64,000 bases of DNA from Bryobacteraceae bacterium. Its GTDB lineage: Bacteria; Acidobacteriota; Terriglobia; Bryobacterales; Bryobacteraceae. Under the pieces are notes generated by a model. The model made no database searches. It saw only the letters and a list, made by a program, of their open reading frames with translations, and was not told the DNA's origin. A program made the translations under genes and the position numbers. How positions within the stretch are numbered: the stretch's first letter is position 1; every line of letters starts with the position of its first letter. This document shows positions 1-64,000 of the stretch, piece by piece. The stretch is taken from contig JAIEMJ010000031.1 in assembly GCA_019752335.1 (NCBI GenBank), positions 124,001 through 188,000 on the forward strand, read 5' to 3'.

Positions 1-11
1 GGCTTGAGGCC

Positions 12-488
12 TTAGGGTTTCTCGCGCCGCCAGACGAGTTCCACGGAAAAGTCGCCCGCGACGGCGGTGAGCGTTAAGTGATCGCCTGTGAAGCGGTACT
101 TGCGGCGGAGGTCCGTGCCGACCCAACTTGGCACCAGACAAGCCTCCACATGGTGGATCACCTCGCCGACGCGCTCATCGACCGTGAACGTACCGTAGTA
201 GGCAATGAATCCGGCGACTGCTTCGCGAATTTCGGCGTCGGCGGCTCGCCCCGTGGCAAAGCTGACGCCGCTTGCGAGAGTCGACCGCCGCCCGGGCCGC
301 ATTAACTGCGCGGACATGCGCCCCGCGGAGTCGTAGGTGATGCGGCCGACGGGGCGTTCGGAGTACGGATAGTCCACTTTCCCATTCGCGCCGCGGCGGG
401 CGTAGCTCACGAGGTTCCACACTCCCAGAAGCTGGTCGCGCACGGGGGGCGCGGCCAGGGCGGCGAGGAGGGATCGGCGTCGGGTCAC
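12..488 (-). CDS. Lipocalin-like domain protein
   Basis: 158 aa. The segment RDQLLGVWNLVSY near residues 18-30, followed by GRITYDSAGRMSAQLMRPGR, is the typical opening of the small bacterial lipocalin-like (Lipocalin_5) family. These are single-domain beta-barrel proteins thought to bind small hydrophobic ligands; the ligand here is unknown. The start is GTG, whose first base overlaps the last base of the stop of the upstream TonB-type receptor gene (TAGTG), so translation is probably coupled. The N-terminus MTRRRSLLAALA is basic then hydrophobic, but short for a signal peptide, so location is uncertain. The family call is by motif recognition; the role is unknown. Confidence 0.7.
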   Translation of the reverse strand: MTRRRSLLAALAAPPVRDQLLGVWNLVSYARRGANGKVDYPYSERPVGRITYDSAGRMSAQLMRPGRRSTLASGVSFATGRAADAEIREAVAGFIAYYGTFTVDERVGEVIHHVEACLVPSWVGTDLRRKYRFTGDHLTLTAVAGDFSVELVWRREKP

Positions 489-3400
489 TAGAATTCGAAC
501 TTCAGCACCATTTGCACCTGGCGGCCGAAGCCGGTGAGGGTGTTGGTGATGGTGCCGCCGGCGGGAACGCCGATGTTGAAGTTCGGCAGGCGGAAGTTGG
601 CGCGGTTGCCGAGGTTGAAGGCTTCGGCGCGGAACTGCACGCGCATGCCGTCGCGCAGGGGAATGCCGAAGTTCTTCAGCACGGCGAGGTCAAACTGCTG
701 CAAGTCAGGACCACGCAGAATGTTCAAGCCGGAGTTGCCGTAGGTGAGGGCGGCGGGCGCGGCGAAGCAGGCGGTGTCGAACCAGCGTTCGACGCGGGGC
801 GAATCGATGGCGCCATTGCAGATGCGATTCGGAAGCTGATAGGCGCCGGCGTTGTTGAGGCTGGAGGCGGCCATGGTGGGGGTGAAGGCGAGTCCGCTTT
901 GGGCGGTGACGATGGCGTTCAACTGCCAGCCGCCGATGACGCCGTTGGTGAAGCGATTGGTGGAATTGACGAACTGGCGGCCCGCGCCGAAGGGCAGTTC
1001 GTAAACACCGGCCAGCACCAGACGGTGCGGGACGTTGAAGGTGGATTCGGCGCGCGCGGCGCGGCGGTTGTTGATGTCCTGATAGCCGCCGACGCGGTTC
1101 GTCTGGCCGCTGGAGCCGGAAATCGAATCGTCAATCGATTTGCCCCACGTATAGACGACGGTGACCGAGTTGCCGTTCTTGAAGTTTTTCTGCACCTTGG
1201 TGAGCAAGCCATGGTAACTGGAAGCGCCGAAGTAGCCAAGGTAATTGATGTTGGCGATGTTGCTGAGCGCCTGCACCGGCCGGCGCGAAGGCACCGATCC
1301 GATGCCGGGCTGCGCCTGGTTCAGGTTGTACGCCGAGAAGAGATTCAGGCCGCGACTGCCCAGGTAACCGACGTCGAGGAGGAGGCCCTGGCCGATTTCG
1401 TGCTGGATGTTCATGCCCCACTGCAGGCTCTTGGTGAACTTGGTATCACGGTCTACGGCTTGGATGGTGCCCACCTGTCCGGCCAAGGCGGCGGCCTGCA
1501 CTTGGGCCGACGTATTCAACGGCGCAAAGCCGGGAACGGGAATGCCGTCGGTGAGGTTGCGGCCCACGGTAAGCGAGCCGGGGGCGAAGTTCTGAATGGG
1601 CATGAAGGGCACGTTGCGGCCGAGGGCGCCCTGGCCGGCGTAGTGGACGCTGACGTAGTGGGTGCCGAAGGAGCCGCGGAGCACGGTCTTGCCTTGGCCG
1701 GTGAGCTGGTAGGCGAAGCCGAGGCGGGGGGCGAGGTTATTGTTATCGGTCTTGCGGCCGGCATACTTGTCGCCGCCGAGGGCGGGGATCAGGCTGGGCG
1801 CGGGATTCGTGGGGTCGAAGTTGTAATTTGCGAGGCGGCCGGCGACTTCGGTGAGCGGCAGGAAGAGCTCATGGCGCAGGCCGAGGTTGAGGGTGAGGCG
1901 GCGGTTGACCTTGAAGTCGTCCTGGATAAACCAGGCATTTTCCCAGCCGCGGAGTCCGAAGGTGCCGAAGAGGGTCGCGCGGGTGATGGCAGTGGGGAAG
2001 CCGAGCAGCAGGGAGGCGATGGAACTGCCACCGGCGCCGCGCGAGTTGTTGGTGAACTCGGGGTTGAAGTTAAAGAAGCCGCGCGCAGGGTCCTGCGACT
2101 CGAAGAAGTTCAAGTGGCGGCGGACGGTCTGCCAGCCGGTCTTGATGGAGTGGCGGCCCTTGATCCAGGTGAGGTTGCCGCTGGCCTGGTAGTTGGTGTT
2201 GGCGGAGATGGAGGGGATCGGGGTGTTGGCGCCGAGGAAGGCGAAGCCGGTGGGGCGAATGGCGGGCAAGCCACCCGAGAAGGGCGGCAGCGCTTCGCTG
2301 ACGCCGGGGATGCCGATTTCGCGCGCCGAGGGGATGTTCATGTCCTTGGGGACGGCGAAGAGGTCAAAGCGGGAGAAGCCGATGCGGGTATCGAGCAGCA
2401 GGTTCGGGCGAAAGACGTGCGTGTCGCTGATGACAGCGCCCCAGGTGGTGAGTTGGAAGTCAGCGGCGTCGGCGAGTTGGCCGGTGTCGCCGCCAGCGAA
2501 CTGCCCCATGGTGAAGCCGGGGTTGGCGGGGCGGGGAAGCGCGCCGGGCAGGTCAGCGAAGTTGAAGCCGCGGCTGACGCGCATGAAGAGGTTGTTCTTG
2601 TTGGCCACGAGCACCTTGTCGGAGCGGAGATTGAAGGCGTCGTCGCGTTGGATGCGGTTGGGCGAGAAGAAGTACTGGTTGGCGCCGCTGTTGGGGTCCG
2701 GGTAGAGGTTGGTGAGGAGGCGCGACGGACGCGGGATACGGCTTTCGGGAATGCGGTTGTTGGCGAACGGGGTGCGGGTGAAGAGGCCGGGGCTGGCGGG
2801 GTCCGCGAGGTTGGTCAGGGGATCGAAGATGTTGGTGGCGCCGAAGTCGCCGGCCTTTTGCGCGGCGGTGGGGACGATGCTGACGACGTTTAGGCCCCGG
2901 CCTTGGCGTAAGCCCTGGTAGTCGCCGAAGATGAACCAGCTATTCTTTTTGATGGCGCCGCCGTAGGTAGCGCCGAATTGATTCTGACGGAAGGCGGGGA
3001 TGCGGCGCTGGCTGGCGGCGGTCTTACGCTGGAAGAAGTCGCGGGCGTCGAGCGAGGAGTTGCGCAGGTAGTTATAGACGCTGCCGTGCATGTCGTTGGT
3101 GCCGGCGCGGACCTGGACGTTGACGATGCCACCGGAGGAGCGGCCGAATTCGGCGGGCGGGTTGGCCACGTAGACTTTGAATTCCTGAGTCGCTTCGACG
3201 GAGGGCTGCAGGATGGTGGAGTTGATCCAGCTCTCGTTGTTGTCGATGCCGTCCACGAGGAAGTTGTTATTCTGGCCGCGCTGTCCGGCGGCGTTGAAGC
3301 TGCCGGTGCCCCGCGGCACGAAGGCGCCGGCGCCTTCGATGTTGCCGCCCTGCTGGCCGGTGGTGACGCCGGCTTGCAGATGGACTAATTGCACGTAATT

Positions 3401-3832
3401 GCGGCCATTGAGCGGTAGTTCCTGCACCTGGCGTTTCTGCATCACGTCGCCGATTTCGGAGCTATCGCTTTTAACGAGGGGCGCGGCCTCGGAAACGGAG
3501 ACGGTCTCGGTGACGTCGCCCACGGCGAGCGAGAAGTCGACGCGCGCCTTCTGGTCCACTTGCAGATTCAGGCCCGAACGCTCGACGGTGCGGAAGCCCG
3601 CGGCTTTCACGGTGATGGTGTAATTGCCCAGTGGAATGTAGGGTGCTTCGTACTCGCCAGAAGTGCTGCTTTGCAGCTCGCGGCGGAAGCCGGTGTCTTT
3701 GTTGACGATGGTAATGTTAGCGGCGGCGACGGTGGCGCCCGAGGCGTCCTTCACCTGACCCAGGAAGGTACCAGAGGCGCTTTGGCCGAAGACGGCAGGC
3801 ACGAGCGCGAGAAATAAGGCAATGGACTTCAT
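488..3832 (-). CDS. TonB-dependent receptor, Oar-like, with carboxypeptidase-regulatory-like domain
   Basis: About 1114 aa, predicted in the outer membrane. I chose the ATG at 3832 because it begins a clear signal peptide (MKSIALFLALVPAVFGQ) and has AGAAAGGGG upstream; the open frame extends further up but that part is not protein-like. Residues 20-110 form a carboxypeptidase-regulatory-like beta-sandwich (SGTFLGQVKDASGATV). They are followed by a plug-like region containing the acidobacterial signature ELPLNGRNYVQL and NNFLVDGIDNNESW, then a long barrel ending in aromatic-rich KFEF. This family takes up or displays large substrates in Acidobacteria; the substrate cannot be read from sequence. 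It overlaps the downstream lipocalin-like gene by one base. Confidence 0.9.
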   Translation of the reverse strand: MKSIALFLALVPAVFGQSASGTFLGQVKDASGATVAAANITIVNKDTGFRRELQSSTSGEYEAPYIPLGNYTITVKAAGFRTVERSGLNLQVDQKARVDFSLAVGDVTETVSVSEAAPLVKSDSSEIGDVMQKRQVQELPLNGRNYVQLVHLQAGVTTGQQGGNIEGAGAFVPRGTGSFNAAGQRGQNNNFLVDGIDNNESWINSTILQPSVEATQEFKVYVANPPAEFGRSSGGIVNVQVRAGTNDMHGSVYNYLRNSSLDARDFFQRKTAASQRRIPAFRQNQFGATYGGAIKKNSWFIFGDYQGLRQGRGLNVVSIVPTAAQKAGDFGATNIFDPLTNLADPASPGLFTRTPFANNRIPESRIPRPSRLLTNLYPDPNSGANQYFFSPNRIQRDDAFNLRSDKVLVANKNNLFMRVSRGFNFADLPGALPRPANPGFTMGQFAGGDTGQLADAADFQLTTWGAVISDTHVFRPNLLLDTRIGFSRFDLFAVPKDMNIPSAREIGIPGVSEALPPFSGGLPAIRPTGFAFLGANTPIPSISANTNYQASGNLTWIKGRHSIKTGWQTVRRHLNFFESQDPARGFFNFNPEFTNNSRGAGGSSIASLLLGFPTAITRATLFGTFGLRGWENAWFIQDDFKVNRRLTLNLGLRHELFLPLTEVAGRLANYNFDPTNPAPSLIPALGGDKYAGRKTDNNNLAPRLGFAYQLTGQGKTVLRGSFGTHYVSVHYAGQGALGRNVPFMPIQNFAPGSLTVGRNLTDGIPVPGFAPLNTSAQVQAAALAGQVGTIQAVDRDTKFTKSLQWGMNIQHEIGQGLLLDVGYLGSRGLNLFSAYNLNQAQPGIGSVPSRRPVQALSNIANINYLGYFGASSYHGLLTKVQKNFKNGNSVTVVYTWGKSIDDSISGSSGQTNRVGGYQDINNRRAARAESTFNVPHRLVLAGVYELPFGAGRQFVNSTNRFTNGVIGGWQLNAIVTAQSGLAFTPTMAASSLNNAGAYQLPNRICNGAIDSPRVERWFDTACFAAPAALTYGNSGLNILRGPDLQQFDLAVLKNFGIPLRDGMRVQFRAEAFNLGNRANFRLPNFNIGVPAGGTITNTLTGFGRQVQMVLKFEF

Positions 3833-3876
3833 ACAGTGAGTCCCCTTTCTGAAGCGTATCGAAAACTGGTAAAGAT

Positions 3877-3882
3877 ATTGTA
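3877..3882 (-). promoter_or_regulatory. Candidate -10 element of the first receptor gene
   Basis: On the minus strand the sequence reads TACAAT, one mismatch from the bacterial consensus. It lies about 45 bases upstream of the receptor ATG and just inside a strong hairpin. No convincing -35 box is visible at the expected spacing, so this is a weak call. Confidence 0.3.
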
Positions 3883-3898
3883 TTGGATTCTGGAGGCC

Positions 3899-3934
3899 GC
3901 TGCCAGCCCGCCGCGTGAACGGCGGGCTGGCAGC
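3899..3934. repeat. Perfect 15-bp hairpin, REP-like
   Basis: The left arm GCTGCCAGCCCGCCG and right arm CGGCGGGCTGGCAGC are perfectly complementary around the loop CGTGAA. In the plus direction it is followed within ten bases by a run of five T, but no plus-strand gene precedes it. It lies between the stop of the ATP-grasp gene and the promoter of the receptor gene, so it could terminate the former. Its core resembles the second hairpin at 3995-4014. Confidence 0.6.
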
Positions 3935-3994
3935 GTGACGTTTTTCCCGCGAAAACCCCTGTAAAGCGCCATAATCATGATTCGTAGACGTTGC

Positions 3995-4014
3995 CCCGCC
4001 GCTCACGCGGCGGG
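3995..4014. repeat. Hairpin directly after the ATP-grasp stop
   Basis: CCCGCCGC, loop TCAC, then GCGGCGGG: an 8-bp perfect stem that abuts the TAG stop of the minus-strand ATP-grasp gene. It shares its core and the flanking GGGCT with the larger hairpin about 60 bases away. There is no U-tract on the minus strand, so a simple intrinsic terminator is not certain. Confidence 0.5.
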
Positions 4015-5226
4015 CTAGTCCACTGGCGAGTCTTTGGCGGGCATGAAGGCGTTAAATTCCTCTTTGGCGCGGGCGGCATAGTCGTCGAGGAGGGTGGTGA
4101 CGCGCTCGTAGCTGGGCGATTTCACGATGAAGCCGACGTGATGCTTCTTGTCCATGCGCCAGGCGATCTCCGGATCCTGGTAGTGGCTGGTGTCAGGGCG
4201 CTCCTGGCGCGCCAGCGAGACGAGGAGGCCCGCGTAGTCCGTGCGGGCGGGCGGAACCCGGTAAGCGGTCTGGCCGCCGGCCAATTCAAGCTTGGCCCAT
4301 TCGGCCCAAAGATTGAGGCCCGTGGCGGCTTCCACCAGGTCGGTGATGTGGGCGCCGCCGACGCGGGCCGAGGTCTCGAGAAAGTAAATCTTGCCATCGG
4401 CGTGGGCGACGATGAATTCCGTATGGGAGACGCCCCGCTTCAAGCCGAGCGCGGCCAGCACCGCCTGATTCTTACGCAACAAGCCCTGCGATAGCGGACT
4501 GCCGCGCTCCAGAATGCGCGTGGTAAAGATGCCGCCGCCTTGCGAGACATCGAGCGGCGGACGGCCGTAGCGGCTGGCGATGGCGAACAGAATCTGGTCA
4601 TGGTCGACGATGGAGTCGACGTGGCAGATGTCGCCGGGGACGAATTGCTCCACCAGGTAGTAGCTCTGTTCGTCGCCCAAGCGGTGAATATGGCCCCAAA
4701 GCTCGTCGGCGGTGTGCACCTTATGGATGCCAATGGCCCCGGCCAGGAAGCGCGGTTTCAGCACCCAGGGGGCGGGTACTTGTTCCGTAAACTCCTGCAC
4801 GCGGCGATGGTTGAGTACATGGACAAAGCGCGGAATGTTGAGCGACGCGGTATCGGCTTTCATGCGCATGGCGAGCTTATCCCGGAAGTGCCGCGTGGTG
4901 GTCTCGCCCATGCCGGGAATGCGCAGATGCTCGCGGAGGAAGGCGGCCATTTCGAGGTCGAAGTCGTCGAGCGGCACCAGCCGGTCAATCTCCTCGGTGC
5001 GGGCGAGGTAGGCGATGGTGTTGAGGGTATGCTGGCGGTTCCACTTCTTGTCGACGTCGGGCATGTAGTAAATCTCGTCGATGGAATCGGTGGGCCATTT
5101 GGCGCTATCGCGCAGACTTTCACTGGTGAGGAGGAGGACGCGGGCGCCTTGTTCCTTGGCTTCGCGCAGAAAAGCGTGGCCTTTCTCGTAGCTGGCGAGT
5201 GCGAGCAAGGTAAGGGGCATTGGCAT
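4015..5226 (-). CDS. ATP-grasp domain protein
   Basis: 403 aa, cytoplasmic. The N-terminal third is Rossmann-like (TLLALASYEKGHAFLREAKE). The ATP-grasp core follows: PWVLKPRFLAGAIGIHKV near residue 175, YYLVEQFVPGDICHVDSIV, then the Mg/ATP loop FLETSARVGGAHITDLVEA. Members ligate a carboxylate to an amine or thiol using ATP; the substrates are unknown here. The start could be either of two close methionines (MPMPL). It is divergent from the isomerase gene with only about 30 bases between the starts, so the two probably share a promoter region. Confidence 0.85.
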   Translation of the reverse strand: MPMPLTLLALASYEKGHAFLREAKEQGARVLLLTSESLRDSAKWPTDSIDEIYYMPDVDKKWNRQHTLNTIAYLARTEEIDRLVPLDDFDLEMAAFLREHLRIPGMGETTTRHFRDKLAMRMKADTASLNIPRFVHVLNHRRVQEFTEQVPAPWVLKPRFLAGAIGIHKVHTADELWGHIHRLGDEQSYYLVEQFVPGDICHVDSIVDHDQILFAIASRYGRPPLDVSQGGGIFTTRILERGSPLSQGLLRKNQAVLAALGLKRGVSHTEFIVAHADGKIYFLETSARVGGAHITDLVEAATGLNLWAEWAKLELAGGQTAYRVPPARTDYAGLLVSLARQERPDTSHYQDPEIAWRMDKKHHVGFIVKSPSYERVTTLLDDYAARAKEEFNAFMPAKDSPVD

Positions 5227-5256
5227 CTCCAGGGGCGGACGCGCTATCTTGTAAGC

Positions 5257-6309
5257 GTGAACCGATTTATTCTCAATTCAGCGATGGCCGCCACTTTGGT
5301 GATGGGCGGCTCAGTAGCTTCTGGTCAAGATAGCACAGGGAAAAAAGCCGTCGCCCCGGTGAAGGCTGCCGTGGCGGCCGCGAAGCCCGCCGTGGCGGCT
5401 CCGAAGGCCCCGGTAGCCAAGCCGGCGGCTGGCGCCAAGCCAACTGCGGCGAAGCCCGCCATGAGCGCGAAGCCGGTGGTGGCTTCCGCCAGTAACCCCG
5501 TGGTGCTTACCGTGGGCGACGAACAGATCACCAAGCAGGACTTCGAAACCTTCCTGGCCGGCTTGCCCGATCAGGTGAAGGCGCAGATGGCCAGCATCCC
5601 CAAGAAGCGGATCGCCGAACAGATCGCCGACATCAAGGTTTTCGCGGCGGAGGCTCGCCGGCGTAACCTCGACCAAACGGCGATGGCCAAGATCGAAATG
5701 GACCAGGCGCTGGCCAGTTCGCTCTTCCGCGACGTCCAGGGCAAGATCAACCCCTCCGAAGCCGACTTGCAGGCTTATTACGAGAAGAATAAGGACCAGT
5801 ATCAGAAGGTAAAGGCGCGTCACATTCTGCTGCGCTTTAAGGGTTCGCCCGTACCGGTGAAGGAAGGCCAGAAGGATCTGACCAAGGAAGAGGCGCTCGC
5901 CAAGGCCCAAGAGCTGAAGAAGGCCATCGAAGGCGGCGCGGACTTCGCCGAGTTGGCCAAGAAAGAGTCCGATGACGCCGGCAGCGGCGCCAACGGCGGC
6001 GACCTGGGCGCCTTCGGCCGCGGCATGATGGTGCCGCCCTTTGAGCAAGCGGCTTTCTCCTTGCCGATCGGCAAGACGAGCGATCCGGTGGAGAGCCAGT
6101 TCGGCTACCACATCATTCAGGTGCAGGAGCAACTCGGCAAGGACTTCGCCAGCGCCAAGGCCGAGATCGAGCCGAAGATCAAGCCGGACCTCGCCCAGAA
6201 GGCGATGAAGGAGATCAAGGACGCGACCAAGATCGTCTTCAACGATACTTACTTCGCTGAACCGGCCCCACCGAAGATGCCCGCCGAGCCAGCCCCGGCT
6301 AAGCCGTAA
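5257..6309 (+). CDS. Secreted parvulin-type peptidyl-prolyl isomerase (SurA/PrsA-like)
   Basis: 350 aa from a GTG at 5257. That start gives NRFILNSAMAATLVMGG, a plausible signal peptide; an ATG at 5284 would leave it without a basic N-terminus. Residues 25-85 are an Ala/Pro/Lys-rich linker. Next comes a SurA-N-like segment (VLTVGDEQITKQDFETFLAG) and a PpiC domain with VKARHILLRF, GGDLGAFGRGMMVPPFE and FGYHIIQVQE. The C-terminus is Pro/Ala-rich. The role is cis/trans isomerisation and chaperoning of exported proteins in the periplasm, plausibly including the outer-membrane barrels encoded in this window. Confidence 0.88.
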   Translation: MNRFILNSAMAATLVMGGSVASGQDSTGKKAVAPVKAAVAAAKPAVAAPKAPVAKPAAGAKPTAAKPAMSAKPVVASASNPVVLTVGDEQITKQDFETFLAGLPDQVKAQMASIPKKRIAEQIADIKVFAAEARRRNLDQTAMAKIEMDQALASSLFRDVQGKINPSEADLQAYYEKNKDQYQKVKARHILLRFKGSPVPVKEGQKDLTKEEALAKAQELKKAIEGGADFAELAKKESDDAGSGANGGDLGAFGRGMMVPPFEQAAFSLPIGKTSDPVESQFGYHIIQVQEQLGKDFASAKAEIEPKIKPDLAQKAMKEIKDATKIVFNDTYFAEPAPPKMPAEPAPAKP

Positions 6310-6345
6310 AAGAATCGACTCAACGTTCCTGGAGCCGTAAGCGTC

Positions 6346-6672
6346 ATGCGAAGCATGAAACCGCTTACGGCTCTTTTGCTGATCGTCTTGACTGTCTTCT
6401 TCCTCACCGCACAGACTCCCCAACCGCGCCGCAAACGGTCCGGAGACTATCCGGTGTGGGAGGTGAAGGTGCTGCAGCCCGTGGAGGTGACGCCCGCGCG
6501 CTATCGCCAGGTGACGGAACGGGAACTGAATGACCTGGCCTACGAAGGCTGGGAACTGGTGAGCATGACGCCGTTCACGTATCTGAACGAGGAGCGGGGG
6601 AAGGAAAAGACCATGGTGACCCAGACCTACCCGTCTTATGTCTTCAAGCGGCAGCGCAAAGAGCTCAACTAG
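6346..6672 (+). CDS. Small secreted protein with DUF4177-like fold
   Basis: 108 aa. The first 22 residues (MKPLTALLLIVLTVFFLTA) are a signal peptide; the second methionine, three codons in, is an equally good start. The mature part has LNDLAYEGWELVSMTPF and ends YVFKRQRKELN, the pattern of DUF4177-type proteins (EGWELV, then a final FKR strand). Function unknown. It lies 36 bases after the isomerase gene and may be co-transcribed with it. It converges on the oxidoreductase gene, overlapping its stop by 4 bases. Confidence 0.65.
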   Translation: MRSMKPLTALLLIVLTVFFLTAQTPQPRRKRSGDYPVWEVKVLQPVEVTPARYRQVTERELNDLAYEGWELVSMTPFTYLNEERGKEKTMVTQTYPSYVFKRQRKELN

Positions 6673-7874
6673 GCGTTAACGATCTTCTCTTTCGCCTTGT
6701 CCCAAGCCATGTACTTGTGACGCCGGTAGGAGAGCGAGCCGAGTTGCACGGCCACGACGGCTTTGTAGCCCAGTTCGGCGTCGCACTTCAGCGTGGCGCC
6801 GGTGCGGATGGCGTCCTGCAGATTCATGTGGTGCAAATCGATTGATTCGCTGCCCTGCCGCTGATACTCGATTACTTTCGCGCCTTCTTTGAACATCGCC
6901 TGCGGGGTGATGGTGAAGCCGGTGGCGGTGAATTCGAGGGTGGCTTTGTGGCCGCGCAGCAGGTACTGAATCTTGGTGTCGTTCGCCATGGAGGAGACCA
7001 ACTGAATGGTGGGGCCGCCCTCGTAGTCGATCAGCATGTTGAGCGTGTCGGGGATCTCCGCCGTCGATTCGGGAAAGACGAACTTGCCGCCGGCGCCGAC
7101 GCCGCGGACGGGCATGCCGAGGCCAAGGCTCTTGATGATGCGGGTGACGCGGTGTACGAAGAGGTCGCTGGCGATGCCGTGCGAATAGTCCCAGTAGCGG
7201 CGCCAGTTGAAGAAGCGGTCCGGGACGAACTCGTGCTTGCGGGCGGGGCCGAGCCAGGCCTTCCAGTCGAGGTTGACGCCGGGCTTGCAGTCGGGGTCGG
7301 GCTGGTAGAGGTTGAAGAAGTCGCCGTTGTGGTTGCGGGAGTAGTCGATCTGGGCGAGGACGACTTTGCCGAGCGTGCCGTCGGTGACGTACTTGTTGGC
7401 TTCGGCGAAGGAGCCGTCGGACATGCCTTGCACGCCCACTTGCAGCTTTTGTTTGCTGCCGCGGACCTTCACGGCCAGCTTGCGCGCCTCTTCGGCGGTG
7501 AAGCACATGGGCTTCTCGACATAGACGTGCTTGCCGGCGTCGAGCGCGTCGGCGGCCATCTGGTAGTGCCAGTGCTCGGGCGTGGCGATCAGGACGTAGT
7601 CGAGATCCTTCGATTCGAGCAGCTTGCGGTACTCCTTGATCTTGACGCCGCCGGTAAGGACGGCGGCCGCGTCGAGGCGCTTGTCGTAGACGTCGCAGAC
7701 GGCGCCGATCTCAATGTTGGCCGCGGCCTTCATCTTGTTCAGCGCCCGCATGTGTCCCGTGGCCATGCCCCCACAACCGATGACGCCAATGCGGAGCCGT
7801 TCATTGGCCCCGAGGATGCGGGATTGGGAGAGGGCGGTAGCGGCGAGGAGTCCGGCGAATTGGCGTCGTTGCAT
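6669..7874 (-). CDS. Gfo/Idh/MocA family NAD(P)-dependent oxidoreductase, exported
   Basis: 401 aa from the ATG at 7874, which starts the Tat-like leader MQRRQFAGLLAATALS. The Rossmann motif IGVIGCGGMATGHM lies near residue 30. The conserved VEKPM, with the catalytic-region Lys, is near residue 120, followed by the C-terminal alpha/beta domain. Members oxidise or reduce sugars and related polyols. Exported acidobacterial and planctomycete members often act in polysaccharide breakdown; the substrate is not readable here. Confidence 0.88.
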   Translation of the reverse strand: MQRRQFAGLLAATALSQSRILGANERLRIGVIGCGGMATGHMRALNKMKAAANIEIGAVCDVYDKRLDAAAVLTGGVKIKEYRKLLESKDLDYVLIATPEHWHYQMAADALDAGKHVYVEKPMCFTAEEARKLAVKVRGSKQKLQVGVQGMSDGSFAEANKYVTDGTLGKVVLAQIDYSRNHNGDFFNLYQPDPDCKPGVNLDWKAWLGPARKHEFVPDRFFNWRRYWDYSHGIASDLFVHRVTRIIKSLGLGMPVRGVGAGGKFVFPESTAEIPDTLNMLIDYEGGPTIQLVSSMANDTKIQYLLRGHKATLEFTATGFTITPQAMFKEGAKVIEYQRQGSESIDLHHMNLQDAIRTGATLKCDAELGYKAVVAVQLGSLSYRRHKYMAWDKAKEKIVNA

Positions 7875-7920
7875 AACGCTATTGTAATTCGCTAGCAAGC
7901 CCCAATTTCGGGAGTCGATG

Positions 7921-7929
7921 TGTTATTCT
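7921..7929 (+). promoter_or_regulatory. Extended -10 promoter element of the tRNA gene
   Basis: TGTTATTCT fits the extended -10 pattern TGnTAnnnT and ends 12 bases before the mature 5' end of the tRNA. No clear -35 box is seen, which extended -10 promoters can tolerate. Confidence 0.4.
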
Positions 7930-7941
7930 AAAGAAGTCTGT

Positions 7942-8018
7942 GCGCCCGTAGCTCAGCTGGATAGAGCGTCTGGCTACGAACCAGAAGGCCGGGTGTTCGA
8001 ATCACTCCGGGCGCACCA
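7942..8018 (+). tRNA. tRNA-Arg (anticodon ACG)
   Basis: The cloverleaf is complete. The acceptor stem GCGCCCG/CGGGCGC is perfect, the D arm is GCTC/GAGC, and the anticodon stem TCTGG/CCAGA encloses CTACGAA with anticodon ACG. The T arm GGGTG-TTCGAAT-CACTC has one G-T pair. The discriminator is A and the CCA end is encoded. The ACG anticodon would be edited to ICG to read CGN codons. The following 184 bases up to the kinase gene show nothing else recognisable. Confidence 0.95.
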
Positions 8019-8202
8019 CAACATCCCAAGTACTCCTGCTCTTCCGACCCTAACTGGGCGATGTGCGTCAATTTTTAGATACGCGGGGGCGATCCGCAAG
8101 CCCCTCTCGACGCCGGATCTTCTATTTACTCACGGACCTTTTTTGTCTCACGGTTACGCGTGAAGCCTTTCTCGTCGGTTAAACTCAGCAGAAGCCCCAC
8201 TC

Positions 8203-10830
8203 ATGCCTCTTTCCGCCGGCGAAAAACTCGGCCCCTACGAAATCCTCTCCGCGATTGGCGCGGGTGGGATGGGAGAGGTCTATAAGGCGCGCGACACGCG
8301 GCTGGACCGCACAGTGGCGGTGAAGGTGTTGCCGGAGCACATTGCGCTGCGCGACGACGTGCGCGCGCGCTTTGAGCGGGAGGCGCGGGCGGTGGCGTCG
8401 CTGAATCATCCGAATATCTGCTCGCTGTTCGATATTGGACCGGGCTATATGGTGATGGAGCTGATTGAGGGCGAGACTTTAGCGTCGCGCATCGAGAAGG
8501 GCCCGTTGCCGCTCGATCAGGCTTTGAAGTTCGCGGCGCAGATCGCGGATGCTTTGGATCGGGCGCATCGGGCGGGGGTGACGCATCGCGACGTCAAGCC
8601 GCAGAATATCATGCTGACTCGGGATGGCGTGAAGGTGCTGGACTTCGGACTGGCGAAGTCGGTGACGTCGAAGCCGGGGCCGACGGATGAGACGCTTACC
8701 AAGGCGCTGACCGCCGAGGGCACCATCATGGGGACGCCGCAGTATATGGCGCCGGAGCAGTTCGCGGGGAAAGAGGCCGATGCGCGATCGGACATCTGGG
8801 CGTTTGGGGCAGTGCTGTATGAGATGGTGACCGGGCGGAATGCGTTCCAGGGGGCCAACTACCAGAGCCTCGTCGGCGCGATCCTGGCGATGGACCCGCC
8901 GCCGATGGCGGTGAAGCCGTTCACGCCAAGTTGGCTCGAACGGCTGGTGCGGCGTTGCCTGGCGAAGGACCCCGAGGAACGTTGGCAGTCCATGCGCGAC
9001 ATTGTGCTTGAACTGCGATCGCCGCCGGAGGAGAAGGTGGCAACCGCCAAGGCCAGCCGATGGCCGTGGGCCATCGCGACGACCACAGCCGTGCTGAGCC
9101 TTCTGATCGTGGCCTGGGCGCTGTCGCGATCCGCGAGAGACACCGCGTCGGACCAAGCATACCGGTTCCAACTCACTCCGCCCGAAGGCGGCCAATTCGA
9201 TCACAGCACCGGCTTTGCTCTCTCGCCCGATGGCCGGACCCTCGCCCTGGTCGCCACGGCGACCGGCAAGAGCGGACTCTGGGTCCGTCCCTTGGACGGC
9301 ACCGCGGCGCGACTGCTACCCGGAACCGAACTCGCCCAATTCCCCCTCTGGTCACCCGACGGCCGTTCCCTGGCATACGGCGCTTCCGGCAGACTTTGGC
9401 GAGTGGACGTCGCCGGCGGCTCTCCGATTACCATCTGCGACGTCCCCACCTTTGCGGGCGGCGACTGGTCTCCGGAGGGCTTCATTGTATTCTCCGTGTC
9501 CACCAGGGGACTCCTCCGCGTTGCCGCTTCCGGAGGCACGCCGAAGTTGCTCGCTGCTCCCGATACGCGCCGGGGTGAGACGAGCTACTACCGGCCGCAG
9601 ATGCTGACCGGCGGACGAATTCTGTTCCGGATCGCTGGCACGCCGGAAGTAGCGGGCATCTACGTGATGTCACTGGCCAACCCCAAGGAGCGAATCCGTA
9701 TGAAGTCCTCTTTCAGCAATGGGCTGTACGCGGCAGGCTACCTGCTATCGCTATCCGGCTCTACTCTGATCGCCGAACGTTTCGACCCGGAGCGTCTCAA
9801 GCTCTCGGGCGAGCCTCGGCCCGTCGCCAGCCCGGTGGGCTCTGGCACGCTCAGAGGCATGGCCGTGGCGGCTTCAACGAGTGGCCTGCTGGTGTACGGG
9901 CAGGTGACCGGCGAACAGTTGACTTGGCTCGACCACGCCGGCCACGTTTCGCCGCTGGCCACTCATCCAGAACGGGGCACTTTGGGTGAGCCTGGCGACT
10001 ACCTCTCGTTCCGCGTGTCGCCTGACGGCCGGCGAGCCACGGTGGGCCGCACTTCCGGCACCGGGCGTGACCTCTGGATGGTGGAGACGGAGCGGGATAC
10101 CTGGAGCCGGTTCACTTTCCTGCCGGGAAGCGCCTTGAATCCGGTCTGGTCGCCCGACGGCCGGCAAGTCATGTTCCGCGGGGGTGCTCCACTCCTTCTA
10201 CACCGCAAGGAGACGAGCGGAGCCGGAACCGAGCAGCGCGTGACAGAGTCGGCCAACGTGCAATACCCAACCGACTGGTCGCGCAACGGGAGGCTGGTGC
10301 TTTACTACGAACTCGCCCCGGATACGCAGCGCGACTTATGGGTGTTGCCCGTGACGTCGGAGGGAAAGCCCGCGGCCAGCCCGCGTCCGTATCTGCGCAC
10401 CCGCTCCAACGAATACCACGGGCGGTTTTCTCCTGAACCGAACCCGCGCTGGGTAGCGTACACCTCGGACGAATCGGGCCGCGACGAGGTCTACCTGCAG
10501 AGCTTCCCGGAGCCTAGGACCAAGTTTCAGATCTCGACCGGCGGCGGCACATATCCCGAGTGGAGCCCCGACGGACGGGAGTTGTACTACCTTTCGGCGG
10601 ATGGCAAGTTGATGGCGGTGGACGTGAAGCTCGGCGCGGATTCAATGGCCTCGTCCACGCCTCGCGGGTTGTTCGCGCTCCGGACCGGGACAACCATAAA
10701 TACCTATCCCTACTCCGTAGCGCCGGACGGCAAGCGCTTCCTGGTGCTGACGCCGGCGGGCGGCTCGCAGCCGTTGGAGGTGATCGTCAACTGGCCTGCG
10801 TTGTTGAAGGCAGGTGCAACGCAGCCATGA
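8203..10830 (+). CDS. Membrane Ser/Thr protein kinase with PD40 beta-propeller sensor
   Basis: 875 aa. The cytoplasmic kinase domain spans residues 11-270: glycine loop GAGGMGEV at 19-26, ATP-binding Lys41, HRDVKPQN from 128, DFG 147-149, APE 183-185. One membrane helix spans about 288-308 (IATTTAVLSLLIVAWAL). The rest is a TolB/PD40-type propeller with repeated SPDGR motifs, predicted outside the membrane. All catalytic residues are present. It overlaps the next gene by ATGA. The first 551 bases are copied almost exactly at 11302-11850. Confidence 0.92.
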   Translation: MPLSAGEKLGPYEILSAIGAGGMGEVYKARDTRLDRTVAVKVLPEHIALRDDVRARFEREARAVASLNHPNICSLFDIGPGYMVMELIEGETLASRIEKGPLPLDQALKFAAQIADALDRAHRAGVTHRDVKPQNIMLTRDGVKVLDFGLAKSVTSKPGPTDETLTKALTAEGTIMGTPQYMAPEQFAGKEADARSDIWAFGAVLYEMVTGRNAFQGANYQSLVGAILAMDPPPMAVKPFTPSWLERLVRRCLAKDPEERWQSMRDIVLELRSPPEEKVATAKASRWPWAIATTTAVLSLLIVAWALSRSARDTASDQAYRFQLTPPEGGQFDHSTGFALSPDGRTLALVATATGKSGLWVRPLDGTAARLLPGTELAQFPLWSPDGRSLAYGASGRLWRVDVAGGSPITICDVPTFAGGDWSPEGFIVFSVSTRGLLRVAASGGTPKLLAAPDTRRGETSYYRPQMLTGGRILFRIAGTPEVAGIYVMSLANPKERIRMKSSFSNGLYAAGYLLSLSGSTLIAERFDPERLKLSGEPRPVASPVGSGTLRGMAVAASTSGLLVYGQVTGEQLTWLDHAGHVSPLATHPERGTLGEPGDYLSFRVSPDGRRATVGRTSGTGRDLWMVETERDTWSRFTFLPGSALNPVWSPDGRQVMFRGGAPLLLHRKETSGAGTEQRVTESANVQYPTDWSRNGRLVLYYELAPDTQRDLWVLPVTSEGKPAASPRPYLRTRSNEYHGRFSPEPNPRWVAYTSDESGRDEVYLQSFPEPRTKFQISTGGGTYPEWSPDGRELYYLSADGKLMAVDVKLGADSMASSTPRGLFALRTGTTINTYPYSVAPDGKRFLVLTPAGGSQPLEVIVNWPALLKAGATQP

Positions 10831-11089
10831 GCCTGCTGCCCCTGGTGCGAGAAGCGGCGGAGAAGAAGATCCTCTTTCTGCCCCATGCTGTTCGCCAGAT
10901 GTCGCGCCCAGATCGAGTGATTGGGGTGGCCGAGGTGCGAAATTGCGTGACCACCGGCGACTTGATCGAGGATTACCCCGAAGACGTCCGTGGGCATAGT
11001 TGTCTTATTCTGGGCAATGGTGAGGACCCGCTTACGAGCCCGATCCGTCACAATGGGAAGCCGATTTCAAGACCAGGAGATCCAAATGA
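10827..11089 (+). pseudogene. Broken DUF4258 toxin-like gene
   Basis: The gene starts with ATGA overlapping the kinase stop. Residues 1-66 read as a normal DUF4258 protein (FLPHAVRQMSRPDRVIG, then DLIEDYPEDVRGHSCLILG). After about 11024 the frame becomes nonsense, while the expected C-terminus AYEPDPSQWEADFKTRRSK is found in another frame at 11030-11089 and ends in the TGA that overlaps the next start. Roughly 20 codons of the domain centre are missing, with a frame change, so the product is probably inactive. DUF4258 proteins are usually the RNase-like toxin of a pair with a YgiT-type zinc-finger antitoxin, which follows. Confidence 0.75.
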
Positions 11090-11298
11090 AGTGCGTACAC
11101 TGTCAAGACATGATGCGGCGCTCGACGGCGCCGTTTCACGTCGACCGGAAGGGTTATCATCTGTCGCTCGATGAGGTGCCGGCTTGGGTTTGCTCGGAGT
11201 GCGGAGAGCCGCATTTCGAGGAACGCGAGGTGGAATCGATCCAAACGGTGCTCCGCCAGTTGGACGAACAGATGAGGCAAATGGCGCCGGCCGCGTAA
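11086..11298 (+). CDS. YgiT-type zinc-finger protein (antitoxin-like)
   Basis: 70 aa, intact. It opens MKCVHC with a second pair CSEC at 36-39, giving the CxxC...CxxC zinc knuckle of YgiT/MqsA N-terminal domains. A C-terminal helix of about 20 residues follows; no helix-turn-helix is present. The start ATGA overlaps the relic stop of the DUF4258 gene, as in intact toxin-antitoxin pairs. With the toxin broken it may be free to decay or may retain a regulatory role. It ends 3 bases before the duplicated kinase copy. Confidence 0.85.
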   Translation: MKCVHCQDMMRRSTAPFHVDRKGYHLSLDEVPAWVCSECGEPHFEEREVESIQTVLRQLDEQMRQMAPAA

Positions 11299-11301
11299 TC
11301 C

Positions 11302-12221
11302 ATGCCACTCAGCCCCGGCGAAAAACTCGGCCCCTACGAAGTCCTCTCCGCGATTGGCGCGGGTGGGATGGGGGAGGTCTATAAGGCGCGTGACACGCGG
11401 CTGGACCGCACGGTCGCGGTGAAGGTGTTGCCGGATCACATTGCCGCTCGTGAGGACGTGCGGGCGCGTTTTGAGCGCGAAGCGGGCGGTGGCGTCGCTG
11501 AACCATCCGAACATTTGCACGCTCCATGACATCGGCGAAGGCTACATGGTGATGGAGCTGATTGAAGGCGAGACGCTGGCATCGCGTATCGAGAAGGGGG
11601 CTTTGCCGCTCGATCAGGCCTTGAAGTTTGCGGCGCAGATCGCGGATGCTTTGGATCGGGCGCATCGGGCGGGGGTGACGCATCGCGACGTCAAGCCGCA
11701 GAACATCATGGTGACGCGGGATGGCGTGAAGGTGCTGGACTTCGGACTGGCGAAGTCGGTGACGTCGAAGCCGGGGCCGACGGATGAGACGCTGACGAAG
11801 GCGCTGACGGCGGAAGGCACGATCATGGGGACGCCGCAGTATATGGCGCCAGCGGCTGGCCTACCAGGCGGGGTGGCCGGGGGCCGGCCTCTACGTGATG
11901 CCTTATCCTCCCATCGGCGCGAAGTGGCAGATCTCGGCGGATGGCGTCGAACCCGTCTGGAGGCGCGATGGCAAGGAGCTCTACTTCATCCGCGGCGCCG
12001 ATGAGATCATGGCGGCCCGGATCAGCGTCGTGGGCCGCACCGTCGTCGCGGATACCCCGCGCGGCCTCTTCCGCGTGGCCCTGCCGCCGCCGACCGTTCC
12101 CGGCCATCGCTTCGATGTGGCCCCCGACGGCAGGATCCTAGTGATGGAGCGCGTGCCCGACCCGCCGGGCGTGCCGTTCACGGTGCTGCTGAATTGGCGT
12201 AGCCTGGCCAGCAAGCCGTAG
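11302..12221 (+). pseudogene. Deleted and frameshifted copy of the PD40 kinase
   Basis: The first part matches the kinase gene at 8203 almost base for base. A 2-base deletion in the REARAVAS region (about 11483) shifts the frame. The kinase then continues through HRDVKPQN, DFG and GTPQYMAP to about 11850. There it jumps to the last part of a PD40 propeller (LYVMPYPPIGAKWQIS to NWRSLASKP), losing about 1.7 kb. The propeller tail is clearly different from that of the upstream copy, unlike the kinase part. No single frame gives a working kinase. Confidence 0.9.
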
Positions 12222-12245
12222 CGGATCCGGCGAGCCGCTGTCGCC

Positions 12246-12365
12246 TTAGAGGCAGGATCCGCCGTTTGGCAGGCGGAGGCGCAGGAAGTGGGTCCGTTGG
12301 TTCATCGGCAGGGCTAGCTGCCGCCGGATCATCTGTCTCAGGTCCTGTTCGCTCGCTTGACGCAT
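12246..12365 (-). CDS. Small partner-like peptide of a decayed nucleotidyltransferase locus
   Basis: 39 aa from ATG at 12365, or 44 aa from a TTG at 12380: ASEQDLRQMIRRQLALPM followed by NQRTHFLRLRLPNGGSCL. It looks like a short helical protein ending in a conserved Gly-Gly-Ser tail. I recall such peptides beside nucleotidyltransferase genes, but cannot confirm it here. It sits just after the relic end of the nucleotidyltransferase frame. It may be an intact small gene or a leftover. Confidence 0.35.
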   Translation of the reverse strand: MRQASEQDLRQMIRRQLALPMNQRTHFLRLRLPNGGSCL

Positions 12366-12381
12366 GGCTGCGAGCGCCAAC

Positions 12382-12760
12382 TCACGTTGGGCCGGCGGGC
12401 GGGTTTTCTTGTTCTTCGAGAGTGGCTTGGAGGACATGGAGCACCGCGACATCCTGAGGGCGATTGGCTTCTTTTTTCTTACTCCGGATAATATCACCCA
12501 GCGCCGCGACCATCACCGCACGGCCCTTGATGTCGACCGGAACGGCCCGGCTGCGGAGGCTGTTGAAGGACTTTTTGGGGAGTCCTCGCGGAGGATGTGG
12601 TAAACGGTGGAGAAGGCCGGGAAGGGTTGGGAAATCTGGCCGCCCAGGAGTTGTGCGACTTTGCGAAGTTTCGCCTCGTTTTCCGTCACGGAGCGGTAAA
12701 AGAAGTCGAAGTCCACGGTGGTGACCGGAGCTCCGTGGAGCGCCGCCCATGGTTTGACTT
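12382..12760 (-). pseudogene. Frameshifted nucleotidyltransferase-like gene
   Basis: Two frames together give one protein relic. LHGAPVTTVDFDFFYR and the following helix, a nucleotidyltransferase fold with its DxD-like acidic pair, lie in one frame. SFNSLRSRAVPVDI and VAALGDIIRSKKKEANRP with DVAVLHVLQATLEE lie in another. The switch occurs at the run CCCCAAAAA near 12580. The N-terminus with the usual glycine-serine motif is missing and the middle is shorter than in the family. It resembles AbiEii-like and similar nucleotidyltransferases. Confidence 0.6.
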
Positions 12761-12856
12761 TCTCTTGAACCGGCGCACTTGTCAATTTCCACTGGGGGCG
12801 ATGAATACGGGCGGACCAGGGGGTCCGTGTTACAAGTTCTTGGGTAGAATCAGAGC

Positions 12857-13432
12857 ATGGGTGCAAATCCAGTTTCGGCAATCACGGTAGAGCAATATCT
12901 CGCGATAGACGAGGCCGCCGAGCGTAAGAGTGAGTATCATGATGGGGAGTTGTTCACCGTGGTAGATGCTACCCCGGCACATGGCATCTTGGCCTTCAAT
13001 CTAGGCGGTATTCTCCATGGCCGGGTGAAGAACGGGTGCCGAGGAATTATTGCGCCGCGCGTCCGCGTCAGCCCGACCCGGTTTGTCTACCCGGATGCCG
13101 TGATCGTCTGCGGCGAGCCCCAGATCTTGAGCGACTCGCTCACTAATCCGCGCACGATCATCGAGATTCTGTCGCCCTCCACCGAGAATTACGACGCCGG
13201 GACAAAGTTCAGGCTCTTTCAGCAACTGGCCTCGTTCGATGAGTATGTGCTGATCGCCCAGGATCAGCCCCGCGTTGACCTGTTCCGTAGGGAGTCGCCG
13301 AACCATTGGTCGCTGGAGATTCTTCAGGGGCTGGACCAGCCGGTGCTTCTGGGAGTCGCGGAAAGTGCCTTTTCGCTCGCGGAGTTGTATGCGGGCATTA
13401 CGCTGCCTTCGGTGGATGAGGCGGGGTCCTAG
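12857..13432 (+). CDS. Uma2 family PD-(D/E)XK endonuclease
   Basis: 191 aa, intact. Uma2 landmarks in order: ITVEQYLAIDEAAERKSEYHDGEL, HGILAFNLGGIL, RVRVSPTRFVYPDAVIVCGEP and IIEILSPSTENYDAGTKF. The PD...EILSPS residues form the predicted restriction-like active site. The family is expanded in Acidobacteria and Cyanobacteria with no settled function. Closest in this window is the copy at 54695, which shares the SEYHDG and VEVLSPST-type motifs. It stands alone among decayed genes and is the only intact Uma2 in that stretch. Confidence 0.9.
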   Translation: MGANPVSAITVEQYLAIDEAAERKSEYHDGELFTVVDATPAHGILAFNLGGILHGRVKNGCRGIIAPRVRVSPTRFVYPDAVIVCGEPQILSDSLTNPRTIIEILSPSTENYDAGTKFRLFQQLASFDEYVLIAQDQPRVDLFRRESPNHWSLEILQGLDQPVLLGVAESAFSLAELYAGITLPSVDEAGS

Positions 13433-13443
13433 ATTTACGCACA

Positions 13444-13641
13444 GTGACGTTCAGCATGCCAGAGCCCTTAACCTCCCATGACCGCTCCCGTTTCGCCAGC
13501 GAAGCGCTCGCCGCGCGACTCGCCGAACGTGACATCCAACTGATCCGGGCGTGCGATGTCGCCAACGAGGACCTCGACGTAGCCGAAATTGAGCGGGATC
13601 TTGATGGCATCGCCGACCCCATAGTGGAACCATGGAAGTAA
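13444..13641 (+). CDS. Orphan antitoxin-like protein
   Basis: 65 aa, or 61 from the ATG at 13456. The sequence SHDRSRFASEALAARLAERD followed by VAEIERDLDGIADPIVEPW has the layout of small toxin-antitoxin antitoxins with a ribbon-helix-like front and a C-terminal (D)PIxEPW tail that normally precedes a MazF-type toxin. No toxin follows: right after its stop the sequence is the ECF sigma remnant on the other strand. The assignment is by pattern only. Confidence 0.45.
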   Translation: MTFSMPEPLTSHDRSRFASEALAARLAERDIQLIRACDVANEDLDVAEIERDLDGIADPIVEPWK

Positions 13642-13664
13642 TCCCGGACCGGAGTGGAGATTTC

Positions 13665-13937
13665 GTTGCCTTCATTGGTTCCCAGCGCTTCGGCGATCTC
13701 GCCATGGGCCAGACCTTCCAGCAACAGCATCACTTGCCGTTGGCCGGTGGGTAGGCGCCGTATGGCTTCCAGGAACTGCACGCGCAGTTCGCCGGAAGAG
13801 GCCGCGGCTTCGGGGCTGGGGCGGAAGTCGGGCACCTCAAGCGCTTCTTGACCCATGGCCGTGGCGGCGCGGTATCGGCGCTCCAAATGGCTCAGGGCGC
13901 GGTTTTCGGGCCTGCAGTTTAGTGAAACCAGCCAAAC
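13665..13937 (-). pseudogene. Remnant of an ECF sigma factor
   Basis: Minus-strand frame with the end of region 2 (WLVS, then NRALSHLERRYRAA), the linker, and region 4 (AIRRLPTGQRQVMLLLEGLA then HGEIAEALGTNEGN). The N-terminal part of region 2 and the last helix of region 4 are missing. One end abuts the esterase gene and the other the orphan antitoxin gene. Both ends being cut points to deletion around it. Confidence 0.65.
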
Positions 13938-13938
13938 A

Positions 13939-15207
13939 TCATTTCCTGGCCTTGGGCTGGTTTGGACGCGTCGCGGTCGTCTTGTCGACGAACAACAGCG
14001 CGTCGTACCGTTGCGAGATCACCTGCGGGTAGGTAATGGTTTCGGGGGCGTTTTCGAGAAAGACTTGCATGGCGTTGCGAGTGGCGTGCTCGGCGGAGAG
14101 CCATTCGCGGACGGGGCCGCTGGGTGGGGCGGAGCGCAGGTCCAGGGCGAAGAGCGGAATTCCGGCTGCCGCCAGGGTGGCGTCGAGGCTCGCCGTGGGC
14201 GCCGGCCCTAATGCGAATTCCCGCAGACGCCAAGTGGGATCGGCAGCCTGGAAGGACCCCTGGTTGAAGACGAAACCGAACGTGACCATCTCGCGGCCAT
14301 ACATTTTTCGCAGTCTCACACCCATCACCTCGGCGCCCAGCGGATCACGGGCGGTCATCACATGGAAGTTGTGCGCCCAGAGCACGACTTTGGCCCCCGG
14401 CGACTGATCGAGAATCCACTTGACGTTCGTGGCCATGCTGGAGTCGCGTGCCTGCATCCGTGCCAGGGGTGACGCTCCGATCAGGAACTGCTCCAGACCC
14501 TGGACGACGACCCGCGCATTCTGGATCGCCCAGGCGGAGCGCGGCCGCAGCGACTCCAAGTGAGCAAGCACTTTCTCCCACTCGCCCGTCACGCTCTTTC
14601 GAGCGGCCGGATCCTGGGCGACGGCGGCTTGCAAGATCTCTTTGGCGCGCGACAGGGCAGGGAGGAAGTCCGGATCGGCCTCCGCCAGAAAGCGCTGAAC
14701 GTTTTCCATGGCGACCGTGGGATCCTGCATGTCGAAGCCAACGAATTCCACGCGCCCTCGGCCCGCTTGGTTGTAGGCGCGTATCCACCGGATCATTTCG
14801 AGTACTTCTTCGGTATCCAGCAGCGGGTTGTTGAGACCCTTCAGCAGCTTCGCGGGATCACCTTCGCCGGTCAGCACGTAGTCGTTCAGCCGGTACGCCT
14901 GGGGCATCGCCGCCTCGATCGCCAAGATAGAGAAGCCCATCTGGGTGACCAGGAACTCGAGCAGGCGGTGCTTCAGTTGAAAGAACTCCCGCGTGCCATG
15001 CGTAGCCTCGCCGAGCGCTACGATGCGCGCATCGCCCACCACCTTCTTGAGCGGCGCCAGGTCCGCGAAGCCATGGCCGGCGAGTGGAGTACGCAGGCGA
15101 ATCGCGGTGCTGCGAATCCAGGCCATTGCCTCTTCCGGCGGAGCCTGGGCAAGTGCCAGGAAGGGTCCGGCGGCTGACGCCAGAATGGTTCGTCGAGAGG
15201 CTTTCAT
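13939..15207 (-). CDS. Erythromycin esterase family protein, exported
   Basis: 422 aa with a twin-arginine-like leader (SRRTILASAAGPFLALAQA). The family signature GEATHGTREFF lies near residue 65; Glu and His of this motif are the catalytic pair in erythromycin and succinoglycan-biosynthesis esterases. The following segment LLEFLVTQMGFSILAIEAAM also fits, and the length is normal. The substrate is unknown; with an export signal, a macrolide-resistance role is only one possibility. Confidence 0.85.
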   Translation of the reverse strand: MKASRRTILASAAGPFLALAQAPPEEAMAWIRSTAIRLRTPLAGHGFADLAPLKKVVGDARIVALGEATHGTREFFQLKHRLLEFLVTQMGFSILAIEAAMPQAYRLNDYVLTGEGDPAKLLKGLNNPLLDTEEVLEMIRWIRAYNQAGRGRVEFVGFDMQDPTVAMENVQRFLAEADPDFLPALSRAKEILQAAVAQDPAARKSVTGEWEKVLAHLESLRPRSAWAIQNARVVVQGLEQFLIGASPLARMQARDSSMATNVKWILDQSPGAKVVLWAHNFHVMTARDPLGAEVMGVRLRKMYGREMVTFGFVFNQGSFQAADPTWRLREFALGPAPTASLDATLAAAGIPLFALDLRSAPPSGPVREWLSAEHATRNAMQVFLENAPETITYPQVISQRYDALLFVDKTTATRPNQPKARK

Positions 15208-15278
15208 CCTTTGGCTAGACGAGCTTGGCGCGAAAACGTATTGGGTGGATCAGTCACGTCGTGTTACAAAATGCAGAG

Positions 15279-15767
15279 ATGGACACAATCCCCATGATTC
15301 AACCAACGTTCCTCGTCGCGACCTGGGGGGACGGGATTTTCGCCATCACGGGCCACCAGCAGACCCAAGAACTGGCGCGCCTCTCCGTGCCATCGCTCGC
15401 GCCGGATGGCCACGGTGGCGCGCTCGCGATCATCGAGGGACACTCGCTGCGGCGGCGACTCGCCGGTGGCCAATGGGCCACGCTCGCAACGAGCGACTTC
15501 GATTTGTCGTGTTGCATGGCCGTGCGCGATGAGATCTACGTGGGGACCGATGATGCGCGCATGCTGCGGCTTGGCGGGGGCGGCGCGCTGGAACCGCTTG
15601 ACGGTTTTGACCGCGTGCCGGGGCGGGAGACTTGGTTTGCGGGCTCGGCGATCGTCGATGGGCAGCGTCGCGGGCCGCCCTGGCGGCTTCGCGGATTGCA
15701 GCGGCTGGAACCAGCATGGCGTCGATATCCTTGGTTGCGGACCGCGCCTCAAACACTAGGCACATGA
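15279..15767 (+). pseudogene. Truncated propeller (exo-sialidase/BNR-like) gene
   Basis: Residues 1-134 from ATG 15279 (an alternative ATG is at 15294) read as the first blades of a propeller family: FLVATWGDGIFAITG, LAPDGHGGALAIIEG, IYVGTDDARMLRLGG, ETWFAGSAIVDGQ. After about 15680 the frame runs through the antisense of a nucleotidyltransferase remnant, giving an unrelated Arg/Trp-rich tail before the stop. The rest of the propeller is absent, so about half or more of the protein has been lost. Confidence 0.65.
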
Positions 15768-15867
15768 CAGCGCCGCCGGCCAGTTAGGCCTCGCCGCGCA
15801 CCCCCCTCACCCGAAGTTCCTCGTTGAGCGCCGCCAATAACTCGCGAATTCGCTCGGACGTGATCAT
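15670..15867 (-). pseudogene. Nucleotidyltransferase remnant with premature stop
   Basis: The gene begins at the ATG at 15867, overlapping the stop of the upstream 119-aa gene as TAATG. It reads ITSERIRELLAALNEELRVR, then a TAA at 15784-15786, then in the same frame LAGGAVMCLVFEARSATKDI and DAMLVPAAAIREAARAA, before it is cut. The GG...D-D pattern identifies a minimal nucleotidyltransferase. A Tyr codon is expected at the TAA. Two independent lesions, a nonsense codon and a truncation, make it dead. Confidence 0.75.
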
Positions 15868-16226
15868 TAGACGCGATCGCCAATCGTGGCATCAATGAAG
15901 ATATTGCGGCGGCGGAAGGGTATGGGCGATTCCAGCAGCAGGTGAGCTCGTAGGCTCATCCACGGCACCGCGAAAACGGGCTGAGTGAGCGGCGCCACGT
16001 TTGCGGTCCACTGGGGTGGCCGACGACCCTGCCGATGAGCGGCCTGCTCGACCATCGCGGCGACGTAATTGGCCAGGTAAGCGTCGTCAATTGCCGGCGC
16101 GCGCAGCGAATCGATCTCGCTGGCCGACGCACTCGTCAACAAATCGTTGATCTCGGCGAGCAGAAAGGCGGGTTTTTCCTTCCCCAATTCACCCGCCAAC
16201 CGCTGAAACTCACAGGGCACGCTCAT
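15867..16226 (-). CDS. Partner of a nucleotidyltransferase (antitoxin-like), unknown function
   Basis: 119 aa, intact. Mostly helical, with RRPPQWTANVAPLTQPVFAV and a C-terminus LLLESPIPFRRRNIFIDATI. Proteins with this PxxFRRRNIF ending are commonly encoded just before a small nucleotidyltransferase, as here (stop and start overlap in TAATG). The pair resembles nucleotidyltransferase toxin-antitoxin modules, but the biochemical role is not established from sequence. Its partner is broken. Confidence 0.6.
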   Translation of the reverse strand: MSVPCEFQRLAGELGKEKPAFLLAEINDLLTSASASEIDSLRAPAIDDAYLANYVAAMVEQAAHRQGRRPPQWTANVAPLTQPVFAVPWMSLRAHLLLESPIPFRRRNIFIDATIGDRV

Positions 16227-16254
16227 GCTGACACTCTACCATCCTGCCCGAATC

Positions 16255-16743
16255 CTACAGGAAGAGTGGGGCGGCTGGAATTCTGACGGCTTGCGCATCC
16301 AACTCCAACGCCCCCACGGCCCACAAATCTCCCTGCCGGTACCGCGACAGCTTCCGCGCCGGGGGATCCGCGACATAAATGAATTCGACTCCCGCCTGCT
16401 CATAATCGGCCAGCTTAGTCATCAACTCCTCGAACCGGTCATCCGGCGAAACGATCTCCACCACGGCGTACGGCGCGAACTCCGGAATAAAATCCGCTGG
16501 CTCAGAAAGGAAAACCGCGAAATCAGCAACACGGAAACGATCCGGTCCCACCCGGACTCGAATCTCCGTCGCCCGGAACATCTCCCTCTGGTCGTCCCAC
16601 GGCTTGAAGGCATCCGACAAGCGGACCTACAAACGGCTGTGGGCGAAATTCGGCGCGGACCTCTCCAACAACTCACCAGCGACATAGTCCGGCTCGGGGC
16701 CGTCGAGGCTGGATCGAAGATACTCCGTGAGTGCCATGGCCAT
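16255..16743 (-). pseudogene. Uma2 endonuclease gene interrupted by an in-frame amber codon
   Basis: From ATG 16743 the frame gives MALTEYLRSSLDGPEPDYVAG and ERSAPNFAHSRL, then TAG at 16627-16629, then continues in the same frame VRLSDAFKPWDDQ through VADFAVFLSEP and AVVEIVSPDDRFEELMTKL to the natural end. Joined, the length and motif order are those of a complete Uma2 protein. The downstream half could initiate at TTG 16620 but lacks the first strands. A nonsense mutation is the simplest reading. Confidence 0.8.
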
Positions 16744-16828
16744 AAGCTAACACGCGGTCCGCGGGTAACGAATCGCCCGCCTAGGAAGTCAGTACTAGGA
16801 GCCCTCTTCCCGGACCCTGCCCGTCCGT

Positions 16829-16834
16829 TATAGA
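16829..16834 (+). promoter_or_regulatory. Candidate -10 element for the molybdenum hydroxylase operon
   Basis: TATAGA, followed by AT, lies about 40 bases upstream of the GTG start. TTCCCG sits 16 bases further up as a poor -35. It is the only A/T-rich patch in the intergenic stretch 16744-16874, which otherwise shows nothing. Confidence 0.35.
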
Positions 16835-16874
16835 ATCCAAGAGTCTCCCCTTGAAGAGTGAAAGGAAGGTCCAC

Positions 16875-17489
16875 GTGAGCGATCACCAAGATCTGAAGAA
16901 CCCGCGGCCCGCCGTATCCCGCCGCGGCTTTGTACAAGGCGCGGGTGCCGTTACGGGCGCCGTCGCGCTGATGGAAGAAGAAGCGCAAGCGCAAGCCGCT
17001 GGCAAAGTGATGGGCCCCGCGGCCATGGCGATCACGCTCACCGTGAACGGCAAGCCGCTGAAGGTAACCGTCGAGCCGCGCGAGACGTTGCTGGACACCC
17101 TGCGCCATAAGCTGGAACACACGGGCGCCAAGCGCGTCTGCGACCGCGGTACCTGCGGCGCCTGCACGGTGATCGTGAACAACAAGGTCTCCTATGCTTG
17201 CACCATGCTGGCCGTGGACGCCGTGGGCAAGAAGATTCAGACCATCGAAAGCCTGACGGCCAACGGCAAGACGCACCCGATCGTCCCGGCCTTCCACAAC
17301 AACGACGCCCAGCAGTGCGGCTACTGCACCCCGGGCTTCGTGATGGCGGCCAAGGGCTTCCTGGACCGCAATCCCAACCCCACCTACGAGCAGGTGAAAG
17401 ACGGGCTCGGTGGCAATCTCTGCCGTTGCGGCACCTACGTCGGCGTGCGCCAAGCGGTGCTCGAAGCGGCGAAGAAGTTGAAGGCGTAA
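16875..17489 (+). CDS. Molybdenum hydroxylase small subunit, 2Fe-2S, Tat-exported
   Basis: 204 aa from GTG at 16875, preferred because AAAGGAAGG lies 5 bases upstream; an upstream TTG is possible. The twin-arginine signal is SRRGFVQGAGAVTGAVAL. The N-terminal 2Fe-2S domain has CDRGTCGAC and a fourth Cys in SYAC. The C-terminal domain has QQCGYCTPGF and NLCRCGTY. It passes electrons from the Mo subunit to FAD in xanthine/aldehyde oxidoreductases. The Tat signal suggests the complex folds in the cytoplasm and is exported whole, as in periplasmic PaoABC. First gene of a three-gene operon. Confidence 0.92.
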   Translation: MSDHQDLKNPRPAVSRRGFVQGAGAVTGAVALMEEEAQAQAAGKVMGPAAMAITLTVNGKPLKVTVEPRETLLDTLRHKLEHTGAKRVCDRGTCGACTVIVNNKVSYACTMLAVDAVGKKIQTIESLTANGKTHPIVPAFHNNDAQQCGYCTPGFVMAAKGFLDRNPNPTYEQVKDGLGGNLCRCGTYVGVRQAVLEAAKKLKA

Positions 17490-17499
17490 GGAGGAAAAC

Positions 17500-19647
17500 A
17501 TGGCAAATTACTCATGGCCCGAAATGAAATCCCGCAAGGTGATTGGCCAACGCCTGTCACGCTTGGACGGCATTGAAAAATCCAGTGGCAAAGCGAAGTA
17601 CACGTCGGACCTGATGCCCAACGGCTTGCTGCACGCCGTGTTGCTCAGCTCACCGCACGCGCACGCCATCGTCCGTTCCATCGATACGTCCGAGGCGGAG
17701 AAGATGCCCGGCGTGAAGAGTGTGCGCGTGGTCGCCAAGGCCGGCACGGAAGTGCAATGGGCCGGCGCCGAGATCGCCTACGTCGCCGCCACCAGCGAAC
17801 CCCAAGCCCGCGACGCCGCCCGCGCCATCAAGGTGAACTACGAAGTGCTGCCCCACTTTGTGAAGGAAGACCAGATCACCCGCGCCGGTAACCGCGCCAA
17901 GGCGGCCGGCGAACAAGTCACCGGAGACGTCGATCAAGGCTTCAAGGACGCTGCGGTCACCACCGAAGGCGAGTACGCCATCCCCGTCATTACCCACTGC
18001 TGCCTGGAGCCGCATGGACAGATGATCGAGTGGAAGGGCGAGCAGATCAACTACTACCCGTCCACGCAAAACGTCTCCGGCATCGGCGGCGACCTCGCCC
18101 GCAGCCTGAACGTGCCCGCCTCCCAGATCAAGGTCCACATGGACCACATCGGCGGCGGCTTCGGCGCGAAGTTCCCCTCCGACAACTGGGGCAAAGAGTG
18201 CGCCAACATGTCGAAGGACGCGGGCGGCGCCCCGGTCCGTATGTACCTGGACCGCGCGCAAGAGCTCACCATCGCGGGCGTGCGGCCTTCGCACTTCGCC
18301 AAGATCAAGCTCGGCGCGAAGGCCGACGGCACGCTCACCGCGTGGGAGTCGACGTCCTGGTCCACTGGTGGCTTCACCGGCGGCGGCATGGCTCCGTTGC
18401 CGTACGTCTTCACCAATATGCCGAACAAGCGGCTGAACCACACCGCCGTATCCATCAACGGCGGCGGCGCCCGCGCCTGGCGCGCGCCGAACCATCCGCA
18501 GGCCAGCTTCCTCACTTGCGCGGCGCTCGAAGATATCGCCGCCAAGCTGAACCTGGATCCGATTGAGGTCTTCTCGAAGAACGTCCAGTTCACCCCGCGT
18601 GCCGAAACCTACATCCGGCAATTGAAGCGCGCCGCGGTGATGATCGATTGGCAGAAGAATTGGCACCCCCGCGGGAAAGGCGCTTCCGGCAACCTGAAGC
18701 GCGGGCTCGGCATCGGCATCGCCACCTGGGGCGGCCTGGGCCACGCCTCGCGCTGCCTCGCGAAGATCAACGCCGACGGCACCGTCGAAGTGATGATGGG
18801 CACGCAGGACCTCGGCACCGGCACGCGCACCTGCATCTCGCAGGTGGTTTCCGAAACGCTCGGCGTACCCATGAATATGGTGGTGGTCCGCATCGGCGAC
18901 AATTCTTACCCGGCCTCCGGCGCGTCCGGCGGCTCCACGACGATTGGCGGCATCAGCGCCTCCTCGCGCAAAGCCGCGGCCGAAGCGCTCGACCAACTGC
19001 TGGACCTCGTGGCCCCGCAACTGGGGGTCCCCAAGGACCAGTTGCAGGCTGTCGATTCGCGCATCTTCGTCAAGGGCAATCCCGACAAGGCGATCAGTTG
19101 GAAGGCCGCTTGCCAGAAGCTTGGTCCCAAGTCGATTGAAGCTACCGGCGAGAACAACCCGAAGCAGCCCGGCGGCCTGATCAATCAGGGCGTTGGTGGC
19201 ATTCAGATGGCCGACGTCACGGTTGACATCGAGACGGGCGTGGTCCGCATGAACAAGATGGTGGCCGTGCAGGATTGCGGCCTCATCGTCAATCCCAAGC
19301 TCGCCGAAAGCCAGGTGAACGGTGCTTGCATTATGAGCATCTGCGCCGCGCTGATGGAAGAGCGCGTGATGGACAACGTTACGGGCCGCGTGTTGAACGC
19401 CGACATGGAGTTCTACAAGCTGGCCGGCATTAAGGATATCGGCGAGATCCAAGTGGAGATGGAGATCGACGAAGTGAATGACAAGCGCGGCGTGATCGGG
19501 CTCGGCGAGCCCTGCGCCGTAGGCGGCGTCGCCGCGATCGCGAACGCGGTGGCGAACGCCATTGGCGTTCGCGTCCCCTCCGTACCCGTCACCCCGGACC
19601 GGGTGCTCAGCGCCCTCTACGGCAATCGCATGGAAAGGTTGGCTTAA
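17500..19647 (+). CDS. Molybdenum hydroxylase large subunit, molybdopterin-binding
   Basis: 715 aa. It is preceded by an excellent ribosome site (AAGGAGG, 5 bases before the ATG) and begins 10 bases after the small-subunit stop. Landmarks: DGIEKSSGKAKYTSDL near the start, the molybdopterin loop GGGFGAKFPSDNW, ARAWRAPNHPQASF, GTQDLGTGTRT, and the C-terminal VIGLGEPCAVGGVAAIANAV, where the Glu of GEP is the expected catalytic base. No signal peptide, consistent with export by association with the Tat-tagged small subunit. Substrate class (aldehyde, purine or other N-heterocycle) is undecided. Confidence 0.93.
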   Translation: MANYSWPEMKSRKVIGQRLSRLDGIEKSSGKAKYTSDLMPNGLLHAVLLSSPHAHAIVRSIDTSEAEKMPGVKSVRVVAKAGTEVQWAGAEIAYVAATSEPQARDAARAIKVNYEVLPHFVKEDQITRAGNRAKAAGEQVTGDVDQGFKDAAVTTEGEYAIPVITHCCLEPHGQMIEWKGEQINYYPSTQNVSGIGGDLARSLNVPASQIKVHMDHIGGGFGAKFPSDNWGKECANMSKDAGGAPVRMYLDRAQELTIAGVRPSHFAKIKLGAKADGTLTAWESTSWSTGGFTGGGMAPLPYVFTNMPNKRLNHTAVSINGGGARAWRAPNHPQASFLTCAALEDIAAKLNLDPIEVFSKNVQFTPRAETYIRQLKRAAVMIDWQKNWHPRGKGASGNLKRGLGIGIATWGGLGHASRCLAKINADGTVEVMMGTQDLGTGTRTCISQVVSETLGVPMNMVVVRIGDNSYPASGASGGSTTIGGISASSRKAAAEALDQLLDLVAPQLGVPKDQLQAVDSRIFVKGNPDKAISWKAACQKLGPKSIEATGENNPKQPGGLINQGVGGIQMADVTVDIETGVVRMNKMVAVQDCGLIVNPKLAESQVNGACIMSICAALMEERVMDNVTGRVLNADMEFYKLAGIKDIGEIQVEMEIDEVNDKRGVIGLGEPCAVGGVAAIANAVANAIGVRVPSVPVTPDRVLSALYGNRMERLA

Positions 19648-19652
19648 GCAAA

Positions 19653-20633
19653 ATGCAGAACTTCGAATACGCGAATCCCGGCACGGTGGCGGAAGCCACC
19701 GGCCTGCTCGGAGCAACCTGGAGCGACGCCGCGATTTTGGCCGGCGGCACGGACTTGCTCAGCCTGATGAAGGATTACCGGATGTCGCCCAAGCGCGTCG
19801 TCAACATCAAGTCCATCAAGGGGCTCGATAAGGTGGCGAAGGCCGGTGGCATGCTCAGCGTGGGCGCCGCCGTCACCATCGATGACCTGATGGAGCATCC
19901 GGCCGTCCGCTCCGAGTATCCGTCGCTCATGCAAGCGGCCCACGGCATCACCTCGCCGCAGATCCGTAACATGGGCACCCTCGGCGGCGACCTTTGCCAG
20001 CGGCCTCGCTGCTGGTACTTCCGCAACGGCTACGGCTTGCTCGGCATGCAGAATGGCAAAAGCCTGATCGATGCCGGCGAGAATCGCTACCATGCGATCT
20101 TCCCGCAGGGCGCGGCCAAGTTCGTCTCGGCTTCTTCCTTCGCCCCGGCGCTCATCGCGCTCGGCGCGAAGCTCAAGATTGCCGGCAAGTCAGGCAATCG
20201 CGAAGCGGACTTAGCCAGCTTCTTCGTGGCGCCGAAGTCCGAAGCGGAGCGCGAAATCGCTTTGCAGCCCGGCGAAATCGTCACCGAGATCCTCATCCCT
20301 TCGGCCGGCGGCTCTAAGAACGCCACGTACGAAGTGCGCCATAAGGACGCTCTCGATTGGCCGCTCGCCACGGCCTCTGTCGTCGTCAAGATGAACGGCA
20401 GTTCTGTGGCCTCGGCCAAAATCGTGATGGGCCACGTCGGACCTACGCCCGTGTCAGCCGACAAGGCCGCCGCGTGGCTGGCCGGTAAGTCGATCACGGC
20501 GGAGGCGGCGGAGGCCGCGGGCAAAGCCGCCGTGGAAGGGGCCATGCCGCTCAGCCAGAATGCGTACAAGGTGCAGTTGGCCAAGGTCGCGGTAAAGCGC
20601 GCCCTGATGATGGCCGCCGGCCTCAGCGTCTAG
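19653..20633 (+). CDS. Molybdenum hydroxylase FAD-binding subunit
   Basis: 326 aa, starting 5 bases after the large-subunit stop. The FAD-binding motif AILAGGTDLLSLMKDYRM lies near residue 30 and the second FAD region MGTLGGDLCQRPRCWYFR near 110. The C-terminal CO-dehydrogenase-type domain includes VVVKMNGSSVASAKIVMGHV. Relatives such as PaoB carry an extra 4Fe-4S cluster in a loop after the RPRC motif. Here the loop (NGYGLLGMQNGKSLID) has no further Cys, so that cluster is probably absent. The order small-large-FAD differs from paoABC. Confidence 0.9.
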   Translation: MQNFEYANPGTVAEATGLLGATWSDAAILAGGTDLLSLMKDYRMSPKRVVNIKSIKGLDKVAKAGGMLSVGAAVTIDDLMEHPAVRSEYPSLMQAAHGITSPQIRNMGTLGGDLCQRPRCWYFRNGYGLLGMQNGKSLIDAGENRYHAIFPQGAAKFVSASSFAPALIALGAKLKIAGKSGNREADLASFFVAPKSEAEREIALQPGEIVTEILIPSAGGSKNATYEVRHKDALDWPLATASVVVKMNGSSVASAKIVMGHVGPTPVSADKAAAWLAGKSITAEAAEAAGKAAVEGAMPLSQNAYKVQLAKVAVKRALMMAAGLSV

Positions 20634-20653
20634 AATTGGCTTTGTTTTGTCAG

Positions 20654-20679
20654 AAGGGCCGGGCTCATGCCCGGCCTTT
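20654..20679 (+). terminator. Intrinsic terminator-like hairpin after the hydroxylase operon
   Basis: AAGGGCCGGGC, loop TCAT, then GCCCGGCCTTT: an 11-bp stem with one G-T pair, ending in TTTCGTTT. It lies 20 bases after the last stop of the operon and only 20 bases before the next start, so some read-through could feed the small downstream gene. Confidence 0.7.
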
Positions 20680-20698
20680 CGTTTGAAGGAGATCCAAG

Positions 20699-20926
20699 AT
20701 GGAACGCGCAGGAATCGCCCGCATCGACCAAGACGACGACCGTTGCCTCAACCTCTGCTGGAAGGGCATGTACATCGACTCCGAATGGGACCCCACCGTC
20801 CAACACGGCAACGACCGCCTCTTCTGGTGCCACAAAACCCAGAACCCCCTCGGCCCGGACAACAAAGCCGTGGACGAGTACGACTGTAACGACACCCGCA
20901 AATGCTACACGCCGCTCATAGGCTGA
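20699..20926 (+). CDS. Small Cys-containing protein of unknown function
   Basis: 75 aa. The start is well supported by GAAGGAGATCC about 6 bases upstream. The protein is acidic and rich in Asp, Asn and Trp, with five Cys (16, 20, 44, 63, 69), including CLNLC and CNDTRKC. No signal peptide. The spacing could fit a metal site or two disulfides. I do not recognise the family. It sits between the terminator of the molybdenum hydroxylase operon and the hicAB remnant, on the same strand as the operon. Confidence 0.65.
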   Translation: MERAGIARIDQDDDRCLNLCWKGMYIDSEWDPTVQHGNDRLFWCHKTQNPLGPDNKAVDEYDCNDTRKCYTPLIG

Positions 20927-20951
20927 TTGCGGCCGTGGGATTAAGTGTCCG

Positions 20952-21163
20952 TCAGAGATCCTCGGGACGAAGACCAGTATCTTTTCCGATCTTTGATAAT
21001 GCCGCCGGACCTATTTCTTCGCCGTCGTGAAAACAGAAGGTGAAGTTCGGCCAGCCACCACGTTGGAGCTTACGGTGCGATCCGACTTGTTCTTGAACGT
21101 CCAGCCGATTCGTTGCATGGCTGCATACACTCTGCGTGCCTTCGTCGCCCTCCAGGTGCTCAC
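20952..21163 (-). pseudogene. hicA: Frameshifted hicA-type toxin gene
   Basis: From GTG at 21163 (overlapping the hicB stop as GTGA) the frame reads STWRATKARRVYAAMQRIGW then TFKNK. The typical continuation GSHRKLQRGGWPNFTFCFHD, then EEIGPAALSKIG and TGLRPEDL, is in another frame to the stop at 20952. The total is 212 bases, one short of 71 codons, so a single-base deletion near 21080-21090 explains it. HicA toxins are small mRNA interferases with a dsRBD-like fold and a catalytic His, seen here in GSHR. The shifted protein would lack it. Confidence 0.8.
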
Positions 21164-21375
21164 GCGGCGAATAGTACCCGCAGCGGCTGCGGAACTTCAT
21201 CGCCGCTTTCCACCATGTCGGCGAGGACTTGCAACGCGATTGCCTTGACTTTCCGGATAGCTGCGGCTTTAGTAGCGCCGTAAGCCATGACCCCGGGATG
21301 ATCAGGGACGGAAGCTGGGATTCTCCCATCCTCTTCCTGTTCGACTACGACTCGAATTGGATCTATGGTCACCAT
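21160..21375 (-). CDS. hicB: HicB family antitoxin
   Basis: 71 aa from ATG at 21375; GTG at 21372 is better spaced from GAAGGAG and equally possible. The sequence IRVVVEQEEDGRIPASVPDH followed by PGVMAYGATKAAAIRKVKAIALQVLAD is the partly degraded RNase-H-like fold of HicB. No DNA-binding tail is present, as in the short HicB class. Intact, while the coupled toxin gene is frameshifted. Confidence 0.85.
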   Translation of the reverse strand: MVTIDPIRVVVEQEEDGRIPASVPDHPGVMAYGATKAAAIRKVKAIALQVLADMVESGDEVPQPLRVLFAA

Positions 21376-21419
21376 GGCTCCTTCATTCGAGCGGAATGCC
21401 AACCGTAGCGAAGCAAGGC

Positions 21420-22827
<1,408 letters not shown>

Positions 22828-22838
<11 letters not shown>

Positions 22839-25407
22839 AGGAAAACTCGTTCGCATTCAGTAACGCCAGCGCGACATCGCTCAAGGCCCTCACTTCCGGA
22901 GTCACCTCGGAGGGATGCAGATTCGCCTCATAGGCGGACTCGCTCTCTTCCTGCTGGAACGAGAAGCTCTCGCCCGTCAGTTCGCTCGTGATCCGGTGGA
23001 TGAGCGGCTTCCGGGGCGGGGGCTTCGGCGCCGGATGCTGACGATGCCACGCGAGCGAGCGCGCGTACAAGTTACGCGCTTCTGTTAATTCGCTGGCCTC
23101 CGGATCCCGTGCGTAGGCGAGTTCGAAAGTCCGCCGGATGCCGTCCGGCGACTCCTTGGCGGCACGGGCCGCCAGCGCCAATGCGGCATCGTGCGCGAAC
23201 TGGCCGTTGAACAAAGTGAAGCTCTGCGTGGGCACCGTCGAGGCGACGCGGCGCTCGCAGGCCAAGTCCAGGCTCGGGCCATTGAAGACGTCGATGAACG
23301 GATCGATCAGGCTGCGTTGCTGAAACAGATAAACGCTGCGGCGATTGCGCTCCCGGCGCAGGGCCGAAGGGTGATACGGCGGCGCCAGCGAACCCATGCG
23401 ATGCCGGGGCTGGCTGGCGACGTCCTCGCTGATCTGCGGAAACGTCCCCGGGCCGCCCGCGTCGAAGCTGAGTTCGCCGGCCGCGGCCAGGATGTTGTCG
23501 CGTAGCGCCTCGGCTTCCAGGCGCCGCGGCGAGAAGTAAGAGAGCAGCAGGTTATCCGGGTCCTGCTTGGCGACTAAGGCGGCATCCACGGGAGCCGGTC
23601 CGCGCTGATACGCTCGCGACAGCAGGATCTGGCGGTGGAGTTGCTTCACGCTCCAACCGCGTTCGATGAAGCTCCGCGCCAGCCAGTCGAGTAGCTCCGG
23701 ATGTGTGGGCTTCTTGCCCATCTTGCCGAAGTTACTGGCGTCGCCGGCCAAGCCTTGGCCGAAGTGATACTGCCAGACGCGGTTCACCATCACGCGCGCG
23801 GTGAGCGGATTCTCCGGATGCGCGATCCAATTCGCCAGGGCTGACCGGCGGCCCTCCACGGTTTCTGGAATGTCCACCGCGCGGTAGCCGCCCACGATCT
23901 CCGGCGCACTCAGCACGCCCGGCGTCACTGCCTCGGCCGGTGACTGGACGTTGCCACCGGGCAGAATTCTTACTCCCGCCGGCACGTATTTGGCTCTGGC
24001 CGCATAGCGCAGCGCGGGGCCGCCATCCGTCTCGCCGTCGCGGGGTCCACTGCTCACCGCGAACGCCTTGGGCGCGAAGCGATCCAAGGACTCCTTGTAA
24101 ATCTGCGCATGCTTCTGAAATAGCTTGTACTCTTCAAACTGCAGCGGCTCCAAGCCGGCGCCCGTATTCATGGCCTGCGCCAACTCGCCTTTCGGCAGAT
24201 CTTCTTCGCGTGCGACGCCGTGCTTCTTCAGCAGATTCTGCACCGCGAGCTTACGATAGTCCGCCATGCGGGCCAGCGCCTTGGCGTGCGTGGCGGCCAA
24301 CGCCTTCTTCTCCGCTTCGCGGCCCTGTACCAGTTCGGACGGGAGAAACGGCAAGGCGGGCCGGGCGAACTCGGTGCTCGCGAAGACCGCCTGCATGCGG
24401 TAGTAGTCGCGCGTCGGCAGGGGATCGAACTTATGGTCGTGGCAGCGCGCACAGCCCAGGGTAAGGCCGAGGAAAGTCGACGCCGTGGCGTGGGTGACGT
24501 CGTCCAAAAACATCTGGCGCGTGACGGCCTCCACCGACATCGCCGTATGCTCCCAAGGGCCGCCGCGCAGGAAGCCGGTGGCGATCAGCGCTTCCGCGTC
24601 GCCCGGATAGAGCTCATCGCCCGCGATCTGTTCCCGCACGAAACGGTCATAGGGTTTGTCGGCGTTGAAGCTGCGAATCACGTAGTCGCGATAGCGCCAG
24701 GCGTTGGGCCGCTCAAAGTCGTTGGAGTAACCGCCGGAGTCGGCGTAGCGGGCGACGTCGAGCCAATGGCGGCCCCAGCGCTCACCGTAGCGTGGTGAGG
24801 CCAGCAAACGGTCCACCAGCTTTTCCCATGCCTGTGGGCTCTGGTCCGCGACGAAGGCCTTCACCTCTTCGTGCGTCGCGCGCAGACCCGTCAGGTCCAC
24901 CGTGACGCGCTGAATCAAGGTGCGTCGATCCGCTTTACTGGCCGGAGCCATGCCGCGTTCGCGCAGTTTTGCGTCGATGAAGCCATCGATGGTCATCGGG
25001 CTGGCGAAGCGCCGCAAGGGCTGGAAGGCCCACAGGTCGGCTTCGGCGTAAGTCCACTTGGCCGGCCCCTCCGCTTTCCAGGGAGCACCGGCGTCGATCC
25101 ACTCGCGAAAGGCATGCCGCACTGCTGGGCTCAGTTTTTGCTTTTCGCCACCCGGGGGCATCTGCAAACCGTCGACGCCTTCAATCATCCGCAGCAGTAG
25201 GCTCTCGCTGGCCTTTCCCGGCACAACGGCGGCGCCGCGCTTCCCGCCCTTCAGCAGGCTCTCGCGCGTCCGCAGGTCCAAGCCGGAAAGGGCCAGCGCT
25301 GCTCCGTGGCAACCTTGGCAATCACGCTTCAGCGACGGCAACACGGTCTCGGTAAACGGATCCTGCGCCAGCGCCACGGTGGCCACGAGCAGATACAGCT
25401 TCGTCAT
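22828..25407 (-). CDS. Cytochrome c-linked DUF1549/DUF1553 protein
   Basis: 859 aa. The signal peptide MTKLYLLVATVALA leads to a planctomycete-type cytochrome c domain with heme motif CQGCH (residues 30-34) and distal LQMPPGG. DUF1549 follows (LIQRVTVDLTGLRATHEE, YGERWGRHWLDVARYADS) with a second CxxCH (CARCH, about residue 306). DUF1553 spans roughly 520-780 (ALANWIAHPENPLTARVMVN, QQRSLIDPFIDVFNGPS). A heme-linked periplasmic partner of the DUF1501 protein immediately downstream. It is divergent from the MarR gene across about 80 bases. Confidence 0.92.
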
Positions 25408-25453
25408 CGCCCCCTCATTCTATGTCAAACGCACTAATTCCACATCCTGAATC

Positions 25454-25484
25454 GATTGACGAATCAATCAATGCAAGTTAGGCT
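25454..25484 (+). promoter_or_regulatory. Promoter with palindromic operator upstream of the MarR gene
   Basis: GATTGAcgaaTCAATC is a perfect 6+6 inverted repeat at 25454-25469. It covers TTGACG (25456-25461), a good -35 box, with TAGGCT 17 bases later as a weak -10. Such a position fits autorepression by the MarR dimer. The start point predicted from the -10 falls on or very near the GTG codon, so the mRNA may be leaderless. Confidence 0.5.
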
Positions 25485-25490
25485 TTAAGG

Positions 25491-25991
25491 GTGCCTGCCG
25501 CCGCTGAAAGCCTGCTCCTCCAAGAGATCCGGCAAACCAAACCTTTCCGCACGCCCTCGCAGGAAGCTGCCGTTGCTCTGATGCGTACCGCTGATCTCAT
25601 TCAGCGCAACTACAGCCGCCTCGTCGAGCCCCGCGGACTCACCGTGCAACAGTACAACGTCCTGCGCATTCTGCGCGGCGCCGGCCAAACCGGCCTGCCC
25701 ACGCTCGACATCGGCGAGCGGATGATCGAGCAGACGCCTGGCATCACGCGCTTGCTGGACCGGTTGGAGGCCAAGAAGATGGTCCGCCGCCAGCGCAGCA
25801 CGCAGGATCGCCGCCAAGTCTTCTGCTGGATTACGCCCGCTGGCCTGAAACTCCTGGCCGAGATCGATGCTCCGATCGAGCAGACCGGCGAAGCGGTCTT
25901 CGCCAAGCTCGACGAGGCTGAGATCCGCGCGCTGATCGCCAAATTGGAGCGCTTGCGCCAGACGCTCCATACTTTGTTGACCGCCGGGTAA
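25491..25991 (+). CDS. MarR family transcriptional regulator
   Basis: 166 aa from a GTG. Winged helix from about 30 to 150: QQYNVLRILRGAGQTGLPTL, then IEQTPGITRLLDRLEAKKMV as recognition helix and RRQRSTQDRRQVFCWITPAG as the wing with its conserved DRR. A C-terminal dimer helix is present. The palindrome at its promoter suggests autoregulation. It is divergent from the DUF1549/1553 and DUF1501 pair and is followed by two small genes on its own strand, any of which could be targets. Confidence 0.9.
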   Translation: MPAAAESLLLQEIRQTKPFRTPSQEAAVALMRTADLIQRNYSRLVEPRGLTVQQYNVLRILRGAGQTGLPTLDIGERMIEQTPGITRLLDRLEAKKMVRRQRSTQDRRQVFCWITPAGLKLLAEIDAPIEQTGEAVFAKLDEAEIRALIAKLERLRQTLHTLLTAG

Positions 25992-26015
25992 GGGCGCGGG
26001 CGCTACAGTAGAAGC

Positions 26016-26303
26016 ATGCTGGCCTGCTCCCTGCTGCTTGCCCTCCTCTTTCAGGACCCGAAGCCCAAAATCGACGACCCGACGACGGTGCGGCTGCCCG
26101 ATGGCAAGCTGCAGTCCGAGGAGATTTTGAAGGCGGAACACAAGCGTAGCCTGAAGGACGCGCAGGAATTGGTGCGCCTGTCGCAGGAAGTGCAGCAGGA
26201 ACTGGAGCAGCAGGAGCATCATGTCCTGTCGATCGGCATGCTGAAGAAGCTCGACGAAGTGGAAAAGCTCGCTCGCAAGCTACGCGGACGAGTAAAGCGT
26301 TAA
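26016..26303 (+). CDS. Small exported coiled-coil protein
   Basis: 95 aa. A short signal peptide (MLACSLLLALLFQ) precedes a charged region and a long helix (EELVRLSQEV-like heptads, residues 45-75, rich in Gln and Glu) ending in a basic tail RKLRGRVKR. Not a family I recognise. It lies 24 bases after the MarR gene and 12 before the next gene, so probably the same transcript. Confidence 0.6.
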   Translation: MLACSLLLALLFQDPKPKIDDPTTVRLPDGKLQSEEILKAEHKRSLKDAQELVRLSQEVQQELEQQEHHVLSIGMLKKLDEVEKLARKLRGRVKR

Positions 26304-26315
26304 CATAGAGGGGAC

Positions 26316-26747
26316 ATGTTCTTTCGCCGCGAAAAACCCGCCGTCCACACCTTCGACAGCCGCCTGGGAGACCTGCGCGGGAAAGGCTTTTCCGTCGCGC
26401 CCAAGGGCGCGGGGACGGCGGTGGCGTTGCGCGATGGCTGCGCCGCAGTACTGAAAGATGCGGGCGCGACCGTCGAGATCGAGAAGACCGGCGTGTTGAT
26501 CGGCAACGCCATTGGCGTGCTGACGCACGGTGGCTACCAGGTCTATTTTGAGACGTCCGCCGGAGAACGCCGCGCGGGCACGGCGGCGCAATTGAAGGCC
26601 CTGCACGCCTTCGACGAAGACCTTCGCGAAGCCCTTGGACTCACCAGCCTCTACAACGAAGGGCTCGGCACCACCAACGGCCGGCACCTGTATGACCGCG
26701 TCCGCGATCGTGACCAAGGCAAGAAGCCCGTCTTCTCCGTTCGCTAA
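26316..26747 (+). CDS. Conserved hypothetical cytoplasmic protein
   Basis: 143 aa, preceded by GAGGGG. Alternating strands and a few helices: HTFDSRLGDLRGKGFSV, VEIEKTGVLIGNAIGVLTHG, GYQVYFETSAGERRAGTAAQ, HLYDRVRDRDQ. No signal peptide, no Cys and no catalytic motif I can identify. Last gene of the MarR unit. It converges on the metalloprotease gene with 2 bases between the stops. Confidence 0.6.
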   Translation: MFFRREKPAVHTFDSRLGDLRGKGFSVAPKGAGTAVALRDGCAAVLKDAGATVEIEKTGVLIGNAIGVLTHGGYQVYFETSAGERRAGTAAQLKALHAFDEDLREALGLTSLYNEGLGTTNGRHLYDRVRDRDQGKKPVFSVR

Positions 26748-26749
26748 GT

Positions 26750-27316
26750 TTAAGGCAGCAACGCCGTTAACTGGCGCAGATCGCCTTCGGTGATGGCGGA
26801 CTGCTGCGCGAAATCGGCCCGCGTCTTCAGCTTGCGGCGGTAGCGCTGGAAGTACTCGGCGAGGTCGCCGCCGTATTGGAAGCTGTACATGATGTCGGCG
26901 AAATTGCGCGTATGCCGCAGACCCAAGCCGTGGCCGGCTTCGTGCAGCACCGTCAGGTAGACCATCACGTCGCGCAGGAGCGGATCGTCGACGTTGCGGC
27001 CCACGGGCCGGATCGCCAGGCGCACGCCGGGCTTGCCGCTGATCATCACCGGCTCGGCTTCACCGTACTGGCCGCCGAACTTCGAGGCCCAGATCACCTG
27101 CATGCGCGCGGACAAGGGATCTTCGACGCGGCGGACCTTCAGCTTGCCGTTGGCGGCGCGCTGCCAGGCTTCCAGGGCGTAGACGGCGAGTTGATCATCG
27201 CCCTCAAAGCAGCCGGAATCGAGCATGGCTTGCTTGGTGCATGGCGCGATGTAGTAAGGCAGGTCTTGCGGCTCATTTGCCAAAGCGAAACTGACGGCGA
27301 GCAGCCAGAAGGTCAT
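26750..27316 (-). CDS. Matrixin-like zinc metalloprotease, exported
   Basis: 188 aa from ATG at 27316, overlapping the cysE stop (ATGA). The signal peptide [13 protein letters not shown] is short but clear. The zinc-binding motif [11 protein letters not shown] at 125-135 is the full metzincin HExxHxxGxxH pattern, followed at 141-145 by DIMYS with the Met-turn methionine. Two Cys (26, 36) may form a disulfide. The catalytic domain is nearly the whole protein, with no propeptide or C-terminal extension. Translational coupling to cysE is unexpected. Confidence 0.85.
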
Positions 27317-27972
27317 CGGGGGCCGACGCGTTGCCCTTCTTCGCGCAGTTGCTTCACTTCGTCTTCCAATGACTCGATGCGGCGCGTCAGTTGCGCGATC
27401 AACTGGCCCTCGGGGTCCGGCATCTTGCTGTGGTCGAGCTTCTCTTCGGGCTCCGTGCCGCGCTGACGCACGATGCGGCCGGGGATGCCGACCACGGTGG
27501 AGTGGTCCGGCACGCTTTGGATGACGACGCTGCCCGCGCCGATGCGGGAGAAGTCGCCGACGGTGATGTTGCCGAGCACCTTGGCGCCTCCGCCGATCAC
27601 GACGTTGTTGCCGATGGTGGGGTGGCGTTTGCCCTTTTCTTTGCCGGTGCCGCCCAAGGTGACGTCCTGGTAGATGAGGCAATCGTCGCCGATGATGGCC
27701 GTCTCGCCGATCACCACGCCCATGCCATGGTCAATAAACAGGCGCCGGCCAATGGTGGCGCCGGGGTGAATTTCGATGCCCGTCAGCCAGCGCGCGAATT
27801 GCGACAGGAAACGGGCGGGCACACGCAGCTTGGCCAGATAGAGCCGGTGCGTTATTTTGTGCGTCAAGACCGCATGCAGCCCGGGATAACACAGCAGTAT
27901 CTCGAGGTAGCTGGTCGCCGCGGGATCCTCGCGGAAAATTGTATCTATCTGTTCGCGAATGGTGCTGAACAT
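27313..27972 (-). CDS. cysE: Serine O-acetyltransferase
   Basis: 219 aa. Acetylates serine with acetyl-CoA, the first step of cysteine synthesis, in the cytoplasm. A helical N-terminus ([20 protein letters not shown]) leads to the left-handed beta-helix with hexapeptide repeats: [64 protein letters not shown]. The catalytic His is in FIDHG. A C-terminal coiled coil of about 45 residues ([17 protein letters not shown]) is of the EpsC type. It begins 25 bases after the helicase stop. Confidence 0.93.
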
Positions 27973-27997
27973 GACCCTGGCCTTTAGAATATCGCAC

Positions 27998-30175
27998 TTA
28001 CCGGCCCCCCAAGGCCTCCGCCAGGGCGGTCCACGCCTCCTCCGGCGCGAGGTAAGCAGCCGCGTAGCCTTCCGCGAGCAGAGTGGCGGGCAGGTACTGG
28101 TCGTACTTCTCGACGGCCTTGTTCGCGACGGCCTGCGCTAGCACCGGCCCGGCTGGCGGGCCGATTTCGAGCCACTCGCGCGCCTCGGCGTAGAGGCGAT
28201 CCGGCTCTATGCCCTCGATCATCACGCCGACGCCGAAGCTAGCCGCGCTGTGACCGAGCGACTGGCATTGGACGGCGATCGTGTTGCTGACGCGGTCCCC
28301 GGCCCAGAGAAACAGCAGCGTGCCTTCGGGCACGGCGATGATGCGGGCGTTCGCCAAATCGTGCCGCTGGAAGAGCGCACGGCCTTCCTCCAGCAAGGAC
28401 TTCGCCTCGGCGTCGAGGTAAGCCGGGCAGGCGTCACGCAGGTACCAAGCGAGCATCTCCTGATGCACTTTCGGGTGGACGTTACCCGGCGAGCCGCCCA
28501 TGAAGCTTGGCGCCCGGCCGCCCTTGGCGGGCGCCACCTCAATGACGCGGGCCTCGGGGTCCACGCGCGTAACGCGCCAGCGCCGGCCGCCGAAGAGAAT
28601 CAGCGCCTTTTCCGCCACCGGCTGATTGACGCTCAGTTTGCCCAGCATGCGCGCGCCGTGCAGCAGGCGGTACTCTTCTTGGCTGACGAACGTGGGATAG
28701 AAGCTGTAGTGATTCACCATCGGCTCGGCGCTGGGGCCATGGAGCAAGGTGCCGTCTTCGCTCTGCACCAGGAAGCCGCGCGCGGCCAGGTCGCGCAGCA
28801 ACTCGGTGAAGCGCGGCACGTCGAGCGAGAAGGGGCCAGCCTTGCACAGCAGCGTATAGGCCTCCTTGGCGCTGATGCCGCCGCGTTGCGCGATGACGGA
28901 GAGCAGTTGGTGCATCAGGGTGGAGAGATGCATCGCGCCGCTCAAGGGCGGCTCGCACCAGCGCTGGAGCAGGAGTTCAATGCAGGCGATGGTCTGCGTC
29001 AGGTCCAGTCGCAGACGGTCCTGCAGGCTGGCCGACGGGGCGCCGGTTTCCGTGACAAAGGCGCGCAGAATGGCGGGTTCGCCGCGACGGCCGGAGCGGC
29101 CCAGACGTTGCCGCAAACTGGCGACACTGAACGGCGGCGACAACTGCGCGACGCTGCGCACGGTGCCGATGTCGATGCCCATTTCGAGGGTCGACGTGCA
29201 GACGGCCGTCGCGGGCCGCTCGGGGTCCTTCAGGATGGACTCCACGTCCTCGCGCAATTCCTTCGCCAGACTGCCATGGTGCGCGTGGAATTCGTTCGGC
29301 AGTTGATGCCGCTCGTAGATGCGCGCCACGCGATCCGTAAACTGCTCCACCATGGTGCGGCTATTGGCGAAGACCAGATTCTTCGTGCCGCGCATGGCGG
29401 CAAAGACGTTGGCCGCCACGCGGTCAATGCTGAGAAACTCTCCTTCTTCGCCGTCTCCGTCCCAGCCATCGCGATAGCCCTTGACGAGAATGCGCAACTC
29501 CAGGGGGCCTAACTTACTCTCGACGATCCGCACCCGCTGGGCCTGGCCGGGACGCAGATATTCCGCGGCGAGTTGTAAGTCGCCCAGCGTCGCGCTGAGT
29601 CCGATGCGCGGCACGCGCCGGCCGAGGCAATCTTCCAGGCGATGGAGCAGGGAACTCACCTGCATGCCGCGCTCCCGGCCAATAAAAGAATGTAACTCGT
29701 CGACCACGATGTAGCGCAGATGGCGAAACATGTGCGCGAGATAAAATCCCTTACGCACAAAGAGACTCTCGAGCGACTCCGGTGTGATCAACAAGGCCCC
29801 GTGCGAATGTTTCTCGAAGTTCCGCTTGGGGCCCGTATGGACGTCGCCGTGCCAGGGATAAACGGGTAAGTCGAGCGAGCCGAATAAGTCGCCCAGGCGC
29901 AGGAATTGATCGTTGATCAACGCCTTCAGCGGACTCAGATACAGCGCCAAGCCTGGCGTCTCGGCCGCGCATAGCGCGGAGGCGATCGGCAGAAAAGCCG
30001 CTTCCGTTTTTCCGGCCGCCGTGGCCGCGGCGATGATTACGTCCTGGTCACCCGCCAGAATCGGCGGAATGGCCTGTTCCTGGGCGTCGCGCAACTCGTT
30101 CCAGCCCTGCTCCCAGATCCAGCGTTGCACGCGTTCATCGAGCCGTGCGAAGGCGCTCGACGTGGCGGGGGTCAT
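27998..30175 (-). CDS. Lhr-like superfamily 2 DNA helicase (BrxHI-like)
   Basis: 725 aa. Motif [12 protein letters not shown] near residue 52, motif II VVDELH near 158 (DELH), motif [11 protein letters not shown], motif [13 protein letters not shown], then a winged-helix and a long C-terminal domain as in Lhr-type helicases. ATP-driven translocation on nucleic acid is expected. It overlaps the upstream ATPase gene by ATGA at 30172-30175. Related helicases (BrxHI) accompany BrxD-type ATPases in some BREX systems, and a similar trio with TerB proteins occurs without BREX. Complete and intact. Confidence 0.88.
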
Positions 30176-31458
30176 ACGGTGAAGCTCGCCAACTCGTCTT
30201 CCGCCGTCAGTTGCGACGGGTCAGCGTCGGCGGTGAGCGACACGCCGCCAAGTACTTGCCGCCAATCGGCGCCGCGATTCTGGTCGAGCACGGCGAGTAA
30301 GTTAACGAAGGCGGTAATCGTCGTGCGCGGTGTGCGGAAGTAAGAGTCGCCGATGCGCTCTTCGCAATGGCGCATGAATTGATGTAAGCCCTCTTCCGGC
30401 AGTAAGTACTGCGTCGCGTCGCCACCGGCGTAGACATTCCTTACCTTGCTAATGAGTAAGTAGAAATCCTCGGGTGTCAGGCTCGACAAACGCAACACCG
30501 GGCCGGTGTGATCCACCATGCCGTCCTTGGCGAAGGTATTTTCCGCCAGGCGCGATTGGAGGGCGGGATAACTGAAGAGTCCACGGCGGGTGTCCATCAG
30601 GAATTCCGGGGTGCCGCCAAAGAGGATGCCCAGGCCGGGCGCGCTGCCTTGTAGGCAGTCGTTCACGATGCGGAGAATCTGCTCGTAGTTGGCGTTGCGT
30701 GAGGCCACGTGGGAGAGCTTATACAGGTTCACCATTTCGTCGAGCATGACGAGCAAGCCGCCGAAGCCGGCCAGGCGCGTGAAGCGAGCCATTAGCTTTA
30801 GTTGGTCGTAGAAGTTCTGGTCGTCGATGATGGTGCGCACGCCGAGCGCCTGGCGCGCGTCGGTCTTGGCGGTGAACTCGGCGCGCAGCCAGCGGACGGC
30901 ATCGGACTTAAGGGTTTCGCTCCCGGTGTCGTGTCCGCGCCAGTAGGCGGCGATCACTTGGGCAAAGTCGTAGCCGCCGGTCATCTCGGACAACTGCTCC
31001 AGGCGCTCGTGGATCAAGGGCTCGGGCGCCGTGCCGCGCTCACGGGCGTCCTTCAATACTTCGGAGACGAAGCGCTCGACTAAGCTACTCATCGCGCCGC
31101 CCTCGGGCTTCGCGCGCGTGGAGAGGTTGCGCATCAGCTCGGCATACAGGGAGCGGGCCTGGCCGCCGGAGGCTTGCAGGCGGCGGTCCGGCGAGAGGTC
31201 GGCGTGGACCGCAACCAGTTTCTTTTCGAGGCCGATGCTGCGCACCAGATGCAGGAAGAAGGTCTTGCCGCTGCCGTAGGAGCCGATGACGAAACGAACC
31301 GCGGAGCCGCCATCGGCGCAGCGCTCGATGTCGGCCAGCAGCGCTTCAATCTCGCGCAGGCGGCCCACCTGGATGTGTTGCTGCCCGGTGCGCGGCACGA
31401 CGCCGGCGCGTAAGGACTGAATCACGGCATCGCGGTCCTTGGGGCGGATGGGGATCAC
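30172..31458 (-). CDS. BrxD-like P-loop ATPase (DUF2791)
   Basis: 428 aa. Walker A GSYGSGKTFFLHLVR near residue 60, Walker B GGLLVMLDEMVNLYKL near 240, and a C-terminal helical region with VNLLAVLDQNRGADW. The N-terminus IPIRPKDRDAVIQSLRAGVV with the GRLREIEALLADI that follows is characteristic of DUF2791, the BREX BrxD family, an AAA+/STAND-like group. It overlaps both neighbours by 4 bases (TerB upstream, helicase downstream), implying tight stoichiometric coupling. None of the BREX core genes (pglX, pglZ, brxC) are in the window. Confidence 0.88.
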   Translation of the reverse strand: MIPIRPKDRDAVIQSLRAGVVPRTGQQHIQVGRLREIEALLADIERCADGGSAVRFVIGSYGSGKTFFLHLVRSIGLEKKLVAVHADLSPDRRLQASGGQARSLYAELMRNLSTRAKPEGGAMSSLVERFVSEVLKDARERGTAPEPLIHERLEQLSEMTGGYDFAQVIAAYWRGHDTGSETLKSDAVRWLRAEFTAKTDARQALGVRTIIDDQNFYDQLKLMARFTRLAGFGGLLVMLDEMVNLYKLSHVASRNANYEQILRIVNDCLQGSAPGLGILFGGTPEFLMDTRRGLFSYPALQSRLAENTFAKDGMVDHTGPVLRLSSLTPEDFYLLISKVRNVYAGGDATQYLLPEEGLHQFMRHCEERIGDSYFRTPRTTITAFVNLLAVLDQNRGADWRQVLGGVSLTADADPSQLTAEDELASFTV

Positions 31459-33539
31459 AGTTGCAAAGCCTCCCTGGTGGCCGGGTTGAGGGTGACGGGG
31501 TCATCGCCTTCGAGCAAGAGGTCACCCGCGCGGTCCAAAGCCATTTCGTTGATCGTGTCGAGCGCGCCATCGGGCAGCAGTCCGGCTTCGGACGCGAGCG
31601 CGTTGAAATCCGCGCGCGGCCAACCTGCCGCAGCGAGTAACCGATGTACTAAGCCGGAGTGCGCGGCGTCCAAGCCCGAGACACTGCCTGCGGCCGGTGG
31701 CGTGACGGCGACGGCCTCCTCGACAAAGATGCCGCGCAGCAGCTCACTGACGCGCTCGGTCTCCACTTGCATGGCTTGCACCTTGGCGAGGTCTACCCTC
31801 GGACCCGGCCTCGGCGCCGCAGGAATGCGATAGGCCGGGGCGGGTTCACTGCTCAAGGCCATCCGGACGGGCTCGGTTGCGGCAGCGTGGATGTCGCCGT
31901 AGGCGCGTTTCGGATCGATGCCTAAACGCTCGTAGAGCTTGCCGATCAGCGAGACTTCGGCCGGCGACACGTCGCCATCGGCGCTGGCCAAATTGGCCAG
32001 AAAGAGGCCGAGTTCGGCCCGGCTGGCGACGGGCAGTTGCTCCAAGCGGCGCTTCACGCCGGTCATGGCCGGCGGTACGCGCAGCAGCCAGCGCAGATAG
32101 GCTTCCAGGCGCCGGCTCTCCGCGAGCGAAAGGCTGCGTGCTCGCGTCGCGTGGCGGATCAGGTAGCTCTTCTCGCCCACGTTCACCGTGCCGTCGGCGT
32201 GCGCCAGCATCGCGCCCAGGTGGGCGAAAAGCGTGGCACTCGCATAGTCCGGCGACGGGACGGAGGGGCCCTCGCTTTGCCGAAAGACGATCAGCGGATG
32301 CTCCTCACTGACGGACTGCGCGCCGAAGCGGGCGTCCGGCTCGAAGCCATAGCCCAGCCGGTCAAACACCTGCGCCACCATGATCGCTTCGCGCTTCGCC
32401 GGTGCTTCCGGCAACTGCGCCCACGCCGCGCGCAACTCCGCGTAGGCGACCTCCGCAAACTCGACCGAGGCCAAACGCTGGTCGAGAAACCGAGTGAGCG
32501 CCTGCGGTCCGCGGGCGCGCGCCAAAGGCGGCGGCAACAGGCTCAGCGCCGCCGGACTGTCCTCTTCGCCCGGGTGCCGGCCCACGAAGCGCAGGTAGCC
32601 ATCGAGATCTTCGCGTACCTCGCTGGCGAGCTCGGTGAGTTTCTCGATGGGCTTTCTCAGCATCATGACGTCGGGCAACGGCCATTCCACCGTGGTCGCG
32701 GGCAAAGTTGGATGGGTGGGCTCATACAGGATCTTCAGCCGCTTCTTGTTCGGCGGCAATCGCATACCCGCGCCGAACTCCTGTTGGTACTTTAGCGCGA
32801 ACCACTCGCGAAACTCCCGCTCGATGCGCGCCACGGCGGGACGTTCCAGCAGATCCCACTCGAGGCTCAGCCACGCCAGCGCCCAATCAGCGGGAAGCGG
32901 ATCCTGCCGATGGACGAACTGGCCCAAACCACGGCGAAGCAGGATGACGCTGGGGCCAAGTACCTTGGTGGGCAGCAACACCGGCCCATGGATGGCGAGG
33001 AGCTCCGCGGTGCAGCCTTCCAGAGCACTGTTGCCGTAAATCGCCTCCAGCCGTTGCACTTCGGCGACGATCAGCGCCAATTCCGGCTCGCTAATTTGGT
33101 CAAAAAAGGCGCGCCGCTCTAGGCCCCAGAAATAGAGCATGACGAGATCGGGGTCGACGTGAGGGTCCTGCCTGCCGCCGGCCAGCCAGTGCAGGTAGGC
33201 GCGGCGCTCGCTCGGCTGCAGGCTCGCGTAGCCATCGGGTATCCAGTCCGGCCGTTCGCGATCCAGGCCGTCAATCGGCAAGGTGGGATCGATCCACGTC
33301 GGGTCACTCGCGCCGCTGCTCAAGTAGAACATACCGCCCGGAATCGTCACGCCACGGACGGTGACGCTCTCCCCCAGCGGCACCCAGCCACTGATGGGAG
33401 GAGCAATTGCGACAGAGGTGGCAGGCAAAGAAGGTAACTCCCGGCGCGAAGGCGAGTGGGCAAGCGGCGTTGCGCGGCGTGGTGTTGGAGGAGCGCCCAG
33501 AAGCACGCGGATCAGCTTCCAGATGAGGGAAGCAAGCAT
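31455..33539 (-). CDS. TerB-N / TerB / TerB-C domain protein
   Basis: 694 aa. The N-terminal LASLIWKLIRVLLGA could be an amphipathic membrane-seeking helix. TerB-N follows from about 50: SGWVPLGESVTVRGVTIPGG, then RRAYLHWLAGGR and LVMLYFWGLERR. A TerB helical domain lies around 435-545 (HLGAMLAHADGTVNVGEKSY, NLASADGDVSPAEVSLIGKL, with two acidic DGxV(N/S)xxE loops that bind metal in TerB). TerB-C is at the end (HRLLAAAGWPRADFNALASE, GALDTINEMALDRAGD). Predicted scaffold or metal-sensing component of a Ter-type DNA-processing complex with the two downstream enzymes. Confidence 0.88.
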   Translation of the reverse strand: MLASLIWKLIRVLLGAPPTPRRATPLAHSPSRRELPSLPATSVAIAPPISGWVPLGESVTVRGVTIPGGMFYLSSGASDPTWIDPTLPIDGLDRERPDWIPDGYASLQPSERRAYLHWLAGGRQDPHVDPDLVMLYFWGLERRAFFDQISEPELALIVAEVQRLEAIYGNSALEGCTAELLAIHGPVLLPTKVLGPSVILLRRGLGQFVHRQDPLPADWALAWLSLEWDLLERPAVARIEREFREWFALKYQQEFGAGMRLPPNKKRLKILYEPTHPTLPATTVEWPLPDVMMLRKPIEKLTELASEVREDLDGYLRFVGRHPGEEDSPAALSLLPPPLARARGPQALTRFLDQRLASVEFAEVAYAELRAAWAQLPEAPAKREAIMVAQVFDRLGYGFEPDARFGAQSVSEEHPLIVFRQSEGPSVPSPDYASATLFAHLGAMLAHADGTVNVGEKSYLIRHATRARSLSLAESRRLEAYLRWLLRVPPAMTGVKRRLEQLPVASRAELGLFLANLASADGDVSPAEVSLIGKLYERLGIDPKRAYGDIHAAATEPVRMALSSEPAPAYRIPAAPRPGPRVDLAKVQAMQVETERVSELLRGIFVEEAVAVTPPAAGSVSGLDAAHSGLVHRLLAAAGWPRADFNALASEAGLLPDGALDTINEMALDRAGDLLLEGDDPVTLNPATREALQL

Positions 33540-33560
33540 TCCCCTCCAAAATAGCGCAAA

Positions 33561-33962
33561 TTAGTCTTCGAGTTTTTCGGGAATTCGCTCGATATTCTGT
33601 TCGCCGGCGGCTTTCTTGGCGTGATACTGCTTCATCCAGGCTTCCCAGCTCTTGCCGGCCGCGGTATCGCGTCCGGTGAAGGCGAGCGTTTTCACGTCGG
33701 CGTAGGCGATGGCGACCTTCTGGCTGCTGCCGCGCGGAAAGAGGCGAATGTAGGATTCGGCGAGCGTGCCGGCGGCCAGACGGTCAAAGATATAGCCGTC
33801 GATCACGGTGCCGTCGCGGCGCGTAATGGTGACGTCGCCACGATAGTCGAAGGCCTTCTCCAGGCCCTCGCGCAGTTCGGCTTCGGACGCGGCTTCCCAC
33901 ACGCGTCCCTGCAGATTTTCGTGGACCGTTCCCGCCGCTACTTCGAGTTCGTCGGGATTCAT
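33561..33962 (-). CDS. Hypothetical protein co-encoded with hpnH
   Basis: 133 aa, overlapping the hpnH stop by ATGA. The centre is all-beta: GDVTITRRDGTVIDGYIFDR, YIRLFPRGSSQKVAIAYADV, LAFTGRDTAAGKSWEAWMKQ, a layout suggestive of a small SH3 or Sm-like barrel. No signal peptide. I have a recollection of similar proteins beside hpnH in Acidobacteria, which would link it to hopanoid-lipid formation, but that is unverified. The TerB gene follows after 21 bases. Confidence 0.65.
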   Translation of the reverse strand: MNPDELEVAAGTVHENLQGRVWEAASEAELREGLEKAFDYRGDVTITRRDGTVIDGYIFDRLAAGTLAESYIRLFPRGSSQKVAIAYADVKTLAFTGRDTAAGKSWEAWMKQYHAKKAAGEQNIERIPEKLED

Positions 33963-35053
33963 TGGTTCGCGATTTGTACCAAATCCGAATGAACCGCCTT
34001 CGGCGGCTCTTTCAGCATTTCGAGCGCTTCCTGGTCACGGTAGCGGGAGAAGAGCGTAGCGCGCGCGGTGGCGAAGAAGCCCTTCCAGGAGCTAAACGTA
34101 TAGTCCACCGCCGATGCTTCGTAGCCGCTATGCACCATGCAATTGGCGCACTTGGGATTGCCGCTTTCGGTGCCGTAGTTGTCCCAGCCCGTGGTCTCCA
34201 TCAATTCCTGAAAGGTCTCGGCGTAGCCATCTTGCAACAGGTAACAGGGCTTCTGCCAGCCGAAGAGGTTGTAGGTCGGCATGCCCCAGGGCGTGCATTT
34301 GAAATTCTGCTTGCCCATCAGGAATTCAAGAAACAAGGGCGACATGTTGAATTCCCAATTCGGACGGCGATTCGAAAGCATGGCCCGGAAGAGGCGGCGC
34401 GTGCGCGCGCGGCCGAGGAAGTGTTGCTGGTCCGGCGCTTTGTCGTAAGAGTAACCGGGCGAGAGCATCATGCCTTCGACGCCCAGGGCGGTCATCTCAT
34501 CGAAGAAGTCGCGGACGCTGTTGGGATCGGTACCGTCGAAGAGCGTGGTGTTTGTCGTGACGCGGAAACCGGCGGCGATGGCGGCTTTGATGCCGGCCAG
34601 CGCAATCTCGTAGCCGCCTTCCTTGCAGACGGACAAGTCGTGATGCTCGCGTTGGCCGTCCATGTGGACGGAGAAGCTTAGGTACTTGCTGGGCTTAAAG
34701 AGGTGCAGCTTTTCTTGCAGCAAGAGGGCATTCGTGCAGAGGTAGATGTACTTCTTGCGAGCCACTAGTCCGGCGACGATTTCGCCGATTTGCGGATGCA
34801 TGAGGGGCTCGCCACCCGGAATCGAAACCATGGGCGCGCCGCACTCGTCGACGGCCTTGAAGCAGTCTTCGGGCGAAAGATTCATCTTCAACACGTGGGC
34901 CGGATACTGAATCTTGCCACAACCGGCGCAAGCCAAATTGCAGCGAAACAGCGGCTCCAGCATCAGCACTAAGGGATAGCGCTGGCGTCCCTTGAGCTTC
35001 TGTTGAATGACATAACTGGCCACGGTCCACATTTGGGAGACGGGCACGGGCAT
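33959..35053 (-). CDS. hpnH: Radical SAM protein HpnH, adenosyl-hopane synthesis
   Basis: 364 aa. Radical SAM cluster CNLACAGC with Cys at 38, 42 and 45, preceded by PLVLMLEPLFR. The C-terminal part has CTPWGMPTYNLFGWQKPCYL and GNPKCANCMVHSGYEASAVD, typical of HpnH. HpnH joins the 5'-deoxyadenosyl radical to diploptene, the first step in making C35 extended hopanoids. Neither squalene-hopene cyclase nor other hpn genes are in the window. First gene of the long minus-strand unit that includes the TerB trio. Confidence 0.92.
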   Translation of the reverse strand: MPVPVSQMWTVASYVIQQKLKGRQRYPLVLMLEPLFRCNLACAGCGKIQYPAHVLKMNLSPEDCFKAVDECGAPMVSIPGGEPLMHPQIGEIVAGLVARKKYIYLCTNALLLQEKLHLFKPSKYLSFSVHMDGQREHHDLSVCKEGGYEIALAGIKAAIAAGFRVTTNTTLFDGTDPNSVRDFFDEMTALGVEGMMLSPGYSYDKAPDQQHFLGRARTRRLFRAMLSNRRPNWEFNMSPLFLEFLMGKQNFKCTPWGMPTYNLFGWQKPCYLLQDGYAETFQELMETTGWDNYGTESGNPKCANCMVHSGYEASAVDYTFSSWKGFFATARATLFSRYRDQEALEMLKEPPKAVHSDLVQIANQ

Positions 35054-35115
35054 GAGCGAACACCTCCAACGGTAAAGACTCTATTGTCTCATGGCCACCG
35101 CCAAAGAGCCTAACT

Positions 35116-35643
35116 CTACGACTGTTGGAAGCCGAGCCGCAAGCGCTCCAGGGCGGCGCGGATCCGCGTCTTGACGGTCCCCAAGGGTAGGCCCTGCCGA
35201 GTGGCGATCTCGCTGTGGCTCAGGCCTTCGTAGAAGGAGAGTTCAAGCAGTTCGCGCTGCCCGGGAGCCAAGCCGCGGATCTGGCTGGCAATCCAGTCTT
35301 CGCGCCAGTGGCGGAGGCAGGCCTGGTCCGGGCGCTCGCCGGAGTCGACCCACTCGCGATCCTGCCCGACGGATTCGGGGCGAAAACGGTGCCGGCGAAG
35401 ACGGTCGATAGCCCGGGTGCGGGCGATCATAAAGAGCCAGGCGCTTACGCCACCGCGCTCCTCACGAAAGGTGGGGGCCATGCGCCAAGCCTGCAGGTAG
35501 ACGTCCTGCAGGACTTCTTCGGCGTCGTGCTGGTCGGGCAGGATGCGGCGGATGCGGCCCAGGAGGCTAAGACGGGTTTGGCGGCAGAGTTCCTCCAGGG
35601 CGCCTTGGTCCTGGCCGGCGATGCGTTCGAGGAGAGAGATCAT
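35116..35643 (-). CDS. ECF (sigma-70 family) RNA polymerase sigma factor
   Basis: 175 aa from ATG at 35643, chosen over upstream starts because of AAGGAGG just before it and the good N-terminus MISLLERIAGQDQGALEEL. Region 2: LLGRIRRILPDQHDAEEVLQ, DVYLQAWRMAPTFRE and WLFMIARTRAIDRLRRHR. Region 4: LAPGQRELLELSFYEGLSHS then EIATRQGLPLGTVKTRIRAA. No anti-sigma factor with a membrane helix is adjacent; the gene overlaps a 71-aa upstream gene by ATGA. Confidence 0.92.
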   Translation of the reverse strand: MISLLERIAGQDQGALEELCRQTRLSLLGRIRRILPDQHDAEEVLQDVYLQAWRMAPTFREERGGVSAWLFMIARTRAIDRLRRHRFRPESVGQDREWVDSGERPDQACLRHWREDWIASQIRGLAPGQRELLELSFYEGLSHSEIATRQGLPLGTVKTRIRAALERLRLGFQQS

Positions 35644-35855
35644 TCCGAGGCCTCCTTCTCTTGGGGCGCTTGGCCCTCGGAAGCCTGGGCGGCGAAGCGG
35701 ACGTTTTCGGCTTGCATCCACCGGACGATCTCGTCCAGGTCATGCGCGCGAAACTCCGCGCCGGTTTGGACGTGCTGGATGGAGTAGATTTTTGCAGCGC
35801 CGCCGGCGTCAAGATCGAGCCAACAGCGAATGAGGAAGGAACTTTGGGTCGTCAT
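35640..35855 (-). CDS. Small protein translationally coupled to the ECF sigma factor
   Basis: 71 aa from ATG at 35855. Residues 6-55 give strand-strand-helix: FLIRCWLDLDAGGAAKIYSI, QHVQTGAEFRAHDLDEIVRW. The tail is Glu/Gln/Ala-rich. One Cys, no zinc motif, no membrane helix. The stop overlaps the sigma start (ATGA). A role in controlling the sigma factor is possible from position alone. The 109 bases between this gene and the BTAD gene downstream of the sigma-unit promoter region hold nothing recognisable. Confidence 0.6.
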   Translation of the reverse strand: MTTQSSFLIRCWLDLDAGGAAKIYSIQHVQTGAEFRAHDLDEIVRWMQAENVRFAAQASEGQAPQEKEASE

Positions 35856-35964
35856 GTCCGCCAGTGTCGCGGACGCCTCTTCCGGGCGGCTTCGCCGGGG
35901 TGGACAGCCTACTTCCAAGCCACTTCCAGACGGCTAAGCTACTCAAAACAAGCCAAATCTAGTT

Positions 35965-38190
35965 CTAATCTTTTTTCGCTAGACCCACTCTGGCGAGCAC
36001 CTTTTGGAATCGCGGCTGGGAGCGCAGGGGCTCGTAAACCGGGTCGACCCCAATATAAACGATCATTCCTTCGCGACGTTCGCAGGCTTCCTCGAGCCAA
36101 TGCAGGCCGGCTTCCACGTCGCCGGAACGGGCGGCCATACTGGCTAACTCCATCGCGGTGCCCTTGTTGCGTAGCGCCGCGAACCAGGCGCGGCGCGCGA
36201 CGTGGTAGTCCTTCTGGAAACCTTGCGCCTGCTTCGCCTCACCGATGGCTCGCAGGTAGGCCTCGGCGGCCTTGGCTGCTTCGGCCGTTTTGCCCATCTG
36301 ATCGAGGATCTCCACGCGGTCCTCCAGGGCGACTGTGAAGTCCGGCTTGAGTTCGAGCGCGCGGTCCGCCCAGGCCAAGGCGGCCGGGAATTGGCGTTGG
36401 TAGTAAGCCGGGTAGCCGCTATTGAGCAGGATGATGGGCGAGAGCGGATCGAGTTCGCGCGCCCGGGCCAACTGGCGATCCGCCTCGCCGAAGCGGCCCA
36501 TGGCGCCCAGATGGACGCCGAACCAGTGGTGTGCGGTGGCGTAGCCGTCGTTGAGTTGAATAGCCCGGCCGAACTCCGCCTCTGCTCCCGGAAAATCCCA
36601 CTCGTAGAGCGCGCGCACCATGGCGAGTGACGTATGCGCCTCGGCCAAAGTCTCGTCGAGTTCGATGGCCCGCAGGGCGGCGGCGCGGGCGCGGGGAAAA
36701 TAGTCAGACGGATGGCCCAGACGTACGGCCGAGAGCCCGTAGCTATCGGCCAAGCCCGCGAACGCCAAAGCATAGGCGGGATCCCGGCGGATGGCCTGCT
36801 CGTAGTAGCCAATTGATTTGCGCAGGCCTTCTTCGCTGCGCTGATTGGCGAAATAACGGCCGCTGAGGTACAGGCGAAAGGCTTCAGGATCCTGGGTCTG
36901 CCGGACCGCCGGCGTCGCCGGGCCGCCCAACTGCGCGAGGAGTTCGGCATTGAGGGTCTGCTGCATCCGGCTGAGGTCCCCGGTGGGAGCGCTGTATTCT
37001 CGGCCCCACAGGCGGGAGCCGTCGCCGGTGTCGACCAGTTCCATGGCCACGCGGTAGGCGTTGCCTTCGGCCCGGACCCGGCCAAAAAGCACAGCGCTTA
37101 CCTTCAACTCGCGACCCACCGCCACCGCATCCGTGCGGCCCTGATAAACGAATACCGTCGAGCGGGCCATGACGCGCACCGTGCGCAAACGGGAACTGCT
37201 GTTGATGAGCCCTTCGGTGAGCCCCTCCGCAATGGCCGGTACCCCCCCATCCTGTGTCCCTGCCCGGAAGGGAAGAATGGCCAGGGAATTCACGCCGCGG
37301 AGCGGCGTCGCTTTGGCCCGGTTCCACCACCACGCCACCGCAACCAGCGTGAGAGGAGCCAGCGCGAGTAACAATGCCAGCCGCCACCAGCGGCGCTGGG
37401 TAGCGAGCGCGGGAGCCGGGGGACGAAGGACTTCCGGTCCTTCGCTCGCCATGAGCGATTCGTACAGACGCTGCGTGGCTAGCTCGGGTTCTGCGTCCAG
37501 TTCCGCCCGCAACGCTTCGCGGCAGACGCGGTATTGCTCCCGGGCGCGCTGACGCTGGCCCAGGCTGCCGTACAAACGCATTAACTGCCGGTGCGCTTCC
37601 TCATGCGCACGATTCATCGTGAGCAGACGCCGGAGCGTGGCCTCGGCGCGATGCGGTTCGCCCGCGAACTCCTCGGCCCGCGCGAGCGACTCCAGTAGCC
37701 GCTCAGCTAACTGGCGTGCCTGCTCGCGGCGGACGGAGCACCAGTCCTCGTAGCGGTCCTCTTCGAGGAGGTCACCGGTATAGAGGGCGAGCGCGGCTTC
37801 GAGCGCCGTACGATCGCCGTCGCGCAACGCAATTGTGCCTAACTCGTCGAAGCGGTCGAGATCCACCGTCACCAACGGCTCGCCAGCCAGCTCGATCATG
37901 CTTTCCACCGTGTGCAGGTAGCGCGACGCGGCGCCCGGCTTCAGGTCCGGTTCCAGCACCCGGCGCGCGGCATGGAGCAGCTTGTGCAGATTATTCAGGG
38001 CGGCCTCGGGCTCGCTCTCGGGCCACAGCCATTCGAGCACCTGTTCGCGGTGCAGGGTGCGGTTGGGAGTGAGGGCGAGCAATTTAAGGAGCGTCTTGGC
38101 TTTCTTCCGCCCCCAACGGCTCTCGTCCACGGGTGACCCTTGCACGACTAGGTCGAACCGGCCCAAGAGTCTTAACTCAACTTCCGCCAC
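35965..38190 (-). CDS. BTAD/winged-helix transcriptional regulator with membrane helix and TPR repeats
   Basis: 741 aa. N-terminal DNA-binding winged helix (LLGRFDLVVQGSPVDESRWG, KAKTLLKLLALTPNRTLHRE), then a BTAD helical domain to about 250. One membrane helix around 275-290 (LALLLALAPLTLVAVAWWW), a TolB/FlgO-like domain (LAILPFRAGTQDGG, GLTEGLINSSSRL), and C-terminal TPRs with AYALAFAGLADSYGLSAVR and EFGRAIQLNDGYATAHHWFG. Resembles CadC/SARP-like membrane-bound activators. Its stop faces away from the sigma unit; it is the last gene of a minus-strand run beginning near 46 kb. Confidence 0.88.
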   Translation of the reverse strand: MAEVELRLLGRFDLVVQGSPVDESRWGRKKAKTLLKLLALTPNRTLHREQVLEWLWPESEPEAALNNLHKLLHAARRVLEPDLKPGAASRYLHTVESMIELAGEPLVTVDLDRFDELGTIALRDGDRTALEAALALYTGDLLEEDRYEDWCSVRREQARQLAERLLESLARAEEFAGEPHRAEATLRRLLTMNRAHEEAHRQLMRLYGSLGQRQRAREQYRVCREALRAELDAEPELATQRLYESLMASEGPEVLRPPAPALATQRRWWRLALLLALAPLTLVAVAWWWNRAKATPLRGVNSLAILPFRAGTQDGGVPAIAEGLTEGLINSSSRLRTVRVMARSTVFVYQGRTDAVAVGRELKVSAVLFGRVRAEGNAYRVAMELVDTGDGSRLWGREYSAPTGDLSRMQQTLNAELLAQLGGPATPAVRQTQDPEAFRLYLSGRYFANQRSEEGLRKSIGYYEQAIRRDPAYALAFAGLADSYGLSAVRLGHPSDYFPRARAAALRAIELDETLAEAHTSLAMVRALYEWDFPGAEAEFGRAIQLNDGYATAHHWFGVHLGAMGRFGEADRQLARARELDPLSPIILLNSGYPAYYQRQFPAALAWADRALELKPDFTVALEDRVEILDQMGKTAEAAKAAEAYLRAIGEAKQAQGFQKDYHVARRAWFAALRNKGTAMELASMAARSGDVEAGLHWLEEACERREGMIVYIGVDPVYEPLRSQPRFQKVLARVGLAKKD

Positions 38191-38209
38191 TATGTGATGA
38201 TACAGCGCG

Positions 38210-39985
38210 CTACGCCCCGCGCCCGGTCCTGGCGGTCAAAATGGCGAGCGTGTTCTTCCAGAGTTGCCGGCTGGAATAGTGCATGTAACCCATTTTTTTT
38301 GGCGTCTCGTCCGACAATTCTCGCAACAGGCTCTCCAGATTCGCTGGCCGTACTTTATGCTTGAGCACGATCTCGCAGGCCGCCTGCAACCAGCGGCCCG
38401 GCAGGAAGCTGTAGGAGGTGACGTTGAGGATGCCAGCCCCGTGCTGGGAAAGCACCGTGGCGGCGAGGAGCGGATCGGCATCGCGCATCTCCATCGCGCA
38501 CTCGGCGGCCTGCGGGGACTCGATCAGCCCCTGCCGGACCACCTCCCAGGCTGCGGGATACTGCCTTGTCGCCATATGCACGTTAAAGGCCCAGAGATGG
38601 CGCTGCGCCTCCGTGGGATTCCCGGGCGGGTTGGACGAGAAGAGGAACTTGCGCCACTCGGGCCAGCACTGATGCTGGTCCGCCATTTGCTGAAGACGGG
38701 ACGTCTCCCGGTAGTCTGGACGGCTAAAGACCGGGATCGCAGCCACGAAGGCGTCTTCGACGCGGCCGGCTTGCAGGAGCAGGGTGGTCATCAGCAGGGG
38801 CAGGTGCGGCCGCGTCCCCGGCGCGCACTGGGCCATCAACTTGCCCACATAGGCAATCGCCCGTTCCCTCTCGTTTCGCTGCGTCAGGAAGAAGACGAAT
38901 CCGTTATCCGGATCGACGTTGGACTGGTCAAAGCGCAACTGAGCACGCTCCATGCTGTCGTAGTCGGACTGCTTGGCGTAGCCGGACTGGGCCAGCGTCA
39001 GCATGCGAACCGCGATGGTGTGCTGACGCGGGCCGGACGCGCTGGTGAGCGCGGCCTCGGCGGCCTCGGATAGCTGGCGTACGCCCGCTTCGCCGAGGAG
39101 CGTACGGAGCGCCTCAATACGGTCGCCGGCGCTCTCATAGCGCAACCGGTTTTCAAAGTCATGCAGATAGAACTTGAGCAGGTACGGAATCAACGTCTGC
39201 GGTGTCGCCTTGGCGAGGCGCGCGGCCCGCAGAAACTCGTCCATGGCGGCCGGTAGCATCGTCAACAAAGCTTCGGCGCTGGCGGGGGCGCGATCAAATG
39301 TAAACAAGAGGTTGATGAGTTCCGCGATAACTTCCAGAGCAGCAAAGGGTTGGCCTTGGCCAGTCATCGCCGACGCCTGGTCGAGCTCCAGCTGTATCGC
39401 CTGGCCATGCTTTTTCCATTCCGCCGGACGGGCACTTTGCGGCGGCCGCTTCAAGCGCTTCTTTAATGCCGCGATGTAAGCCTTTAAATCGAGGGCATAT
39501 CCGCCTTCCTGCACGGCGAAGTTCATGAGATGCTGCAGGAGGCGGTCGTCCTGTTGGGCCCAATTGAGCAGAAGGCCCGCCAGGACGTCACTGGGCTGCT
39601 CGCGCAGGATCTTGTCCATCTCGGCGGCGCCCAGTTTTTTGGCCTTCGGCTTGCCCTTGGCCGAACCCTTCGCCGCCACCGGCTTGGGCTCCAAAGCCGC
39701 CAAAGCCACGGCTACGCTATGCGCGCAGAGTAAGCCTTGCGCGCCGCGCTCGCATGGGCACTCGTACTGCAGGAAGCCGTCTTCCATCCAAAGACGAGCC
39801 AGGAAAGACTCACCGCCGTCGCTGACGCTGGCGGCGGTCTCGTCGAGCTCAATCTCCAAGCTCGACACATGCCCCTTGAGGAAGAGTTCCTGGCCCTGCT
39901 GGAAGATCGGGATGGTCGCCAGGCGATTCAGCACCGGCCGGGCCAGAGCGGTGCCAAAGGGCTTACTCAGGCCACCCTTCGCCAT
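38210..39985 (-). CDS. SWIM zinc-finger protein
   Basis: 591 aa. The SWIM motif CPCERGAQGLLCAHSVAV near residues 75-92 has the CxC...CxH zinc ligands. The remainder is helical, TPR-like (YLLKFYLHDFENRL, AIRVMLTLAQSGYAKQSDYD-type repeats), with a Lys/Ala-rich spacer at 105-120. SWIM proteins bind DNA or protein and often act in repair; no enzymatic domain is visible. It lies 3 bases after the methyltransferase gene and 19 before the BTAD gene. Confidence 0.82.
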   Translation of the reverse strand: MAKGGLSKPFGTALARPVLNRLATIPIFQQGQELFLKGHVSSLEIELDETAASVSDGGESFLARLWMEDGFLQYECPCERGAQGLLCAHSVAVALAALEPKPVAAKGSAKGKPKAKKLGAAEMDKILREQPSDVLAGLLLNWAQQDDRLLQHLMNFAVQEGGYALDLKAYIAALKKRLKRPPQSARPAEWKKHGQAIQLELDQASAMTGQGQPFAALEVIAELINLLFTFDRAPASAEALLTMLPAAMDEFLRAARLAKATPQTLIPYLLKFYLHDFENRLRYESAGDRIEALRTLLGEAGVRQLSEAAEAALTSASGPRQHTIAVRMLTLAQSGYAKQSDYDSMERAQLRFDQSNVDPDNGFVFFLTQRNERERAIAYVGKLMAQCAPGTRPHLPLLMTTLLLQAGRVEDAFVAAIPVFSRPDYRETSRLQQMADQHQCWPEWRKFLFSSNPPGNPTEAQRHLWAFNVHMATRQYPAAWEVVRQGLIESPQAAECAMEMRDADPLLAATVLSQHGAGILNVTSYSFLPGRWLQAACEIVLKHKVRPANLESLLRELSDETPKKMGYMHYSSRQLWKNTLAILTARTGRGA

Positions 39986-39988
39986 CGC

Positions 39989-40639
39989 CTAACGCACCTC
40001 GAAGAAGACCAGGTACTGGCTTTTGGGAATGTGCTCCTGGCGCCCCAGCGCCCTGAAGCCTTCGGCTTCCACTTCCTTGATGACGTCGTCCATGTCGAGC
40101 CGGATGTGATTCACGGCGTCGCCGCCGGGCATAGCGCCTTCGCGTTTGTAGTAATCGACCAGCGCCAGGCGGCCACCGGGCTTGAGCGACGCCTTGATGC
40201 GGGCCAGCATCTGGGCCGGGTAATCGAAGTGGTGGTAGGCATCGAGAACGAGGATGACGTCGCAGGCGTTGACGGGCAGCTTGGGATCCTTCACCGTGCC
40301 GAGGATGAAACGCACGTTGTTGAGCCGCTCGGCCTCGGCGGTGGCGCGGGCTTTGGCGAGGAAGTCCGGGAAGATATCCTGCGCGAGGACAATACCATTG
40401 CCGCCGACGGCTTCGCTGAGGTAGGGCAGCAGGTAGCCGACACCGGTGCCGAGGTCGGCAACGGTTTGCCCGGGCTTGAGTCCCAGGGCCTGCACCAGGG
40501 CCTGCGGACGCTGTTTAGCGTCGCGGTCTGGCGCGGTGAGGCGCTGGGCGATGCCTTTGCGCAGTTCGGGCGTCTTGTAGGCTTGATTGGCCTGGTCCGC
40601 CACTTGGGCGAGCGAGGCGGCCAGGAGGAGAGTGAGCAT
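39989..40639 (-). CDS. Class I SAM-dependent methyltransferase, exported-looking N-terminus
   Basis: 216 aa. The N-terminus MLTLLLAASLAQV looks like a signal peptide, unusual for a SAM enzyme. Motif I TVADLGTGVGYLLPYL near residue 60, acidic end of strand 2 LAQDIFPDF, motif IV CDVILVLDAYHHFDY, and the post-motif LKPGGRLALVDYYKREGA. Similar exported methyltransferase-like proteins occur in Acidobacteria and Proteobacteria with unknown substrates. It starts 6 bases after the hom stop. Confidence 0.8.
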   Translation of the reverse strand: MLTLLLAASLAQVADQANQAYKTPELRKGIAQRLTAPDRDAKQRPQALVQALGLKPGQTVADLGTGVGYLLPYLSEAVGGNGIVLAQDIFPDFLAKARATAEAERLNNVRFILGTVKDPKLPVNACDVILVLDAYHHFDYPAQMLARIKASLKPGGRLALVDYYKREGAMPGGDAVNHIRLDMDDVIKEVEAEGFRALGRQEHIPKSQYLVFFEVR

Positions 40640-40645
40640 TTTGGG

Positions 40646-41941
40646 CTAGAGTCCTTTCTCGATGGGCATGGCGAGCGGGGGCTCGATGACGAAATCCAGG
40701 GCGGCCATCTCGGCGACGGCGGCGCGGATGGCGCCTTCCTCGGCGGGCTCCACGGTGATGACGAAGGGGAGGTCTTCCTTCGGTTCGTTCGGCAACTGCA
40801 GCACGGCATCGATGCTGATGCCCTTGGCGGCCAGAATGCCGGCGAGCTTGGCGATGATGCCGTGGGCGTCGCGCACGCGGAACCGCAGGTAATAGCTGGA
40901 GCGCAGTTGTTCCATCGGCCGCGGCTCGCCGCTGGCCAGTTGGACGTGGGCGAAGGGCGAGGTCCGCGCGCCGCCGCGGAGTTCGCGCGCCACGCGGACC
41001 AGGTCGCTGACGACCGCTACGCCCGTGGGGTGCGCGCCCGCGCCGCGACCGTAGTAGAAGGTGTCCTGGCCGAACTCGCCCTTCACCCAGACGGCGTTGT
41101 AAGCGCCCGTGACGCCGGCCATGATCGCCGATTGCGGCAGCAGGCTGGGCCGCACGGAGAGCAGCAGCCCGGTGGGTGTGCGGCGCGCGGCGCAGATCAG
41201 GCGGATGGTGTGCTTGAGGGTGTGGGCGTAGGCGAAGTCCAAAGGCGATACGCGGCGTATGCCTTCGGTGTAGATCGTGGCCGGGTCAACGCGTTGGCCG
41301 AAAGCGAGGCCGGCCAGGATAGCCAGCTTCGAACGGGCATCGAAGCCATCGACGTCGGCGGTGGGGTCGGCCTCGGCGTAGCCGAGGCGCTGGGCTTCGG
41401 CCAGGACGTCGGCGAAGGCGGAGCCCTTTTGCTCAATCTCGGTAAGAATGTAGTTGCAGGTGCCGTTTAGGATGCCGAAAAGGGTCTCAATCCGGTCGCC
41501 GCTGATGCCGTCGCGGAGAACGGTGTGCACGGGAATGCCGCCGGCGACGCTCGCTTCCATGGCGAGGCTGGCGCCATGAGCGACGGCCAAGGCCCAGAGT
41601 TCGGGTCCCGCGGCGGCGAGCAGCTCTTTATTGGCGGTGACGACGCTCTTCCCGGCGGTGAGGGCCGCTTCGATGATCTCGCGCGCCGTCCCCGTGCCGC
41701 CGACGAGTTCGGCGACGATCTCCACTTCGGGATGCGCGACCACCTCGCGCCAGTTCGTGGTCTTCAGTACGCCCGGCAGCGCGGGCAATTCGCGAGTGTT
41801 CACACTCGGCGAGCAAACGGCGGCGATTTCCAACGGAAATCCCAGCTTTTCAGCAAGACTTTGCGCGTTACCGGTGAGAATGGCCAAGGCTCCGGAGCCC
41901 ACATTGCCCAGTCCGATGACGCCAATTTTGACGGGTTTCAT
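40646..41941 (-). CDS. hom: Homoserine dehydrogenase
   Basis: 431 aa. Reduces aspartate semialdehyde to homoserine for threonine and methionine synthesis. NAD(P) motif IGVIGLGNVGSGALAIL at the start, SVVTANKELLAAAGPELW near residue 105, catalytic region GILNGTCNYILTEIEQKGSA and EAQRLGYAEADPTADVDGFD. An ACT domain at about 350-431 (RFRVRDAHGIIAKLAGILAA) would give amino-acid feedback control. Housekeeping gene embedded between a receptor and a methyltransferase; no other threonine-pathway gene is adjacent. Confidence 0.95.
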   Translation of the reverse strand: MKPVKIGVIGLGNVGSGALAILTGNAQSLAEKLGFPLEIAAVCSPSVNTRELPALPGVLKTTNWREVVAHPEVEIVAELVGGTGTAREIIEAALTAGKSVVTANKELLAAAGPELWALAVAHGASLAMEASVAGGIPVHTVLRDGISGDRIETLFGILNGTCNYILTEIEQKGSAFADVLAEAQRLGYAEADPTADVDGFDARSKLAILAGLAFGQRVDPATIYTEGIRRVSPLDFAYAHTLKHTIRLICAARRTPTGLLLSVRPSLLPQSAIMAGVTGAYNAVWVKGEFGQDTFYYGRGAGAHPTGVAVVSDLVRVARELRGGARTSPFAHVQLASGEPRPMEQLRSSYYLRFRVRDAHGIIAKLAGILAAKGISIDAVLQLPNEPKEDLPFVITVEPAEEGAIRAAVAEMAALDFVIEPPLAMPIEKGL

Positions 41942-41958
41942 TCACTGGCCATGGTAGC

Positions 41959-44900
41959 TCAGAAGGAGAACCGTAGCGCCAACTGGATCCGGCGGCCCGG
42001 GCGAGTCGCCGTCACCTGCCCGAACTGCGTGTTCACCTGGCGCGCCTGCGCGTCGAAACGAGCCGTGGTGTCCACCCCAGTGAACTGCGTATGGTTGAAG
42101 GCGTTATAGAACTCGGCGCGGAGTTGCGTGCGGAAACGTTCCCGCACCGTGATGTTCTTGTAAGCCGTCAGGTCCCAATTGAAGATGCCCGGCAGCCGAA
42201 CCACCGTGCGGGCCGCGCTCCCGTAGGTGCCTGCGGCCGGCTGCGCGAAGACGTCCGTGCGGAACCAACGCGAGAAGTTGCGCTCGTCGCGGCCCAGGTT
42301 CGGGTTTCCGCGAATATCAATGCGCGCGCCATCCGTCGGCGAACCGGTAATGTCCACCGCCGTGACCGTGCCAAAGCCGACTCCCGAGGGCGGCCCCGAT
42401 GAGGCCGTGAAAATGCCGGAGAACTGCCAGTCGTTCACCAGCCGTTTGGCGATCCGCGGCCCGGTGGTCCAGTTCGGCAGGTCGTACAGCCAGTTCACCT
42501 TGGCGACATGCGTACGGTCGAAGGCGGAAAGCCCGTAGTTCCAGATGCGGACGGGCACCAGCACGGAGACCGCGTTACCGTCATCGGAGTTGTAGTCGAG
42601 CGACTTGGACCATGTGTAGCTGATGCCGTACTGCAACTGCTTGGCGAAGCGCCGGTTTGCGGAGACCTGCAGCGAGTGGTAGTTCGAGGAGCCCGCCGGT
42701 TCGCGCATCAGTAGATTGCCCCAGCCCGGGTACGGGCGCAGGAAGTTCAACGGCAGCGGCCGGTTCGTGGTGGGGTCGTTGGCGGAGGCTTGGAAGTTGG
42801 TGCCGAAGGGAATCGCGTTCAGGTTACGCTGCCAGAGCAGGTGGCGGCCGAGTGATCCCACGTAGCCCACATCGAGCACCGTCTTGTAGCCGATGTCGCG
42901 CTGCAGCGTGAGCGAGAAGTTGGCGACGCGCGGCGTCTTTGCGTTCAAGTCGAGGCCGGAGACGTTGGCGGGGAAGAGCACGCCCGACGCATTCTGCAGC
43001 GTAGAGATGTTGCTGAAGTAGACCGAGGGCCGGTCGACAATCGGGGGTTGAATGCTGAAGTCAGTAAGTACCGTGCCGTGCGACATGCGGTTATAAAAGA
43101 CGCCCACGCCGCCGCGCAAGGACGTTTTGCCGTTGCCGAAGACGTCCCAGGCGAAGCCCGCGCGCGGGCCGGCCAGGATGCCGGGGTCCTGCATCAGCGA
43201 GCGCGGCACCTTGCTATCGGTTAATGGCGAGATCATGCCGTTTGAAGCCGAACCACGGCCGGGGGCAATGGAGCCGATGAGGGTGCCGGGCAGGATCGCG
43301 CCGTTGTTGGGATTACGGCCCACGCGGACGCCGCCCTGTAGCGCGGGTTCCACCAGGGAGACGGCGCGCGAACGGTCGTAAGCTGGGGCCCAGAATCCGG
43401 ACAACGCGTCGCCGTTGATCCAGGACTGTGGCAGATAGTGAAAGCGCACGCCAAGGTCCAGCGAGAAGCGTCGGGTGACCTTCCAGCTATCCTGGACGAA
43501 CCACTCCGTATTGGACGCGTAGTTCACCGGAAATGGCCGCCGCGTGGGTTCGTCGTATTGGTTGAAGACGCCCAAGGCGGCGTTGGAGAACGCATAGTCC
43601 GTGTCGAGCGGGTTATTCACGTTGCGGCCAAAGTTGAACTCGCCGTTGAAGGCGCCGGCGGTGGACTGATTCGCCGCCCACAGCCGGTCAAAATAGAAGC
43701 CCAGCTTCACCGTGTGCTTGGTGAACGTCTTCGAGAAGTTATTCGAGAAGGAGATGATTTCATGAGTCGTAGTCAGTGGCGTCCGGCTATCCATGCTGAC
43801 GGCCACGGCGTTGGGGACGCCACCGAAGCTCATATTCGGAATCAGGTTCAAGGGGTTATTCGCGGGGTTTAATTGGCCCGCGCGAAAACCAATCGTATCG
43901 CGCTGAATAGATCTCAAGGCGGCGTCATCAATGGTGTTATTCAACGGCCGCGTGGAGTAATTCATGTTCAGCTCATTGACGATGGTGGGCGAAATGATGC
44001 GCTGATAACGCACCAGAAATAGTTTTCCATGGTTATCCGAGTTCTGCCGGAAGACGTCGTAGTTTCCTGTCCCCGCGGGAATGCCCACTTTGCCGTCGTT
44101 AATGTCTTTCCGTGCGGAGTAAGAGAAGGCGATCAGGTTCTTCGAATTCAGATTGTAGTCTACCTTGAGCGTGTCGGTGCGTTTCGGCTGCCGGACCACA
44201 TCCTGGAAAATGTAATTGAAGTTGCCCCGGGAAACAGCGCGGTTGGTGAAATTGGGTAAGGGGAGAAAACGCAAGAGTGCCGCGCCGTTGGGGTCCAGCC
44301 GATTGGGCGGAATGATGTTATTCGGAAACGGCGTGCGATTATTGGCCGGATCGCGCACGACGGTGAGCGCGTTATTCACGTCGAGCGACTGCGAGAAATC
44401 GCCGCGGCGTTCTAGTTCGGTCGGCGTGGTGCGCTGCGCGAGTTCTGTCGGGATCGAGAGGGGCCAATACTCCTGGCTCCAAAAGAAGAATAGCTTGTCT
44501 TTGTTCTTGTTAAAGCCGCCTGGCAGAATTACGGGGCCGCCTAATTGGTAGTTCCAGGTGTCAAAACGGTAACGCGGCCGGGTGCGGCCTAAGCGGTTAT
44601 TGAAAAAGTCATTCGCGTTGAGGATTTCGTTACGCTTGAAGTAACTCGCCAAACCATGAAATTCCCGCGAGCCTGACTTTGTCACAATTTGCACGTTGGC
44701 GCCGGACATGCGGCCATATTCCGCCTGGTAGTTACTCAGCAGGACCTTCACCTCGGCCACCGCATCCATCGAGACGGAGACCAGCGCATTGAAGTTATTG
44801 CCGATCGCATTCACCGTCGCGCCGTCGATGGTGAGGTTATTCGTATTGCGGCGATTTCCTTGGGCGTAGAAATTCCAATTGGTGGCCAGGTTCTCCGGGT

Positions 44901-45384
44901 CATCGAGATCCACCACGCCCGGCAATAACGACACCAGCGAAGTTACATTGCGTCCGCGAATGGCCAGGTTCTGTACCTGCGAGCCCGTCAGTGTTCCCGA
45001 GCGTTCGGCGGTGAGCGTCTGCACCACGGCGGCCTGATCACTCACCTGCACGGCGTCAGTCGTTTGGCCGATTTCGAGCCTCAGGTCCGACAGATTCAAT
45101 GTCTCCGCGGCGGAGACATTGATCGAGGTCCGCTGCAGGCGGCGAAAGCCGGCGGCCTCCACCGAGAGCGTATAGACGCCCGGTTGCAGCGAGCCAAAGA
45201 AGAAGCGGCCGGTTTCGTTGCTGGTGGCGGCGCGCTCAGCCCGCGTGGAATCCTGCACCAGCTTAAGCGAAGCCCCCGCGACGAGGGCATTGGCCGGGTC
45301 AGTAATGGTGCCGGTAAGCGAGCCGGTGATGGACTGCGCCGGAAGCAGCGTCGTCGAAAGAAGGAGGAGAGCCCAGGTACGCAT
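41959..45384 (-). CDS. TonB-dependent receptor, Oar-like, second copy
   Basis: 1141 aa with signal peptide MRTWALLLLSTTLLPAQS. Carboxypeptidase-regulatory-like domain at 20-105 (GSLTGTITDPANALVAGASL), plug region with LAIRGRNVTSLVSLLPGVVD and the DGA-type loop NLTIDGATVNAIGN, then a long barrel ending QLALRFSF. Same architecture as the receptor at 488-3832 but low identity by eye. It lies 17 bases upstream of hom and 13 downstream of a methyltransferase gene, so probably in their transcript. Substrate unknown. Confidence 0.9.
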   Translation of the reverse strand: MRTWALLLLSTTLLPAQSITGSLTGTITDPANALVAGASLKLVQDSTRAERAATSNETGRFFFGSLQPGVYTLSVEAAGFRRLQRTSINVSAAETLNLSDLRLEIGQTTDAVQVSDQAAVVQTLTAERSGTLTGSQVQNLAIRGRNVTSLVSLLPGVVDLDDPENLATNWNFYAQGNRRNTNNLTIDGATVNAIGNNFNALVSVSMDAVAEVKVLLSNYQAEYGRMSGANVQIVTKSGSREFHGLASYFKRNEILNANDFFNNRLGRTRPRYRFDTWNYQLGGPVILPGGFNKNKDKLFFFWSQEYWPLSIPTELAQRTTPTELERRGDFSQSLDVNNALTVVRDPANNRTPFPNNIIPPNRLDPNGAALLRFLPLPNFTNRAVSRGNFNYIFQDVVRQPKRTDTLKVDYNLNSKNLIAFSYSARKDINDGKVGIPAGTGNYDVFRQNSDNHGKLFLVRYQRIISPTIVNELNMNYSTRPLNNTIDDAALRSIQRDTIGFRAGQLNPANNPLNLIPNMSFGGVPNAVAVSMDSRTPLTTTHEIISFSNNFSKTFTKHTVKLGFYFDRLWAANQSTAGAFNGEFNFGRNVNNPLDTDYAFSNAALGVFNQYDEPTRRPFPVNYASNTEWFVQDSWKVTRRFSLDLGVRFHYLPQSWINGDALSGFWAPAYDRSRAVSLVEPALQGGVRVGRNPNNGAILPGTLIGSIAPGRGSASNGMISPLTDSKVPRSLMQDPGILAGPRAGFAWDVFGNGKTSLRGGVGVFYNRMSHGTVLTDFSIQPPIVDRPSVYFSNISTLQNASGVLFPANVSGLDLNAKTPRVANFSLTLQRDIGYKTVLDVGYVGSLGRHLLWQRNLNAIPFGTNFQASANDPTTNRPLPLNFLRPYPGWGNLLMREPAGSSNYHSLQVSANRRFAKQLQYGISYTWSKSLDYNSDDGNAVSVLVPVRIWNYGLSAFDRTHVAKVNWLYDLPNWTTGPRIAKRLVNDWQFSGIFTASSGPPSGVGFGTVTAVDITGSPTDGARIDIRGNPNLGRDERNFSRWFRTDVFAQPAAGTYGSAARTVVRLPGIFNWDLTAYKNITVRERFRTQLRAEFYNAFNHTQFTGVDTTARFDAQARQVNTQFGQVTATRPGRRIQLALRFSF

Positions 45385-45397
45385 GGGCCGAATTCTA

Positions 45398-46027
45398 TCA
45401 GATGGTTGGCGGGAAGTCCGCCCGGCAGAAACAATAGACGAACTGCTGCGGCGTGCCCCAAGGCGTCATGTGGATCTCCCGCTGGCTTTCGAGCAACCGG
45501 AATCCGGAGCCGAACTCGCCGTGCAACTGGCCATCGTCGTAGCGCACCACGTCCAGGCCGCTACACTTCGCTGGACCCTCCGGACCAAAAGCGCTGACGA
45601 TGACATAGCCTCCTGGCCGCACCGTGCGTCTCACCTGCGCCACGTAGGCTGCGCGATCCGCTGCCGACGTCAGGAAGTGAAACACGGCGCGATCATGCCA
45701 GATGTCGTAGGCCTGGGCCGGGAGGACCGCTTGGGTGACGTCGCCGGCGATCCACTCGACGCGCGTGGCGGCGTGACCGAGGCGGTTCTTCGTCTTGTCG
45801 AGCGCTTTGCGGGAGATGTCGAGCACGGTAAGCGACAACGCCGGCCGGGAGAGAAGGTCATCCACCAAAGTCGACTCGCCGCCGCCGACATCGATCACCG
45901 AGGCGTTTCTTCCCCGTGCCGCTTGGTCGATCAACGCAAGTGAGGTCTCCAGATGCGGCCGGTACCAACTCACCGCGTCCGTGGCTTTGGTCGCGTAGAC
46001 TTCATCCCAGTGTTTGGCGGGGTTCAT
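45398..46027 (-). CDS. SAM-dependent methyltransferase
   Basis: 209 aa from ATG at 46027 (NPAKHWDEVYATKATDAVSW), the usual opening of this family. Motif I SVIDVGGGESTLVDDLL near residue 45, strand 2 LTVLDISRKALDKTK, then DIWHDRAVFHFLTSAADRAA and VRPGGYVIVSAFGPEGPAKC. Thiopurine/tellurite-type class I methyltransferases share this layout; the substrate is unknown. Its start is 27 bases from the divergent small membrane-protein gene. Confidence 0.85.
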   Translation of the reverse strand: MNPAKHWDEVYATKATDAVSWYRPHLETSLALIDQAARGRNASVIDVGGGESTLVDDLLSRPALSLTVLDISRKALDKTKNRLGHAATRVEWIAGDVTQAVLPAQAYDIWHDRAVFHFLTSAADRAAYVAQVRRTVRPGGYVIVSAFGPEGPAKCSGLDVVRYDDGQLHGEFGSGFRLLESQREIHMTPWGTPQQFVYCFCRADFPPTI

Positions 46028-46054
46028 CAGTTCATCGTATGATAACCGGAGCCT

Positions 46055-46258
46055 ATGGACTACATCGAACAACTCTTTGGCATCTCCCCGGACGGGGGCA
46101 ACGGCCTTTTCGAATTGATGCTGTTTATGGTGCCGGTGGTGGCGCTGGCGGCGTGGCTTCTGCGGCGGCGAGGTCGGCTTGCGCCCACGCCTGCCACTCA
46201 GCCGACGGATCGGACTGGCTCCCGATCCGGTGGCGGAATAGACCACGACCGTAGGTAG
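46055..46258 (+). CDS. Small single-span membrane protein
   Basis: 67 aa: MDYIEQLFGISPDGGNGLFE then a hydrophobic helix (LMLFMVPVVALAAWLL), an RRR stop-transfer signal and a polar tail. The Pro-Asp-Gly-Gly-Asn-Gly segment before the helix looks like a real conserved motif rather than random sequence. It overlaps the 3' end of the convergent propeller gene by about 130 bases, so one of the two tails is constrained by the other. Function unknown. Confidence 0.55.
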   Translation: MDYIEQLFGISPDGGNGLFELMLFMVPVVALAAWLLRRRGRLAPTPATQPTDRTGSRSGGGIDHDRR

Positions 46259-48380
46259 CGGCGGTGAGCGTGCGGGACTCGGCGTGGACCACGAGATCCA
46301 TGACGAAGGCCTGCGGGAGATCGCCTGAGATGTCAGTCCACGTATAGCTCTCGCCCGTCCATGCGCCCCGGTAAACACCGAAGTCCGTGGCGACGTAAGG
46401 CGTGTCTTCGTGAAAGACGACGCAGTTGTGCGGCGCATCGGGAAGCCCTTCGCCGGTCGCGCGCCAAGTGTGGCCAGCGTCGAGTGAAAGGTAAACGTGC
46501 GCTTGGCCGGGGTCCGGCGAGGGCCCAACGGCTACCAGTACGTGCGCGCTGCTCTCCGGATGGGCCGCGATGCGCGTGATGTAGCGATAGGGCAGGTCAA
46601 TGCCGGCCAGATTCTCGCCCCAGGTATTCCCGCCGTCATCACTGCGGAAGAAGCCTCCGCGCTCGGTGCCGGCGTAAACGACACGATCCTGCGCGCTGAA
46701 ATGAATCGCCGACACCGGGGAACTATCCAGCACCGGCGAAACCGCGCGCCACGTCTCGCCATCATCGTTGGACTTCCACAGGCGCGTTGTGCCGAGCAGC
46801 AATGGCCGCGGATTCTTGCGCCCCGGCGAGCCGTCCATGGCCACGATGGGCATCCACAGATCTTCCTTGTCCTTGGCTTCCAGGCCGGCGGGTGTGATGC
46901 GCTTCCATCCCTCTTCGCGCGTGTGCCGGTACACCTCGCCGCCGGGCGATGTCGAAACGAGGTGCTCAGGGTCCTCGGGATCCATCAGCATCCAGCCGCC
47001 CTCGTCGTGGCGCTGGTGGTCGAAGTGCTGGGGAGGATCTTCCTGCCGGTGGAGTACGACGCCCTCATGATGCACGCTGCCCGCGACGATGCCGCCTTCG
47101 GCGCCCGCGACGTCCACCTTGAAGAACATCGACGTGGCGAGGCCGGCATGCCGCTGCGTCCAGGTGTCGCCGTGGTCGTCACTCACGCCGCAGCCGCCTT
47201 CGTTGGCGTCGTAGACGCGCCCGTTTGCGGCCAGCACCAGCGCGTGGTGGCCGCCAGGGGCAAAGTGGGGGTCGGCTTCGGGGGCGTCGAATTCGGTGAT
47301 CTGCTGCCAGGTGCGGCCGCCGTCGCGGGTGCGGTGCAAGTCGCGTCCACCGCAGATGACGAACTCCGGGTTATCCGGGGCCACGGCGATGCAGTTGTCG
47401 TAGTTCGCACTCGTCTCGTTGGCGAAGTGGGTGCCGCCGTTGCTCTGCCAGGTGTCGCCATCGTCGTCGCTGCGGAAGACGCCGAGCACGCCTTCGCGCG
47501 TGTGACCGGCGTAGGCCCACAGCACGGTTACCGCGGGCTGGGCGCCGTCCGCCGGCCGGTGCCCGATGGCCAGGCTGGTGCGGCCGAACTTCTCGCCAGA
47601 AGGCAGCCCGGTCTCGAGATGGGTCCAGGTCTGGCCGCCGTCGAGCGACCGGTAAATGCCGCTACGCCAGCCCCGCAGATGGACGGCCGCATAGACGACA
47701 TCCGTGCGCGCCGGGTGGCAGACGATGGAGTGGCAGCGATAGGGCCCTGCGACGTCGCTGGGGTCGGCGGCGCCCTCAAAAGCGAAACCGTCCACCAGGT
47801 CCCAAATGACGATGCCGTTGTCGCCGGCGCGGCCAATATGCAAGCCGGAGAGGTCTTCGTCGACGATGGTGGCGGAGCCGGCGAAGATCCGGCCAGGCAC
47901 CAGGGGATCGAGCGCGAGCGCCCCGATGCGGTTGGGCAGGGTTTGCGGGCCGTCTACCTCGTCGACGACGGAAGCCCAGGTGGGGCCGCCCGAGGAACGG
48001 AAGATACCGCAGCCGGGGTAGCTATCCAGGTTGAGATTCGCTTCGCCGGTGGCCAGGTAAAGCGAGCCGTCAGAGTGAAGGGCTAAAGCCCCTACGCTCA
48101 ACGACGCCAGTTCGTCGGACCATGGCTGCCAGGTGAGGCCAGCGTCCTCGGTCCGCCAGACGCCGCCGCCGGCCGTCCCCAGAAACACCGTATCTGGATG
48201 CTGCGCGGACACCGCCAGTGCCGTCGCGCGTCCACCGACGTTGTTGGGGCCAAGCGAAGTCCAGTTGTAGACCGCCGTGACGGCGGAGCGCCGCGTGATG
48301 CGCTGGAGGGTAGCTTCCTGGGAGTCGCTCGGCCTCGCCCAACGATTGAGAAACCAGGCGGCGCGTTCGTCGCGGCTCAT
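46125..48380 (-). CDS. Asp-box beta-propeller protein, cytoplasmic (copy 2)
   Basis: 751 aa from ATG at 48380, overlapping the stop of copy 1 (ATGA). The N-terminus SRDERAAWFLNRWARPSD has no signal peptide. At least eight Asp-boxes of the SxDxGxTW type are seen (for example SLDGGQTW, SDDDGDTW, TRDGGRTW, SNDDGETW, SLDAGHTW), typical of a large sortilin- or sialidase-like propeller. No sialidase FRIP motif is evident. The protein ends in an Ala/Pro-rich tail that overlaps the convergent small gene. Paralogue of the next gene, and part of the kinase-glycosyltransferase-repeat operon. Confidence 0.85.
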   Translation of the reverse strand: MSRDERAAWFLNRWARPSDSQEATLQRITRRSAVTAVYNWTSLGPNNVGGRATALAVSAQHPDTVFLGTAGGGVWRTEDAGLTWQPWSDELASLSVGALALHSDGSLYLATGEANLNLDSYPGCGIFRSSGGPTWASVVDEVDGPQTLPNRIGALALDPLVPGRIFAGSATIVDEDLSGLHIGRAGDNGIVIWDLVDGFAFEGAADPSDVAGPYRCHSIVCHPARTDVVYAAVHLRGWRSGIYRSLDGGQTWTHLETGLPSGEKFGRTSLAIGHRPADGAQPAVTVLWAYAGHTREGVLGVFRSDDDGDTWQSNGGTHFANETSANYDNCIAVAPDNPEFVICGGRDLHRTRDGGRTWQQITEFDAPEADPHFAPGGHHALVLAANGRVYDANEGGCGVSDDHGDTWTQRHAGLATSMFFKVDVAGAEGGIVAGSVHHEGVVLHRQEDPPQHFDHQRHDEGGWMLMDPEDPEHLVSTSPGGEVYRHTREEGWKRITPAGLEAKDKEDLWMPIVAMDGSPGRKNPRPLLLGTTRLWKSNDDGETWRAVSPVLDSSPVSAIHFSAQDRVVYAGTERGGFFRSDDGGNTWGENLAGIDLPYRYITRIAAHPESSAHVLVAVGPSPDPGQAHVYLSLDAGHTWRATGEGLPDAPHNCVVFHEDTPYVATDFGVYRGAWTGESYTWTDISGDLPQAFVMDLVVHAESRTLTAATYGRGLFRHRIGSQSDPSAEWQAWAQADLAAAEATPPAPPPAP

Positions 48381-50572
48381 TTCGCGTTCCTCACGTCCAG
48401 CCGGTAGATGCCGCGGCCGTAGGTGGCGGCGAAGAGCGCCTGGGCGCCGCGGTGGTAGACGAGGTCCGTGACGATGACGTTGGGCAGGGTGCCGCTCACA
48501 TTCTCCCAAGCGTACTTCGCGCCGTCCCAGCGTCCCGCAAAAACGCCGATATCGGTGCCGACGAAGGCCCGAAAGGGCGCCACGGTCTCGAAAGCGAGCG
48601 ACGTATGCGGCACGTTGGGCAAGCGCAGGTCCGGATTGGCGTTGCGCCAAGTAAGCCCGGCGTCGAGTGAGAGAAAGACATGCCCATAGGCTCGGCGCTC
48701 GGCGCCCTTCTGCGCTGGGGGCGTCGCTGCGATGGTGAGCAGGACGTGCCGATGGTTCTGCGGGTGGCTCTCCATGCGCGTGATTAACCGGTAAGGCAGG
48801 TCGACGCCGGCCAGATTCTCTGACCAGTAGTTACCGCCGTCTACGCTGCGAAAAACGCCGCCTCGTTGCGTGCCCGCGTAGACAAAGCGCGGATTCGCGT
48901 CGGCGATTTCGATCGCGGTCACCGTCGAGCCATCGAGCACCGGCGACGCCGGCTTCCAGGAGACACCATTGTCGATGGTCTTCCAGATCCGCGTGGTGCC
49001 CAGCAGCACGGGGCGCGGTTGGGCGCGGCCGGCGCTGGTATCCATGGCCAGATAGGACATCCACACTTCGCCGGTCTCCTCTTCATCCAGGCCGTCCGGC
49101 GTCGCGTCGCGGAAGCGGCCGTTGTTCGCCACCGCGATGTTGATGTGCTGCGAGGAGCCCCACAGGTGGCTGGCGTCGTCCGGGTTAAACACGGTCCAGC
49201 CGCCGTCGCCGCTCAGCACGCGGGAGAACAGCCCCTTCGGGGTGTTCAGGTTGTGTACCAGCGTGCCGTTGTCCTGCGCACCGCCGCTGATCACCTCGGC
49301 ATGCGTGGGCGCGACGTCCAGGTCGTAGAACATCGTGGTCACCAGACCGGCTTCGCGCGTCTGCCACGAAGCGCCGAAGTTTTCGCTGAAGGCCAGCCCA
49401 CTATCGTTGGCATCGTAGACCCAGCCGTCGGGCGTGATGGCGAGCGCGTGGTGGTCGGCGTGCGCGTAGTGTGGATCGTGCGGGGGCAGGTTGAACTCGG
49501 TGATCTGCTCCCAGGTCTGGCCGCCGTCGGTGGAGCGATGCAGATCCTGCCCGCCGCAGATCACCTGGTCCGGGTGTTGCGGATGCACGGCGATGCAGTT
49601 GTTGTAATGCGTGGAGCGCTGCTGGGCGAAGTAGTCCTCACCGGTGGCGTGCCAGGTGTCGCCGCCGTTGCGGCTGAAGAAGACGCCCAGCATCCCTTCG
49701 CGCCGGTGCCCGGCGTAGGCCCACAGCACGTCGGGGTCAGAAGGGGCGCGGGCCAGGCTGACGCGGCCGAAGGCTTCGCTAGGGGGCAGCCCTTTGGTGA
49801 GTTGTTGCCACTCGCCATCGCAGCAGCGCCACAGGCCGCTGCGCCAGCCACGCAGATTCACGCTGACGATGGCTTCGCTACGTTCGGGGTGAAAGAGCAC
49901 GGAATGGCAGCGATACGGCACGGACGCGCGGACGGGAACCTGGCTCTGCGGATCGCCGCCGAAGACGAAGCCGGAGATGGCTTTCCATTCCCAGCTTCCG
50001 TCAGCGAGTTCGTGGCCCTCATAGAGTCCGGCGGGCTCGCTGCGGACGGTGGACGCTGAGCCCAGCAGGATGTGGCCGCGCGGGGATACGTGGTCAATCG
50101 CGATGGCGCCGATCCGGCTGGGCAGCGGGTCACCGGTATCCGCTCTTTGCGTGCCGCCGATCAAAGCCCAGCCGCCCCCCGCGGACTGATAGAGGCCAGT
50201 GCCCGGATAGCTATCGAGCGTCAGGTTGGCTTCGCCGGTGCCCACGAATAGGCTATGCGGCGCGCGCGGATCGAGCGCCAGGGCTCCGATGTTCTGCACG
50301 AGGTCGTCGTCCCAGACGGACTCCCAGGTTTTGCCGGAATCGCTGGAGACCCAAACGCCACCCGCGGCACTGCCCAGCCAGACGCGGCGCGGCTCGCGAG
50401 GGTCCACCACCAGCGACGTCGCGCGGCCGCCGACGTTGAAGGGTCCGAGCGACTCCCAACGGATGGCTGGATTGCCCGCCGCGCGCGCCCCAACCAGCGC
50501 GCTGACATCGGCTTCATGGCCCGGCTGCGCCGAGCGGTCAGAGAACCATTGGGAGCGTCCAGCCTTGCTCAT
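48377..50572 (-). CDS. Asp-box beta-propeller protein, cytoplasmic (copy 1)
   Basis: 731 aa. The start MSKAGRSQWFSDRSAQPG shares a (S/A)xWFxxR motif with copy 2 and is not a signal peptide. Seven Asp-box-like turns (SSDSGKTW, SRNGGDTW, STDGGQTW, SENFGASW, TIDNGVSW, SLDAGLTW and a variant). Shared blocks with copy 2 include GEANL(T/N)LDSYPG, PYRCHS, NLRGWRSG/HLRGWRSG, DLPYR and ATYGRG. Likely binding scaffolds rather than hydrolases. It begins 9 bases after the repeat-protein stop, so co-translation is very likely. Confidence 0.85.
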   Translation of the reverse strand: MSKAGRSQWFSDRSAQPGHEADVSALVGARAAGNPAIRWESLGPFNVGGRATSLVVDPREPRRVWLGSAAGGVWVSSDSGKTWESVWDDDLVQNIGALALDPRAPHSLFVGTGEANLTLDSYPGTGLYQSAGGGWALIGGTQRADTGDPLPSRIGAIAIDHVSPRGHILLGSASTVRSEPAGLYEGHELADGSWEWKAISGFVFGGDPQSQVPVRASVPYRCHSVLFHPERSEAIVSVNLRGWRSGLWRCCDGEWQQLTKGLPPSEAFGRVSLARAPSDPDVLWAYAGHRREGMLGVFFSRNGGDTWHATGEDYFAQQRSTHYNNCIAVHPQHPDQVICGGQDLHRSTDGGQTWEQITEFNLPPHDPHYAHADHHALAITPDGWVYDANDSGLAFSENFGASWQTREAGLVTTMFYDLDVAPTHAEVISGGAQDNGTLVHNLNTPKGLFSRVLSGDGGWTVFNPDDASHLWGSSQHINIAVANNGRFRDATPDGLDEEETGEVWMSYLAMDTSAGRAQPRPVLLGTTRIWKTIDNGVSWKPASPVLDGSTVTAIEIADANPRFVYAGTQRGGVFRSVDGGNYWSENLAGVDLPYRLITRMESHPQNHRHVLLTIAATPPAQKGAERRAYGHVFLSLDAGLTWRNANPDLRLPNVPHTSLAFETVAPFRAFVGTDIGVFAGRWDGAKYAWENVSGTLPNVIVTDLVYHRGAQALFAATYGRGIYRLDVRNAK

Positions 50573-50581
50573 GGGGCGGGA

Positions 50582-50890
50582 CTAGCTGTTCGATTTCTTA
50601 CCGCTTACCGGCGCAGGGTCGGGCTTACGAGAGGTGTTGTCGGTGCTGCCGTTGGGAGTAAGTCCGCCGGCGCCGATGGGCGCGGGGTCGGGCTTGCGAG
50701 AGGTGTTGTCGGTGCTGCCGTTAGGAATCAGTCCGCCAGCGCCGATGGGCGCGGGGTCGGGCTTGCGAGAGGTGTTATCGGTGCTGCCGTTAGGAATCAG
50801 TCCGCCTACCCGGACGGGCTCAGTGGTTGCCGCTACCTCAGCCGTCTGGGCCACCAGACCCGGAATCTCAATCGTAATCGTGATCTTCAT
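50582..50890 (-). CDS. Tandem-repeat Ser/Thr/Pro protein (candidate glycopeptide or RiPP-like precursor)
   Basis: 102 aa. Residues 1-28 (MKITITIEIPGLVAQTAEVA with ATTEPVRV) are a beta-rich leader-like part. Three repeats of 23 residues follow at 29-51, 52-74 and 75-97, each reading GGL(I/T)PNGSTDNTSRKPD then PAP, and a short tail KKSNS. Each repeat has four Ser/Thr, the tripeptides NGS and NTS, several Pro and one Arg-Lys pair. No hydrophobic segment, no Cys. It sits between a polypeptide-GalNAc-transferase-like gene and two propeller genes in one operon, which makes it the likely substrate of that enzyme. No known family recognised. Confidence 0.75.
   Translation of the reverse strand: MKITITIEIPGLVAQTAEVAATTEPVRVGGLIPNGSTDNTSRKPDPAPIGAGGLIPNGSTDNTSRKPDPAPIGAGGLTPNGSTDNTSRKPDPAPVSGKKSNS
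50600..50806 (-). repeat. Three tandem 69-bp coding repeats
   Basis: Units at 50738-50806, 50669-50737 and 50600-50668. The first two differ by very few bases, one of them a silent change in the Asp-Asn codon region; the third differs at several positions. The unit is an exact multiple of three, so copy-number change would keep the frame. The near identity implies recent duplication. Confidence 0.95.
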
Positions 50891-50929
50891 AACTGTACCT
50901 TCCTACGCTGCTTTTGTGGCGCCTTGGGC

Positions 50930-51817
50930 CTACCACTCTAACCCAAAAGACCGAAAAAACCAATCATCCGTTTCCCGGCGTGCCGCCTGGACGAGTTGGC
51001 GGCGGGCAGCCACGTCAGAATCCACCACCATCAGCAGCGCCTCGCCAAACTCCCGGTACTGCCGCAGCGTGCCCACCACGATGTCCAACCGCGCGGGTGA
51101 GAAGTGTACCAGCGCCAGACGCAGCCGGTTGTGCAAGGAGATTCGTGGGGGCAGGGGATAGGGCACGCCCTCGCGAAAGTGATGTCCAGCAATCGTCTCC
51201 GGCGTCACCCATTGCTGATAGCCCAGCGTCCAAAGCCGTAAGCACATCTCATTGTCGACGTTGCCCGCGGCCAGCATACCTTCGTCGAAGCCTCCAACCG
51301 CGTCGAAGATCCCGCGGCGGATGGCCATGCACGCACCGGGTAGCACGGGGACCAACACCGGACCCTGGGGCGCCTCTTTCAGCCAACTGGCCTCCAGATG
51401 GGGCTTGGGCAAACTCAGCCCATAGCCCACGTGCTGGCGGGCCGGCATCTCCGCCATCGCCGGCGACGCCGCGCCGGCTCTAGGGCGTTCGAGCAACTCG
51501 CACACCGGCTGCCACCAACCTGCGTCGAAAGACATGTGCGCGTCGCAAAACACGAGCACCTCGCCCGTCGAGGCGCGCGCACCCTGATTGCGAGCCCGGG
51601 CCACGCCGGTTGCCGAATCATTGCGCAGGAGCCGCACCTCCTGGCCTTGCGACAGGAAATCGGTAGAGCCATCACTCGAAGCATCGTCCACGACCACGAT
51701 CTCGGCGGTCTCCGGCAGCGTCGCCCGCAAATTCTCGACGGTATCGCGGAGCAGCGCGCCTTCGTTGCGAGAGATCACTACCGCCGAGATCGCTACCGTA
51801 CGGTCTCGCGCTGCCAT
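50930..51817 (-). CDS. GT2 glycosyltransferase resembling polypeptide GalNAc-transferases
   Basis: 295 aa from ATG at 51817, overlapping the kinase gene's end by 25 bases. GT-A fold: VVISRNEGALLRDTVENLRA, EIVVVDDASSDGSTDFL near 40-54, GVARARNQGARASTGEVLVF, then CDAH with the D-x-H pair at 92 and 94. GGFDEGMLAAGNVDNEMCLR follows at 175-194, and AGHHFREGVPYPLP at 210-223. In human GalNAc-T2 the metal is held by the Asp and His of DxH plus the His of GHVFR; all three have counterparts here. The lectin domain of the animal enzymes is absent. Cytoplasmic. Predicted to glycosylate Ser/Thr of the neighbouring repeat protein; this is inference. Confidence 0.82.
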   Translation of the reverse strand: MAARDRTVAISAVVISRNEGALLRDTVENLRATLPETAEIVVVDDASSDGSTDFLSQGQEVRLLRNDSATGVARARNQGARASTGEVLVFCDAHMSFDAGWWQPVCELLERPRAGAASPAMAEMPARQHVGYGLSLPKPHLEASWLKEAPQGPVLVPVLPGACMAIRRGIFDAVGGFDEGMLAAGNVDNEMCLRLWTLGYQQWVTPETIAGHHFREGVPYPLPPRISLHNRLRLALVHFSPARLDIVVGTLRQYREFGEALLMVVDSDVAARRQLVQAARRETDDWFFRSFGLEW

Positions 51818-54639
51818 ATGTTTCCTGTGAGTTCGCCCAGCGTGAGCACGGCGATGCCTTGGCCCACCGAGAGGCCGATGGATTTGTCCTGGTCTCCCAA
51901 AAACTTGAGGGATCGGCCGCCGGCGTGCAGGTGCTGCACGGCGATTGCCGCCCCGAGGGGCACCTTGGTGCTCGGGTGCAGCGGCTGCGCATAGAGGCAA
52001 CGGAAGCCGTCGCGGTCGGACAGGAAATAGAGCGCGTTGCCGCCGGGTGACCAAGCCGGAGCCCGTGCTTTCTTGTCCTCCGGCGTGATGGCAATCCATT
52101 GCTCGGCTGGCGCCGGTTCCGCGCCAGCCGGGGCGACGAAGATCGTTACCTGGCCCGTGGCGCGCGTGATTTCATGAAACGCGATCCACTTTCCATCGGG
52201 TGACCAGCGCGCACCTAGCAACAACTGCCGGGCCCGGACCGCCGGCGTGGTTTTTCCGGTGGCCGTGTCGAAGCGTAGAATGTCGTCCGGAGGCTTGATG
52301 GGCTCGAGTAAAATCTCCTGGCCATCGCGGCCGGCGTCAAAAGGCGTTCCGCAATTGGTCTGGCACAGCGTGCGGGTCACGCCGCCTTGCACCGGCATCT
52401 GCACCATGGCCAGCGAAGGGTCAAGATAGGTAAGGGACTGGCCGTTCTGTGACAGGGTCGGGTAGCGAGCCGAACTCACGCCGCTCAGCAGCGTCTTCAC
52501 TTTGCCCGTACCCAGATTCATTACGCGCAACGACGAAACGCCGGCCGCGCGGCTCCGGTAGGCCAACACCATGCCATCTACCGATAGCGTGGGATAGGTC
52601 TCCGAGGACTCTTCCTTGGTGAGATTTCGCAGCGGTCCCGAGACCTGGGTACGCTCCGTGTCGAGTGGCAAGCCCCAGATGTCGTAGTTGAGGGTAAGGC
52701 TCGAGTAAACGAGCCGCGTCGCATGCTCCGCGATAGAGACTTGTCCTTCAAACGTGGTGCCATTGGTGATACGGCGCGGCCGGCCGCTGAGCTTGAGTTG
52801 GTCGTCGAACTCTAACTCGAAGAGATTGGTGGAGTCGCCCGAAGATGCCGCGAAGACTGCACGGCTCGGCTTGTCGAGCCAGGCCAAAGGCGTATCGGAG
52901 GTCTGGATGGCGGGTACGCTCAGCTTGGCCGCGGTGAGCGAAGCCACGGCTCCGGTGCGTGCCGGCGGCCGCCCGTCCAAGGGGAAAACATACCAGTCGA
53001 GGCTGTTGGCCGCGGGGGAAGAGTCATTAGCCCTGGCGAGGCACAGCAAGGCATCGCCGCTGGGCGACCACACCGGGTGCAGCGATGCGGCGAACCCCGG
53101 GGCCACGGCGCGGGACTCGCCACCGCCGGCCGGCATCACGCGTACTTGCGCCGAGCCCGGCAGGTAGCCCGACGCTTCGCGACCGCTCCAATAGGCAATC
53201 GACTTGCCGTCGGGCGAGAACTTCGGATCGTGGCCGCCCGCGGCGAGCAAGGTCGGTTCGCCGCCCAACGCGTTCACCACGTAGACTCCGCCACCGTCCA
53301 TTTCGGAGCGAAAGACGATGCGCGTACCGTCGGGCGAGAAGTCCGGCGCACTTTCGTCCATGGAACTTTGGGTGAGTTGAATCGGTGAACCACCGGCACC
53401 AATTTGCTGCAGCCAGAGGTCCAGGCTGCCCGTGGCGCCCCGGTCCGAAGCGTAGACGACGAACTTGCCATCGCGTGAAATCGCGGGATCGAAGGAGAGG
53501 CCCGGGTCACTGGTGAGGCGTGTATTGACGACGTCGTTCTCGCGCACTTCGGGCTTCGCGGGCTTGCGCCACAGCAGGAATCCCAGCGCCACGCAAGTGA
53601 TAGCGCTGCCGGCCAGAAACAGCGGATGCCGCCAGATCGGCTTCGGTAGCGCTGGTGGGAGAGTGCGTTCGCCCGAGAGAGCCGTCAACACCTCGGACGC
53701 GCTCGCCGGGCGCCGGGCGGGATCACGGTCAATACAGCGCAGGATCAGCCGTTCCCAGTCGGGCGGCACGTCAGGGAGGGGGAACCTGCTACCGGCGTTG
53801 ATCCGCTGCCCGGTCACCATCTCATGCATCATCAGGCCCAGGGCGTAGATATCGGAAGCGGCGGATGCCGGCTCGCCTTGGAACTGCTCGGGCGCCATGT
53901 AGTCCGGGGTGCCGAGTACATGGCCCGCTACGGTGACGTTGGTGGAGTCGGCGGAGTGCTCCATGGCCCGGGCGAGGCCAAAGTCGCTGATGACAGCGCG
54001 CGGACCACTGGAGCTTTGCGCAATCATCACGTTGCCCGGCTTCAGATCGCGGTGGATGATGCCGCGCTCGTGCAAGGCGGCCAAGCCCGCCGCCATCTGC
54101 CGCATCAGCCGTCCGGCGAGTTCAACCGGTAAGCGTCCTTCGCGTCGCAGGTAGCTGCCCAGGGTCTCGCCGTCGAGGAATTCCATCGTGAGGAAGGTGT
54201 GTCCCGCGTCGTGGCCGACATCGAAGATACGGCAGATATTGGCATGCGTGACTTGCCGCGCCAGTTGCACTTCACGCCGGAAGCGGCCGAGAAACTGCTT
54301 GTCGTCATTCAGGCTCGGCCGTAGCGTCTTGAGCGCAATGCTGCCCCCAAGTTCGAGGTCGTCGGCTTCGTAGACTTCGCCCATGCCCCCGGCGCCGACG
54401 AAGCGGCGAATGCGGAAGCGCGGTGTCACCAGGTCACCGGGCGAGAAGGTATGGCGGGGTCCGGGCAGGATGCCCAGGCTGGCGGTGGGTCCGGCTTGGG
54501 CCAATAGCCGCTCCACTGACGCTTGCAACTCCAGGTCGCCGCCGCAGGCATGGATGACGTAGGCGCGCTGTTCGCTGGCGGGCAGTTCGGCGGCGGCGGA
54601 AAAGATCTCCTTCACGAGATCCCAACGGCTTAGCGACAT
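51793..54639 (-). CDS. Membrane Ser/Thr protein kinase with PD40 propeller, first gene of the glycosyltransferase operon
   Basis: 948 aa. A helical N-terminal domain (1-65) common in acidobacterial kinases precedes the kinase domain: GAGGMGEVYEAD near 82, Lys104, HRDLKPGN from 196, DFG 219-221, APE 249-251. A membrane helix lies near 337-355 (LAGSAITCVALGFLLW). The rest is a PD40 propeller with repeated FSPDG motifs. All catalytic residues are present. Its stop lies inside the start of the glycosyltransferase gene, so a sensing kinase and the modification genes are expressed together. It differs from the kinase at 8203 in its N-terminal extension. Confidence 0.9.
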   Translation of the reverse strand: MSLSRWDLVKEIFSAAAELPASEQRAYVIHACGGDLELQASVERLLAQAGPTASLGILPGPRHTFSPGDLVTPRFRIRRFVGAGGMGEVYEADDLELGGSIALKTLRPSLNDDKQFLGRFRREVQLARQVTHANICRIFDVGHDAGHTFLTMEFLDGETLGSYLRREGRLPVELAGRLMRQMAAGLAALHERGIIHRDLKPGNVMIAQSSSGPRAVISDFGLARAMEHSADSTNVTVAGHVLGTPDYMAPEQFQGEPASAASDIYALGLMMHEMVTGQRINAGSRFPLPDVPPDWERLILRCIDRDPARRPASASEVLTALSGERTLPPALPKPIWRHPLFLAGSAITCVALGFLLWRKPAKPEVRENDVVNTRLTSDPGLSFDPAISRDGKFVVYASDRGATGSLDLWLQQIGAGGSPIQLTQSSMDESAPDFSPDGTRIVFRSEMDGGGVYVVNALGGEPTLLAAGGHDPKFSPDGKSIAYWSGREASGYLPGSAQVRVMPAGGGESRAVAPGFAASLHPVWSPSGDALLCLARANDSSPAANSLDWYVFPLDGRPPARTGAVASLTAAKLSVPAIQTSDTPLAWLDKPSRAVFAASSGDSTNLFELEFDDQLKLSGRPRRITNGTTFEGQVSIAEHATRLVYSSLTLNYDIWGLPLDTERTQVSGPLRNLTKEESSETYPTLSVDGMVLAYRSRAAGVSSLRVMNLGTGKVKTLLSGVSSARYPTLSQNGQSLTYLDPSLAMVQMPVQGGVTRTLCQTNCGTPFDAGRDGQEILLEPIKPPDDILRFDTATGKTTPAVRARQLLLGARWSPDGKWIAFHEITRATGQVTIFVAPAGAEPAPAEQWIAITPEDKKARAPAWSPGGNALYFLSDRDGFRCLYAQPLHPSTKVPLGAAIAVQHLHAGGRSLKFLGDQDKSIGLSVGQGIAVLTLGELTGNIWQRETVR

Positions 54640-54694
54640 GATACGTGCGTCTGTTGGCTCATTCTTCCGCGCCCCCCGACCGGGGTTCCCGGTA

Positions 54695-55261
54695 TTATAC
54701 GTGGAAAGTGACGTCTTCGTAGACTTCAGCGAGTGGAATTGTGACGCCCGCGAACTGTACAGAGGCGTCGAGCCCGGTTACGATGTCCAGCGTCCACGAC
54801 GTTTCGGACTGCTTGCGAAATATGTCGACGCGGGCCTCGCTCTGCGAAACGAGCAGGTACTCCGAGAATTCCGGCAGCCTTCGGTAAAGTTCAAATTTTC
54901 CACCGTAGTCGTAATCCTGCGTCGAAGGTGACAGCACTTCTACGATAGATCTTGCGTCGTTGAGCGTATCCACCTGCTCATCTGTAAACGTAGGTTGGTT
55001 ACAGACCACCACGATGTCCGGGTAAACGAATTTCGAGGCCGAGACGCGAACCCGCAAGGGGGAGATGGCTGCCCGGCAGCCAGTGCCGCGCAGACGGGTC
55101 CTGAGCGCGGTGGTAATGCCTGCGGCAATGCAGGAATGCGCGAAGCTCACTGCTGCCAGGGGGAAGAGTGCGCCGTCGTGGTATTCGCTCTTGAGTTCGG
55201 CTTCCCGGTCGAACGCGAGGTACTCGTCGACACTGAGCTTGAGATGAGGTGCGGCGCCCAT
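54695..55261 (-). CDS. Uma2 family endonuclease
   Basis: 188 aa, intact. LSVDEYLAFDREAELKSEYH DGALF at the start, FAHSCIAAGITTALRTRLRG, RVRVSASKFVYPDIVVVCNQ, then SIVEVLSPSTQDYDYGGKFE with the predicted PD...E active site. The Glu-Tyr-His-Asp-Gly motif and overall layout match the copy at 12857. Two neighbours face it: the kinase start upstream across 55 bases without recognisable signals, and the M2 peptidase whose stop is 10 bases from its start. Function of the family is unsettled. Confidence 0.9.
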   Translation of the reverse strand: MGAAPHLKLSVDEYLAFDREAELKSEYHDGALFPLAAVSFAHSCIAAGITTALRTRLRGTGCRAAISPLRVRVSASKFVYPDIVVVCNQPTFTDEQVDTLNDARSIVEVLSPSTQDYDYGGKFELYRRLPEFSEYLLVSQSEARVDIFRKQSETSWTLDIVTGLDASVQFAGVTIPLAEVYEDVTFHV

Positions 55262-55270
55262 ATTGCTATT

Positions 55271-57067
55271 CTACCAACCGCTCGGCTGACCCGCGTTCTG
55301 TTCGTCCAGCCACTTCTTCAGCGGCGCGAAGTACTCCACCACCGCGGAGGCGTCGATTTCGCTCTTGCCCGTCAGCAGCTTCAACGTCTCCGGCCACGGA
55401 CGGCTCGCCCCCTGCGCCAGCATCGCCGCGAAGGCTTGCCCAGCTTCCTTGTTCTGATACACCGAGCAGCGATACAGCGGCTGCTTGCAGCCTGCCTTCT
55501 CCGCCAGCGCCCGATGAAATTGGAACTGCAGTAAGTGGGCCAGGAAGTACCGTGTATAGGGCACCGACGCCGGGACGTGATACTTGGCCCCCGCGTCGAA
55601 GTCACTCTCGGAGCGGGCCACCGGCTCCGCCACGCCCTGGTACTTTCGGCGCAACTCCCACCAGGCGGCGTTCATCTGTTCGGGCTTTACTTCCCCGGAG
55701 AAGACCTTCCAGCGCCACTGGTCAATCATCAAACCGAAAGGCAGAAACGCCACCTTCTCCAGGGCCCGCTTCATCAGCACGCCCACATCGGCGGACTCGG
55801 GCGGCGTCTTCGTCAACAGGCCGATCTTCACCAGATAATCCGGCGTCATCGAGAGCTGCACCGTATCGCCGATCGCTTCGTGGAAACCATCGTTGGCCGA
55901 ATCGCGGAAGAGAAATGGCTGCTGGTTGTAGGCGCGCTGATAGTAGCTATGGCCGAGTTCGTGATGGATGGTGAAAAGGTCCTCGCCCGTGGGCTCGATG
56001 CACATCTTGATGCGCAGGTCATCGACATTGTCCACGTCCCAGGCTGAGGCATGGCACACTACCTCGCGGTCGCGCGGCTTAGTCAACATGCTGCGTTCCC
56101 AGAAGGTCTTCGGCAGCGGCGAGAAGCCCAGCGAGAGGTACATCCGCTCGCCCATGCGCGTCATCTCTTCGGCGGTGGCTTTACGGCCGGCGAGGATCTT
56201 CGAGAGGTCATAGCCGGGGTCGGCATTCGGCGGCGCGAGCAGCGGATAGAGGTTGTCCCAGCTTTGCGCCCACATGTTTCCGAGTAAGTGCGCGGGAATC
56301 GGGCCGCTAGCGGGAACCACTTTGTCGCCGTACTTCGCGCGCAGCTTGTTCCGCACATAGGCATGCAAGGAGACGTAGAGCGGCTTCACTTGCTCCCACA
56401 GACGGTCCACCTCCTTGGCGAAGGCGTCGGGCTCCATGTCGTACTTCGACCGCCACATGGCGCCCGAATCCTTGAAGCCCAACTCGCGCGCGCCCTGGTT
56501 CGCCAACGCGACGTACTTCACGTAGTCCGCGCGAATGGGTTGCGCGGTGTCGTGCCAGCCCTTCCAGGTTTCGAGGAGCTTCGCCGGATCGTGGCTCTCG
56601 GCGATCACTTTACTCACCTGCCCGATGTCCTGGCAGGTGCTGGGCATGGGGCAATACTTGGCGCGGCCGTAATGCGCCTCCATGCCGGACGTGAGCTTGG
56701 TGAGTTCGGCGGAGAGCTTCGGGTCACTCGGCGCGGCGACGACCAAGCCGTTCTTGAGGAGCTTCAACTTGCGCGCGACGTCGGCCGGTACGTTCACGCC
56801 GTCGTAGGTGGCGGCGAGCTTCGCGTACTTCACGCCGGCTTGAATGGCTTTTTCGGTGAGGGCGGCGGAGATCGCTTCCGTGTCCTGGGTTATGTAAGTC
56901 GCCGCGATCCACTGCGCCTGGCTCGCCTGATTGGCGAGCGCGAGCAGTTCCGTCTCCGCTTCGGCGACCATCTTCGCCGCCGCGGCGGGCCGGTCCGCCG
57001 ATAAGCTATCGCCGCAGGAAGTGGTCCATCCCAGGCAGAATACGACCAGAGCAAGGTTTCGTTTCAC
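55271..57067 (-). CDS. Peptidase family M2 (angiotensin-converting-enzyme-like) lipoprotein
   Basis: 598 aa from GTG at 57067. KRNLALVVFCLGWTTSC gives a signal peptide with a plausible lipobox Cys; upstream codons of the frame are not protein-like. The zinc motif HHELGHSYYQRAYNQQPF near residue 365 has HExxH, and GFHEAIGDTVQLSM 24 residues later supplies the third ligand Glu. The rest is helical as in M2, near the size of one ACE domain. Predicted dipeptidyl carboxypeptidase at the envelope. Its start is 31 bases from the divergent DAHP synthase start. Confidence 0.9.
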   Translation of the reverse strand: MKRNLALVVFCLGWTTSCGDSLSADRPAAAAKMVAEAETELLALANQASQAQWIAATYITQDTEAISAALTEKAIQAGVKYAKLAATYDGVNVPADVARKLKLLKNGLVVAAPSDPKLSAELTKLTSGMEAHYGRAKYCPMPSTCQDIGQVSKVIAESHDPAKLLETWKGWHDTAQPIRADYVKYVALANQGARELGFKDSGAMWRSKYDMEPDAFAKEVDRLWEQVKPLYVSLHAYVRNKLRAKYGDKVVPASGPIPAHLLGNMWAQSWDNLYPLLAPPNADPGYDLSKILAGRKATAEEMTRMGERMYLSLGFSPLPKTFWERSMLTKPRDREVVCHASAWDVDNVDDLRIKMCIEPTGEDLFTIHHELGHSYYQRAYNQQPFLFRDSANDGFHEAIGDTVQLSMTPDYLVKIGLLTKTPPESADVGVLMKRALEKVAFLPFGLMIDQWRWKVFSGEVKPEQMNAAWWELRRKYQGVAEPVARSESDFDAGAKYHVPASVPYTRYFLAHLLQFQFHRALAEKAGCKQPLYRCSVYQNKEAGQAFAAMLAQGASRPWPETLKLLTGKSEIDASAVVEYFAPLKKWLDEQNAGQPSGW

Positions 57068-57098
57068 GCTTTCGATTCTATCCTGCGACAATGGAAGG

Positions 57099-58436
57099 TT
57101 GCTGAACGATTGGACTCCTGACTCCTGGCGCACTCGCGTTGCGCTGCAACAGCCTCGCTACGAGGACCCGGCCGCGTTGGCCCGGGCCGTCGCTGAGCTA
57201 AGCGCCTTGCCCCCGCTCGTCACCACTTGGGAGGTGGAGGAACTGCGCCGCCAACTGGCCGAAGCCGCCCAAGGCAAGCGCTTCCTGCTGCAAGGCGGCG
57301 ACTGCGCCGAGAGCCTCTCCGAATGCCGCGCCGAGCCAGTCACCAATAAGCTGAAGGTGCTCCTGCAGATGAGCCTGGTGCTGGTCCACGGTGGCCAGCG
57401 CCCCGTGATCCGCGTCGGCCGTTTTGCCGGTCAATACGCCAAGCCGCGCTCCGAAGACACCGAAACGCGCGAGGGCGTCACCCTGCCGTCCTATCGCGGC
57501 GACATCGTCAACCGGCCTGCTTTTACCGCGGCGGACCGCCGTCCGGATCCGGACCTGCTCCTGCGCGGCTACGAGCGCGCCGCCCTCACCCTGAACCTGA
57601 TCCGCGCTCTCTCCAGTGGCGGCTTCGCTGATCTCCACCATCCCGAAAACTGGGACCTTGCCTTTGTGGAAAGCTCACCCCTGGCCGCCGAGTACCGGCG
57701 CATCGTGGGTTCGATTGGGGAGAGCCTGCGCTTCATGGAAAACGTCCTCGGCGTGCGCACGGGGGGAATGGAGAAGGTGGATTTCTTCTCGAGCCACGAA
57801 GGCCTGCACCTTGAATACGAACGCGCGCAGACTCACCTTCAAAACGGCCACTGGTACCACCTGGCGACCCACTTCCCGTGGATCGGCCTGCGGACCGCGC
57901 AACTCGACGGCGCGCATGTCGAGTACTTCCGCGGCCTGCGCAATCCGATCGGCGTGAAGATCGGCGCCAGCACCACGGCCGAAGGTTTGCGCCGTCTGCT
58001 GGACCTTCTCAATCCCACGCATTTGCCCGGAAGGATCACGCTGATCCATCGCTTCGGCGCGGGACAGATCGCGGCGCATTTGCCGGGCCTGATCGCCGCC
58101 GTGCGCGACACCTCGCACCTGCCGCTGTGGGTGTGCGATCCGATGCACGGCAACACCGTCACCACGGCGGCAGGCTACAAGACTCGCCGCTTTCAGGCCA
58201 TTCTGGAAGAGTTGGAACAAGCTTTCGACCTTCATGCCCAGACCGGTGGCCGCCTGGGCGGCGTGCATATCGAACTCACCGGCGACGACGTCACCGAATG
58301 CACGGGAGGCGCCCGTGGCTTGGCCGAAGTGGACTTGAAGCGCGCCTATCGCACCGAGGTGGATCCGCGGCTGAATGGCGAACAAGCGCTCGAAATGGCG
58401 CTGTTGATCGCGCGCAAAATGCGCTCGCTGGGATGA
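57099..58436 (+). CDS. Class II 3-deoxy-7-phosphoheptulonate (DAHP) synthase
   Basis: 445 aa. First step of aromatic amino-acid synthesis: phosphoenolpyruvate plus erythrose 4-phosphate. Plant/mycobacterial-type motifs: KRFLLQGGDCAESLSEC (metal Cys), VIRVGRFAGQYAKPRSEDTE, FSSHEGLHLEYE, DPMHGNTVTTAAGYKTR. The start is uncertain: there is no in-frame ATG before the conserved DWTPDSW, so a TTG at 57099 or CTG at 57102 is used. GGAAGG directly precedes. An out-of-frame ATG at 57091 opens a 4-codon reading frame across this start. Confidence 0.93.
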   Translation: MLNDWTPDSWRTRVALQQPRYEDPAALARAVAELSALPPLVTTWEVEELRRQLAEAAQGKRFLLQGGDCAESLSECRAEPVTNKLKVLLQMSLVLVHGGQRPVIRVGRFAGQYAKPRSEDTETREGVTLPSYRGDIVNRPAFTAADRRPDPDLLLRGYERAALTLNLIRALSSGGFADLHHPENWDLAFVESSPLAAEYRRIVGSIGESLRFMENVLGVRTGGMEKVDFFSSHEGLHLEYERAQTHLQNGHWYHLATHFPWIGLRTAQLDGAHVEYFRGLRNPIGVKIGASTTAEGLRRLLDLLNPTHLPGRITLIHRFGAGQIAAHLPGLIAAVRDTSHLPLWVCDPMHGNTVTTAAGYKTRRFQAILEELEQAFDLHAQTGGRLGGVHIELTGDDVTECTGGARGLAEVDLKRAYRTEVDPRLNGEQALEMALLIARKMRSLG

Positions 58437-58480
58437 AACCGCCACGCGCCGCATCTCGTATGTAAGTGCAGGAGACTTCG

Positions 58481-58993
58481 ATGAAACTCTTATTGGCCGT
58501 TACCCTATCCGCCCTGGCCCTGCTGGCGCAGCCTTCTGAAAAGGCCCGCCAGAACATGATCAAAGAGGTCCGGCATGAACTGGTGATGATGCCCTACTAC
58601 GGCGTCTTCGACAACCTCTCCTTCCGCGTGGACGGCTACACCGTCACCTTGCTGGGCCAAGTGACGCGCCCCACACTCAAGAGCGAGGCCGAGAATCGCG
58701 CGAAGAGCGTGGAAGGCGTGGAGAAGGTGGTCAACCAGATTGAGGTGTTACCGCTTTCGCCCAACGATGACCGGATCCGGATCGCCGTGGCCCGCGCGAT
58801 CTTCAATCACCCCGTGCTCCAGCAGTACTCCTTGCGCGCCGTACCGCCAATTCACATTATTGTGAAGAACGGCAACGTGACGCTCGAAGGTGTCGTCGCC
58901 CGCGAGATGGATAAAAACGTGGCGAATATTCAAGCCAACGGCGTGTCTGGAGTCTTTTCGGTGAAGAATAACTTGGTCGCCGAAAGTAAGTAA
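58481..58993 (+). CDS. Periplasmic BON-domain protein
   Basis: 170 aa from ATG at 58481, with GCAGGAGAC upstream. Signal peptide MKLLLAVTLSALALLAQ. Two BON domains: about 25-90 (FDNLSFRVDGYTVTLLGQVT, VEGVEKVVNQIEVL) and 95-165 (RIAVARAIFNHPVLQQ, HIIVKNGNVTLEGVV). BON domains bind phospholipid or polysaccharide and support envelope stability. It follows the DAHP synthase gene by 44 bases and converges on the third receptor gene. Confidence 0.9.
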   Translation: MKLLLAVTLSALALLAQPSEKARQNMIKEVRHELVMMPYYGVFDNLSFRVDGYTVTLLGQVTRPTLKSEAENRAKSVEGVEKVVNQIEVLPLSPNDDRIRIAVARAIFNHPVLQQYSLRAVPPIHIIVKNGNVTLEGVVAREMDKNVANIQANGVSGVFSVKNNLVAESK

Positions 58994-59001
58994 TTTGGAG
59001 G

Positions 59002-61563
59002 CTAGAAATCGAGGCGCAACGTGAAGCGGAACGTCCGTCCATCGTTGAGGGTATTGGTGATCTGTCCGAACGCCGGCGAGGACAGGTCCGCGTTGGGCTC
59101 GGCGAACTGAGGAGTATTCATCACGTTGACGCCTTCCGCGCGGAAAGACAGCGCCCGGTCACCGTGCAGGATAAACCGGCGCTCCAGACTCGCGTTCAGG
59201 TTGTGGATGCCCCCGCGGCGGAAGGTGTTCGTGCCCAGGTTGCCTCTCGGTTCCAGTGGCTGCATCAACTCGAAGGCGGAGCGGGGAAGTAGCCTGGGGG
59301 CGGTGTCCGGGTCGCCGAAGGTGCGGCCGAGAATGCTCGTGTCGCGGAGATGTGGCCTGTCACCGTTGACGCCGTCGGCGTTGCCGTAGCCCGGGGCGTC
59401 GGAGCCGCTAAAGACGGTGAAGGGCAAACCGCTTTTCGAAAGAAACACCGCGGACAGACGCCAATCCTTGGTAACGTGCCGTGCTTGCCGCATCTGCGGA
59501 AGCGAGTAAACCATGCGGACCAATAAAGCGTGGGTCTGATGAAAATTGCTCACGCCGCGTAAGTCCGCCGCGACCCCCGTAGCGGTCTGCGAATAACCCT
59601 GCAGCGCATCGTCACCGGCGGCGATGTTCACGTAGGTGGCGCCGGTGTCGATGGCCTTGCTGAACCAATAGGCCGTATCCAGCGTGAGCCGCCGCCAGTT
59701 GGGCAGCGTATAGTTGACGCGCGCGGCGTCAAAGTAAGCTCGCGCTCCGTTGGTGATTTGCCGGAAGTCGTAATACCGGGGATCTGGGCGACGGTCATTG
59801 ATGGTGGCCGTGGTTTGCGGAATGCCGGGCACGATGACGGCGCGATTGTTGTAATTCATCAGCAGTAGCTTCCAGGTGCGCGTGCCGACGTAACCCAACT
59901 GCAGCTTCCCGGCTTTCGCGCCCACGGGGATTTCCCACATGGCGTTGTATTGGTGGGAATAAGGAGTGACTAAGTCCGGCGGCACGTCAAAGGTAATTGC
60001 CCGCTGATTGCCGCCCAGGCTGACGCCGCGCAGTAAGTCGAGCAAGGGCGGGTTGAGGACTTCCACCTTCTGAAAAGCCGGTTGGTTCCAGCGGACCTGC
60101 TGCAAGGTCGCCGGGAACACCTCGCCGAATTGCGTGCTGTAGGCAGCCCGCAGGACGCCCCAGCGCCCGCCCAGCCGACGCGCGAGGCCGACGGTCGGCG
60201 CCAGATTGTTGCAGTCGCACCGGAAGGGAATCAGCGACAGCCGATTCACCTCCTGAATGCCCATCACCGGCTCATACCGCACGCCCAACGACACGGTGAG
60301 CTTGTCGTTCACCCGCCAATTGTCTTGCACGAAAGCATGCGTTTCCCAACGGCGAAAACCGCGCATCAACTCGCCCGCGCCGAAGGAGTATCGCGTCACG
60401 GCGCCGAGCCGGAAGTTGGTGATGGCGTCGCGGCCAAAGTCATTACGAAAGTAAATATTGCCCCGGTTCGAACTCGCTTCGCGGCCATTCAGTTGCAACC
60501 GGGCGAATTCTCCGCCAAGGGAAAGCTGATGCCGGCCCTGCTGACGGGTGTACCTGGCCGCGGTGCGATAGCGATTCTGCACGCGGTCCACCGGAATGGA
60601 CGACCCCGGACCTAGCTTTTCCCAAGCCGTGCCGATCACCACCTGCGGCCCCACCGCGTTCGCTTCGGGCACCAGCAAGGACCGGGAGCGGTTGAAACCC
60701 GTCGTGACGTCCAGCACGCTGCCAGCGCCCAGGTTGCGGCTCCAGGTGAGCCGCGCGTCGTGTGACTTCGTTGTCGTATCCGGATTCTGCCCCGCCACGA
60801 GCTGGAAGGCGTCCACCGCCTGCGTTGTCCACACATGCCGCGCGGTGAAACGATCCTTCCCGCGCCAATGGTCCAGTTGCGACGTTGTGTTGTCGGTGTC
60901 GATCCGTTGCGCGGCATTGGTGTTGAGTTGGCGCTCGCCGAGATTCGGCGGTTGGCTGGGCCAGGCGCGCAGCCAGCGATTGATTAGCGCGCAGGCGGCG
61001 GGATCCGGGCTCAGGCAACTGCGCTCATCGGCGCGCGGCACCAGAATGTTGCCGTTGACGAAGCCGCGCTGCATCTGTCGCGATCCGTCGAAGGAGAAAT
61101 GCGTCTTCGCGGTAAGCGGCGCTAAGAGCCGGATCCCGAACTGGTTGTCCCGCGCGGGACGCACGCCTCCCACCTGAAAGAAGCTGCGCGCGGAAAAGAT
61201 GCTGTTGTTGTGCGACCACGTGGCGCTACCCCGGACTCCGGAACTGGGGCGCGTGCCGCCTAGATGCACGCTGCCTGCGGGCGCGTTGCCGTATTCGGCG
61301 CCGTAGAAGCGCGCCTCGGACTTGAACTCCGTTATCAGCGTCGCGGTGGTGCCCAGCCGCTTGATGTTCTCCTTCAGCGCGTTGTTATCCAGCAGCGTGA
61401 TGGCGACATTTTCGTTGCGGCGGCTCTCACCGCTCTCGGTGTTCGTTTTGCCAAGCAGGTTAAGGTCTGCCCGCTTCTCGGGCGCGGGCGCAAGCTTCTC
61501 CTCGGGAGTCTGCACCGGCGGACCCTGCGGAAGCAAAAGCAAAGCGACCAGAATCGAAGTCAA
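59002..61563 (-). CDS. TonB-receptor-like outer-membrane barrel without the regulatory-like domain
   Basis: 853 aa. A short signal-like start MTSILVALLLLPQGPP and a Pro/Lys-rich segment lead to a partial plug (NVAITLLDNNALKENIKRLG, FKSEARFYGAEYGNAPAGSV). A barrel with the aromatic-alternating strands of the Oar-like family follows and ends FRFTLRLDF. The carboxypeptidase-regulatory-like domain of the other two receptors is missing, and the plug is shorter, so it may be a reduced relative. The 18 bases between it and the gene upstream suggest co-transcription. Confidence 0.82.
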   Translation of the reverse strand: MTSILVALLLLPQGPPVQTPEEKLAPAPEKRADLNLLGKTNTESGESRRNENVAITLLDNNALKENIKRLGTTATLITEFKSEARFYGAEYGNAPAGSVHLGGTRPSSGVRGSATWSHNNSIFSARSFFQVGGVRPARDNQFGIRLLAPLTAKTHFSFDGSRQMQRGFVNGNILVPRADERSCLSPDPAACALINRWLRAWPSQPPNLGERQLNTNAAQRIDTDNTTSQLDHWRGKDRFTARHVWTTQAVDAFQLVAGQNPDTTTKSHDARLTWSRNLGAGSVLDVTTGFNRSRSLLVPEANAVGPQVVIGTAWEKLGPGSSIPVDRVQNRYRTAARYTRQQGRHQLSLGGEFARLQLNGREASSNRGNIYFRNDFGRDAITNFRLGAVTRYSFGAGELMRGFRRWETHAFVQDNWRVNDKLTVSLGVRYEPVMGIQEVNRLSLIPFRCDCNNLAPTVGLARRLGGRWGVLRAAYSTQFGEVFPATLQQVRWNQPAFQKVEVLNPPLLDLLRGVSLGGNQRAITFDVPPDLVTPYSHQYNAMWEIPVGAKAGKLQLGYVGTRTWKLLLMNYNNRAVIVPGIPQTTATINDRRPDPRYYDFRQITNGARAYFDAARVNYTLPNWRRLTLDTAYWFSKAIDTGATYVNIAAGDDALQGYSQTATGVAADLRGVSNFHQTHALLVRMVYSLPQMRQARHVTKDWRLSAVFLSKSGLPFTVFSGSDAPGYGNADGVNGDRPHLRDTSILGRTFGDPDTAPRLLPRSAFELMQPLEPRGNLGTNTFRRGGIHNLNASLERRFILHGDRALSFRAEGVNVMNTPQFAEPNADLSSPAFGQITNTLNDGRTFRFTLRLDF

Positions 61564-61581
61564 TTCACAGGATATCGAAAC

Positions 61582-62217
61582 TTACATCGTCACGACATCG
61601 AAATGAAATCTTTCCGGCGGCAGCGACGACACCGGATCCGGGTTCATAGAGGCCCAGGTGCCGTAGGCCGTGTTGGCCACCGTGCCATTCAGATACAGCA
61701 GGAAGTTATTCGAGAAGCAAGCGATCGGCGGCGGCTGACGGAAGGTAAGGCGCAGGCCGACCGCGCTCTCCAGGCTGCCTGAATCCGCTTTCACTTCTTT
61801 GTCCTTCAGCAGGTCCACGAAGCTCTTACGTCCCGCGTGTGGCCAGACGTCGCCCCGGAGGAACGGGCGCAGCGTCGAGTTTAGTTCAAACGTCGTCTCG
61901 CACTGGCGAATCCAGGAAAGGATCGAATCGCCCCAATTCCACTGGTTGAGAAAGAGAAAGTATTGATCCACCAGATTGAGCGCGAGGTCCATCTTGCGCC
62001 GCTGATGTTCAATCTCCACCAGATTCAACGGCAGGCTGCCGTCGTTGATCATCTCTTCGCTCTCCACGATGTTGGCGGCCAGGCCCACCACCCGCTCTAG
62101 TTTTTCCGGGTGGCTCTTGTAGCGGCCGTCGTGCTTGCCGTTTACCAGAAGCGGCGGCAGTTCCAGGGTATTGCTCCCCGGGATCTCCACCCATTTCCGA
62201 GTTCCAAGTACTTCCAT
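61582..62217 (-). CDS. Hypothetical protein of unknown fold
   Basis: 211 aa from ATG at 62217, chosen for GGGAGG upstream. Segments: ERVVGLAANIVESEEMIND, NLVEIEHQRRKMDLALNLVD, WGDSILSWIRQCETTFELNS, LRLTFRQPPPIACFSNNFLL, YLNGTVANTAYGTW. Mixed alpha/beta, no signal peptide, no catalytic motif I can name. The 153 bases upstream, to the SGNH gene, contain GTACTAGTAC (62358-62367), a 10-base palindrome, and no clear promoter. Confidence 0.6.
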   Translation of the reverse strand: MEVLGTRKWVEIPGSNTLELPPLLVNGKHDGRYKSHPEKLERVVGLAANIVESEEMINDGSLPLNLVEIEHQRRKMDLALNLVDQYFLFLNQWNWGDSILSWIRQCETTFELNSTLRPFLRGDVWPHAGRKSFVDLLKDKEVKADSGSLESAVGLRLTFRQPPPIACFSNNFLLYLNGTVANTAYGTWASMNPDPVSSLPPERFHFDVVTM

Positions 62218-62370
62218 CACACACCTCCCCAAGTTTCTTTCGGGCAGACGAGGCCATCGACCTACTTAGTCCTATCGGCGAGTCGCCGAAAATTCATAAG
62301 ATCTGTTGATTGTACGACGCATTTCGCGTCTTGCAAGTTCCCCATTCCGGGGAGCCGTACTAGTACTGCA

Positions 62371-63414
62371 CTAGCGTTTTGCCGGACGTGCCGGCGCGAA
62401 CGTCTTTTGGATGGCCTCGGCCACCAGCGGCGCCATCAGGCGGTAACCCATCGCGTTCGGATGTAGCCCATCCTCCGCCAACTCGGACTTCAACATGCCC
62501 TGCGCGTCGGAGAGCGCCGGCGTGTAATTCAAGTAAGTAAAGCCGCGATTCTTGCAGAAGCTTTCGAGCCATTGGTTCATCGCGCGAATCTGTTCGGGCG
62601 GACGCTGGGGCGAGCGCGCGTAGGTAGGATTCACGGCCACATGGTAGTCGCTGATGGGCAACACCGAGGAGTAGATCGCTTTCACTTTGTGAAAGCTCAG
62701 CAGATCACCGATCAGCGTGAGGTTGTTCTGAATCGTCGCCAACGGAACGCCGCGCGCTAAGTCATTCGTGCCCGCCAGAATCACCACTGCCGCCGGCTTC
62801 AGGTCCAGCACGTCGGCCTTCATCCGGCCCAGCATCTCGCCGGTGACTTGTCCGCTGATGCCGCGATTCACGTAGTCCTGTGCCGGGAAGTATTCGTTCA
62901 AGCGCCAGGCGTCCGTGATGGAGTCGCCCAAAAAGACCACTCGCCCCGCCGTGGCGGGCGCGAGTCGAGTGTTGGCCTCGGCGTAGCGCTTGAGGTTGTC
63001 GCGGTCCGGCGAACGCAGGGCCGTCTCGCGTTGTTGCAGCAACGCCGTGAAGTGCGCCTCCAGTTTGCTCAGCAACTGGCGATACTCGGTGACTTGCCGC
63101 GTGCCTTCGTCTGGAAACGGATAGGGCTTTGGCACTGCGTCCGAGAGCAGGGCAAAGGCGCGCGCGTTCACCAAATAGGTGTGCACCAGGCCCGCGTGCA
63201 TTCCGCCCGGCGCCACGATCAGGTTCAGCCGCGCTTGCTTCGCGTTCTCCTGCAAGGGCGCCGCCGCCCGCGCCAATTCCGGCACCAACAGCGAGACCGA
63301 CTCCATCAACTGCGCTCCGCGCTCCTCCAGCGCCAGCACCTCGCGGGCGGGTAGCAAATTGGTCTGCCCCCAAACGAAAGGGGCCAAAAACAAGAGAGCG
63401 GCAAAATGTTTCAA
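62371..63414 (-). CDS. SGNH/GDSL hydrolase, exported
   Basis: 347 aa. Signal peptide MKHFAALLFLAPFVWGQ. A helical N-terminal region (20-150) precedes the SGNH core: block I VVFLGDSITDAWRL, block II NRGISGQVTGEML, block III VVILAGTNDLARG, block V ELAEDGLHPNAMGYRLMA, with Ser, Gly, Asn and the Asp-His pair all present. Lipase or acetyl-esterase activity on carbohydrate is expected. It overlaps the upstream DUF3108 gene by ATGA. Confidence 0.9.
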   Translation of the reverse strand: MKHFAALLFLAPFVWGQTNLLPAREVLALEERGAQLMESVSLLVPELARAAAPLQENAKQARLNLIVAPGGMHAGLVHTYLVNARAFALLSDAVPKPYPFPDEGTRQVTEYRQLLSKLEAHFTALLQQRETALRSPDRDNLKRYAEANTRLAPATAGRVVFLGDSITDAWRLNEYFPAQDYVNRGISGQVTGEMLGRMKADVLDLKPAAVVILAGTNDLARGVPLATIQNNLTLIGDLLSFHKVKAIYSSVLPISDYHVAVNPTYARSPQRPPEQIRAMNQWLESFCKNRGFTYLNYTPALSDAQGMLKSELAEDGLHPNAMGYRLMAPLVAEAIQKTFAPARPAKR

Positions 63415-64000
63415 GGCTTCTGTTCCTTTTCCAACTGCAACGTGATGGAGCCAATGTAGAAAGGCAGGCGGGCCCGGATCTGCACGGGCCAGCGCCGCTC
63501 ATCGTTCGAGATCCACACCTGCAACGTCCCCTTGCGGTTGTAGAGCACGCCGTCGAAGACTTCTACGAGATAGCGCGTCGTGTTGAACGCACCAGCCGGC
63601 GTCTTTAGGTCTTCCTTGGCCTCGCAATCCACCTTGACGGTGGCGAGCTTCTTGCCGTCGGAGAGCGGCAGGCTGAGCGTTTGCCCGGGCTCCAGGCGCA
63701 GGGTCCGCAGGCGCATCAGGCCGCCGATGACGTCGTTGACGCAGCCGCCCGACACCATGGCCTTGTCCAGCATCACCTGATTCTTTACCAGATCCTTCTC
63801 GAGATACCGGATGCGCTTGCGTTCTTTGTCGAACGTGATCAGCGTTTCGCGCTTACGGCTGCCCTCCTCGGCCTGCATGCTGACCGTGCTGGTACACATC
63901 GCCGCATCCAACACCGCGAGGTAATTGTCGTTGACGCGATAGAGCTTGGAGACCAGCCCTTGGCTTTCGAGATGCACCCGCGCCGTGTTCTGCGCGTCAT
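63411..64000 (-). CDS. DUF3108 domain protein, 5' end outside the window
   Basis: The frame is open to the window edge, so the N-terminus is missing; about 195 residues are visible. TLITFDKERKRIRYLEKDLV, the Cys-containing SGGCVNDVIGGLMRLRTL, then GQTLSLPLSDGKKLATVKVD and LQVWISNDERRWPVQIRARL are the DUF3108 pattern, a periplasmic fold probably binding lipid or polysaccharide. The stop overlaps the SGNH hydrolase start. Confidence 0.8.
   Translation of the reverse strand, partial: DAQNTARVHLESQGLVSKLYRVNDNYLAVLDAAMCTSTVSMQAEEGSRKRETLITFDKERKRIRYLEKDLVKNQVMLDKAMVSGGCVNDVIGGLMRLRTLRLEPGQTLSLPLSDGKKLATVKVDCEAKEDLKTPAGAFNTTRYLVEVFDGVLYNRKGTLQVWISNDERRWPVQIRARLPFYIGSITLQLEKEQKP

Follow-up and report, generated by a model that had tools for sequence, protein, structure and literature searches.

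A lectin-less GalNAc-transferase-like enzyme encoded beside a Ser/Thr/Pro repeat peptide suggests a small protein O-glycosylation module in a Bryobacteraceae bacterium

Introduction

Mucin-type O-glycosylation is commonly regarded as the province of eukaryotes. A minus-strand run of five genes in a 64,000-nt stretch of DNA (the window) from Bryobacteraceae bacterium GCA_019752335.1 (contig JAIEMJ010000031.1) raises the question of whether a bacterial glycosyltransferase (GT) resembling the animal GalNAc-transferases modifies a peptide encoded next to it. An earlier, sequence-only reading had proposed that the repeat peptide of this locus is the substrate of the GT. Here the locus, the fold of its GT and the neighbours of related GTs were examined.

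Results

Organization of the locus

The described run of minus-strand genes was fully confirmed by open reading frames (ORFs) and their translations, and its gene spacing was found as described: the kinase and GT genes overlap by 25 bases, gaps of 39 and 9 bases follow, and the two propeller genes share an ATGA. The features are:

51793..54639, minus strand: Ser/Thr protein kinase with C-terminal PD40 beta-propeller, 948 aa (ORF, Pfam)
50930..51817, minus strand: lectin-less GalNAc-transferase-like GT-A glycosyltransferase, DxH type, 295 aa, ATG at 51817 (PDB searches, model, Foldseek, alignment)
50582..50890, minus strand: Ser/Thr/Asn/Pro repeat peptide, 102 aa, proposed GT acceptor (ORF, 23-aa repeat, codon-position bias, recurrence of the slot)
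50610..50806, minus strand: 69-bp tandem repeat array within the peptide gene, 2.9 copies (Tandem Repeats Finder)
48377..50572, minus strand: propeller 1, 731 aa, Sortilin-Vps10/BNR, predicted GH74-like double propeller (Pfam, model, Foldseek, profile alignment)
46125..48380, minus strand: propeller 2, 751 aa, 48% identical to its paralogue, propeller 1 (Pfam, sequence search)

Pfam assigned Pkinase (residues 77-281, E=2.9e-47) and PD40 (E=1.2e-30) to the kinase, Glycos_transf_2 to the GT and Sortilin-Vps10/BNR to both propellers, while no family exceeded its cut-off for the repeat peptide (best Scytovirin, E=0.0025, 18.7 bits versus 27). By eye, no signal sequence was visible at the start of the repeat peptide or of either propeller.

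The array in the peptide gene (94% matches, score 345) is the stronger of the two reported in the window by Tandem Repeats Finder at a score of at least 50. Copies 1 and 3, and likewise copies 2 and 3, differ at 2, 2 and 7 sites in codon positions 1, 2 and 3, respectively, and copies 1 and 2 at 0, 0 and 2, which indicates that the repeat is read as protein. Compared with shuffles within peptides, 'PT' dipeptides showed no significant excess (23 versus 17.0, P=0.06), nor did Thr near Pro (P=0.11), and Pro-Thr enrichment beyond composition was discarded as an argument.

Fold, metal site and acceptor pocket of the glycosyltransferase

In a PDB profile search with 20 GT sequences, the window's included, the best matches were polypeptide GalNAc-transferases (E 2e-35); for two other GT2s of the same genomes, the first PDB matches were heparosan or chondroitin synthases. 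An AlphaFold2 model of the window GT (pLDDT 93.6) was superposed by VIA-align on the catalytic domain of human GalNAc-T2, a GT27 enzyme, with Z 33.6 and an rmsd of 2.1 Å over 282 of 295 residues. The 29 best-ranked entries for the model were polypeptide GalNAc-transferases, the best entry of another kind reaching Z 24.0 over 184 residues (VIA-align), and the best 50 Foldseek rows were all GalNAc-transferases. Residues 5-295 align to GalNAc-T2 133-439; the whole catalytic-domain fold is shared and the protein ends with it: the C-terminal ricin-type lectin domain is absent (model alignment; no lectin family in Pfam). No membrane anchor was seen, and identity to GalNAc-T2 is about 25%.

The DxH and distal His metal site of a GT-A catalytic domain is present, as is the HxFR motif. 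D92, H94 and H212 align with D224, H226 and H359 of GalNAc-T2, for which roles at the Mn site are described (PMC4432651), and are invariant in all 20 aligned GTs. So are W145 and F214, the counterparts of W282 and F361, whereas the third acceptor-pocket position, F280 of GalNAc-T2, is not kept and varies in the 20-sequence profile alignment. In GalNAc-T2, Pro-x-Pro is recognised through W282, F361 and F280, and nearly all activity is lost in the W282A and F361A variants (PMC4432651). Among 92 other GT2s, His was found at position 94 in one (3 unaligned there), Phe at 214 in one (73 unaligned there) and Trp at 145 in 14 (39 unaligned there); H212 is also frequent outside the family, occurring in 31 of the 92 (58 unaligned there). 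The likeness to GalNAc-transferases claimed from the sequence was borne out at the level of sequence and fold and by two residues of the acceptor pocket, and the window GT is probably a stand-alone GalNAc-transferase-like catalytic domain, putatively cytoplasmic.

The catalytic position, N335 in GalNAc-T2, is Asp188 in the window GT. Every one of the 20 aligned GTs has Asp here, as do 44 of 46 other GT2s with a residue at this position; of nine distant GTs, two carry Glu and one carries Phe. No conserved Glu is found in the bacterial GTs at E334 of GalNAc-T2. The Asp188 position is the site of the base in inverting GT2 enzymes. As Asp188 stands in place of N335, as in inverting GT2s, inverting chemistry and a beta linkage would be expected, and the enzyme is probably inverting and would attach a beta-linked sugar. 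Since the lectin domain is missing and Asp replaces N335, it is probably not a true GT27.

The best NCBIfam match of the window GT is MftF (TIGR03965), at 98.6 bits, below the cut-off of 280. No mycofactocin genes were detected by Pfam among the ten window proteins scanned. MftF, too, is described as glycosylating a ribosomal-peptide-derived compound (PMC7491314).

Neighbours of the glycosyltransferase in other genomes

Related GTs were collected by genome searches with the GT alignment, in which scoring was limited to the few top candidates of each genome, and 28 loci were tabulated. Excluded were L106 and L187 (contig cuts the GT before its end), L026 (GT gives way to other sequence) and L167 (second fragment from G150); L185 and L188, whose GTs are cut at the start, were kept because their downstream side is whole. 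The GT was not found widely alone: 24 of the 28 inspected loci have either a neighbour of the repeat-peptide kind or a propeller.

The expectation that the repeat peptide would co-occur with the GT held for a low-complexity Pro/Thr/Ser neighbour, which recurs, and failed for the Ser/Thr/Pro tandem repeat itself: a search of 61 genomes with the window peptide recovered nothing beyond its own sequence and two weak matches (E 0.0012 and 0.0034), and the repeat was rejected as a conserved feature. What is conserved is the slot and the composition of the neighbour, not the repeat sequence. At other GT loci the neighbours are unrelated low-complexity proteins: some combine Lys/Ala tracts and Pro/Thr tails, others carry YAPEKP repeats or have GTNRPRG repeats joined to a propeller, and HPLPPD peptides and (TP)n, TPSP and PSTPS sequences also occur. 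Beside distant GTs, partners of unrelated sequence were again found, namely (TP)n at L183, PTPAP at L189 and L186, TPSP at L193, and at L194 a PSTPS sequence ending 3 bases before the GT.

By eye, a low-complexity neighbour was seen at 23 of the 28 loci. Under a strict rule, defined after the first loci had been inspected and after the entropy test below, a low-complexity P/T/S/K ORF lay within 3 kb of the GT at 13 of 28 loci, or 12 of 28 without one wrong-frame case. Such an ORF was detected at 2 of 92 other GT2 loci, counted slightly more loosely on composition and ignoring matches inside the GT ORF (Fisher P=2e-7 against 12/28), and in none of 32 far tiles, which span 3 kb as against 6 kb plus the GT for the GT windows. 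No low-complexity neighbour lies beside the GT at L178, L184, L185 or L107, and none was found under the strict rule beside the DxH protein of Streptomyces palmae (L027).

The entropy of the first ORF after the gene was below 3.0 bits for 6 of 26 GTs versus 3 of 167 other genes; at higher thresholds the counts were 7/26 versus 15/167 (<3.2), 7/26 versus 30/167 (<3.4) and 12/26 versus 54/167 (<3.6). Only the lowest threshold, 3.0 bits, separates GT followers from controls well. The three low-entropy controls are themselves partner regions: the peptide after the propeller at L175, an antisense read of the peptide at L024 and an off-frame read of the TP tract at L183.

K/A-rich KKAAKKA tracts occur in 160 of 257 genomes and (TP)n tracts in 75 of 257. 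The mere presence of either was rejected as a system marker, and given this frequency only adjacency to the GT counts. The abundance of Lys-rich and TP tracts in the order would also suit a different explanation, namely that the product of the GT is a lipid glycan or a polysaccharide of the cell surface, with the Lys-rich, TP-rich and repeat ORFs encoding structural or nucleoid-like proteins that have no relation to it and lie by chance in variable gene islands; on the cassette side, moreover, no blastn match was found in 5.2 kb of the same-genus genome G001, while 55271-63998 is syntenic. Tract frequency, however, leaves the adjacency (12/28 versus 2/92 and 0/32 tiles) unexplained, as well as the Lys-rich peptide that lies within about 0.2 kb after the GT or the GT-propeller pair at nine loci, and we consider this explanation unlikely.

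Several partners are short enough to recall precursors of secreted glycopeptides. HPLPPD peptides of 43-48 aa, conserved at the front but variable in their S/T/P tail, occur at four loci, and three tandem 16-aa micro-ORFs precede the GT at L174, both of which would fit a RiPP-like, glycocin-like pathway. Glycocin GTs of the SunS type are likewise GT2 enzymes adjoining a small peptide gene, and glycocin acceptors are Cys or Ser in disulfide-bonded peptides. Against such a pathway, none of the 18 close-set peptides contains Cys, Pfam identified no peptidase or transporter, neither a glycocin-type ABC transporter/peptidase nor disulfide enzymes, among the five window genes, and distant loci have large partner proteins, of 319 aa and more (those at L183, L193 and L194 contain Cys). 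A RiPP-like pathway is thus very improbable.

Propellers and kinase

The model of propeller 1 (pLDDT 83.5) retrieved with Foldseek, as its top 23 PDB rows, xyloglucan-active GH74-type enzymes of the double 7-bladed fold (TMq 0.56-0.65; rmsd 6.4-8.7 across the two propellers), the GH74 label of those rows that carry none being our assumption. The double Asp-box fold is thus shared with GH74 xyloglucanases, and the propeller profile matched 2cn3 at E 3.5e-21. A69, invariant in 11 propeller sequences, aligns with the Ala of RAAIGGAY in 2cn3, which we take to be the D70A mutant of the catalytic Asp. The catalytic-Asp position of the window propeller would accordingly be Ala, unlike in the active enzymes, and the propellers probably have a GH74-like double-propeller fold that lacks catalytic activity. 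They accompany the GT at 9 of 28 loci and so count as accessory, not as core, components; three loci have a repeat joined to the propeller N-terminus.

The PD40 kinase, the sole match of the defence-system tool PADLOC, is a member of a large generic family, with seven matches in its own genome at E<=1e-60, itself included. At 16 of 28 loci a PD40 kinase is encoded upstream of the GT in the same orientation, and Thr-Pro and Lys-rich sequences are of a kind that suits Ser/Thr kinases; the low-complexity peptide could therefore be a phospho-substrate or scaffold of the kinase, with the GT acting on an unrelated glycan. We judge this improbable. L183, L189, L193 and L194 have a Pro/Thr/Ser-rich neighbour without an upstream kinase match, and L176 and L177 have a peptide after the GT but no upstream kinase (L177 has a downstream one on the opposite strand). 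In most close-set loci the peptide directly adjoins the GT, and the GT retains residues of a peptide-binding pocket.

Discussion

The GalNAc-transferase-like GT of some Acidobacteriota, usually encoded next to a disordered Pro- and Thr/Ser-bearing protein, suggests a mucin-like glycosylation in these bacteria, and the idea that the repeat peptide is the GT substrate is strengthened. With a probability of roughly 0.6, we read the locus as a small protein-O-glycosylation module, the glycosylation itself being putative. With Mn2+ and a nucleotide sugar, the GT would modify an adjacently encoded partner at Thr/Ser residues where its chain is disordered and contains proline; in the window, this partner would be the 102-aa repeat peptide. 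The partner may diversify fast, through repeat expansion, replacement or fusion to a propeller, because little beyond a disordered Pro/Thr/Ser chain would be needed. The propellers may bind the glycan or act as a further acceptor, and the kinase probably adjusts the module in response to a signal sensed by its PD40 propeller.

Cytoplasmic O-glycosylation of a nearby-encoded Ser/Thr-rich repeat protein is familiar from the streptococcal SRR adhesins, where it is carried out by GtfA/GtfB, which are GT-B enzymes and are accompanied by an accessory Sec system. The present loci share the Ser/Thr-rich repeat protein encoded near its GT and differ in the GT-A GalNAc-transferase fold and in that no sugar-nucleotide, export or protease genes were noticed linked to the GT loci, whose flanks were annotated unsystematically. 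Among open-access titles and the beginnings of abstracts, no paper was recognised that describes bacterial GalNAc-transferase-like peptide glycosylation of this kind.

A wider reading, which we offer tentatively and hold to be possible rather than probable, is that mucin-like O-glycosylation is native to Acidobacteriota, where inverting, lectin-less GalNAc-transferase relatives would modify adjacent, fast-evolving Pro/Thr/Ser proteins, and that the animal enzymes could descend from such relatives. If true, a bacterial family with the GalNAc-transferase fold and two of its pocket residues, its genes each paired with one for a repeat protein, would make the origin of GalNAc-transferases accessible to study, and would offer a compact, lectin-free tool enzyme to glycosylate Pro/Thr/Ser tags in E. 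coli. The origin of GalNAc-transferases and the sugar-coating of low-complexity proteins by bacteria would then become a question for a simple in vitro assay.

Layout of the operon

The five genes of the minus-strand operon were recovered from open reading frames and translations. In line with the sequence-only reading, the kinase and glycosyltransferase genes share 25 bases, the next two junctions are gaps of 39 and 9 bases, the propeller genes meet in an ATGA overlap, and all coordinates agree:

51793-54639, minus strand, PD40 kinase
50930-51817, minus strand, GalNAc-transferase-like GT-A glycosyltransferase (GT; 295 aa, DxH type)
50582-50890, minus strand, STN/P repeat peptide
48377-50572, minus strand, propeller
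46125-48380, minus strand, propeller

Of two tandem arrays reported across the 64 kb, the one in the peptide gene is the stronger, and it behaves as translated sequence, since its copies differ mainly at third codon positions. Upstream of the kinase, 54695-57133 harbours genes for a Uma2-family protein and for a peptidase of the M2 (angiotensin-converting-enzyme-like) type; synteny with a genome of the same genus starts at 55271.

The glycosyltransferase resembles polypeptide GalNAc-transferases

Among solved structures, polypeptide GalNAc-transferases (GalNAc-Ts; GT27) were the top matches of the single GT sequence (best 1.9e-21) and came first at 2e-35 for a 20-sequence GT profile. Two other GT2 enzymes from these genomes matched heparosan or chondroitin synthases first (for the second, a GalNAc-T came last, at 1.7e-4), thus the likeness is not general to GT2s. 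With an AlphaFold2 model (pLDDT 93.6), all of the best 50 Foldseek rows were GalNAc-Ts, and GalNAc-Ts took VIA-align ranks 1-29 (Z 33.6 to 28.4; best match, 282 residues at 2.1 Å), followed by a match of Z 24.0 over 184 residues. As modelled, the window GT corresponds to the catalytic domain only. Longer GT ORFs (787 aa each) occur at two compared loci in other genomes, L183 (5430-7793), with extra sequence past the GT domain including a second weak GT match, and L193 (3533-5896), with methyltransferase domains preceding the GT domain (Pfam). Public contig CAMDKT010000201.1 is possibly chimeric: its GT gene (locus L026), by eye strongly like that of L024, breaks into unrelated sequence from 7573 onward.

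GT matches at E≤1e-35 were found in 25 of 257 Bryobacterales genomes (24 of the 25 from one family), while those at E≤1e-40 among 396 phylum-wide genomes were the window's genome and two others. A match at 1e-15 was absent from G001, the other same-genus genome in a 61-genome set. A quick tree placed the window GT within a 12-row set (SH-aLRT 94), alongside L104 and loci with Lys-rich peptides.

In GalNAc-T2, Pro-x-Pro is recognised by F361, F280 and W282, and W282A and F361A nearly abolish activity (PMC4432651). By profile alignment, D92, H94 and H212 of the window GT correspond to the Mn ligands D224, H226 and H359, W145 to W282 and F214 to F361, all five being invariant in 20/20 aligned sequences; Phe at the F280 position is not kept in the bacterial family. 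D92, H94 and H212 are retained in each of nine distant GTs from seven loci; seven of these GTs have Trp at 145 and six have Phe at 214. H212 by itself is not distinctive, being present in 31/92 other GT2s. The N335 position is Asp188 in 20/20 aligned sequences, Asp, Glu or Phe (6, 2 and 1) in the distant GTs, and Asp in 44 of the 46 other GT2s having a residue there. In inverting GT-A enzymes, Asp at this position is the base, so that the bacterial GT would be expected to be inverting.

Low-complexity neighbours

Co-occurrence of GT, repeat gene and propellers across genomes was a check suggested by the sequence-only reading. When the neighbour slot was inspected by eye at 28 GT loci, a low-complexity neighbour was seen at 23 (18 in the close set), and propellers were present at 9.

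Low-complexity neighbours of the GT (L, loci in other genomes)
Window: STN/P repeat peptide
L104, L024, L170, L176, L188: Lys/Ala-rich peptide with Pro/Thr tail, after GT
L172: the same type, between GT and propeller
L171, L173, L175: the same type, after propeller
L105, L168, L169: GTNRPRG-type repeats, N-terminus of propeller
L177: YAPEKP repeats
L179-L182: HPLPPD peptides
L183 (distant): two (TP)n proteins before GT pair, the second ending 19 bases before GT
L186 (distant): PTPAP-rich protein, opposite strand, ~2 kb away
L189 (distant): PTPAP-rich protein, ~1 kb upstream
L193 (distant): 930-aa protein with an RDD domain and long TPSP repeats, ahead of the methyltransferase-GT fusion
L194 (distant): (PSTPS)n protein, its end separated from GT by 3 bases

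By eye, such a neighbour was absent at L178, L184, L185 (where a propeller is present) and L107; L174, with three 16-aa micro-ORFs in the slot, was not counted. These micro-ORFs (8855-9097; MK[IV]K[ST]KVKAG[GS]A[AV]WGT, 96-bp spacing, ~0.1 kb before GT; AAAGGAG-type ribosome site at the second and third) look like tiny peptide genes. At L194, the two tandem Ser/Thr/Pro-rich proteins before GT (7040-8050 and 8222-9301, reverse-complement coordinates) are alike in their Cys-bearing C-termini. Coding of the peptides is supported by comparison of paired peptides, which change length in frame and differ more at third positions (codon positions 1, 2, 3: 3, 7, 12 for L024/L188; 14, 10, 23 for L179/L182).

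As inspection by eye is open to bias, a fixed rule was used (30-aa window, entropy ≤2.1 bits, ≥55% P/T/S/K, within 3 kb), chosen after the close set had been seen. It was positive at 13/28 GT loci versus 0/32 3-kb tiles >4 kb off at the same loci; one hit (L178) overlaps GT in another frame, leaving 12/28. A nearly identical rule gave 2/92 at other GT2 loci (15 with ~1.5 kb flanks, several short contigs, many from other phyla, and including L027, itself a DxH enzyme); each of the two hits is on the opposite strand and was probably read in a wrong frame. Fisher P values of 2e-7 (12/28 versus 2/92) and 6e-6 (distant loci alone, 5/7) are generous, since related loci are not independent; the distant set, where partners are unrelated, is the fairer test. 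Low-complexity tracts are frequent in these genomes generally, which counts against reading the neighbours as partners; Pro-Thr dipeptides were not significantly enriched over shuffles, and the Streptomyces palmae DxH relative had no low-complexity neighbour under the strict rule.

Propellers, kinase and flanking genes

The propellers are predicted to adopt a GH74-type double-propeller fold, with Ala apparently at the expected catalytic Asp position. By eye, relatives with signal-like N-termini occur in other genomes, and most propeller sequences that were read have a [KR]-x-x-WF-x-x-R-like motif ahead of the propeller itself.

A kinase lies upstream of GT on the same strand at 16/28 loci (spread over two frames at 4), with an opposite-strand second GT2 in between at L104, L105, L168 and L169. 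Kinases at other loci share 31-39% identity with the window kinase, no nearer than the next relative encoded by the window's genome (37%), and the association is therefore with a common family, not clearly with a conserved orthologue.

The second GT2 (~240 aa), distinct from GT, is found on the opposite strand at six loci (L105, 8918-9661; L024, 8283-9002; L104; L168; L169; L188). Just past the Lys-rich peptide of L104, a convergent opposite-strand gene encodes a protein end with GTSMAAPMVAGAAALM, subtilase-like by eye, and next MAVWGD repeats. Downstream of the GT-peptide pair, L024 has a sulfatase gene (9014-10381; Pfam); by eye, a similar gene starts there at L170 and L188, and the next gene at L184 is sulfotransferase-like. 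Given these neighbours, the glycan is possibly sulfated.

Proposed mechanism

For the module, gene order, fold, residues and co-localisation only are established. The pairing of a GalNAc-T-like enzyme and low-complexity proteins was not recognised in the parts of the open-access literature searched. Bacteria are known to O-glycosylate proteins in the cytoplasm. Most likely, GT would glycosylate Thr/Ser of the adjoining disordered chain while W145 and F214 hold Pro, the propeller would bind the glycosylated product or bear the acceptor, and the kinase would tune expression or activity of the module.
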